This document shows positions 1-34,887 of a stretch of DNA of 34,887 nucleotides, in pieces. The DNA is from Candidatus Sabulitectum sp. Lineage in GTDB: Bacteria; Fermentibacterota; Fermentibacteria; Fermentibacterales; JCC-6. Positions within the stretch are counted from its first letter, which is position 1; each line of letters starts with the position of its first letter. A program made the position numbers and the translations under genes. The DNA is taken from NCBI GenBank assembly GCA_029938555.1, contig JAOZUR010000013.1:1-34887 (forward strand), written 5' to 3'. Below the pieces are notes generated by a model. That model was given only the letters and a program-made list of their open reading frames with translations. It made no database searches and had not been told where the DNA came from.

Positions 1-345
1 GAGGAAACAGACAGCGATGTACTTAGAGAAATGCTTGGGTATCTGATTGAACAGCATTATGAATGCGGATGTTGATACCATCTGTGGTGCAGGGTATGGA
101 AAGAGGTCTCCCCACCGGACGAACCTAGGAACGGATATCGGTCGCCTAGAGCTCTGCAGAGCAGGGACTCTCGATCTGAATATTCCTAAACTCAGGAAAA
201 GTAGTTACTATCCCAGCTGGTTGCTTGAGTCGAGGAAGCGTTCGGAAAGAGCCATGGTTCAGGTGATAAGTGAAGCCTGGGTGAGTGGAGTCAGCACCAG
301 GAAAATGGATCGTCTTGTCAAAACATTGGGTATTAATGAAACAAC
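1..345 (+). pseudogene. IS256-family (Mutator-type) transposase, N-terminal remnant
   Basis: The translated pieces match the N-terminal part of IS256/Mutator-type transposases: LREMLGYLIEQ, then ADVDTICGAGYGKRSPHRTN, then AGTLDLNIPKLRK, then a stretch ending VSTRKMDRLVKTLGI. They do not lie in one frame. The first piece (1-54) is in frame 1. It continues as IMNADVD only after a one-base shift near 55, which looks like an inserted C. Around 125-165 the expected RNGYRS segment is read in another frame before the original frame returns. Similarity ends near 340 and the DDE catalytic part is absent. The element is therefore a 5' fragment that cannot code for an active enzyme. It begins before the window, and no terminal inverted repeat was found. 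Confidence 0.8.
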
Positions 346-374
346 ACGAGGATTGGATATAGGTAAGAAGATAC

Positions 375-488
375 ATGAACCAAGAATCTCTCAGGTCCAT
401 TGATATCAAAGTACCAGAGAAGACAGAACAGTTAAACGAGATTGAAAAAAATGTGCCTAAATGCGTTGATGTTCATACACCTCATTGA
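375..488 (+). pseudogene. short reading frame, possible relic of a mobile-element gene
   Basis: A 37-residue frame runs from an ATG at 375 to a stop at 486-488, in a different frame from the transposase fragment just upstream. It reads MNQESLRSIDIKVPEKTEQL and then a short tail with PKCVDVH. I do not recognise it. Its place directly after a decayed transposase and its small size suggest another gene remnant, but it could equally be chance. Confidence 0.2.
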
Positions 489-626
489 CGGACGGAGCCA
501 AAGTGATAGAGGGATGGTGATCAGAAATAATAGAAACATTGTGTTGAGGAAAGATTGGCTGTTGTTCATGAAACATCCCTATAGCTGTTGCAGAGAAATC
601 TGCATTCCATTTTGTTGCTTTCTGCA

Positions 627-704
627 GAACGCTTGGCATAACTTGCACAGTTATGACAGTAACCGGTTGGTACACAAGCGACTGCGACAAGTTCATGCCT
701 TTGT
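627..704 (+). repeat. attC-like palindromic repeat, copy A
   Basis: This is the first of two 78-bp direct copies (the other is at 1711-1788). Both start GAACGCTTGGCATAACTTG and end CAAGTTCATGCCTTTGT. The ends are inverted repeats of each other: GGCATAACTTG pairs with CAAGTTCATGCC with one bulged base, and CACAGT continues the stem against ACTGCG. The inner 30 bp differ freely between copies. Conserved ends that pair imperfectly, a variable centre, and GCATAAC/GTT core boxes resemble integron attC sites. The right core reads GTTCATGC rather than GTTATGC, so the match to the GTTRRRY consensus is imperfect. Confidence 0.6.
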
Positions 705-983
705 CATCTTGTGTCTTTTCGTGCTACCTGAGAATGATAATGTTCAATTTCATCAATCACAAGGGCTTGCTCGCTGGTACTATTCGGAATTTGCCTTATT
801 TTATGAATCAGCTAGGGACACCGTTTTAACTTTTTGTTCGGATTCCAAGTTCCCAAAGATAATTATCTTCACAGTTGGCTATAGGCTACCCAGTAGACAA
901 TTGTCGTCATGATTCTTTTTGTATTGAGAATCAGCAGGGCATACCAATTTCATGACGGTTGATATAAGGGGTAAGGATGCGAC

Positions 984-1012
984 TTGCAATTGATTTGGTA
1001 TCACAGTATAGT
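984..1012 (+). promoter_or_regulatory. sigma70-type promoter of hicAB, with possible operator
   Basis: A -35 box TTGCAA (984-989) and a -10 box TATAGT (1007-1012) are separated by 17 bp. The -10 ends 14 bp before the hicA ATG. A short inverted pair, GGTA (997-1000) and TACC (1012-1015), brackets the -10 box and could be where HicB represses its own operon. The operator part is inference. Confidence 0.5.
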
Positions 1013-1026
1013 ACCATGAGGAGATT

Positions 1027-1281
1027 ATGAATAACAAACACAAAAGAACTCTTGCTAAGATTTTTGAAAAGTCTGAGCGTTCTGATATTCCGTGGAAAGA
1101 TATTGAAGCACTCATAATTGCACTGGGTGGCGAAATTACTGAGGGACAGGGTTCCAGAATTCGAATATTTCTTAATGCAAGCAGAGCTGTGTTTCACAGA
1201 CCGCATCCTCGCCGTGTTACAGTGCGAGGAGCAGTAAAATCAATTAGAAGATTCCTACGAGAAGCAGAGGTGAAACAATGA
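1027..1281 (+). CDS. hicA: HicA-family mRNA interferase toxin
   Basis: This 84-residue protein matches the HicA/YcfA toxin family along its length: an N-terminal KHKRTLAKIFE helix, IPWKDIEALIIALGG, then the beta-strand segment with GSRIRI and FHRPHP, and a C-terminal helix. HicA toxins cleave mRNA on ribosomes and are neutralised by HicB. The position held by His in many HicA proteins (GSH) is Arg here (GSR). I recall this as usual in the subfamily with the FHRPHP motif, so the protein need not be inactive. A GAGGAG Shine-Dalgarno precedes the ATG with short spacing. The stop overlaps the hicB start by 4 bp, and the pair has its own promoter. Confidence 0.9.
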   Translation: MNNKHKRTLAKIFEKSERSDIPWKDIEALIIALGGEITEGQGSRIRIFLNASRAVFHRPHPRRVTVRGAVKSIRRFLREAEVKQ

Positions 1282-1604
1282 TGCAGTATAAAGGATATGT
1301 GGGTAATGTTGAATTTGATGACGAGGCAAATATATTTCATGGGGATGTCATTAATCTTCGTGATGTTATCACATTTCAAGGAAAAACGGTTGATGAGCTT
1401 CGTCATGCATTTCAGGAATCAATTGATGATTATCTGGAGTTTTGCGCAGAGCGTGGTGATTCTCCAGAAAAACCATACTCAGGGAAGTTTATGGTTCGCA
1501 TTGAACCTAAATTACACAAGGCAGTAGCGTTGCGTGCAATGTTGATGCATAAGAGTTTAAACGCATGGATACATGATACGCTTGAGACGGCGGTAGGAAA
1601 CTAA
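1278..1604 (+). CDS. hicB: HicB-family antitoxin
   Basis: This 108-residue protein has the two-part layout of HicB antitoxins. The N-terminal half is the partial RNase-H-like fold that binds the toxin (YKGYVGNVEFDDEANIFHG, then a VDELRHAFQESIDDYLEFC helix). The C-terminal half is a DNA-binding segment (KFMVRIEPKLHKAVALRAM, SLNAWIHDTLE) of ribbon-helix-helix type. HicB both blocks HicA and represses the operon. The start could be ATG 1278, which overlaps the hicA stop, or the adjacent ATG 1281. Toxin-first order is usual for hicAB. Confidence 0.92.
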   Translation: MMQYKGYVGNVEFDDEANIFHGDVINLRDVITFQGKTVDELRHAFQESIDDYLEFCAERGDSPEKPYSGKFMVRIEPKLHKAVALRAMLMHKSLNAWIHDTLETAVGN

Positions 1605-1710
1605 GTACTCAACTTTCAGTATTCTCTGGGAAGTAGCTATGATTTACGAAGTATCATCAAGGCATTTGTCTGAAAATATTTGTTAAGTCACCAGGGGCTA
1701 TTAATGAACC

Positions 1711-1788
1711 GAACGCTTGGCATAACTTGCACAATTGTAACCGTAACAAGTAGGCACACAGGCGATTGTGACAAGTTCATGCCTTTGT
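1711..1788 (+). repeat. attC-like palindromic repeat, copy B
   Basis: This second copy of the 78-bp element lies in the same orientation as 627-704, about 100 bp after hicB. The outer arms are identical to copy A. In the inner stem, CACAAT pairs with ATTGTG here, where copy A has CACAGT with ACTGCG. One G-C pair has become A-T on both sides, and the mispair in copy A is resolved. Such paired change points to selection for the folded single strand, as in integron attC sites. Confidence 0.6.
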
Positions 1789-1834
1789 TCCCCGAATATT
1801 TTCTTCACTTATTTGCGAAACTTCCAGTTAGCAA

Positions 1835-2944
1835 TTACAGATTTCTAGGAATAGAAAAGACTACTATTTTAGGGTAATCATCTGGATTAGTTGAATAGCC
1901 ATACCAATTACCTCCATGTGCTTTGTATAGCCATTGTCTTGCATCACTAGGAAGATCTGTTTGAAGTTTTCTAATTAGATTTCCTGTTTCCCCATCATAA
2001 ATACAAAAAACAGGAGATGCTTGGTCACCGTAACCACTATTCACTAACAGATTGCCTTCAGGAGTAATAAAAAGCCCGTGTACTGGTGATCTGAACATAT
2101 CAGGAGTATAGGACATAGAGGATATTGTTGAAGCATCAGGATCAGGTGAGATAGTTAGGAGAGACCCTTGAGAAGCAAGTTCTTCGGATGTTTTTTGACA
2201 AGGTTCATAATTTTCTTCGATTTGATAAAGAGTATCTCCACTCAGAGTAAGGCAGGTTATCAAATAAAGAGCATCCACACCTCTATCACAATAAAAAAAT
2301 CTTTCGTTATGGGGATCAACTGCAAATGCAATTCCAGTTGGCTGACCCTCTCCATGTAAGCTTTCCCGGACGTAGTATTCGTTGATTAGATTACCAGCAT
2401 TATCCAGCAGATAAATAGAATGACCCGAGAACAAATTTGTCGCATCGCTTCTATGAGTTTGTGTATACACGACAAACATGTTTTCTGATGCCTTCTCAGC
2501 AAATAGTGGTACATTGTTAGCCGGTAATCTAAAATTGCCCAAGTAGCTTTCATCCGAATCAAAAGAGTGTATTGCTTGAATTCTCGGATCAACAACAATG
2601 AAACTATTATCATTCTCAAATGCTATAGATGTCGGTGCGGCATATTCACCCGGTCCATTGCCTGATCTACCTATGATTGATTCATACTGTAATTCAGAGT
2701 TAAATTTAACTACTCTACCAGCAAGCATATCAACAACAAACAAATTACCTTCTAAATCAAATTCAATATCAGTAATTGACATGAATGCATTTGTGCTATC
2801 ACCGTCATACACACCAAGTGTATCAAGGTAGAAAATATTGCATGCATGAATACTACATGTGTCTGTATCGTTAGAACTACAACCAAATGCAAAAAATACA
2901 TAGGCAATAATTGAGCAGTAGAGAAGTTTACTTGTAAGTTGCAT
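1835..2944 (-). CDS. six-bladed beta-propeller lipoprotein
   Basis: The frame is open to 3067, but the ATG at 2944 is the likely start. It is preceded by AAGGCG, and the protein then begins MQLTSKLLYCSIIAYVFFAF followed by GCSS, a lipoprotein-type signal peptide with Cys about 22 residues in. The mature part (369 residues in all) has repeats of the NHL / 6-bladed propeller kind: FDLEGNLFVVDMLAGRVVKF, then YESIIGRSGNGPGEYAAPTS and IAFENDNSFIVVD, and later LFITPEGNLLVNSGYG. Proteins like this are surface or periplasmic and common in uncultured FCB-group genomes. Their ligands are mostly unknown. It is a single-gene unit, convergent with hicAB. Confidence 0.75.
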   Translation of the reverse strand: MQLTSKLLYCSIIAYVFFAFGCSSNDTDTCSIHACNIFYLDTLGVYDGDSTNAFMSITDIEFDLEGNLFVVDMLAGRVVKFNSELQYESIIGRSGNGPGEYAAPTSIAFENDNSFIVVDPRIQAIHSFDSDESYLGNFRLPANNVPLFAEKASENMFVVYTQTHRSDATNLFSGHSIYLLDNAGNLINEYYVRESLHGEGQPTGIAFAVDPHNERFFYCDRGVDALYLITCLTLSGDTLYQIEENYEPCQKTSEELASQGSLLTISPDPDASTISSMSYTPDMFRSPVHGLFITPEGNLLVNSGYGDQASPVFCIYDGETGNLIRKLQTDLPSDARQWLYKAHGGNWYGYSTNPDDYPKIVVFSIPRNL

Positions 2945-3392
2945 GTTTCGCCTTATCTGTAAGTTTTTTTCTTGATCTATAGCAGTACGCATCATCAATA
3001 ACGGGGAACAATGATTGTACTGCATCAGGTAAACTAGGTAAAATGCAGGTGAAGTGAATGATGACACATTGGTTGTGGTGTGTCAATGGTTATTGGTTGT
3101 AATAAATAGTAAACACATGTATACATAACATGATGATTCTTGTGGTTTACCTGAGTCGGGTAAACTTGGAGTTTGAGAATGAGCTGAAGAAGAGGCAGAT
3201 TTTTCCTGAGAAAAGCGTAAAGTATTTATTTTCTGAGTCTTGTTGTACTCTTGCTTGCTATCATCTTGGGTGTACTTCACTAAATCGCTCAGGTTAGGAT
3301 TTGTTTTTTTGCATTTTTAGGGTTTTTATGGTTTTGCAAAAGATCACTTTGGTTGCCATTTCCAGCACAGCCTCTGTTTTGCTGTGGCCAAA
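2945..3392. other. intergenic region between the propeller gene and the bio operon
   Basis: No gene is supported. A 65-codon minus-strand frame (3083-3280) has no family resemblance and no Shine-Dalgarno. A 7-bp inverted repeat, GTTTACC (3145-3151) with GGTAAAC (3159-3165), could form a small hairpin. Its sequence echoes BirA half-sites but lacks their TTGTAAACC order, so I do not call it an operator. Confidence 0.4.
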
Positions 3393-3424
3393 TTGTAAAC
3401 CTTGCACAATTCGATGGTTGACAA
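3393..3424 (+). promoter_or_regulatory. BirA operator of the biotin operon
   Basis: TTGTAAACC (3393-3401) and GGTTGACAA (3416-3424) form an inverted repeat with a 14-bp spacer. The known BirA consensus is TTGTAAACC, about 15 bp, then GGTTTACAA. The left half is perfect and the right half has one mismatch. The site lies about 80 bp before the bioC start, so biotin-loaded BirA would be expected to repress the whole operon. A CACAAT (3405-3410) inside the spacer could serve as the -10 box, but no good -35 was found. Confidence 0.85.
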
Positions 3425-3491
3425 TTCACTTTTCCGTGTTCATTTTCCCGGCGCAGCAAGAAAGGGATTAAAAAGAGCTAAAACTTTGTTT

Positions 3492-3497
3492 AGGAGG
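3492..3497 (+). promoter_or_regulatory. Shine-Dalgarno that sets the bioC start
   Basis: A perfect AGGAGG sits 6 bp before the TTG at 3504. This makes that TTG the likely bioC start rather than the TTG at 3402 or ATG at 3414, both of which lie inside the BirA operator. Confidence 0.8.
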
Positions 3498-3503
3498 AAA
3501 AGA

Positions 3504-4304
3504 TTGCAGAGCATATTGATTCCTGAAACAGAGATTGTGCTGTCACAATTCTCGGATGCAGCAGGTGTTTATGACACATATGCAGAACACCACAGATTGA
3601 TTGCTTCAAAACTGCTAAATCTTACTTGCAATTTAAAACCTAAAAGTTTGCTTGAGTTGGGATGTGGAACAGGCATTCTTTCTGAAGGACTGAATTTATT
3701 ATTTCCTGATGCATACAAAGAATTTACTGATGGAGCTTCTGAAATGGTAAAATTTTGCCAAAGTAAGATTCCTTCTTCAAAACTGGTATCACACAATGTA
3801 CTTGATTTTGAAAAAATTGAGGGTAATTCTAAATATGATCTTGTTCTATCCAGCTGTGCATTGCAGTGGGTTCGAGATCCTGATTCATTTATAAGCCAAC
3901 TTCCTTCGCTAATCAATCATGGAGGTTATACAGCCCATGCTATTCCTGTGAAGGGTATGCTTTTTGAGCTGGAAGAAAGTTTTGCAAAAATTGACGGAGA
4001 CTGGAACTCTATTCAATACTTCTCAGGCGAAAAATGGATTGACTTGTTTTACCAGGCTGGTTTCAAAATTGAACAATCTTTCACCGATGATTTCACCGTA
4101 TTCTACAATTCACCTATGGACGTTTTACGGGCAGTTCGTGGTATCGGGGCATCTCTCTCAAACCACCAAGAAGCATCGGTTGTCTCGCCGGTTGTTCTTA
4201 GAAAAGCCTTAAATTACTATAGCTGTAATTTTGGTGACGAGTCTGGAGTGGTCCCAGCAACTTACAAAGTACATTTTGTGGTAACCTCTGGAGGTAACAA
4301 ATGA
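3504..4304 (+). CDS. bioC: malonyl-ACP O-methyltransferase BioC
   Basis: BioC methylates the free carboxyl of malonyl-ACP so that fatty acid synthesis can build the pimeloyl chain of biotin. The 266-residue product (E. coli BioC is 251) starts with FSDAAGVYDTYAEHH, the usual BioC opening. The SAM-binding motif LLELGCGTGILSEGL follows, then YDLVLSSCALQWVRDP, the class I methyltransferase post-motif region typical of BioC. The frame is open back to 3402. However, the added 34 residues are basic and unlike the family, and the TTG at 3504 has an ideal AGGAGG. It overlaps bioD by 4 bp and heads the operon under the BirA site. Confidence 0.88.
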   Translation: MQSILIPETEIVLSQFSDAAGVYDTYAEHHRLIASKLLNLTCNLKPKSLLELGCGTGILSEGLNLLFPDAYKEFTDGASEMVKFCQSKIPSSKLVSHNVLDFEKIEGNSKYDLVLSSCALQWVRDPDSFISQLPSLINHGGYTAHAIPVKGMLFELEESFAKIDGDWNSIQYFSGEKWIDLFYQAGFKIEQSFTDDFTVFYNSPMDVLRAVRGIGASLSNHQEASVVSPVVLRKALNYYSCNFGDESGVVPATYKVHFVVTSGGNK

Positions 4305-5002
4305 AATCACTGTTCATCACAGGTACTGATACAGATGCCGGAAAAACATTTGTAACTGCTGGAATTGTCAGTGGTTTTGTAAATCAAGGTGTTAATGCAG
4401 TTGCGGCAAAGCCCGTCCAGACAGGTTGCGTTAACGGTATTGCAGAAGATCTTGAGTTCGCACTAAAGACCGCTTGTCTTTCATTCACTGAACCTATTTT
4501 GAAAGAATTGTGCCCTCTACGATTTGAGCCTGCATGCTCTCCCCATCTTGCTGCTGAACTTGCTGATTATTCGATTTCTCTTCCCAGTATGATATCTAAT
4601 CTGCTAAATCTTCAAACTGATTTTGAATGTGTTGTTGCCGAAGGTGCAGGGGGAATCATGGTTCCTCTGGGCAATAAAAAATTAATGCTTGATCTTATGG
4701 TTGAACTGGTTTGGCCAGTTGTTCTGGTTTCTTCTGACAAATTAGGTACCATAAACCATACACTTCTTTCTATTTCAGCTTTAAGGCAAGCAGGACTTGA
4801 TATTGCAGGCGTAGTTATCAATCATACATCTCCCCCGTCCTCTCTGATAAGCAAAAGCAATACAGTAGCAATACAGGAGTACGGTGACGTTGAAATACTA
4901 GGAGAAATCCCATTCTCACCTGAAGCTTTTCCACACCAGTCTTTTGTTTCGATTTGCAACAAGCTGAAAGGAATTTTGTCTTATGAATTTCAGGGAAACT
5001 GA
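4301..5002 (+). CDS. bioD: dethiobiotin synthetase BioD
   Basis: BioD closes the ureido ring of biotin: 7,8-diaminopelargonic acid, CO2 and ATP give dethiobiotin. The protein has 233 residues, a normal length. It shows the P-loop GTDTDAGKTF near residue 8, the AKPVQTG segment near residue 40 whose Lys is catalytic, and VVAEGAGGIMVPL near residue 110. These are the BioD hallmarks within the SIMIBI NTPase fold. It starts within the bioC stop (ATGA overlap) and runs 20 bp into bioA, so translation is likely coupled. Confidence 0.95.
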   Translation: MKSLFITGTDTDAGKTFVTAGIVSGFVNQGVNAVAAKPVQTGCVNGIAEDLEFALKTACLSFTEPILKELCPLRFEPACSPHLAAELADYSISLPSMISNLLNLQTDFECVVAEGAGGIMVPLGNKKLMLDLMVELVWPVVLVSSDKLGTINHTLLSISALRQAGLDIAGVVINHTSPPSSLISKSNTVAIQEYGDVEILGEIPFSPEAFPHQSFVSICNKLKGILSYEFQGN

Positions 5003-6293
5003 TCTTTTACATCTGTGGCATCCGTATACTGATACTAACAAATTTGAACAAATTGACTTCCCCATTATACAAAGCGCAAGCGGTGTTCGACTTAAGGATT
5101 CAAATGGTAAAGAATACCTGGACGGAATCAGTTCATGGTGGTGCGTTAACCTTGGTCATAGCCACAAACATGTTGTAAACTCGATTGTGCAGCAATCAGT
5201 TAGCTTACAACACAGCATTACAGGCGGAATGTCACATACCGCTGTAATTGAACTGTCTGAGAAGCTTTCACAAGTAACTCCCGGAGACCTGAATCGGGTT
5301 TATTATGCATCCGATGGTGCCAGTGGTATTGAAGCAGCATTGAGGATGGTTATTCAATACTGGTGGAATTTAGGGCAAAGTGAAAAGAAGAATATCATAT
5401 CACTTTCCGGTGCATATCACGGAGATACCATGGGTACTGTGGGGCTTGGTTTTTTACCAAAATTCCATAAACCAATTGAACATGTGGTGAATAGATCATT
5501 ACAGATTCCTGCTCCAATTTGCTTCCACTGCGCTGACTCAGAGAATTGCACTTTGCAGTGTTTTAAAGATGCTGAACAGATTCTTACAAAACATTCTAAA
5601 ACAACTGCTGCTGTGATCATTGAACCTGTCTGTCAGGGTGCTGCTGGAATTCGTATTTATCCGCCAGAATATGTGACCAAATTACGAAAACTATGCACAG
5701 AACTAGATATACTTTTAATACTGGACGAGATTGCAGTTGGATTTGGAAGAACAGGTAAAATGTTTGCGTCAGATCTGGCAGAAATCCAACCGGACCTGAT
5801 GGTTGTGGGAAAATCCCTTACAGCAGGTTACCTGCCCATGAGTGCTGTAATAACCACTGAAGAATTTTTTGATAGTTTTCGTTCCATCCCCGGGCAAGAT
5901 CGAACTTTTTACCACGGGCATACTTTTTCCGGAAACCCCATTGCAGCTGCGGCGGCAATTGCAGCTCTTGAAGTTTTTGAAAAGGAAAACATTATAGAAC
6001 AAAGCAAAATACCTGCGAATCTTCTAAAAAGCGGTTTTGAAGCATTTAGTGAAAAACCAGGGGTACACAAAACAAAAACTCTCGGATGTATGAGCTCTCT
6101 CGAAATCTCAGAGCAGGCAGGTGGTGCTAAAGCAACAGAAAAAATGGCTATTCTTGCCCTTAAAGAAGGTCTAATAATAAGGCCACTGGGGCCTATTGTT
6201 TATCTTTGGCCTCCCCTTGTTACAAACAAGTCGGAAATGAAAGAAATGCTTAGTATATTCGACTATTGTTTAGACTGCTGTATTTCCGTTTAA
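4983..6293 (+). CDS. bioA: adenosylmethionine-8-amino-7-oxononanoate transaminase BioA
   Basis: BioA is the PLP enzyme that moves an amino group from SAM to KAPA, giving DAPA, the substrate of BioD. The 436-residue protein has LWHPYTD at the N-terminus and DGISSWWCVNLGH, the BioA substrate-site signature. It also has YHGDTMGTVG, LILDEIAVGFGRTGKMFAS, and GKSLTAGYLPMSA with the Schiff-base Lys at residue 277 (Lys274 in E. coli). A small Cys cluster (CFHC, then C and C) occurs around residues 180-195, in the place where several BioA proteins have one. It overlaps bioD by 20 bp. Confidence 0.95.
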   Translation: MNFRETDLLHLWHPYTDTNKFEQIDFPIIQSASGVRLKDSNGKEYLDGISSWWCVNLGHSHKHVVNSIVQQSVSLQHSITGGMSHTAVIELSEKLSQVTPGDLNRVYYASDGASGIEAALRMVIQYWWNLGQSEKKNIISLSGAYHGDTMGTVGLGFLPKFHKPIEHVVNRSLQIPAPICFHCADSENCTLQCFKDAEQILTKHSKTTAAVIIEPVCQGAAGIRIYPPEYVTKLRKLCTELDILLILDEIAVGFGRTGKMFASDLAEIQPDLMVVGKSLTAGYLPMSAVITTEEFFDSFRSIPGQDRTFYHGHTFSGNPIAAAAAIAALEVFEKENIIEQSKIPANLLKSGFEAFSEKPGVHKTKTLGCMSSLEISEQAGGAKATEKMAILALKEGLIIRPLGPIVYLWPPLVTNKSEMKEMLSIFDYCLDCCISV

Positions 6294-6309
6294 TTGTCAG
6301 GAGAAACTG

Positions 6310-6945
6310 GTGCTAAAAGAAAACTACTGGGATTCAATAGATTTAGAAGGGCTTGGTACCGAAAAGATTCACGATCTTAATGTATCAGGGTCTGTTTTGC
6401 TGATTATGGATATGCAGAACTTTTTTCTTTCTCCAGAATCTCATGCTTTTGTACCCTCCTCTCCAGGGCTCATTCCAGTTATTATGGATCTTGTTTTTAG
6501 CTTTGAGCAACAGGGTTTACCTGTTATTTACACAAGGCACTTAAATACTCTGGAAAATGCAAAAAACATGGGGTTATGGTGGCGAGATGTTATAACCGAA
6601 GACAAAACTCTCAGCGAAATACACAGCTCTTTTGATACTTCTAATTCCACAGTTATCAATAAGTCTCAATATGATGCTTTCTACAAAACTGATTTACAGA
6701 GTATTCTTGAAACACTTGGTACCACAACTGTGATTATTACAGGTGTTATGACCAATCTCTGCTGTGAAACTACTGCAAGATCTGCATTTGTAAAAGGGTT
6801 TAATGTACTAATGCCAGTTGATGGTACAGCCACTGTTAACAGTGAATTGCACAGGGCAACTACCATAAATTTATCACATGGTTTTACTAAACCTGTAAGT
6901 GTTGCGTCCATCAAAAAAAGTATTATGAGTTTGTGTGAATACTGA
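6310..6945 (+). CDS. isochorismatase-like cysteine hydrolase in the bio operon
   Basis: This 211-residue protein is of the isochorismatase / cysteine hydrolase superfamily, which includes nicotinamidases, carbamoyl-sarcosine amidases and isochorismatases. The Asp-Lys-Cys triad is visible: Asp34 in LLIMDMQN, Lys118 in VINKSQYDAF, and Cys151 in GVMTNLCCETTARSAF. The exact substrate cannot be read from sequence. GTG 6310 is the start, with AGGAGA 5 bp upstream. It lies 16 bp after bioA and overlaps the next gene by 11 bp, so it belongs to the biotin transcription unit. No standard biotin step uses this family. It might remove an amide or act on a side product, which is inference. Confidence 0.85.
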   Translation: MLKENYWDSIDLEGLGTEKIHDLNVSGSVLLIMDMQNFFLSPESHAFVPSSPGLIPVIMDLVFSFEQQGLPVIYTRHLNTLENAKNMGLWWRDVITEDKTLSEIHSSFDTSNSTVINKSQYDAFYKTDLQSILETLGTTTVIITGVMTNLCCETTARSAFVKGFNVLMPVDGTATVNSELHRATTINLSHGFTKPVSVASIKKSIMSLCEY

Positions 6946-7741
6946 AAAAATTATCATTATCGGTGCTGGACCTGCCGGTCTTGCAGCTGCCCAGCAGTTA
7001 AAACTATATGGAATTGACCCACTGGTTATAGAGAGTGATCAGCCTGGCGGGTTGCTGCTAAATGCCAACTCTGTAATTAATTATCCCGGCGTTCTTCAGG
7101 GCATTTCAGGAAAAGAATTAGTGAAAATGTTTCCATTACCTAAACAACTTATAATTGCTGAAGTAACATCTATTTACAAAGAATCTTCATTTTATGTAAT
7201 CAATTCAGCTAGGGGTACTTTGAAAACTAGTACAGTTATAGTCGCTTCAGGAACAACTCCAACTAAAATAAAACTTCAACGAATTCCAGAAAACAGAATT
7301 CACTATGAGGTCAAAAATTTGAACGAAATAAGTGGAAAAACTGTGGCAATCATCGGTGGTGGTGATGCAGCTTTAGATTACGCCATGACTCTTAGCAAAA
7401 AAAACATTGTGAATGTTTATGCCCGTGGCGATTTTTCAAAAGTCGTTACCCACTTAATGGAAAAAGTTCAGACAGTTAAAAACATCACACTTCACCCTGG
7501 AAAACTTCCTGAAAATCAGGTTTTTTTAGAGGACTTAATAATCGTAGCCATTGGAAGAAAAGCCAGACTAGATTTCATTTCAGAAAAACTGTTATCTTCG
7601 CCACCTAAGGATGGTTCATTTCATCTATGTGGTGACTGTAAAAACGGTATTTATCGTCAGACTGCTATAGCAGTAGGCAATGGAGTAGAAGCTGCTATGA
7701 AAACAGCTGAATATCTGAGAAAAGTGGAGACCTATAAATGA
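6935..7741 (+). CDS. thioredoxin-reductase-like FAD/NAD(P) oxidoreductase without CxxC
   Basis: This 268-residue flavoprotein has two dinucleotide folds: IIIIGAGPAGLAAAQQL at the N-terminus for FAD, and VAIIGGGDAALDYA near residue 138 for NAD(P)H. The C-terminal FHLCGDCKNGIYRQTAIAVG is the thioredoxin reductase FAD-tail motif. It is about 40 residues shorter than thioredoxin reductase and lacks the CxxC redox disulfide in the NAD(P) domain, so it should not reduce thioredoxin. Related short proteins reduce ferredoxin or act as NAD(P)H oxidases. It may supply electrons to the radical SAM protein encoded next, with which it overlaps by 4 bp. That role is inference. The start is GTG 6935 inside the previous gene. 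Confidence 0.85.
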   Translation: MNTEKIIIIGAGPAGLAAAQQLKLYGIDPLVIESDQPGGLLLNANSVINYPGVLQGISGKELVKMFPLPKQLIIAEVTSIYKESSFYVINSARGTLKTSTVIVASGTTPTKIKLQRIPENRIHYEVKNLNEISGKTVAIIGGGDAALDYAMTLSKKNIVNVYARGDFSKVVTHLMEKVQTVKNITLHPGKLPENQVFLEDLIIVAIGRKARLDFISEKLLSSPPKDGSFHLCGDCKNGIYRQTAIAVGNGVEAAMKTAEYLRKVETYK

Positions 7742-8691
7742 AGGTAATTGCTTCAAGTGGCAGAGATGATCTGGCCAGGGTTTATATAGTAGAGTTCGAT
7801 AACGGTCTACAAGTTGAGTGTGCGGAATCGGTACAACCGCCAATTCCTCTTGAAAAGAAATGGGTAATGCTTATTTCTACACTTTTTGGCTGTCCGGTGG
7901 GATGTTCCATGTGTGACGCTGGAACAGAATATCATGGTAAACTTTCTGCAACACAGATAACTGAACAGATTGAAATGATGATTCGAAGACGCTTCCCCAA
8001 CATGAAGGTTCCTTCTACTCAATTCAAAGTTCAATTTGCCAGAATGGGCGAACCTGCGTTAAATCTGGAAGTGATTGATGTTCTTAAAGAATTGCCTAAT
8101 CGTATAGATGCACCTGGCTTTATGCCATCAATATCTACGGTTGCCCCAACAGGAACCATGAAGTTTTTCGAAGAGTTACTGAAAGTAAAGCAAAATCTGT
8201 ACACAAATGGAAACTTTCAACTTCAATTTTCAATCCACACCACAGATGATATTCTTCGTAGAAAGATAATTCCTGTATCAACCTGGACTCTGGCAGAAAT
8301 AGCTGATTATGGTACTAAATTCTTTTCCTTAGGTGACAGAAAAGTAACGCTTAACTTCGCCCTTGCAAAAGATTCACCATTGGAAACAGATGTTCTTCTT
8401 AAGTATTTTGATCCAAACATATTCCTTATCAAAATCACTCCTTTAAACCCAACCTACAATGCAATAAAAAATAATCTCACCTCACACATCAATGCTTCTG
8501 TTGCCACAGATAAAAGAAATTCTCTTGTTGAAGATATTAGAAACGCTGGATATACCGTAATTTTGAGTATTGGCGAACAGGAAGAAAACAAGATAGGTAG
8601 TAACTGTGGGCAATACTTAAAAGCTCATGTGAATTCCAAAACTCATATGGAAAATGGTTATACCTACGCCATCAGTAAGGTTTCAGAATAA
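7738..8691 (+). CDS. RlmN/Cfr-like radical SAM protein in the bio operon
   Basis: This 317-residue radical SAM enzyme carries the cluster motif CPVGCSMC (Cys52, 56, 59). The rest follows the RlmN/Cfr pattern: RMGEPALN, FSIHTTDDILRRKIIPV, LIKITPLNPTYNAI, and a C-terminal NCGQYL with Cys290 at the place of the methyl-carrying Cys of RlmN (CGQ). It lacks the RlmN N-terminal helical domain and is shorter than RlmN (384 in E. coli). RlmN and Cfr methylate A2503 of 23S rRNA, but a member embedded in a biotin operon may act on another substrate. It is last in the tightly coupled run. It is clearly not BioB, having a CxxxCxxC of the RlmN form and the second Cys. Confidence 0.82.
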   Translation: MKVIASSGRDDLARVYIVEFDNGLQVECAESVQPPIPLEKKWVMLISTLFGCPVGCSMCDAGTEYHGKLSATQITEQIEMMIRRRFPNMKVPSTQFKVQFARMGEPALNLEVIDVLKELPNRIDAPGFMPSISTVAPTGTMKFFEELLKVKQNLYTNGNFQLQFSIHTTDDILRRKIIPVSTWTLAEIADYGTKFFSLGDRKVTLNFALAKDSPLETDVLLKYFDPNIFLIKITPLNPTYNAIKNNLTSHINASVATDKRNSLVEDIRNAGYTVILSIGEQEENKIGSNCGQYLKAHVNSKTHMENGYTYAISKVSE

Positions 8692-8776
8692 AGAAGCATT
8701 GCCTCCATCCTTGTGTACTGAAATATTACATTGTTCAAACTTCTTATGTAAGCTTCACGAATGGAAGGTTTAACTT

Positions 8777-9187
8777 ATGAGATTCAGTAGAGGCATGGTT
8801 CATTCTGCTTTTCTTACAGTTTTGGTGTTGATGCTTATTCTCTTTTCGAATTGTTTCTTCTTTCCGTCCAGCGGATTCCCAAACAGCATCAAAATAGAAG
8901 GATATATCAGATCTTCTCTTGATTCTTTGATAATCCCTGCAATAGAAATGACTGTTTCTTCGCGGGATACTTCCTATACGGATGAGAACGGATTTTATTC
9001 TCTTTCTTTCACGGTTTTAACCCATGAAGATTCAGGTGATTACAGAGAGTGGACAGTACAGGCTAAAGATATAGATGGAATTAGTAACGGCACTTTTGCT
9101 CAAATGGACAGTATTCTTATTGAAATTGATCCTACACATAACGGCTCAACAGACTTCGAACTTGATCTGTATTTAGATCCTAGATAA
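8777..9187 (+). CDS. small membrane-anchored or lipoprotein-like protein with carboxypeptidase-regulatory-like fold
   Basis: This 136-residue product has a hydrophobic N-terminal segment ending LILFSNCFFFP. Cys is in about the right place for lipidation, but the preceding Asn makes a poor lipobox. The rest, IKIEGYIRSSLDSLIIPAIE through DTSYTDENGFYSLSF and KDIDGISNGTF, looks like a carboxypeptidase-regulatory-like beta-sandwich. The DTxYTDENG and DIDG-NG-F motifs resemble, from memory, the lipoproteins of the Bacteroidetes rSAM/lipoprotein systems. The gene lies 85 bp after a radical SAM gene. A GGAAGG Shine-Dalgarno precedes ATG 8777. The resemblance is suggestive only. Confidence 0.6.
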   Translation: MRFSRGMVHSAFLTVLVLMLILFSNCFFFPSSGFPNSIKIEGYIRSSLDSLIIPAIEMTVSSRDTSYTDENGFYSLSFTVLTHEDSGDYREWTVQAKDIDGISNGTFAQMDSILIEIDPTHNGSTDFELDLYLDPR

Positions 9188-9267
9188 AATTATTTTCCAA
9201 TTAGACTTTTGTTTACATGGAATAATTAATAAACAAAATATGTATTTCAATAAACAAAGGAGGAATC

Positions 9268-10182
9268 ATGCTTTTTATTAGTTTCATGTTATTGGCTTCC
9301 ATTAGCGGAATTGTACCAAATCAGGTTCAAAATGAAGTACACGAATGGGGTATTGTGATTTTTGAGCAAGGCGATGATCTTATGTGCGGGGAAACCTGGC
9401 AGAACAGCAAGTATTATCCTGATCACGATTATTTAGAAATGTGCGCCGAGGCGCCAGTTGTATGGATTCATGGTGAACCTTTTGATGATGCTACTTTCAT
9501 TGTAAAAACCGGTGAACAGACCATCACTTTCACATATCCCCTGCCAAACAGAACAGAACTAGGCATTTCAGAGTGGGATGTCTCAGCACATAACATTTCT
9601 GTAACTGATATTTCTGAGGAAACCGAAATGCTAATTGAAGAAGAGTTTATTGAAAGCTATCAAGGACCTTTCTGGTGGGCTGTAGATTCATGGCGTGAAG
9701 TTTCATCTCTACAGCTTTCACAGATAGACTATGGCATTACAGAGAATTTCCTTTATTATGAGTGTACAGTAGATAGATCTTTTACAGACAATTTCTTCAA
9801 CTGGGGCGATAATGGAAATCCGAATTTTGCAGGAATGAACATCCAGGATGCCATCCTTTTCACTCCTGAAGGTGCTTTTTCAATCAGATTATCAGAACTG
9901 GTTCCCAACCTGCTCAGCCTTCCTATATCTTCCAAAATTGATACGGAAAGAATTTTGAATACTTTTTCAATATGGGGTGAATCAAATTTGGATCATTTGG
10001 AGATAGTAGCTCTATGGGAAACATGGAAACCTGTTTTTAATGAAGAGGATTCTTACTGGCTTGTTTTCCCAATCCCTGAAGAATTCAATAACTCCATCAG
10101 CACCATTGAATTGCAAACTCCTGATCAAAGACTGGTTGTTTACAATCGACTTTTTCTTGGAGCAGTTCGGCTTAATTTATGA
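9268..10182 (+). CDS. secreted protein of unknown function, VHEWG family, copy 1
   Basis: I do not recognise a characterised family. The 304-residue protein starts after AAGGAGGAATC, with a cleavable signal peptide of about 20 residues. It then has VHEWGIVIFEQGDDLMCGE, APVVWIHGEPFDDATF, and PFWWAVDSWREVSSL. Near the end come ITENFLYYECTVD, ALWETWKPVF and YWLVFPIPEE, then RLVVYNRLFLGAVR. It is rich in Trp, Glu and Asp and is probably a beta-rich periplasmic or surface domain. The next gene is a paralogue with all these motifs and overlaps its stop by 4 bp. Confidence 0.75.
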   Translation: MLFISFMLLASISGIVPNQVQNEVHEWGIVIFEQGDDLMCGETWQNSKYYPDHDYLEMCAEAPVVWIHGEPFDDATFIVKTGEQTITFTYPLPNRTELGISEWDVSAHNISVTDISEETEMLIEEEFIESYQGPFWWAVDSWREVSSLQLSQIDYGITENFLYYECTVDRSFTDNFFNWGDNGNPNFAGMNIQDAILFTPEGAFSIRLSELVPNLLSLPISSKIDTERILNTFSIWGESNLDHLEIVALWETWKPVFNEEDSYWLVFPIPEEFNNSISTIELQTPDQRLVVYNRLFLGAVRLNL

Positions 10183-11060
10183 AACATGTTCTAACTATTT
10201 TGATTCTGATTAACATATCTCTTGCACAGGAAAATTCTGAGCCATTGAATTCAGTACACGAGTGGGGCGTTGTTGTTTTTGAGAGAAACGCAGGTCCCGT
10301 TATTTGCGGTAGCCCGTGGCAGGAATCTGCTTTATTTATCAATGAAGATTTATCTGCTAAAGCACCAGTTATTTGGATTTATGGAGAGCCTTTTCAAGGA
10401 ACATTCAGAGTTGAAGTGGGAACCGGTGAAACTATCACAATGGTTTACCCAAACCCAGATTCACTTGATTATGAGTTTGCTGAATGGTCTATTTCTACAG
10501 TTCATAACACTGAAGAAATTGACGAATTCTTGTATGATGGACCTTTTGCTTGGGCGGTAGAATCTTGGAGGAATGTACCTTCTCTTTACCTGTTTAATGA
10601 AAACACAGGTATTACAGAGAATTTTCTATATTATGAGTGTACAGTAAATTCTGATTTCCCTGATAAATTTTTTCACTGGAATTCTGAAGGAAATCCTGTC
10701 TTTTCAGGGATTCCTATTGATGATGCCCTGGCTTTCACCCCTTATGGAGTGATTCAGGTAGCACTGCAGGAAGACAGTTTTGTTCCCAATGAATACTCCA
10801 TTGACGGGATCTCACAACCAGAACAGGTGATTGATGTTTTCACTCGCTGGGCAGGTTCAAAACTGTATCCCTCAGAGATTGAAGCCTTGTGGGAAACCTG
10901 GGAACCTGCATTCACTGAATCAGGTCACTACTGGCTTGTATTCCCCATACCTGACGAACACAACAACGAAATAAGTAAAATTCATCTTGAAACATCAGAT
11001 CAGAGGAATGTAGAATACAACAGGCTTTTTTTAGCAGCAGTACGAATCAGTCTGCCATAA
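10179..11060 (+). CDS. secreted protein of unknown function, VHEWG family, copy 2
   Basis: This is the paralogue of the gene before it. After a short signal peptide (MKHVLTILILINISLAQ) it repeats the same blocks in the same order: VHEWGVVVFERNAGPVICG, APVIWIYGEPFQGTF, FAWAVESWRNVPSLYLF, ITENFLYYECTVN, ALWETWEPAF, YWLVFPIPDE and NRLFLAAVRISL. At 293 residues it is 11 shorter, mainly by loss of a mid-region stretch (an EETEMLIEEE-like segment). A tandem duplication with diverged codons suggests an old event. The ATGA overlap suggests equal expression of both copies, possibly as partners. Its last codons overlap the convergent adenosine deaminase gene by 14 bp. Confidence 0.75.
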   Translation: MKHVLTILILINISLAQENSEPLNSVHEWGVVVFERNAGPVICGSPWQESALFINEDLSAKAPVIWIYGEPFQGTFRVEVGTGETITMVYPNPDSLDYEFAEWSISTVHNTEEIDEFLYDGPFAWAVESWRNVPSLYLFNENTGITENFLYYECTVNSDFPDKFFHWNSEGNPVFSGIPIDDALAFTPYGVIQVALQEDSFVPNEYSIDGISQPEQVIDVFTRWAGSKLYPSEIEALWETWEPAFTESGHYWLVFPIPDEHNNEISKIHLETSDQRNVEYNRLFLAAVRISLP

Positions 11061-12273
11061 CTTTTTCGAAATAATCAAGGCAAACCTTGATGTAAGCTCG
11101 TTTTTCTTTATAAGAGTGTGGAAAAAAGCTTCGCTTAAATCCGTAAGCAACAATGTTTTTGAGCTGCCTAGCTGTCAGATTAAAAGTCTGAACTGCCTTA
11201 AAAATTTCATCGGTAACAGTTGTATTTGAAACTGTTCTGTTATCAGTGCAGATAGTGCAAGACAACCTATTATCTATCATTTTACGAAAAGGATGATTTG
11301 CCAAGTTATGAAGATTGGGGGCGGTTTGCATATTTGAAGAAAGACAAACTTCAATTGTAACCCTTCTGTCTGCAATGAAGCTTACAAGATCATCGGTATA
11401 CCTCTGCTTATCTACTATTGATGGATCAGTAACAGCACTTGGGTTAAACAGGGAAGTTCCATGGCCGATTCTGTCTGCGCCAAGCTCTGTTATGGCTTGA
11501 AAAATACTTTCCGGCCCATATGCCTCGCCTGCATGGACCGTTTTGCTAATAAAGTTTCGCCTAGCAAGTTCGTAAGCTTCACGATGATGAATTGGTGGAT
11601 ATCCTTTTTCTCTTCCGGCAATATCAATGGCAACAACAGGTATTCCATTTTCTCTTCTGGCTTTAACAATTGCACCTGCCAGTTCATAAGACGCCAGACC
11701 AAAAATTCTATCATGTTCTGAATGTGAATGAACCTTAAAAATATCTTTGAAATATTCTGAAGAGTTATTAGTAAAAAAGCGCATGGCACATGCAATTATT
11801 CCATAATCAAAAGGTGGCTCTTTCCCTGAGGTAATCTCAAAACGATTGTTGAATTCTTTTTTGGCTTTGTCTAATCCATGATTCACTGCTTCAAGCACCT
11901 GTTGCAGATTCATTTCTCCACCGGCATAACGCTGCGGTGCAAATCGTGCTTCAATGTACCTTACACCCTCTCTTTGATTATCTACTGCCAGCTCATACGC
12001 AATGCGAGACAGGTTTTCTGCCTTTTGCATAACTGCACCTGGATAAACAAAACACTTCAAATACTCTTCAAGATTAAGATAGCTTTCTTTAAAAACTGTT
12101 TCCTTAAGTCCTTGGACCGTATAAGATGGAAGTTCTATTCCGTCTTTTTGGGCCAGATCGATAAGGGTTTCCAGTCTAATAGAACCACCAAGATGAACAT
12201 GCAGATCTGTCTTGGGAAGTTTAAGAATTAATTCTCTGGTTATGGGAATTGCAGGCAAGTCATTTGGATTCAT
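11047..12273 (-). CDS. adenosine deaminase family protein, copy with Gly at the HxHLD position
   Basis: This 408-residue protein is of the adenosine/AMP deaminase amidohydrolase family. Zn-site and catalytic motifs are visible: TDLHVHLGGS near residue 21, TVHAGEAYGPES (catalytic Glu), RIGHGTSLF, and ICTDNRTVSNTTV with the Zn-binding Asp. The DN instead of DD is normal for many bacterial members. In contrast, the Asp of HxHLDG, which in adenosine deaminase contacts the ribose 5'-OH, is Gly here while the neighbouring paralogue keeps it. That may mean altered substrate choice. ATG 12273 overlaps the upstream gene by 14 bp, and AAAGG lies just before it. Confidence 0.88.
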   Translation of the reverse strand: MNPNDLPAIPITRELILKLPKTDLHVHLGGSIRLETLIDLAQKDGIELPSYTVQGLKETVFKESYLNLEEYLKCFVYPGAVMQKAENLSRIAYELAVDNQREGVRYIEARFAPQRYAGGEMNLQQVLEAVNHGLDKAKKEFNNRFEITSGKEPPFDYGIIACAMRFFTNNSSEYFKDIFKVHSHSEHDRIFGLASYELAGAIVKARRENGIPVVAIDIAGREKGYPPIHHREAYELARRNFISKTVHAGEAYGPESIFQAITELGADRIGHGTSLFNPSAVTDPSIVDKQRYTDDLVSFIADRRVTIEVCLSSNMQTAPNLHNLANHPFRKMIDNRLSCTICTDNRTVSNTTVTDEIFKAVQTFNLTARQLKNIVAYGFKRSFFPHSYKEKRAYIKVCLDYFEKVMAD

Positions 12274-13468
12274 TTACAACCTTTTCAAAGTATTCCATGT
12301 TTTCTCTCACATAGGTTCTCTTATTTCTATAAGCAGCTGGAAAAAAACTTCTTTTAAAACCATAAACCATCAGGGTTTTCACATCGTTAAGGGTTAAATT
12401 AAAAGCCTGAACAGCCTTGAAAATTTCATCTGTAACCGTTGTATGAGATACTGTTCTATTATCTGTACATATTGAACAAGACAGCTTGTTCTCAAGCATT
12501 TTTTGGAAAGGATGATCTTCAAGTCGTTTAAGACTGGGGTCTGTCTGCATATTTGAAGTAAGACATACCTCCATGGTAATTCTTCGGTTTGCAATAAATT
12601 GCACAAGATCATTTACATATAACTCTCGGTTAACAATTGATGTATCGGTTATAGCATCAGGTTTAAAAAGAGATGTGCCATGCCCTATGCGACCTGCACC
12701 AAGTTCCGTTATAGCTTGAAAAATACTTTCTGGACCGTACGCTTCACCGGCATGAACTGTTTTGTTTAAGAAGTTTCTTTGGGCAAGCATATATGCATCT
12801 CTGTGATGGATTGGAGGGTTTCCCTTTTCTGGTCCTGCAAGGTCAATACCCACAACAGGCAGATCCATTTCTCGTCTGGCTTTTACAGCAGCTCCAACCA
12901 CCTGCAAGGAAGCAAGACCAAAGATTTTATCTTCGTCTGAAAATGAATGAACTGAAACAATATCATTGTAATAAGGAGAGAAATGCTTGTTAAAGTAACG
13001 CATAGCGCAGACAATAATTCCGTACTCAAATGATGGTTCCGCTCTGGAGATTACCTGAGGTCTATTATTGAATTCTTGTTTTGCTTTGTTTAGGCCATAG
13101 TTAACTGCTTCGATCGTATCAAGCATAGACATTTCTCCACCGGCATGTAATTGTGGAGCATATCTAACTTCTATGTACCTGACACCTTCATTCTGATTAT
13201 CTACAGCCAGTTCATACGCTATTCTCTGGATGTTTTCTTTCGTTCGCATAACAGCACAGGTATATCCGAAGCCCTGCAAGTACTCTTCAAGATCTCTGTA
13301 GTTTTCCTTAAAAACAGTTTCCTTCAGCCCTTCAACTGTGTATGATGGCAGTTGAACACCCTGATCCTTTGCAAGCTCAATTAGAGTTTCAATTCTGATG
13401 GATCCATCAAGATGTAGATGAAGATCTGTTTTCGGCAATTTTTTAATAAGCTCTCTTGTTAATTCCAT
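12260..13468 (-). CDS. add: adenosine deaminase
   Basis: This 402-residue paralogue of the next gene has the complete motif set: TDLHLHLDGS near residue 14, TVHAGEAYGPES, RIGHGTSLF, and ICTDNRTVSHTTV. The enzyme converts adenosine to inosine with a Zn-activated water in the cytoplasm. AGGAGG lies 6 bp before ATG 13468. It is first in a two-gene unit and is separated from groES by a hairpin. Adenosine deamination would feed purines towards the xanthine dehydrogenase encoded further along the window, though the two loci are not in one operon. Confidence 0.92.
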   Translation of the reverse strand: MELTRELIKKLPKTDLHLHLDGSIRIETLIELAKDQGVQLPSYTVEGLKETVFKENYRDLEEYLQGFGYTCAVMRTKENIQRIAYELAVDNQNEGVRYIEVRYAPQLHAGGEMSMLDTIEAVNYGLNKAKQEFNNRPQVISRAEPSFEYGIIVCAMRYFNKHFSPYYNDIVSVHSFSDEDKIFGLASLQVVGAAVKARREMDLPVVGIDLAGPEKGNPPIHHRDAYMLAQRNFLNKTVHAGEAYGPESIFQAITELGAGRIGHGTSLFKPDAITDTSIVNRELYVNDLVQFIANRRITMEVCLTSNMQTDPSLKRLEDHPFQKMLENKLSCSICTDNRTVSHTTVTDEIFKAVQAFNLTLNDVKTLMVYGFKRSFFPAAYRNKRTYVRENMEYFEKVVNESK

Positions 13469-13531
13469 TTTTTCCTCCTGTTCCGTATAATGAATGATAC
13501 AAAACTCAGAAGAAGAAACAAGGATACAGAA

Positions 13532-13551
13532 AGCGGGGCCGAAACCCCGCT
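13532..13551 (-). terminator. hairpin terminator after groES
   Basis: AGCGGGG (13532-13538) pairs perfectly with CCCCGCT (13545-13551) around a 6-base loop, 8 bp after the groES stop on the minus strand. The U-tract after it is short (TTTCTG), so termination may be partial and some reading into the adenosine deaminase genes is possible. Confidence 0.65.
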
Positions 13552-13558
13552 GAAATCT

Positions 13559-13852
13559 TTACTCTGGAATCAAATCTGATTCCACATACTTTGCAAGTAG
13601 ATCTCCTGATGATATAAGCAAATATGTTTCACCATCAACCTTAATTGAAGTGCCACTGTACTCTTTATAAATCACCCTGTCACCAATTGCCACTTCATCC
13701 GCAGCATCTGCAGCTTTTGCAACTATGATTCCCTCGGCAGGTTTCTTCTGCGCGCTATCTGGAATAACAATTCCACTCTTGGTAACATTTTCAACCTCAA
13801 CTGCCTCAAGCATAACAAAATCCTGCAGTGGCTGTACTTTAACATCTTTCAT
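13559..13852 (-). CDS. groES: co-chaperonin GroES
   Basis: This 97-residue protein has the full GroES layout: KVQPLQDFVMLEAVE at the N-terminus, the mobile loop TKSGIVIPDSAQKKPAEGII that binds GroEL, then GDRVIYKEYSGTSIKVDGE and YLLISSGDLLAKYVE. GroES caps the GroEL ring during ATP-driven folding. groEL is not beside it. The gene is instead third in an arsR / thioredoxin-glutaredoxin operon, beginning 1 bp after the preceding stop. This hints at folding coupled to redox or metal stress, by context only. Confidence 0.95.
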   Translation of the reverse strand: MKDVKVQPLQDFVMLEAVEVENVTKSGIVIPDSAQKKPAEGIIVAKAADAADEVAIGDRVIYKEYSGTSIKVDGETYLLISSGDLLAKYVESDLIPE

Positions 13853-13853
13853 T

Positions 13854-14456
13854 TTATACCTCTTTCCTTGATTTTAATCCTAAATACATATCAATTTTTG
13901 TTTTATCAAAACCAACAACATAATTACCACCAATGCTAAGCTGAGGTACCCCTACCTGACCGGTTCTTGCCTTAAGAGCAGCTGCACTGGAAGCATCACG
14001 AGAAACATTAACTTCACGGAAAGGTACCCGGTTTTTGCGAAGATAAGTTTTAACCCTGGTACACCATACACAGGAATCACCAGTCCAGACTGTCACCTGT
14101 GGAAAGCCTATTTTTTTATCTTTTCCAGCATTTACTTCTATTGAATGATTCTGAAAAGCATTCAGATAATAATCCGTGTTATGTTTTCCTACAATCTTTT
14201 GAATAACTTTATTGTTACTGATGGAAATAACAGTGGGAACACTGTTAACGCCATAGAATTTATGAACACCTTTCACCACATTAACATCCACAAGTAGAGC
14301 TTTTATCTCAGTATTTAGTGAAGCAAATTCTCTAAAATCAGATTCAGCCTCATTTGATACTTGCGAAAAACTACCAAAAAAACCGACTACCAACTCTTTC
14401 TCACCGTTTAAAATAGAATTAAATTCTTCTACATCTCGTACGATAACTAAACTCAT
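13854..14456 (-). CDS. thioredoxin-fold and glutaredoxin-domain fusion protein
   Basis: This 200-residue protein has two redox folds. Residues 1-105 form a thioredoxin-like domain (ELVVGFFGSFSQVSNEAESD, VDVNVVKGVHKFYGVNSVPT with the cis-Pro). It has no CxxC at the active site, where the sequence is GSFSQVS. Residues about 118-200 form a glutaredoxin domain with CVWC in VTVWTGDSCVWCTRVKTYL and the glutathione-site motif VGVPQLSIGG. The C-terminal half should be the catalytic disulfide reductase and the N-terminal half a binding or scaffold domain. It sits between arsR (4-bp overlap) and groES (1-bp gap). Confidence 0.85.
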   Translation of the reverse strand: MSLVIVRDVEEFNSILNGEKELVVGFFGSFSQVSNEAESDFREFASLNTEIKALLVDVNVVKGVHKFYGVNSVPTVISISNNKVIQKIVGKHNTDYYLNAFQNHSIEVNAGKDKKIGFPQVTVWTGDSCVWCTRVKTYLRKNRVPFREVNVSRDASSAAALKARTGQVGVPQLSIGGNYVVGFDKTKIDMYLGLKSRKEV

Positions 14457-14749
14457 GTTTCACTTCCCTTTAAAACATCATTTAAAGCATCCAAAATTGC
14501 GCAGACCGCTTCTTCGTTTTGAAGATGATACCTTCTGCAACGCCACTCTACCTCACATTCAATCAAATTAACCTGCCGCAATACTGAAAGATGTTTTGAC
14601 AGCAGCGATGCATCCACAGAAAGTTTTTTCATCAATTCTGAAACTATGCATGAACCTTGCACCAATTCCTGCAAGATAAGTATGCGCAAAGGGTGCCCGA
14701 ATGCTTTAGCAAGATTTGACAATTCAATAGTAATATTACTTCTCCTCAT
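14453..14749 (-). CDS. ArsR-family winged-helix repressor
   Basis: This 98-residue regulator has the ArsR/SmtB fold: LAKAFGHPLRILILQELV, then VSELMKKLSVDASLLSKHLS with the recognition helix, then the wing (CEVEWRCRRYHLQN). Cysteines occur in SCIVSE, ECEVEW, RCRRYH and VCAIL. They could bind metal or sense oxidants, but the classical ELCVCDL arsenic site is absent. It heads the operon with the redox protein and groES, and probably represses it from the palindrome overlapping its promoter. Confidence 0.85.
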   Translation of the reverse strand: MRRSNITIELSNLAKAFGHPLRILILQELVQGSCIVSELMKKLSVDASLLSKHLSVLRQVNLIECEVEWRCRRYHLQNEEAVCAILDALNDVLKGSET

Positions 14750-14778
14750 TTGAGAATTTCCTCAATTGACGTTTTGGG

Positions 14779-14806
14779 AAAATAAGAAGTTTTTGATAAT
14801 TGTCAA
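14779..14806 (-). promoter_or_regulatory. promoter and probable ArsR operator for arsR-grx-groES
   Basis: On the minus strand TTGACA (14806-14801) and TATTTT (14784-14779) are spaced by 16 bp, about 30 bp before the arsR ATG. The near-palindrome TTGATAATTGTCAA (14793-14806, one mismatch between halves) covers the -35 box. Its AT-rich 7-7 symmetry is like ArsR-family sites. A second short palindrome, CAATTG, lies at 14763-14768. Confidence 0.45.
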
Positions 14807-14997
14807 TGCCCGCACTGAATCACAGTGATATACTGTTGTAATTCAGCGGAAATTGTGGTATTTTACCCTTGTGAAAAATGGATGGAAAGTGAGTACTTTG
14901 TATCCACCTAATATAAGTGTTTTTAACAATTTAACTGAATCATTTATCTTTATGCTAAATGATATCGTAATAAATGTACTATAACAGAAAGGTTCTA

Positions 14998-16065
14998 ATG
15001 AAAATACCGAGCCTTAAAATCGGTGATCTGACCATTCGAATTCCAATTGTTCAAGGGGGAATGGGTGTTTCTGTATCAAAAGCATCTCTTGCCTCAGCAG
15101 TATCAAGTGCTGGAGGACTAGGAGTCATTGCAAGTGTAGGTCTAGGTGAAGAGATGGATACTTCAATTCCATACATGAAAAGATCACGCCAAGCTCTTTC
15201 CTCTGAAATAAGAAAAGTCAAAGAGCAGGGGCTTGCTGTTGGCGTAAATGTAATGGTTGCACTAACAAATTTTGGTGACATGGTTAAAACTTGTGTAGAT
15301 GAAGGTGTAGATGTTTTGTTTGCAGGAGCTGGGCTTCCTCTTCGCCTACCGGAATTTGCCGGTGACTCTCCAATGAAACTTGTTCCAATCATTTCTTCAG
15401 GTCGTGCAGCCGATGTTATCTGCAGATCATGGTTTAAAAAATACTCTAGATTCCCTGATGCAATTGTAGTAGAAGGTCCAATGGCCGGTGGGCATCTAGG
15501 TTTCAAGATGAAGGATCTTCTTGAAAACACCGCTTCCAACCTCGATACTCTTGTGAAAGAAACATTAGTTGTGGTCAAAAAGTACGAGGAACAGGCCAAA
15601 AGAAAAATTCCTGTTATCGCAGCAGGTGGTGTATACGATGGTGCTGATCTGGCTCGTTTTTTAAACATGGGCGCAAGTGGCGTTCAAATGGGTACCCGAT
15701 TTGTGGCAACAAAAGAGTGTGATGTTTCTGAAGAATACAAACAGTCTTATATTGATGCTACAGAAGAAGATGTAGCTGTAATTCTATCTCCTGTTGGTCT
15801 TCCTGCAAGAGTCATTAAAACCCCATTTGTAGAAAAGAGTTTAGGGGAAAGACAGGATTTTAAATGTTTCTATAAATGCCTGATTACTTGTGATGCTGAC
15901 AAGGCAAATTACTGTATAGCACTTGCATTGCTTGACTCTTCCAGAGGGCAGCTTGATACAGGCTTTCCCATGTGCGGGCAAAATGTCACAAGAATTGATA
16001 AAATTATCAGCGTAAATGAACTCATGGAGGAAATGGTTTCAGGGGCAGAGCCTCTGCTTTCATAA
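14998..16065 (+). CDS. nitronate monooxygenase / FabK-like flavoprotein
   Basis: This 355-residue TIM-barrel flavoprotein is of the 2-nitropropane dioxygenase family. Landmarks are PIVQGGMGVSVSKASLASAV, AGGLGVIAS, VGVNVMVAL, VVEGPMAGGHLGF (FMN phosphate and catalytic His region), VIAAGGVYDGADLARFL and GASGVQMGTRFVATKECDVS. The family covers nitronate monooxygenases and the FabK enoyl-ACP reductases, and I cannot tell which applies. The ATG at 14998 is chosen because AGAAAGG precedes it. The frame also opens at ATG 14974, giving 8 poor extra residues. It has no operon partners and ends in a strong terminator. Confidence 0.85.
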   Translation: MKIPSLKIGDLTIRIPIVQGGMGVSVSKASLASAVSSAGGLGVIASVGLGEEMDTSIPYMKRSRQALSSEIRKVKEQGLAVGVNVMVALTNFGDMVKTCVDEGVDVLFAGAGLPLRLPEFAGDSPMKLVPIISSGRAADVICRSWFKKYSRFPDAIVVEGPMAGGHLGFKMKDLLENTASNLDTLVKETLVVVKKYEEQAKRKIPVIAAGGVYDGADLARFLNMGASGVQMGTRFVATKECDVSEEYKQSYIDATEEDVAVILSPVGLPARVIKTPFVEKSLGERQDFKCFYKCLITCDADKANYCIALALLDSSRGQLDTGFPMCGQNVTRIDKIISVNELMEEMVSGAEPLLS

Positions 16066-16072
16066 AATACTC

Positions 16073-16099
16073 AGGGGAGGGTTTAGCCCTCCCCTTTTT
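16073..16099. terminator. bidirectional terminator between convergent genes
   Basis: AGGGGAGGG (16073-16081) pairs perfectly with CCCTCCCCT (16087-16095) around a 5-base loop, followed by TTTT on the plus strand. It serves the nitronate monooxygenase-like gene 8 bp upstream. It also overlaps the stop codon and last codons (EKGEG) of the minus-strand NTF2-like gene, so the same hairpin ends both units. Confidence 0.85.
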
Positions 16100-16529
16100 C
16101 AAAATCCTGTAAAAACTGGTTAAAATATCTGTTATGTTCTTCTGGGGAAAAACCTATTCCGAAAATCTTGTAAATACACCATTGTTCTTTTGTCCTGTTC
16201 ATAAGCAGGGATTCAATATGGATCTCCCTTTTTACGCCCCCTTGATATAGCTGTAGATAAAGAAGGATCTGTGCTTCATTTTCGTTGAAGAATCCCATGC
16301 TTGCATCCAAAAGTTCAAACTTTACAGAAACAGTTTTTTCAGGGTTAAGCAGTTTTTCCATAAAAGAAAGAACATTCTTTTTCCCTGATATAATCAAACC
16401 CCTTGATAATACAATATCCTCTGAAAATACTGATTCCAAATCCTGTAGTACTCCTTTGTTTAACGAGTCTACATATATACTGATTAGCGATTTGAACTTT
16501 GCATATTTTTCCTCATCCCAATCTGGCAT
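16083..16529 (-). CDS. NTF2-like (SnoaL-type) domain protein
   Basis: This 148-residue protein has the cone-shaped NTF2-like fold pattern: an N-terminal helix (KFKSLISIYVDSLNKGVLQD), LESVFSEDIVLSRG, ISGKKNVLSFMEKLL, and then beta strands ending IHIESLLMNRTKEQWCIYKI. Such proteins are enzymes such as cyclases and isomerases, or ligand-binding domains. There is no visible catalytic Asp-His pair, so a function cannot be assigned. GGAGG precedes the ATG. It lies 33 bp after the slipin gene and may be cotranscribed with it. Confidence 0.65.
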   Translation of the reverse strand: MPDWDEEKYAKFKSLISIYVDSLNKGVLQDLESVFSEDIVLSRGLIISGKKNVLSFMEKLLNPEKTVSVKFELLDASMGFFNENEAQILLYLQLYQGGVKREIHIESLLMNRTKEQWCIYKIFGIGFSPEEHNRYFNQFLQDFEKGEG

Positions 16530-16562
16530 AAATATCCTCCATACTATCCGTGCTCTAAATTC

Positions 16563-17480
16563 TTACTTACCTTGACTATGCATATTCGCCTGATTGCCTG
16601 CGGTTGCAGCAGCTATCTGCTCACCCATTCCAAATTTAGCAGGGTAAACAATAACCATTGAACCTTCTTCTTTGGAAATGTCAAGAAGGGCTTGAATCTG
16701 TCGCAGTTCCATGGAATTAGGTTGGTCAGCCATAAGTATTGCAGCTTCAGAAAGAGATTGCGCAACCACCAATTCAGCTTTTGCCTGGATCACTTTAGCT
16801 TTTGCGGACCTTTCTGCCCTTGCAATAACTGCCAACTCTTCAATAAGCGATGGTGGTGTACCAACGTCTGTAATACGAACTGCTCTTACATTAACTCCAT
16901 AATCAGCAGCAGCTATGTCTATGCCTGATTTTAACTCATTGGCTATGCGATCAGTTTCACTTAAAAGTGGTCGAAGATCATTTCCTCCAATGGTACTTTT
17001 TAAAGCTTCCATGGAAACCCATTCAGTTGTTTTCCAGTAATTCTGCACATCAATAACTGCTTTTTCAGGATTTTCAACTTCAAGTTCAACAGCAGCAGTT
17101 ACATCAATAGGAATATTATCTTTTGTGAGTGTTTTAGTAGCTTTCACTTCGTATGTTCTAATTCTTATATCAACAATCCTTGCCACCGAATAGATGAAAG
17201 GCGGGATAAGGAAAAAACCAGGGCCTCGAACACCTACAGATTTACCAAGACGAAGAAGAACCATTCTCTGCCATTGGGGCAAAACATAAATCATTTTTGC
17301 GAAAAGATTTGCAAACCAGAAAATAGCTATAGTAAACAAAATACCCTTTACTATTTCTCCACCAAAAATAAAGCGAGAAACTTCAAATTTCGGTAAGGCA
17401 ATAAATACCCAGAGAGGTGTAAAAATCACAAGCCTAACCAAACCTCTCAAAAAGTTCTGAACTGAATTTCCTTTAGCCAT
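16563..17480 (-). CDS. SPFH/Band 7 membrane protein (slipin)
   Basis: This 305-residue protein has two hydrophobic N-terminal segments (LVRLVIFTPLWVFIALPKF and IVKGILFTIAIFWFANLFA). The stomatin/prohibitin core follows: QWQRMVLLRLGKSVGVRGPG, VDIRIRTYEVKATKTLTKDN, VTAAVELEVENPEKAVIDV, then the coiled helix ARAERSAKAKVIQAKAEL and an oligomerising tail. This order is that of prokaryotic slipins, which organise membrane domains and usually have an NfeD protease partner; none is visible here. The ATG at 17480 has AAGGAGG 7 bp upstream. The longer frame to 17552 lacks such a site. Confidence 0.88.
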   Translation of the reverse strand: MAKGNSVQNFLRGLVRLVIFTPLWVFIALPKFEVSRFIFGGEIVKGILFTIAIFWFANLFAKMIYVLPQWQRMVLLRLGKSVGVRGPGFFLIPPFIYSVARIVDIRIRTYEVKATKTLTKDNIPIDVTAAVELEVENPEKAVIDVQNYWKTTEWVSMEALKSTIGGNDLRPLLSETDRIANELKSGIDIAAADYGVNVRAVRITDVGTPPSLIEELAVIARAERSAKAKVIQAKAELVVAQSLSEAAILMADQPNSMELRQIQALLDISKEEGSMVIVYPAKFGMGEQIAAATAGNQANMHSQGK

Positions 17481-17892
17481 TAGAACCCTCCTTTTCTTTC
17501 GTATCAACCTAACAGAAAACGTCTTCTTAGTGTTGACTCCAGATAATTTCATTCACTTAATTACCTGATATGTACCACTCTGCAATTGCGGAAATCTCCA
17601 CCCTGAGGAGCTATCTGCTCACAGTACCAAGAAAGACACAACCCAGGTAGTATAAAAAGCATAATCCATGATCTACTGAACACAGAAATCAACAGCCTTC
17701 TCAAAACAAGACCTCCCGAAGTAAACTTCAATATTGGAGTGAATTGTAACTAAGTCAATACATTTGATTCTGCAGCTGAATGTATCCACTAAAAAAGGAA
17801 ATAACATTTGTGGAAAATTCTTGTATACGATACCCTTGCATATCACTTGAAATTAGCTTATCATTTTGTCGGTATTTTAAACAGAGGGGAAA
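17481..17892. other. divergent intergenic region
   Basis: This holds the 5' regions of the minus-strand slipin gene and the plus-strand DUF5684 gene. Apart from the promoter at 17836-17864 I see no gene, repeat or RNA structure in it. Confidence 0.4.
17836..17864 (+). promoter_or_regulatory. possible sigma70 promoter
   Basis: TTGCAT (17836-17841) and TATCAT (17859-17864) have a 17-bp spacer. The -10 matches the consensus at 5 of 6 positions, but the -35 only at its first three bases. It lies 28 bp before the next gene. Confidence 0.35.
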
Positions 17893-18345
17893 ATGATGAA
17901 AAGAAATGGAATTTTTAGTTTACTTGCACTTTTGGTGCTATCCGGTTGTGCATTTGCCGGGGATCCTGCCATAGAAGATTTCATGGCAAATGGTGTAATG
18001 ATAACCGTAAGTGTCATAGTTAATCTTGCAATTGTTGGTTTTATGATAATGGCACAGTGGAAACTTTTCGTAAAAGCTGGAGAAGAAGGATGGATTGCCC
18101 TTATTCCCATATACAATGTAGTAATTATGATGAAGATTGCCGGCAAGCCAGGCTGGTGGGTTATATTATTATTCGTACCTATTGCAAATCTTGTGGTAAG
18201 TGTGCTAATGAATATAGGTCTTGCTAGAAACTTTGAGCGCAGTGACGGTTTTGCAATCGGCCTTATTTTACTTCCCTACGTATTCTTAGCAATATTAGGT
18301 TTCGGAGATTCAAAGTATAATCCAGTTATGATTCCATCAATGTAG
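17893..18345 (+). CDS. DUF5684-type membrane protein
   Basis: This 150-residue protein has a signal sequence ending LLVLSGCAFAGD, which fits either lipidation at Cys or ordinary cleavage after AFA. Membrane segments follow: MITVSVIVNLAIVGFMIMAQ, ALIPIYNVVIMMKIAGKPG with a Pro/Gly turn, WWVILLFVPIANLVVSVLM, and LILLPYVFLAILGFGDSKY. The cluster WKLFVKAGEEGWIALIPIYN with KPGWW and LGFGDSKY is the DUF5684 signature, also seen as a tail on some signal peptidases. Function is unknown. GAGGGGAAAA precedes the ATG, and a terminator follows, so it is a single-gene unit. Confidence 0.75.
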   Translation: MMKRNGIFSLLALLVLSGCAFAGDPAIEDFMANGVMITVSVIVNLAIVGFMIMAQWKLFVKAGEEGWIALIPIYNVVIMMKIAGKPGWWVILLFVPIANLVVSVLMNIGLARNFERSDGFAIGLILLPYVFLAILGFGDSKYNPVMIPSM

Positions 18346-18360
18346 CTTTTGGGTTTTAAT

Positions 18361-18393
18361 AAAAGGGGGCTTTTAACGGAGCTCCCTTTTTTT
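18361..18393 (+). terminator. Rho-independent terminator
   Basis: AAAAGGGGGCT pairs with AGCTCCCTTTT (one bulged G), followed by a run of T. It lies 15 bp after the stop of the DUF5684 gene. Confidence 0.8.
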
Positions 18394-18486
18394 ATTCAAT
18401 TTCATTATTAACACTTTCTTCTTAACCTATAATTGCTTATTATAACTTGAAGAACAAAAGTCTACTAATTTCAGAAGGAATAAGTA

Positions 18487-19650
18487 ATGAAAGCACTATC
18501 CTGTTTTTCCACAAACATGAATCCGTACCGAGCTGGAATCGAACTTGCAGAAAAACTTGTTTCTATCAAACCTGAAATAATTTTCCTCTTTCCCTCAATT
18601 CATTATCAGGGTTCATCGGAGATGTTAGATGCGATTTATGACGTGCTTGAATCAGATCAAACAGTACTGATCGGAAACACTGTTGACGGGTTTTATGAGA
18701 AGAATAAAGTTGCTTCTGTTGGCGTATCTGCACTTGGTCTGAATTCAGATGGAGCTGTTAAGTGGCATTTGGAATACGGCGATAAGATAAAAGAAAAACC
18801 ATTTGAAGTTACAAAAAGCTGTATGAACAATTTGAATGAAAAATGTGAATTGTTTCCTTCATTTTATTTTTTGGTGTCAGATTTCAGAACCGATACAGAT
18901 GCTATTGTTGATGCCTTAAATAATACAGCCAATGGACCAGTGATCGGAGGGTTAGCAGCAGATGATTATTCCTTCAATGAATGTTTTATTTATGCAAACA
19001 AACAAGTACTCACAAACAGCATAGCAATTCTTGCTGTTGAAGGAAATCTACACTTTAATATCAGTGTTGCAAATACCTTACAGCCAATGGGGCAACCGGG
19101 AATAATTACCAACGGAATGGGAACCGACATCGTTTCTATTGATAACATCCCTGCAATGAAATTCATTGAAAAAGAACTAGGAAAACCTCTGGAAGTTGTA
19201 GATCAAGGAAACATCATATTTAAAGTTATTGAAGAAGAGAATCTAAATCAGCACAGAATTACCGGATTACTACTGCCTGATGATTTAGCTCGAGACAAGG
19301 GTGTAAAACTGTTTGCTGGAATTCAAAAAGGAAAAAAAGTTCAAGTATGTCTTGCCCCGCCGGAAAAAATACTTCAAGATATTCGGAATATTGGAAAATC
19401 TCTGGATGATCTTCCATTTTCGCCTGTGGCAGCAATTCTTGTGAGCTGTGCCGGGCGAAAAAAAGTTCTTGCAGACGATATTGGGCAGGAAGTTAAGGAA
19501 ATCATGAAATGCTGGCCAAATTTAGAAGCTCTTGTTGGGTTTCCATCGTTTGGCGAATTCGGTTCCTTGAAAGAAAAAGACGGTTATACTAAATCGTTTT
19601 TTCACAATATGACATTTATTCTGTTACTTATCGGGGAAATACAAGAATGA
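18487..19650 (+). CDS. FIST-domain sensory protein
   Basis: This 387-residue protein has FIST_N (about 1-200) with IIFLFPSIHYQGSSEMLDAI, LIGNTVDGFYEKNKVASVGV and GPVIGGLAADDYSFNECF. FIST_C (about 210-375) carries MKFIEKELGKPL, FSPVAAILVSCAGRKKVLAD and ALVGFPSFGEFGSLKEKDGY. FIST domains are thought to sense small ligands such as amino acids and to signal to kinases. It has no membrane segment. An AGAAGGA precedes the ATG. The stop overlaps the next gene, a PAS hybrid kinase, by 4 bp. The FIST protein is therefore likely its input partner. Confidence 0.88.
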   Translation: MKALSCFSTNMNPYRAGIELAEKLVSIKPEIIFLFPSIHYQGSSEMLDAIYDVLESDQTVLIGNTVDGFYEKNKVASVGVSALGLNSDGAVKWHLEYGDKIKEKPFEVTKSCMNNLNEKCELFPSFYFLVSDFRTDTDAIVDALNNTANGPVIGGLAADDYSFNECFIYANKQVLTNSIAILAVEGNLHFNISVANTLQPMGQPGIITNGMGTDIVSIDNIPAMKFIEKELGKPLEVVDQGNIIFKVIEEENLNQHRITGLLLPDDLARDKGVKLFAGIQKGKKVQVCLAPPEKILQDIRNIGKSLDDLPFSPVAAILVSCAGRKKVLADDIGQEVKEIMKCWPNLEALVGFPSFGEFGSLKEKDGYTKSFFHNMTFILLLIGEIQE

Positions 19651-21932
19651 GAAATGTATTTATCAGCACCATGCCGAATCCTCCCATAGGTTTTGAATAC
19701 CGATCACCTTCTAGGCGTGATATTTTGGGAAGCAGAATAGTTCTACTATCCGATTCACTTGATGAATCGCTGAATCTAACCGATTCTTTTAGTGAAAAAG
19801 TCTGTGGAGTTGTGATAACTGAAGGAAAATCGTTCTTTCACTCCCGTATAGGTCCACTTTTGTGGCATCTTACTGTTCAATCTTTTCAAATGGCAAATCT
19901 GAAGGAAATTGTTAGTTTTTTTCTTGATACTCTTTCCTTGGGACAGACAGCAATTGATGAAAATGCCAATCTGAAGATTGAATTGTCTCTAAGTAGAAAG
20001 CTACAAAAACAGACACAATTCAGTTACAATCAAACTACAGAAAGATTAAGTGCAAAGGTTTCTGAAATTAGTCATGTTTTTGATTTTTCACAGTTCGGAA
20101 TATTTCGAACTGATTTGGAAGGAAAAATCTTTCTTGCTAACCCAGCCCTTACCAAAATATTCGGATACGATTCACTGGAAGAAATGAACCGCGTAGGTTT
20201 GCAAAACATCTATCAACATAAATCTGAGCGAAAGCGTCTGTTATCCATGGTGACCAAGGGACCTGTTAAGGAATTTGTTACTTCATTTATAAAAGCCAAT
20301 GGTACAATCATAGACATTCAACTTACTATGTATCCCGTTTTTAGCGAAAATGGTACACTGATCTTTTTTGAAGGCAATTTAATAGATATAACTGACAAGA
20401 GAAAGACATTAAAAGAGATTCATGATTTGCGAAATTATCTGACCAACATTATAGATTCTATGCCATCTATTCTCATTGGCTTAGATAAAAATATATCTGT
20501 AACTCTATGGAATAAACCGGCAGAGAAAATTACCGGTATTTCCGCTAAAATGGCTAAAGGAAAACTACTTAAGGATGTTTTCCCTGATGTTCTTGCTAAA
20601 ATGGATAGAATTATAGAAAGCATAAATACAGGAAAAACCTTTCATGAACAAAGAAAAGCTTCTTTTTCAGCTGCCGGTATCCATTATGAAGATATAACTA
20701 TCTTCCCTATTACAGGGCAACTTGTTCAAAGCGCAGTTATTCGCATAGATGATGTAACAAAAGAGTGTGAACTGGAAGAACAACTTAATCACAGTCGGAA
20801 AATGGATGCTATTGGCCAATTAGCTGGTGGTATTGCTCATGATTTCAACAATATGCTGGCAGCTATTATTGGTGCTACTGAGCTTTTAGAATCCCATGAT
20901 GGTGTTATCAGTAAAGAGGAATCTACTTATATTGAGATGATCCTTAAAGCAAGCACCAGAGCTGCCAATCTAACAGCAAAACTGCTTGCCTTTGGACGCA
21001 AAGGTGTATTAACATCAACCAATCTTGATCTGCATGAGATAATTGACGATACTGTTTCAATCTTAAAAAGTTCTCTTGATAAAATTGTAAACATTAATGT
21101 TGCAAAAAAAGCAGAAGCTTCTATCATATCTGGTGATGCTTCTGCTCTTCATAATGCCTTTGTTAACATAGGCATTAATGCCAGCAATGCCATGCCAGAT
21201 GGTGGCAACATTTTCATTACAACAAGCAATATTAAACTTGACAGTGTTTATTGTGAAAATAGTATCTTTGATGTAAAACCAGGTTTGTTTGTTCAGGTTG
21301 AAGTAAGAGATACAGGGTATGGAATACCAAAAGAGAATCTAAGAAAAATTTTCGAGCCCTTTTTCACCACAAGCAAACTTGGCACAGGAAGCGGGCTTGG
21401 GTTACCTGCCGTTTATGGCACAGTACAGGATCATCAAGGTGTTATCTGTGTTTACAGTGAAGTTGGAACCGGTACTTCCTTCAAAATCTTACTTCCTTGT
21501 TCAGTTCAAGAATTCAAAGACTATGATAAAGATGTTAATACTGTTACAGGATCTGGTAAAATTCTTCTTGTTGATGATGAAGAGTTAATAAGAGTGATTG
21601 GAAAACTTCTTCTTGAAGAGATGGGCTATTCTGTTCTACTGGCTGATAATGGACGCACTGCAGTTGATCTTTTCAAAACAAAATATAAAGAGATTGATCT
21701 TGTGATCATGGATATGATTATGCCGGAAATGAATGGTCAAACTGCCTTTTTTAAAATGAAAGAAATTCAAGATTCGTGTAAAGTTATCATCTCCTCCGGT
21801 TTTTCAAAAGCAATAGATATTGATACATTAACAAAAGAAGGCTTAGCAGGTTTTATCAGTAAACCTTTTAAAGCTTCTGAGCTAAGTCTACTTATAGATA
21901 AGGTTTTAAGACAAGGCAATTGCATCTTCTGA
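19647..21932 (+). CDS. PAS-containing hybrid histidine kinase with C-terminal receiver
   Basis: This 761-residue cytoplasmic protein has, in order, an N-terminal region of about 145 residues that I do not recognise, PAS1 (about 150-270, FGIFRTDLEGKIFLANPAL), and PAS2 (about 275-385, SMPSILIGLDKNISVTLWN). HisKA follows with phosphoacceptor His398 in GQLAGGIAHDFNN. The HATPase domain has an N-box near 510 (NIGINASNAMPDGG), then DTGYGIPKENLRKIFEPFF and GSGLGLPAVYG. The receiver domain has ILLVDDEEL and Asp689 in LVIMDMIMPEMNG. It lacks membrane segments, so its signal probably comes from the coupled FIST protein or the PAS domains. No DNA-binding output partner is nearby. Confidence 0.92.
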   Translation: MRNVFISTMPNPPIGFEYRSPSRRDILGSRIVLLSDSLDESLNLTDSFSEKVCGVVITEGKSFFHSRIGPLLWHLTVQSFQMANLKEIVSFFLDTLSLGQTAIDENANLKIELSLSRKLQKQTQFSYNQTTERLSAKVSEISHVFDFSQFGIFRTDLEGKIFLANPALTKIFGYDSLEEMNRVGLQNIYQHKSERKRLLSMVTKGPVKEFVTSFIKANGTIIDIQLTMYPVFSENGTLIFFEGNLIDITDKRKTLKEIHDLRNYLTNIIDSMPSILIGLDKNISVTLWNKPAEKITGISAKMAKGKLLKDVFPDVLAKMDRIIESINTGKTFHEQRKASFSAAGIHYEDITIFPITGQLVQSAVIRIDDVTKECELEEQLNHSRKMDAIGQLAGGIAHDFNNMLAAIIGATELLESHDGVISKEESTYIEMILKASTRAANLTAKLLAFGRKGVLTSTNLDLHEIIDDTVSILKSSLDKIVNINVAKKAEASIISGDASALHNAFVNIGINASNAMPDGGNIFITTSNIKLDSVYCENSIFDVKPGLFVQVEVRDTGYGIPKENLRKIFEPFFTTSKLGTGSGLGLPAVYGTVQDHQGVICVYSEVGTGTSFKILLPCSVQEFKDYDKDVNTVTGSGKILLVDDEELIRVIGKLLLEEMGYSVLLADNGRTAVDLFKTKYKEIDLVIMDMIMPEMNGQTAFFKMKEIQDSCKVIISSGFSKAIDIDTLTKEGLAGFISKPFKASELSLLIDKVLRQGNCIF

Positions 21933-21966
21933 GTTAGCTACCGATCTGAAAGCAGGATGCAAAGCT

Positions 21967-22425
21967 TTATGGTTTACTCTGTCGCTTAATTTTTACTATG
22001 ATTTGATCAAGAGCCTGTAAAAACCTTGAACGGTCCTTTTTCTCAAAAGCTTTTGGTCCTTTTGTCATAACTCCCTGTTCTCGTAGATCTGTAAGCAAAT
22101 TTCTTAAAGACAATACATCTCCAATATTATCCTGAGTAAACGGGCGACCAGTATTGCCCAAAACCTGAGTATCTTTCTTCAAACAACGAGAAGCTAGTGG
22201 AATATCGCCTGTGATTACAATATCATCTTTTGATATGTGTTCAACAATCCAGTCGTCTGCTACATCAGCTCCTTTATCAACAACAACAAGATCGAGCCAG
22301 CTAGAAGCAGGAACTCTCATCCATGAATTTGCCACAAGAATAACCTTTAGATTGTACCGTTTGGCAACTTTGAATATTTCCTGTTTCACAGGGCAGGCAT
22401 CTGCATCTACATATATATCAAGCAA
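21967..22425 (-). CDS. UPF0178 (YaiI/YqxD) family protein
   Basis: This 152-residue protein matches the DUF188/UPF0178 family, a PIN-like nuclease fold. It shows DIYVDADACPVKQEIFKVAK, VILVANSWMRVP, VVVDKGADVADDWIVE, DIVITGDIPLASRCL, the NTGRPFTQDNIGDVLSLRNL segment, and RSRFLQALDQII. The acidic residues of the PIN site (DAD, GADVADD, TGDIPLA) are kept. Its role is not established. The start is TTG 22425 with AGAGG upstream, and DIYVDADAC at residue 3 matches the family's N-terminus. It stands alone, convergent with the kinase gene. Confidence 0.9.
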   Translation of the reverse strand: MLDIYVDADACPVKQEIFKVAKRYNLKVILVANSWMRVPASSWLDLVVVDKGADVADDWIVEHISKDDIVITGDIPLASRCLKKDTQVLGNTGRPFTQDNIGDVLSLRNLLTDLREQGVMTKGPKAFEKKDRSRFLQALDQIIVKIKRQSKP

Positions 22426-22493
22426 TTAAGACCTCTTTCCAACCTATTACCCTCTAAAATTTTATCTCTTACTCTTCCTACAAATACATATTC

Positions 22494-22539
22494 ACAAAAC
22501 CAATCTGAGTAAATCTACCGAAGGAAATACTGGTTTTGT
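22494..22539. repeat. inverted repeat upstream of the UPF0178 gene
   Basis: ACAAAACCA (22494-22502) and TGGTTTTGT (22531-22539) are perfect inverted copies separated by 28 bp. They lie in the gap between the tupC end and the UPF0178 start. There is no U-tract, so it is not an obvious terminator. It may be a protein-binding site or chance. Confidence 0.35.
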
Positions 22540-22606
22540 ATTAGTGATACATACCTTAAATCTTAACAAGAAAAAATCTACCGTTTATAATCGTCTTAAA
22601 GTCTAC

Positions 22607-23656
22607 TTAAAAAAGATGTACTGCGCTAGCTTTAAAAGAAAGATGTACGCTGGATCCCTGGGTGATAGCCAATTCGTTCAGAGCACCTGTTGTAAGAGCG
22701 ACACACAAAGAAACTTCTGATACGATAACAACAACATCCCAATTAATTCCGTTCCTGTGTATGGATTTGACCACTCCTCTAAAATGATTTCTTTCACTGG
22801 TAATACTAGGAGAAAGAGCCAGCACAATAACCTCTGGTGGAATTGCAAGAAAACCGTGACCAGAACGAACACCAGAATGTCTAACAGTTAGTCGCCCTGA
22901 ATGGGCATCTGACCCTTTGAATTCCACAGGTAAAATGTTTCTAACTCCGGTGAATGAAGCCATGAACTTATTTTCAGGCTTAAACAAAAGATCATCCATG
23001 TTTCCAGACTGTTCCACAACACCATCACGCATAACAGCACCCATTGTTCCAACAGCAAGAGCATCAGTAAAATCATGGGTTGCCATCATAAATGTTGTTC
23101 CTGTTATGGAATGAATTTGTTTTATTCTACCAAGAAGATCCCGTTTAAATGTCGGGTCAAGAGATGTTGTAGGTTCATCAAGTATGAGCAGTTCTGGTTC
23201 AAGAACAAGTGCCCTAGCTAAAGCTGTTCTGCGCTGTTCGCCTCCTGAAAGAGTGGATGCATCTCTTTGTGCAAAACCGTTTAGACCTGTAAACTCCATA
23301 ATTTTTTCAACACGCCTGTTAATAATGTTCTGTTCTAAACCTCGAATTTTCAATCCCCAAGCTATGTTAGAAAAAACGGTACCCCTAAACATAACTGGAC
23401 TTTGAAACATGGTAGCTATACGACGCCTTGTTTTAAGAAGACTTTTACCTTTAGCTGGAATCACTTTTCCGTTCAAAAGAATTGTACCTGATTCAGGCTT
23501 ATCCAGCAGGCCAGCAATTCTTAACAAACTTGTTTTTCCACATCCAGTTGGCCCCATGAGAACAAAAAAACAACCCTTTGGTAAATCAATAGATACACCA
23601 TTAAGTATCTTGTTACCTTCTTTGGCTTGAGAGATGTTCTTCATCTGAAGTTTCAT
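22607..23656 (-). CDS. tupC: tungstate-type ABC transporter ATP-binding protein
   Basis: This is the ATPase subunit of the oxyanion importer. The 349-residue protein has Walker A GPTGCGKTSLLR near residue 36, Q-loop FQSPVMF, signature LSGGEQRR, Walker B LLILDEP, and the switch MATHDF. The last 100 residues or so form a TOBE/Mop-like regulatory domain (IPPEVIVLALSPSI and IVSEVSLCVAL), as in molybdate and tungstate ATPases. It starts 4 bp within the permease stop and ends the tup operon. The substrate assignment rests on the operon partners. Confidence 0.85.
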   Translation of the reverse strand: MKLQMKNISQAKEGNKILNGVSIDLPKGCFFVLMGPTGCGKTSLLRIAGLLDKPESGTILLNGKVIPAKGKSLLKTRRRIATMFQSPVMFRGTVFSNIAWGLKIRGLEQNIINRRVEKIMEFTGLNGFAQRDASTLSGGEQRRTALARALVLEPELLILDEPTTSLDPTFKRDLLGRIKQIHSITGTTFMMATHDFTDALAVGTMGAVMRDGVVEQSGNMDDLLFKPENKFMASFTGVRNILPVEFKGSDAHSGRLTVRHSGVRSGHGFLAIPPEVIVLALSPSITSERNHFRGVVKSIHRNGINWDVVVIVSEVSLCVALTTGALNELAITQGSSVHLSFKASAVHLF

Positions 23657-24348
23657 TTCTTCCCTCCATGCTGAAGAAGGTTTACGATAATGCTAACCAC
23701 CATGGCCATAAAAAGAAGAATTATACCTAGAGCAATTGAAGATGCCGTTTCCCCTTTACCAATACCTAGGGCGATTGAAGTAGTTAGTGTTCTGGTATAA
23801 CCTGCAATATTACCTCCAACCATTATTGCCACGCCAACCTCGGATACAGCTCGACCAAAACCCATCAAAACAGAAGTAAGCATGGTGTATTTTGCATGGG
23901 AAAGCACCTTGAGAATCATTGTGCTCTTACTTGCCCCCAAGGCAGTGGCAGTTTCCTCTAGTTTTTTTCCTGTACCTTGTAAGGCGGAGACAGTTAAACC
24001 AATGATAATTGGTGCGATAAGAACAATTTCACCAAGAATGATTGCAGACGGGCTAAACAGTAAACCCAGAAATCCCAGAGGGCCACTTCTAGAAACAGTA
24101 AGAAAAACAAGCATGCCCACAAAAACCGTGGGCACACTGTACATTGTCTGTATGAAACCAACAACAAATCGTTTACCTTTAAAACTGTTGAAATGAATCA
24201 AACAACCTAAAGGAACAAACAATATGGTTGCTACAAGGGTGGATGCTGAAGCGATCAGCATGGTTCGAAGGGCAATGGAAAATACCAGGGGGTCACCTGT
24301 TACAATCATCCGCAGAGATATACTGAACGCTTCAAGCAAATGAGACAA
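23653..24348 (-). CDS. tupB: tungstate-type ABC transporter permease
   Basis: This permease has about five membrane helices and the inner-membrane permease signature VLMGFGRAVSEVGVAIMVGG near residue 165, which contacts the ATPase (EAA motif). The TupB-typical opening SHLLEAFSISLRMIVTGDPL and the final helix match the family. I take TTG 24348 as the start. AGGAG lies 5 bp before it, the length becomes 231 residues as is usual for TupB, and it follows the tupA stop by 8 bp. An upstream ATG at 24378 would add ten residues and has no Shine-Dalgarno. Confidence 0.82.
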   Translation of the reverse strand: MSHLLEAFSISLRMIVTGDPLVFSIALRTMLIASASTLVATILFVPLGCLIHFNSFKGKRFVVGFIQTMYSVPTVFVGMLVFLTVSRSGPLGFLGLLFSPSAIILGEIVLIAPIIIGLTVSALQGTGKKLEETATALGASKSTMILKVLSHAKYTMLTSVLMGFGRAVSEVGVAIMVGGNIAGYTRTLTTSIALGIGKGETASSIALGIILLFMAMVVSIIVNLLQHGGKK

Positions 24349-24356
24349 TGGTTCTC

Positions 24357-25262
24357 CTAAATGGCTTCTCCAGCGCATGGGGTAAATAACTGCATGCCGT
24401 AAGCCTCAACACCGTAGTTTCCAATAAGCTGCTGAACTTCAGCTGAAACCAAAAATTCCACAAGAGCCTGTGCTAACTCAGAATTTCTTGAAGCTTCAAC
24501 CTGTAGAACAGAATATACATTCAAAAGAGCATCACCCTGATCAACAACAGGCACAAGGCTCAAGTCACCTTGATATGCAAGATAAGTACCTATATCAGTA
24601 AGGGTGTATCCTTGCATCTCGTTAGCCATAACAAGCGTGGGCCCCATACCACTTCCACCTTCAACATACCAGGTTCCAGCTGTGCGTACATCTTCGTCAT
24701 AGTCAAATCCAGCAGCTACCCAGATAGATTTCTCTTTCCCGTGGGTTCCAGAATCATCGCCACGACTGACAAAAGTAGCTTCACCATTACTCATCAGGGT
24801 TGCAAAAGCCTCTTCTGGTGCCAAATCTGAAATACCTGCAGGATCTTCAGAAGGCCCAACAATAAGGAAATAATTGTAAGCAAAAGGAACTCGCTCAACA
24901 CCAAAACCCTCAGCTACAAAAGCCTCTTCACGGTTTCTTGAATGAACTGTAATAACATCAACATCACCGCGTTTGCCCCAGTCAATCGCTTTACCTGTAC
25001 CTGCATAAAGAACATCAAGCTCAACATCGTATTTTTCTTCAAACATTGGCTCAAGGTATCCCCACAGCCCTGTATCGTACAGGCTTGTAGTTGTAGCTAC
25101 CCGCAGTCTCTCCACTCTTGCAATAGGTACAACAACACCAGATTCAACAGTTACTTCTTCTATTACTTCAATCTCTGATGTTTGAACCTGTTGAGGTTCC
25201 TGACTACAACCGGATAAAACAATAGCTAACAAAAACACAGATATCCAAAGATGATTCTTCAT
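24357..25262 (-). CDS. tupA: tungstate-binding lipoprotein
   Basis: The solute-binding component, 301 residues. A lipoprotein signal peptide ends VLSGC (Cys19), and a linker rich in Glu and Val follows. The TupA core starts LRVATTTSLYDTGLWGYLEP, the TTTS motif of tungstate-binding proteins. Then come VDVITVHSRNREEAFVAEGF, the FVSRGDDSGTHGKEKSIW oxyanion-binding loop, and GSGMGPTLVMANEMQGYTLT. This pattern favours tungstate over molybdate ModA, but ion choice cannot be proved by reading. It is first in tupABC and divergent from the xanthine dehydrogenase operon. Confidence 0.9.
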   Translation of the reverse strand: MKNHLWISVFLLAIVLSGCSQEPQQVQTSEIEVIEEVTVESGVVVPIARVERLRVATTTSLYDTGLWGYLEPMFEEKYDVELDVLYAGTGKAIDWGKRGDVDVITVHSRNREEAFVAEGFGVERVPFAYNYFLIVGPSEDPAGISDLAPEEAFATLMSNGEATFVSRGDDSGTHGKEKSIWVAAGFDYDEDVRTAGTWYVEGGSGMGPTLVMANEMQGYTLTDIGTYLAYQGDLSLVPVVDQGDALLNVYSVLQVEASRNSELAQALVEFLVSAEVQQLIGNYGVEAYGMQLFTPCAGEAI

Positions 25263-25338
25263 AAAAAAACTCCTGAATGAAATAATTTTTAAACAAACTC
25301 CAAATGACCAGAGAGAGAAATATATTCGTTATGCCTGA

Positions 25339-25367
25339 TTGACACAACCGCAGAACGATCACTATTT
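25339..25367 (+). promoter_or_regulatory. possible promoter of the xdh operon
   Basis: A perfect -35 TTGACA (25339-25344) is followed after 17-18 bp by CTATTT/TATTTG, a weak -10. The site lies in the 158-bp divergent gap between tupA and xdhA. No clear ModE-type palindrome was found there. Confidence 0.3.
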
Positions 25368-25420
25368 GCAGGCAGTACCGAAAAGAATAGATTTGCATTA
25401 TTGTTCATACAGGAGGAATT

Positions 25421-26779
25421 ATGATTTCATTTATCTGTAACAACAAAGAAGTTTTTGAAGATTGCCCTAGTGGATTACCTGTACTGGACTGGATTCGGTC
25501 ACAAACAGCTTTAAAAGGAACCAAAGAAGGGTGCCGAGAAGGCGACTGTGGTGCTTGTACTGTAATAATCGGCAGACTTGTAAATGAAGAAGTAAAATAC
25601 TCTGCTTCATGCTCCTGCCTTTTACCTATAGGTGAAATTGCAGGTTGTCACCTTGTCACTATTGAAGGAATCTCAGAAGGTGAAAAGTTAACACCTTTTC
25701 AAAAATCATTCTACGATCAGGCAGCATCCCAATGCGGCTTTTGTACACCGGGTATGATAATGAGTTTAACCGGCAATCTATTAAGCACAAAAGAGTTTTC
25801 TTCGGAAGCTGCAATAGAAGCACTAGATGGAAACATCTGTCGCTGCACAGGTTACCTTGCTGTAAAAAGAGCAGTTGATAATGTAATGAAAACTCTTCCA
25901 TCTGAATATGATAACCGTATTGAAATGCTAATAGACAATGGGCACATACCAGATTACTTTAAAACAATACCAGGTAGGCTCAAAAATTTACCTGTTTTAA
26001 AAAAAATCGCCAGGGGACCTGTGGTAGCTGGTGGCACAGACCTCTATGTACACTCAAGTGATAATCTTTCCGCACAAGAACCAACTTTTCTTTCATTAGA
26101 CCCAAAGTTAAACTATATAAAAACAGATAACAAACATGTAAGAATAGGATCAACTGTAACCTTTGCCCAATTGCGAGAATCTAAAATAATCACTGAATTA
26201 TTCCCCTCGTTAAAATCTTTCCTTTTGCGGGTTTCTTCAACTCAAATTAGAGCAAGAGCAACTGTAGGTGGCAACATTGTAAACGCATCGCCCATAGCGG
26301 ATATTACAATTATTTTACTTGCACTGAATACTACTTTGCGAATATCTGAAAGGCATATTCCTTTGTGTGATTTCTTCCTTGGATACAAAAAACTTGATAT
26401 GCAACCAGATGATATTCTGAAAGAAGTATCCTTTCCTGTTCCAGCCCAGGGCACGGTGCTTTCTTCTCTAAAAGTTTCCAAACGAGAGTTCTTAGACATC
26501 GCCAGCGTAAACTCATCCATGCTAATAAGAGTGGAAGACAATATTATACTTAATGCTAGGGTTGCCGCAGGTGGTGTTTCGCCCATTCCTTTACTGCTTG
26601 TTAAAACAAGCGATTATCTCTGTGGTCGGAACCTTACAGAAAAAACAATTGAAACTGCTTGTTCAATAGCCGCAAGTGAAATTTCACCAATCAGCGATGT
26701 AAGAGGTTCGAAAGAATACAAAATCAAACTGCTTCAAGCTCAAATTCGAGCCCACCTTACAAGGGGAGTTAAGTCATGA
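25421..26779 (+). CDS. xdhA: xanthine dehydrogenase small subunit (2Fe-2S and FAD)
   Basis: This electron-transfer subunit passes electrons from the molybdenum site through two [2Fe-2S] clusters to FAD and then NAD. Its 452 residues are close to the R. capsulatus XdhA length. The plant-type cluster is held by CREGDCGAC (Cys38, 43, 46) and a Cys near 64-66. The second cluster is held by QCGFCTPGM and NICRCTGY. The FAD domain starts with GPVVAGGTDLYVHSSD near residue 200, then RATVGGNIVNASPIADITII and a C-terminal CO-dehydrogenase-flavoprotein-like domain (ACSIAASEISPISDVRGS). AGGAGG precedes the ATG. The stop overlaps xdhB by 4 bp. Confidence 0.93.
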   Translation: MISFICNNKEVFEDCPSGLPVLDWIRSQTALKGTKEGCREGDCGACTVIIGRLVNEEVKYSASCSCLLPIGEIAGCHLVTIEGISEGEKLTPFQKSFYDQAASQCGFCTPGMIMSLTGNLLSTKEFSSEAAIEALDGNICRCTGYLAVKRAVDNVMKTLPSEYDNRIEMLIDNGHIPDYFKTIPGRLKNLPVLKKIARGPVVAGGTDLYVHSSDNLSAQEPTFLSLDPKLNYIKTDNKHVRIGSTVTFAQLRESKIITELFPSLKSFLLRVSSTQIRARATVGGNIVNASPIADITIILLALNTTLRISERHIPLCDFFLGYKKLDMQPDDILKEVSFPVPAQGTVLSSLKVSKREFLDIASVNSSMLIRVEDNIILNARVAAGGVSPIPLLLVKTSDYLCGRNLTEKTIETACSIAASEISPISDVRGSKEYKIKLLQAQIRAHLTRGVKS

Positions 26780-29028
26780 AACACTTCGATGCCAAACTCC
26801 ATGTAAAAGGAAAATCCATATTTACAGCGGATATTCCAGAACCTGCTGGAACACTTCATGCTGCAGTTTTTACATCCCCTTGTGCCCATGGTAATATTCT
26901 TTCCATAAACACATCCGTTGCTGCTGATTTACCTGGAGTTGTAAGAATCCTTACAGCAAAAGACATTCCAGGAGAAAACCAAATTGGAAATATTGTACAG
27001 GATGAACATCTACTTGCGGAAAAAACTGTACATTTCATAGGTGAACCTGTGGCAATTGTGCTTGCAGAAACAAAACAGCAAGCTTACTATGCATCTAAAA
27101 AAATCACTATGGATTTAACAGAACTTGAAGCAATTTCAGATGCTAGAACAGCGGCAAAACGAGGAGACCTAATAGTTCCACCTAGAACTTTTTCCTGTGG
27201 TGATACCGATACAGTGATGAAAAACTGTACTCATGTAATCACTGGAACTGCTGAAACTGGTGGACAAGAGCATTTGTATCTGGAAACACAAAGCTCTCTT
27301 TGTGTACCCGGTGAAGGCCCCGCACTTCACATTACAAGCTCTACCCAAAGCCCCTCTTTTGTACAGAAAACAGTTTCAAAAGTGTTAGGCATCCCAATCC
27401 ATCAAGTTCAAGTGGATGTGTTAAGGTTAGGAGGTGCATTTGGCGGAAAAGAAGACCAGGCAACTCCTTGGGCAGTTATGGCTGCCCTGGCTACACATCT
27501 AACCGGAAGACCGGTTAAGCTGATACTGAGTAGGCATGAAGATCTTGTAAACACAGGAAAAAGACATCCGTACTCTTATGATTTTACCATTGGTTTAAAT
27601 GAAGATGGAAAAATCTTGGCGTGGATTGTAGACTATTACCAGAACAGTGGCGCAGTATCTGACCTGTCCACAGCCATTCTTGAACGATCTCTGTTTCATA
27701 GCACAGGCAGTTACTTTATTCCAAATGTCACTGCCACGGGATACTGTTGCAAAACAAATCTTGCTCCGAATACAGCTTTCAGAGGTTTTGGTGGACCACA
27801 AGCAATGTTTGTAATGGAAGCAGCCATTCATAAAGCATCTATAGAAACCGGATTGGCCGTACAGCACATACAAAAAATCAACTTGTTAAAAAAAGGTGAT
27901 TCTTTCCCGTATGGCATGTTATACAGCTGCAATGAAACCCAAACTTCATGGGAAATTCTTGAACAGGTTGCTGAAGTGTCTACAACTAGAGATTCAATCA
28001 AAAAATTCAACGAAAATAACAAATACATGAAAAAAGGTATTTCCATGATGCCTGTGTGTTTTGGAATCTCTTTTACCTCAACTTTTCTGAACCAGGCCAA
28101 TGCCCTTGTTCATGTTTACACAGATGGCAGTGTAGGCATTAGCACAAGTGCTGTTGAAATGGGTCAGGGTGTAAATTCCAGGATTCGACAAGTGGCAGCA
28201 GAAATCTTCTCGATTCCTGTTGAGCGAACTAAAGTAGAATCAACCAATACCAGCAGAACTGCAAATACATCCCCCACAGCAGCCAGCTCCGGTGCAGACA
28301 TGAATGGAAATGCAACAAAAATCGCCTGTGAGAAGATAAAGGAAAGATTGCTGGAAGTTGCGGCAAAAGAACTGAATAAAGACAAAAAACATCTAACTCT
28401 AAACAATTCATCTGTTTTATGTAATAATAATTTAACCGATCTTTCCTGGACTCAACTTGTAACAATTGTCTATATGAGCAGAATCAGTTTGTCTTGTCAT
28501 GCCCATTATGCAACCCCTGGAATACATTTTGACAAAACAAAGGAAAAAGGCAGACCGTTTGCCTACCATGTAACCGGCACAGCCGTTACAGAAGTCACAG
28601 TAGACAATCTACTTGGCACCTACAAAGTTGACAGAGTGACAATAGTTCACCATGGTGGAGATCAGTTAAATCCTCTTCTGGATCAGGGTCAGGTTGAAGG
28701 CGCATTGCTTCAAGGTATAGGTTGGGTAACAATGGAAGAACTAAAGTGGCATGAAAAAAGCAAAAGACTTCAAGCGGATTCTCTTGCTACATACAAAATT
28801 CCAGACATCAGTTTCACTCCAGAGTCAGTGACTATTCTTTTTGCAAAAGGTGAAGAACTTGATAGCAATATTGGCCTTAAGGGATCTAAAGCTATTGGAG
28901 AACCACCTTTTATGTATGGAATAGGTACATGGTTTGCTTTGGTGGAAGCAATGAGAGCGTACAATCCTAAACTGGTACTAGATTATTCATCTCCACTGAC
29001 CCCTGAAAAAGTATTGATGGCTAAATGA
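26776..29028 (+). CDS. xdhB: xanthine dehydrogenase molybdopterin subunit
   Basis: This 750-residue catalytic subunit hydroxylates purines such as hypoxanthine and xanthine. Landmarks are DIPEPAGTLHAAV, the Moco motif RLGGAFGGKEDQ (GGGFGGKE in most homologues), LSRHEDLVNTGKRHPY with the substrate-site Glu, AFRGFGGPQAMFVMEA with the substrate-site Arg, EMGQGVNSRIRQVAAE, and the catalytic Glu in SKAIGEPP near the C-terminus. Because the Glu and Arg pair that binds purines is kept, xanthine dehydrogenase is likelier than an aldehyde oxidase. It is coupled by ATGA overlaps on both sides. Confidence 0.92.
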   Translation: MKHFDAKLHVKGKSIFTADIPEPAGTLHAAVFTSPCAHGNILSINTSVAADLPGVVRILTAKDIPGENQIGNIVQDEHLLAEKTVHFIGEPVAIVLAETKQQAYYASKKITMDLTELEAISDARTAAKRGDLIVPPRTFSCGDTDTVMKNCTHVITGTAETGGQEHLYLETQSSLCVPGEGPALHITSSTQSPSFVQKTVSKVLGIPIHQVQVDVLRLGGAFGGKEDQATPWAVMAALATHLTGRPVKLILSRHEDLVNTGKRHPYSYDFTIGLNEDGKILAWIVDYYQNSGAVSDLSTAILERSLFHSTGSYFIPNVTATGYCCKTNLAPNTAFRGFGGPQAMFVMEAAIHKASIETGLAVQHIQKINLLKKGDSFPYGMLYSCNETQTSWEILEQVAEVSTTRDSIKKFNENNKYMKKGISMMPVCFGISFTSTFLNQANALVHVYTDGSVGISTSAVEMGQGVNSRIRQVAAEIFSIPVERTKVESTNTSRTANTSPTAASSGADMNGNATKIACEKIKERLLEVAAKELNKDKKHLTLNNSSVLCNNNLTDLSWTQLVTIVYMSRISLSCHAHYATPGIHFDKTKEKGRPFAYHVTGTAVTEVTVDNLLGTYKVDRVTIVHHGGDQLNPLLDQGQVEGALLQGIGWVTMEELKWHEKSKRLQADSLATYKIPDISFTPESVTILFAKGEELDSNIGLKGSKAIGEPPFMYGIGTWFALVEAMRAYNPKLVLDYSSPLTPEKVLMAK

Positions 29029-29486
29029 AATACACAGCAACTGATGTGCTACGAGGTGCCATAATTTACCCTCTTGGAGACAGCATTGCAGCTCTTCTAC
29101 TTCATGAATTCTCGCTGGAAAGAATGTTAGGAATGGTGGCAGTTGGCGGGCTGGTGTACTCTCTAGAGATTCCTGCATGGTTTTCATACATCAACAAAAA
29201 ATATCACGGAACTCAAAGAACACTCATGGCCATGCTTTACTTTAACCCTCTGTGGATAGCCAGACACTTTCTTTTCATCGCACTGTTCTCTGGTGAAATC
29301 TCAACTGCAAACTGGTCTTTGCTTGTAATTGCCACAAAATCATTTGCTATTAATATTCCAGTGGCATTTGTGGCAAATTATTTAATACAGAACAAAGTAT
29401 CACTGCGTTTGCGGTTTTTCTCCAGCGCAGCATTCTCGGCCTTAATGTCAATCTATTACGCAGCCAGTAGGGAGTTATTCAAATGA
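29025..29486 (+). CDS. integral membrane protein in the xdh operon, Mpv17-like by weak resemblance
   Basis: This 153-residue protein has about four membrane helices and no signal peptide. The stretch YPLGDSIAALLLHEFSLERM and then VGGLVYSLEIPAWFSYINKK recalls the GD-IA and WY patterns of Mpv17/PMP22 proteins, as does FNPLWIARHFLFIALFSG, but the likeness is from memory and weak. It lies between xdhB and xdhC with 4-bp overlaps on both sides, so it must be made together with the dehydrogenase. A role in purine or metal movement or in membrane anchoring is inference. Confidence 0.65.
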   Translation: MKYTATDVLRGAIIYPLGDSIAALLLHEFSLERMLGMVAVGGLVYSLEIPAWFSYINKKYHGTQRTLMAMLYFNPLWIARHFLFIALFSGEISTANWSLLVIATKSFAINIPVAFVANYLIQNKVSLRLRFFSSAAFSALMSIYYAASRELFK

Positions 29487-30394
29487 AACATCTGAACCTT
29501 TTTCTGTGTTCCACGCCGCTAAAATCAGTTCTCTGCATCGTAGCCTCCACAAGTGGAAGCTGCCCGGGTAGGGTTGGTTTTAAAATGATAGTTCCTCCAG
29601 AAGGGCCATGTATTGGCTCTGTTGGTGGCGGTTCTATGGAATTTCAGGTAATAACAGCAGCACGGAAAATGCTTAAAACCTGTAATACAAAACCTGAAAT
29701 CATTTCATTTGACCATACCAGTACAGCAGAACCTGAAGATAAATCTGGTATGATCTGCTCTGGCAATCAAAAAATCATTCTGATTCCATCATCGAATTCG
29801 ACTCAAGAGCTTGAAGGTAAACGAGGGTTACTAGTTAGTGAAAACGGTCTTTTGCTTCTTGACGATCCACCGGCAAATAACAAACTTCATGTTTCCCAAA
29901 GCTCCTGGGAATACACAGAAGAACTAAAAGAGCCACTAACGGTTTATGTTTTTGGTGGAGGGCACTGCAGCCTGGCACTTACACCTGTTTTAAACTCACT
30001 TGATCTGCGTGTTGTGATAATTGATGACCGTGAAGATGTGTGGACCATGACAGAAAACAAATCCGCTTGGGAAAGAATAGTGACCAGCTATAATGATATT
30101 TCTAATATTGTCCCCAACAATGGAAATGCACTTGTTGTAATAATGACAGCTTCACACAAAGGCGATTCTATGATTCTAAGGCAATTATTGCCCAAGAAAC
30201 TAAAGTACCTAGGAATGCTGGGAAGTAAAACAACTGCAAAACATATTCTAAATGAAATGAAAACATTAGGGTTCTCAGACGAAGCTTTAAAGCAGGTATT
30301 TACTCCTATCGGTCTTCCAATTTCCAGTCAGACCCCAGCTGAAATAGCTGTAAGTATCTCAGCAGAAATCATTAAAGTTCTTAACAAGAAATAG
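29483..30394 (+). CDS. xdhC: XdhC-family molybdenum cofactor maturation factor
   Basis: XdhC binds molybdenum cofactor, aids its sulfuration and inserts it into xanthine dehydrogenase. The 303-residue protein has the N-terminal XdhC/CoxI domain (VLCIVASTSGSCPGRVGFKM, CIGSVGGGSMEFQVI). After a linker comes the C-terminal Rossmann domain (VYVFGGGHCSLALTPVLNSL, VVIIDDREDVW, VVIMTASHKGDSMILRQLL, YLGMLGSKTTAKHILNEM, IGLPISSQTPAEIAVSISAE). It is last in the operon and overlaps the membrane protein gene by 4 bp. No terminator hairpin was found after it. Confidence 0.92.
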   Translation: MKHLNLFLCSTPLKSVLCIVASTSGSCPGRVGFKMIVPPEGPCIGSVGGGSMEFQVITAARKMLKTCNTKPEIISFDHTSTAEPEDKSGMICSGNQKIILIPSSNSTQELEGKRGLLVSENGLLLLDDPPANNKLHVSQSSWEYTEELKEPLTVYVFGGGHCSLALTPVLNSLDLRVVIIDDREDVWTMTENKSAWERIVTSYNDISNIVPNNGNALVVIMTASHKGDSMILRQLLPKKLKYLGMLGSKTTAKHILNEMKTLGFSDEALKQVFTPIGLPISSQTPAEIAVSISAEIIKVLNKK

Positions 30395-30440
30395 TTCTAA
30401 AGCAAATTTCAGGCTCACCGATGTTATTCAGAAAGAAAAA

Positions 30441-30995
30441 ATGATAAAACGAGAATTTAAAACGGTAAAAGAGAGATTGTTTTGGTCGTACGCAAACCTT
30501 GCTATGGCCCATACAGCCGTGGAAAAGAATCAGGAAAAATATATCAAATTCAACTATATGATACGGTCGAAATTGTATAAGGGATTATGCAATAACACTA
30601 TGAATGTCAGAACCCTATTTGATGATGAAAAGATAAAATTACTATTAGGACAGAAATGTAGCTACTGTGGCTCGGAAGAAAATCTAGCTCTAGATCATAT
30701 TTTTCCCAAGAAATATGGAGGCAAAGACACCGGAGATAATTTGATTTACGCATGTAGAAAGTGTAATAGTTCAAAAGGCAAAAAGGATTTAATGGAATGG
30801 ATGATATCGAAGGAGCAATTCCCAGCTTTATTGATTTTAAGACGATATTTGAAATTAGTTATTGAATTCTGTGAAAAAGAAAACTATATGAATTCCCCGC
30901 TTGAGGACTTAAGAAAACTGGAATTACCGTTCAATATAGATTTTATACCTATAGATTATCCAGCTCCATACTTACTCAATATGACTGTCAAGTGA
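30441..30995 (+). CDS. HNH endonuclease
   Basis: This 184-residue protein has a central HNH nuclease motif. A zinc-binding CSYC (near residue 74) is followed by LALDHIFPKKYGGKDTGDNL, with the catalytic Asp-His, and YACRKCNSSKGKKDLMEWM with the second CxxC and the Asn. The N-terminal helical part (ERLFWSYANLAMAHTAVEKN) and the C-terminal tail are unknown. There is no methylase, portal or terminase nearby, so it could be a small restriction-like or repair nuclease, or a mobile-element stray. The ATG is preceded by AGAAAG. It lies 46 bp after xdhC. Confidence 0.85.
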   Translation: MIKREFKTVKERLFWSYANLAMAHTAVEKNQEKYIKFNYMIRSKLYKGLCNNTMNVRTLFDDEKIKLLLGQKCSYCGSEENLALDHIFPKKYGGKDTGDNLIYACRKCNSSKGKKDLMEWMISKEQFPALLILRRYLKLVIEFCEKENYMNSPLEDLRKLELPFNIDFIPIDYPAPYLLNMTVK

Positions 30996-31061
30996 ATCTA
31001 TCTAAAATAGTCTTTACATTCATGGTCCGTACCGTGAACACTATTTTGGTTATTCTGAGCG

Positions 31062-31409
31062 TTAGCGATTCATAAAACTGTTTACAAATGGAATTGCAAA
31101 CACAAGGAAAACAAGCACTGCAATAAAAATTAGAAATCCTTTTGAGTTACCTTTTTCCGATTTAACCTCTTCCGACTTTGATTTGTCTTTCAAAGAAGCC
31201 AGAACAAGTAAACCAATAAGAGAAAATAATCCGAAAAGTGCAAATGCAGGATGTCTACCCTTTGCTACAGCATAATAATAGAATGCAACCAGAAGAATAA
31301 CAGTACCAGTGATCAGAAGCGCTGGTATATTTTCAATTGTACCGAATGCTTGAACAAGTATTCCTGGAACACCGATTAGCAAACTCAAATTATTATATTT
31401 TTTTATCAA
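31062..31409 (-). CDS. small membrane protein of unknown function
   Basis: This 115-residue product starts at TTG 31409 (AAGAGAG upstream) and has about four hydrophobic segments: LSLLIGVPGILVQAFGTI, IPALLITGTVILLVAFYYYA, PAFALFGLFSLIGLLVLASL and GFLIFIAVLVFLVFAIPFVN. A charged Lys/Glu loop (DKSKSEEVKSEKGNSKG) separates the last from the rest. I do not recognise a family. It follows the lipoprotein gene by 10 bp and is probably in the same unit. Confidence 0.6.
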   Translation of the reverse strand: MIKKYNNLSLLIGVPGILVQAFGTIENIPALLITGTVILLVAFYYYAVAKGRHPAFALFGLFSLIGLLVLASLKDKSKSEEVKSEKGNSKGFLIFIAVLVFLVFAIPFVNSFMNR

Positions 31410-31419
31410 AACACTCTCT

Positions 31420-32148
31420 TTACTGTTTGGTAGTTAATGTAGAACTATATTGCACTACTTGAAATGTTTCAAAATACCCATTGCAGAAATGAATATCAAC
31501 AGGGCTCCCATTAAAAACAAGTACAGAAAGATCCTCTGTAAATTCTTGTGCATGTTCAATAAAATTATCATCAAGATCGAAACCATCCTGTACAATCATT
31601 TTGAAGATATATGTTTCTCCTTCTTTTGCTAAAAGCACTGCCTTTTTCTCTCCATCAAAAAAACCAGACTCCTCTAAAAAATCACCAAGTCTGATTGTTT
31701 CTTCCAGAGAAACAGTTACATCTTGAAAAACCTCTCCTTCGTCAAAATCCAAAGGTATAATTACATGAACAGTTTCTAGCCCTTTATCACAGAAGTGAAT
31801 ATGAACTTCCTGATTATTGAACACATAATTGGATAATTCAAGAGAAAAATTCCGAGCAAGTCTTTCAAAATCAGAATCATCTATGAATTCATCTTGTATA
31901 ACAATACGAACTTCATAAACTACCCCATTTTTCCTTAGTTGAACAGTTTTTTCATCTCCATTGAAAAAGCCTGATTCAACAAGATATTCACCAAGCCTAA
32001 CAGCTTCCTCTTGGGAAACACTTTCTTTGAAATAAAGATCTCCTTCGTTAAACTCTAAACGCTTACCCCAAGAGAGAAAACACCCAGTGGTAAACAACAG
32101 TACTATTGTGACCAATACAATCGAAAAGAATCTACTTACTAAGTGCAT
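31420..32148 (-). CDS. lipoprotein with two internal repeats
   Basis: This 242-residue protein has a lipoprotein signal (VLLFTTGC, Cys23). Two copies of an unit of about 80 residues follow (roughly 48-128 and 133-215). Each reads RLGxxLxESGFFxGxxK, then YxxxxxVQDxF, and ends VxIHFCxxxxETxxV. The pair of Cys in IHFC may matter. No family is recognised. Its ATG overlaps the stop of the hybrid kinase by 17 bp, so the two are expressed together. The lipoprotein may act as a periplasmic sensor or target of that kinase, by context only. Confidence 0.7.
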   Translation of the reverse strand: MHLVSRFFSIVLVTIVLLFTTGCFLSWGKRLEFNEGDLYFKESVSQEEAVRLGEYLVESGFFNGDEKTVQLRKNGVVYEVRIVIQDEFIDDSDFERLARNFSLELSNYVFNNQEVHIHFCDKGLETVHVIIPLDFDEGEVFQDVTVSLEETIRLGDFLEESGFFDGEKKAVLLAKEGETYIFKMIVQDGFDLDDNFIEHAQEFTEDLSVLVFNGSPVDIHFCNGYFETFQVVQYSSTLTTKQ

Positions 32149-34887
32149 CTCTTACCTTGCCAGCAAGACCATGGATACTGAATGGCTTCTGAATGAAATT
32201 GATATCCTGACCAAGAATTCCATGATTTGTGATTACATCATTTGTATATCCAGACATAAAAAGAACTTTTATTGAAGGATAGAGATTTCTAATTTCTTCG
32301 TAGAGTTCTTTTCCATTAATATCAGGCATTACCACATCAGTCAACAAAAGATCTACCTGGCCACCTAAAGATTTCACTATAGCTAACGCTTCCGTACCGT
32401 CAGAAGCTGCAAGAACAAGGTACCCTTGTTGTTTAAGTAAGGTAAGTGTAAGCTCACGAACTCTTTTGTCATCCTCAACCAACAGAATTGTTTCAGTTCC
32501 CTTAGGGGCTAGAATAACAGAATCTATATTTTTACTGGTAGTGGGTAACTCCATAGAAATTGGAAGATAAATTTCAAAAGAACTTCCTATACCAATTTCA
32601 CTTTTAACATGAATAAAACCGCCGTGTTGTTTGACTATGCCATAAACTGTTGCAAGCCCTAAGCCCGTACCCTGGTCTCCTTTGGTGGAATAGAATGGTT
32701 CAAACATATTCTTTTTGGTTTCTTCATTAATACCGCAACCGGTATCACTAACAGAAAGAAACACATAATGACCCTGTTCTATTTCCTGATGTTCAATAGA
32801 ATTATTTTCCTCAAAAAAGATATATCCCACTTCGATTGTAAGACGCCCACCTTCAACCATTGCATCAGCGGCATTTACAGTAAGATTCATTAGTACCTGT
32901 TCGATTTGCCCCATATCAGCCATTATATCTGGAATCTCCGGCGAAAGAAGAATATTAATTTCAATATCCTCCCGGATTGTTCGCCTAAGAAGTTTTTCTA
33001 ACCCTGTAACAACATTGCCAATATTTATAGATTTGTATTCAAGCGTCTGCTTCCTACTGAAAGCCAATAGTTGTCGAACCAGATCCCTTGCTCGAAGACC
33101 TGCATGCATGATTTCATCAACAGCGTCTCTTCTAGAATCACCAGGACCAAAATCACCCTGTAACAACTCACTGTATCCAAGGATAGGCGTAAGAAGATTG
33201 TTTAAGTCATGGGCAACTCCTCCTGCAAGGCGACCAATAGATTCTTCTTTCTGAGATTGCCGATATCTTTTTTCAAGCTTCAGTTTTTCTGTTACATCCC
33301 GTTTAACTGCCACAAAATTGATAATATTACCATTCGATTCCAACACAGGGGTAATAGTAGCGTCCTCGGAATAAAGAGTACCATCTTTTTTCTTGTTAAC
33401 AAATCTGCCATTCCAAGTTTTTCCCTGAGTTAAAACATTCCACATTCTTTCATAAAACTCAAAATCGTGTACACCACTTTGTAGTACCCGAGGGTTCTGT
33501 CCAATTGCCTCTAATCTTGTAAACCCTGTTATTCTTTCAAAAGAAGGATTAACATATTGCATCGACCCCTGCAGATCTGTAACAACTATTGTATCAGCAG
33601 ATTGCTCTATTGCCGTTACAAGTTGATCCCGTTCCTTTTGCGCAGCAACCATATCTGTAATGTCACGAATAGCTTCTACAACATGAGTGACATTTCCATC
33701 TGCATCCTTCAAAGGAGAAAGAAGAACATCCACCATCACAGAAGAACCATTCGCTTTTTTATGTGTGTGTTTACAGCTTTTTGCTTCTCCAGTTTTAAAA
33801 ACTTGCTGCAACATACAAGGATTGCCTTCTGAATTACCACATGGTGTTTTTCTGTTATGAGATACCTTGTAACAGAAACGGCCTATGACTTGCTCTCGGC
33901 TCTGCCCAGTACTGGTAACAAATGACTTATTCACATCCACAATCCGATATTCTTTATCAATTACAATTATGTCTTCATGCAGTGAATGCAAAAGAGTTCT
34001 GAAATAACGCTCACTTTCCTCAAGGGCAATTTCTGCTTTTTTGCGAGGAGTTATATCATTAATAAGAGCCATGATGTTATCTACTGATCCATCTGCTTTT
34101 CGAATGGCATTCACCGATACATTAGTATGAACTAAGGTGCCATCTTTACGAATAAATCTTTTTTCAAGCGAATACTTATTTATTTCTCCCGCAAGCATAC
34201 GATTGAAATGAAAAACATCAGCTTCAAGATCATCAGGATAAGTTAATTCTGCCCATGTAAGATTTTTTAATTCATCACGAGAATAACCAAACATCTCAAG
34301 CAAAGTTTTGTTTACCTCTACCCAACCCTTATCAATCGAAGTAATGGCCATACCAAAAAGATTCTGATCAAAGTAAGAACGCAATCTGCGTTCACTGGTT
34401 TTTAAAGCGATTTCCGCTTGTTTTTGAGCGGTAAGATCATCATAAACCACTACAATTTCACCTGATGGTAATCGACTAATCCAATTTTCACGCCACCCAT
34501 TAACTCGATCATCTTTATAAAATGCAAGCGGAAAATGCTCAGGCTCTCCTGTGTTCCATACCTGTCTGATTTTTTCTAAAAGACCGAATTTTTCCACCTG
34601 GGGAAATGTTTTAATCAGTGATTTACCAATCAAATCTTCTCTTTTAATCTTTTCCATTCGCTCGGAGGCACTATTAAAATCAACAAAAACAAAATCTTTA
34701 CCTTGATCTACAGCCTGATAAATAGCAACACCACTACTCATGCTTTCAAACAAACCCTGGAACCTATGGCGAATGTCACTTAGTTCCTTTTCCGACTTTT
34801 TGCGTTGTGTAATGTCTCGTGCCAGAGAAAGAAGTAATGTTTTTCCATCTTGTTCAAAAAAGCGTATTCGCACCTCAACTGGAAACA
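32132..34887 (-). CDS. multi-PAS hybrid histidine kinase (5' end beyond window)
   Basis: The gene enters from the right edge: the frame stays open upstream of GTG 34873 and reads FPVEVRIRFFEQ, a mid-PAS segment, so at least one PAS lies outside. Counting from the GTG codon, four PAS domains follow (about 38-150, 160-275, 285-400, 405-525). The HisKA domain has His555 in RLAGGVAHDLNN. Next come an HATPase (MNLTVNAADAM, DTGCGINEETKKNMFEPFYS, GTGLGLATVYG) and a receiver with Asp846 in LLLTDVVMPDING. The third complete PAS holds three Cys (PCGNSEGNPC and SCKHTH), unlike the others. It is likely an integrating sensor, coupled to the lipoprotein gene. Confidence 0.92.
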   Translation of the reverse strand, partial: FPVEVRIRFFEQDGKTLLLSLARDITQRKKSEKELSDIRHRFQGLFESMSSGVAIYQAVDQGKDFVFVDFNSASERMEKIKREDLIGKSLIKTFPQVEKFGLLEKIRQVWNTGEPEHFPLAFYKDDRVNGWRENWISRLPSGEIVVVYDDLTAQKQAEIALKTSERRLRSYFDQNLFGMAITSIDKGWVEVNKTLLEMFGYSRDELKNLTWAELTYPDDLEADVFHFNRMLAGEINKYSLEKRFIRKDGTLVHTNVSVNAIRKADGSVDNIMALINDITPRKKAEIALEESERYFRTLLHSLHEDIIVIDKEYRIVDVNKSFVTSTGQSREQVIGRFCYKVSHNRKTPCGNSEGNPCMLQQVFKTGEAKSCKHTHKKANGSSVMVDVLLSPLKDADGNVTHVVEAIRDITDMVAAQKERDQLVTAIEQSADTIVVTDLQGSMQYVNPSFERITGFTRLEAIGQNPRVLQSGVHDFEFYERMWNVLTQGKTWNGRFVNKKKDGTLYSEDATITPVLESNGNIINFVAVKRDVTEKLKLEKRYRQSQKEESIGRLAGGVAHDLNNLLTPILGYSELLQGDFGPGDSRRDAVDEIMHAGLRARDLVRQLLAFSRKQTLEYKSINIGNVVTGLEKLLRRTIREDIEINILLSPEIPDIMADMGQIEQVLMNLTVNAADAMVEGGRLTIEVGYIFFEENNSIEHQEIEQGHYVFLSVSDTGCGINEETKKNMFEPFYSTKGDQGTGLGLATVYGIVKQHGGFIHVKSEIGIGSSFEIYLPISMELPTTSKNIDSVILAPKGTETILLVEDDKRVRELTLTLLKQQGYLVLAASDGTEALAIVKSLGGQVDLLLTDVVMPDINGKELYEEIRNLYPSIKVLFMSGYTNDVITNHGILGQDINFIQKPFSIHGLAGKVRDALSK

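Follow-up and report, generated by a model that had tools for sequence, protein, structure and literature searches.

A hydrolase, flavoprotein and radical SAM triad behind bioCDA in a Candidatus Sabulitectum genome probably does not supply a missing step of biotin synthesis and may be an independent small-molecule module

In a 34,887-nucleotide stretch of DNA from Candidatus Sabulitectum sp. (contig JAOZUR010000013.1, hereafter the window), the biotin synthesis genes bioC, bioD, and bioA are followed by three further genes that are not known in biotin synthesis, namely, those for an isochorismatase-like cysteine hydrolase (ICH), a thioredoxin reductase-like flavoprotein (TRX), and an RlmN/Cfr-like radical SAM protein (RSAM). 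The question raised by this locus is what these three genes do, and whether their position in a biotin operon betrays their function. The features on which the analysis turns are the following.

3393..3424, plus strand: BirA-type operator, TTGTAAACC-N14-GGTTGACAA, before bioC, with one mismatch to the half-sites searched
3504..4304, plus strand: bioC, malonyl-ACP O-methyltransferase, by profile match
4301..5002, plus strand: bioD, dethiobiotin synthase, above the TIGR00347 cut-off
4983..6293, plus strand: bioA, DAPA transaminase, above the TIGR00508 cut-off
6310..6945, plus strand: ICH, first gene of the triad, isochorismatase-like cysteine hydrolase (PF00857)
6760-6762, plus strand: codon for ICH Cys151, conserved in 32 of 32 aligned sequences
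6935..7741, plus strand: TRX, second gene, FAD/NAD(P)H flavoprotein of the thioredoxin reductase fold lacking CxxC
7738..8691, plus strand: RSAM, third gene, radical SAM protein of the RlmN/Cfr fold lacking the N-terminal RNA-binding domain
7891..7914, plus strand: CPVGCSMC, [4Fe-4S]-binding motif of RSAM (Cys52, Cys56, and Cys59)
8605..8607, plus strand: codon for RSAM Cys290, equivalent to RlmN Cys355, which carries the methyl group

The first-pass annotation described bioCDA and then three co-directional genes that continue the operon without a promoter, and this anatomy, including the coordinates, is correct. ICH has a GTG start behind a Shine-Dalgarno-like AGGAG, 16 bp past the end of bioA (6293), TRX overlaps ICH by 11 bp, and RSAM overlaps TRX by 4 bp; the operon region contains no excess of predicted promoters (13 found vs. 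15.9 expected). The operator is of a kind that shuffled sequences yield at only about 0.06 sites per 20 kb, with up to 3 mismatches allowed. BioD (139.6 bits) and BioA (459 bits) exceed the respective NCBIfam cut-offs, and the best match of BioC is TIGR02072, at 147 bits, below the cut-off of 184.95 for that profile. In our reading, bioC starts with a TTG codon that follows AGGAGG, giving a protein of 266 amino acids, as in the sister species. ICH, TRX, and RSAM recur with this arrangement and spacing in 94 loci, which is more than chance would give, and they form a real, conserved, co-transcribed-looking set.

The genes bioB, bioF, and bioH are missing from the window, as originally stated, but not from the genome, a draft assembly that is 93% complete. 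On another contig (C129), birA, bioB, bioF, and a gene encoding a BioH-like hydrolase follow one another (L163:3784-7187). They, too, are preceded by a BirA-type operator, which begins 89 bp before birA (L163:3695) and has one mismatch to the same half-sites. BioB on this contig scores above the cut-off (318.5 vs. 225 bits), BioF falls just under its cut-off, and the BioH-like protein far under its own. In most of the sister species, all these genes lie in a single run, birA-bioB-bioF-bioH-like-bioC-bioD-bioA-triad, behind one operator. Judging by gene content, biotin synthesis in the window genome looks complete without the triad. The check for a true, full-length rlmN elsewhere in the genome, proposed along with the biotin reading, also gave a positive answer: such a protein is encoded on contig C49 (352.9 bits vs. 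a cut-off of 290), which rules out RSAM as the only RlmN of this genome.

The adjacency of the triad and bioA could nevertheless reflect a real biotin tie. Within the genus of the window, the triad directly follows bioA, contiguous and co-directional with bioCDA, in 9 of the 11 genomes that could be resolved, mostly, behind a BirA-type operator. However, in two species of the genus (L067 and L068), oppositely oriented genes part the triad from bioA, and no operator was found upstream of ICH. Among the loci examined, the position after bioA is limited to this genus. The fetched flanks of the triad outside the genus contain no homologs of bioA, bioB, bioC, bioD, bioF, bioH-like genes, or birA, the neighbors being non-biotin genes; the sole biotin gene in these flanks, bioY, lies directly upstream of the triad in a Thermoplasmata archaeon (L145). 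Across 50 genomes outside Fermentibacteria that carry the module, BioY was detected in 29, BioD in 4, and BioB in 3, whereas 46 encode neither BioB nor BioD, so that the module would have no dethiobiotin to act on. In all 4 genomes with BioD, which include the 3 with BioB, the RSAM gene is unlinked from its partners. Thus, the expectation that the triad would accompany bioCDA in other genomes was not borne out. A replacement of BioB, or a late sulfur step, can be rejected given that BioB is present in the window genome and that module genomes elsewhere mostly lack both BioD and BioB.

A different biotin connection, salvage in auxotrophs, was considered because BioB was found in none of the 12 module genomes of a broad sample (p 0.001), and was not accepted because BioB is missing from Anaerolineae generally (0 of 219 genomes). 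Nearly all these Anaerolineae lack the module (only 3 of the 219 carry it), so that the apparent exclusion between the module and biotin synthesis loses its force for the largest group; within the family of the window, the module and BioB coexist freely. BsaP (PMC11099021), an auxiliary protein of mycobacterial BioB, offers a precedent for an additional gene tied to the biotin pathway, but it is a single BioB auxiliary protein, whereas the triad is a set of radical SAM protein, flavoprotein, and hydrolase that occurs in biotin contexts in one genus only. Overall, the triad probably does not supply a missing step of biotin synthesis. The proposal that it belongs in the operon and performs an unrecognized biotin-related reaction, be it sulfur or methyl chemistry, removal of a methyl ester, or salvage or repair, can point to the linkage and the operator in the genus and to the BioY genes, and is contradicted by the BioB, BioF, BioH-like, and BirA genes of the window genome, by the 46 genomes without BioB and BioD, by the absence of BioB from Anaerolineae regardless of the module, by the neighbors elsewhere, and by the lost linkage in two sister species; we consider it very unlikely. 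The findings that the first-pass annotation itself had named as contrary to its interpretation are largely what we observe, namely, a normal BioB, a BioH-like protein, a true RlmN elsewhere, and varied neighbors. What survives of that interpretation is a real, conserved set with an RlmN-like protein devoid of the RNA domain; the biotin step is not supported.

The triad behaves as an independent module. We identified complete triads in 94 loci, or 84 once duplicates are discounted, from archaea and a wide range of bacterial phyla. In 91 of the 94, the genes are arranged as ICH-TRX-RSAM on one strand, and overlapping reading frames account for the other 3; at about 90% of the junctions, the spacing does not exceed 20 bp. 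The divergence of the three proteins is correlated in all pairs (Mantel r 0.85-0.90, 0 of 2000 permutations), and this co-divergence persists when the family of the window is left out. In 13 genomes, RSAM is not adjacent to both partners, being either alone or with TRX only; all 13 encode a TRX ortholog and 12 encode an ICH ortholog, and in some genomes with a split triad, the ICH-TRX pair sits on another contig. Because the orthologs are kept where RSAM stands apart, all three proteins appear to be needed together, and we take this retention, visible at the level of gene content, as the strongest evidence that they would work together. A passenger block without any functional tie among the three proteins, conserved through block transfer alone, would account for the patchy distribution and for the lack of a conserved wider neighborhood in the fetched flanks, but not for orthologs that stay in the genome when the block breaks up or for the conservation of key residues in all three proteins, and is highly improbable. 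Profile searches detected no gene fusions that might hint at the function, and the lone candidate noticed by eye consists of overlapping frames.

Both the genus and the family contain close homologs of RSAM, and so do 12 of the 150 genomes sampled outside the order. Among the 80 RSAM relatives that were kept for analysis from the 490 found in a GTDB scan, the bacterial ones come from Chloroflexota, Eisenbacteria, Cloacimonadota, Latescibacterota, WOR-3, Zixibacteria, Fervidobacterium, Acetothermia, and Melainabacteria, and the archaeal ones from Methanoculleus, Methanogenium, Thermoplasmata, and Heimdallarchaeota, among other groups; in the RSAM tree, bacteria and archaea are interleaved. The RSAM of the window is 55-60% identical to the Chloroflexota copies, compared to 46-50% for other genera of its own family, which suggests transfer of the module into the genus; the tree likewise groups the window copy with Chloroflexota and not with the other genera of the family, at a weakly supported fork. 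The simplest history compatible with these comparisons would be a transfer into the ancestor of the genus and an insertion behind bioA, whereby the module would have come under the BirA promoter by position. A search for plasmids with the module yielded only matches at the RlmN/Cfr level, and the possibility of an anti-phage defense system was discarded, with the PADLOC models giving just a weak match to the FAD domain. The earlier claim that the set is undescribed holds in the open-license PMC literature, where we found no description of such a set.

All class A radical SAM methylases that we are aware of act on RNA and need two cysteines. RSAM scores 44.7 bits against the RlmN profile TIGR00048 (cut-off 290), and its predicted model (pLDDT 86) adopts the RlmN fold, with the best matches among RlmN/Cfr structures (6fz6, 3rfa, 4pl1, and 9p0p). 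As initially noticed, it has the RlmN-type CxxxCxxC and the cysteine of the CGQ motif: the cluster motif is kept in 119-120 of 120 family members, and the counterpart of RlmN Cys355 (Cys290 in the window protein) is a cysteine in 119 of the 120. The fold, these two elements, the GEP motif, and the asparagine of the NP motif are shared with RlmN and Cfr (TIGR00048 and TIGR04432). The absence of the rRNA-recognizing N-terminal domain is also confirmed, RSAM starting at the beta strands that follow the N-terminal helical domain of RlmN. In contrast to RlmN and Cfr, RSAM is always partnered with the flavoprotein and the hydrolase, and the counterpart of Cys118, Leu45 in the window protein, is not a cysteine in any of the 120 family members. 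Thus, the family fails a defining class A feature while keeping most of the machinery, and a single catalytic residue and a single domain set it apart from the relatives known so far. RlmN and Cfr cannot resolve the covalent adduct without Cys118, which probably acts as a general base (PMC9692996), so that the RSAM family might not methylate at all. A further difference from RlmN and Cfr is a set of invariant or nearly invariant lysines and glutamines in the barrel strands (K97, Q99, Q161, Q163, and K232), where RlmN mostly has non-polar residues; this putative lining of the pocket, read from the strand register in the alignment and not from coordinates, points to a substrate that is small and polar, and may be anionic.

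TRX has the fold of thioredoxin reductase with FAD and NAD(P)H sites (TM ~0.8 to both 5mh4 and 1f6m) and thus shares the two-domain architecture of the low-molecular-weight thioredoxin reductases (TIGR01292), but scores 105 bits where the cut-off is 343 and, unlike these enzymes, is missing the CxxC redox pair. No conserved cysteine pair was found in alignments of 38 and 16 sequences, in accord with the first reading of TRX as a flavoprotein without CxxC. Without this pair, TRX should pass electrons by another route, and the [4Fe-4S] cluster of RSAM is the obvious, if putative, acceptor. ICH matches PF00857 (128 bits vs. a cut-off of 27) and reaches no equivalog cut-off. Its catalytic triad is conserved, with Lys118 and Cys151 present in 32 of 32 aligned sequences and Asp34 in 31. 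The Asp-Lys-Cys triad and the T-x-x-C(C)E-T-x-A-R motif are shared with the PF00857 cysteine hydrolases, such as RutB, biuret hydrolase, and N-carbamoylsarcosine amidase; some members of this superfamily cleave carbamoyl, ureido, or amide groups.

The reading that we favor, and consider fairly probable, is that the triad is a self-contained, horizontally spread small-molecule enzyme module of anaerobic bacteria and archaea that does not make biotin. Under the mechanism that we propose, NAD(P)H would reduce TRX, and TRX would hand electrons to the RSAM cluster or else reset the RSAM active site. RSAM would spend one SAM on methylating Cys290, and the radical generated from this methyl group with a second SAM would attack the substrate at an sp2 carbon. 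Given the invariant K97, Q99, Q161, Q163, and K232, the substrate would be small, polar, and probably anionic. The resulting adduct would be resolved without a Cys118, and ICH would act on either the substrate or the product, cleaving an amide or carbamoyl group. That these proteins represent a new radical SAM class, with a methylated cysteine and no resolving cysteine, acting on a small metabolite, perhaps, a purine, together with a flavoprotein and an amidohydrolase, is a tentative proposal that we put slightly short of an even chance. If true, class A chemistry would extend to small molecules, the indispensability of the resolving cysteine would be put to the test, and the pathway would add a new piece of anaerobic metabolism common to bacteria and archaea. 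The obligate flavoprotein partner could also hint at the type of reductant used by class A enzymes; the source that resets the cysteinyl radical is called unidentified in PMC9692996.

The retained fold and methyl-carrying cysteine could also be taken to mean that RSAM still modifies RNA, at an adenine of tRNA or rRNA, with a partner protein supplying recognition, and in one locus (L166), mutL and miaA lie beside the ICH-TRX pair. Given, however, that the N-terminal domain of RlmN is absent from RSAM, that the genome has a true RlmN, that the spread of the module is patchy and apparently horizontal, and that an obligatory amide-type hydrolase partner fits base methylation poorly, we regard this as quite unlikely. 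For a small molecule, a purine-type substrate is our first guess, albeit a weakly supported one, prompted by the adenine chemistry of RlmN and by scattered purine genes next to the triad. Methylation of a cobamide lower ligand (2-methyladenine), which RlmN chemistry likewise brings to mind, was dropped after the open-license literature and the neighborhoods offered no support.

The purine neighbors include an adenosine deaminase gene directly upstream of the triad in L088 and L089, an adenine deaminase gene directly downstream of ICH-TRX in L166 (643.6 bits vs. a cut-off of 472.5), and adjacent genes for adenosylhomocysteinase (L173), purA (L172), and purB (L180). Purine genes occupy 8 of 179 adjacent positions, compared to 8 of 543 positions at a distance of 4 or more (p ~0.02), or p ~0.06 when counted per independent locus, and a control gene list gave no significant excess at adjacent positions. 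The purine list consisted of Escherichia coli purine genes and was compiled after some of the hits were known, with one query taken from the hits, so we treat this enrichment as a lead and not as a result. These neighbors might instead do no more than clear radical SAM by-products, if the module turned over a different small molecule at high flux, given that class A chemistry yields both S-adenosylhomocysteine and 5'-deoxyadenosine. The adenosylhomocysteinase and the two kinds of deaminases would fit such a role, as would the deaminase homolog of L184, related to both 8-oxoguanine and 5'-deoxyadenosine deaminases. This explanation leaves purA, purB, and the ygeY/ygeW/hyuA/ssnA operon of L184 unaccounted for, the neighbor statistics are weak, and we judge it unlikely, although worth keeping in mind. 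Returning to the purine guess, the triad of L184 heads a reductive purine-degradation operon (YgeY, YgeW-like, HyuA-like, and SsnA), adjoined, in divergent orientation, by the 8-oxoguanine deaminase homolog. These four proteins are shared with the cluster by which anaerobes degrade uric acid reductively; the account of this cluster and its variants in PMC12507026 names no such triad, and the arrangement occurs in a single examined locus. XdhC-family proteins account for 3 of 38 downstream neighbors of the triad, which we take to be those of the related Anaerolineales L107, L115, and L116. The window itself contains two adenosine deaminase genes and, 17-22 kb away from the triad, xanthine dehydrogenase-type genes with XdhC.

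The biotin genes of the window's own genome (G000) are divided between two units, each with its own BirA-type operator, one at position 3695 of L163, the locus read from contig C129 (birA, bioB, bioF and a bioH-like gene), and the other at window position 3393. In most sister species, the biotin genes form one long operon with a single operator; in L068, a locus of one sister species, there is also an operator directly 5' of bioC. Outside Fermentibacteria, the only biotin gene seen adjoining the module of cysteine hydrolase, CxxC-less flavoprotein and RlmN-like protein is the BioY gene that a Thermoplasmata archaeon carries immediately 5' of the triad (L145:612-1325).

In another locus, L184, the triad stands at the head of an operon:

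L184:5399-16588, reductive purine-degradation operon

Two products of this operon, one PyrD/PreA-like and the other a PLP protein resembling threonine synthase, may stand in for YgfK and YgeX of E. coli.

Further features of the window are as follows:

47-403, putative fragment of a mutator-type (IS256) transposase
1027-1604, HicAB-like toxin-antitoxin pair
11047-12273, reverse strand, adenosine-deaminase-family gene, first of a tandem pair
12260-13468, reverse strand, adenosine-deaminase-family gene, second of the pair
13559-13852, putative GroES gene
13854-14456, reverse strand, two-domain protein, thioredoxin-like and glutaredoxin
22607-30995, genes for a TOBE-domain ABC transporter, for [2Fe-2S]/FAD and molybdopterin subunits of xanthine-dehydrogenase type, and for XdhC

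The tandem genes (PF00962, 226 and 237 bits) lie downstream of the triad, a place kept in most species of the genus. The region at 22607-30995 is a molybdenum hydroxylase island, possibly linked to purines, with a transporter that we read as molybdate-type.

For the pair at 1027-1604, Pfam backs the HicB assignment; the putative HicA partner, read from the sequence, has no Pfam match. The segment at 47-403 looks like a transposase remnant, and what we read as GroES adjoins the thioredoxin-like/glutaredoxin gene.
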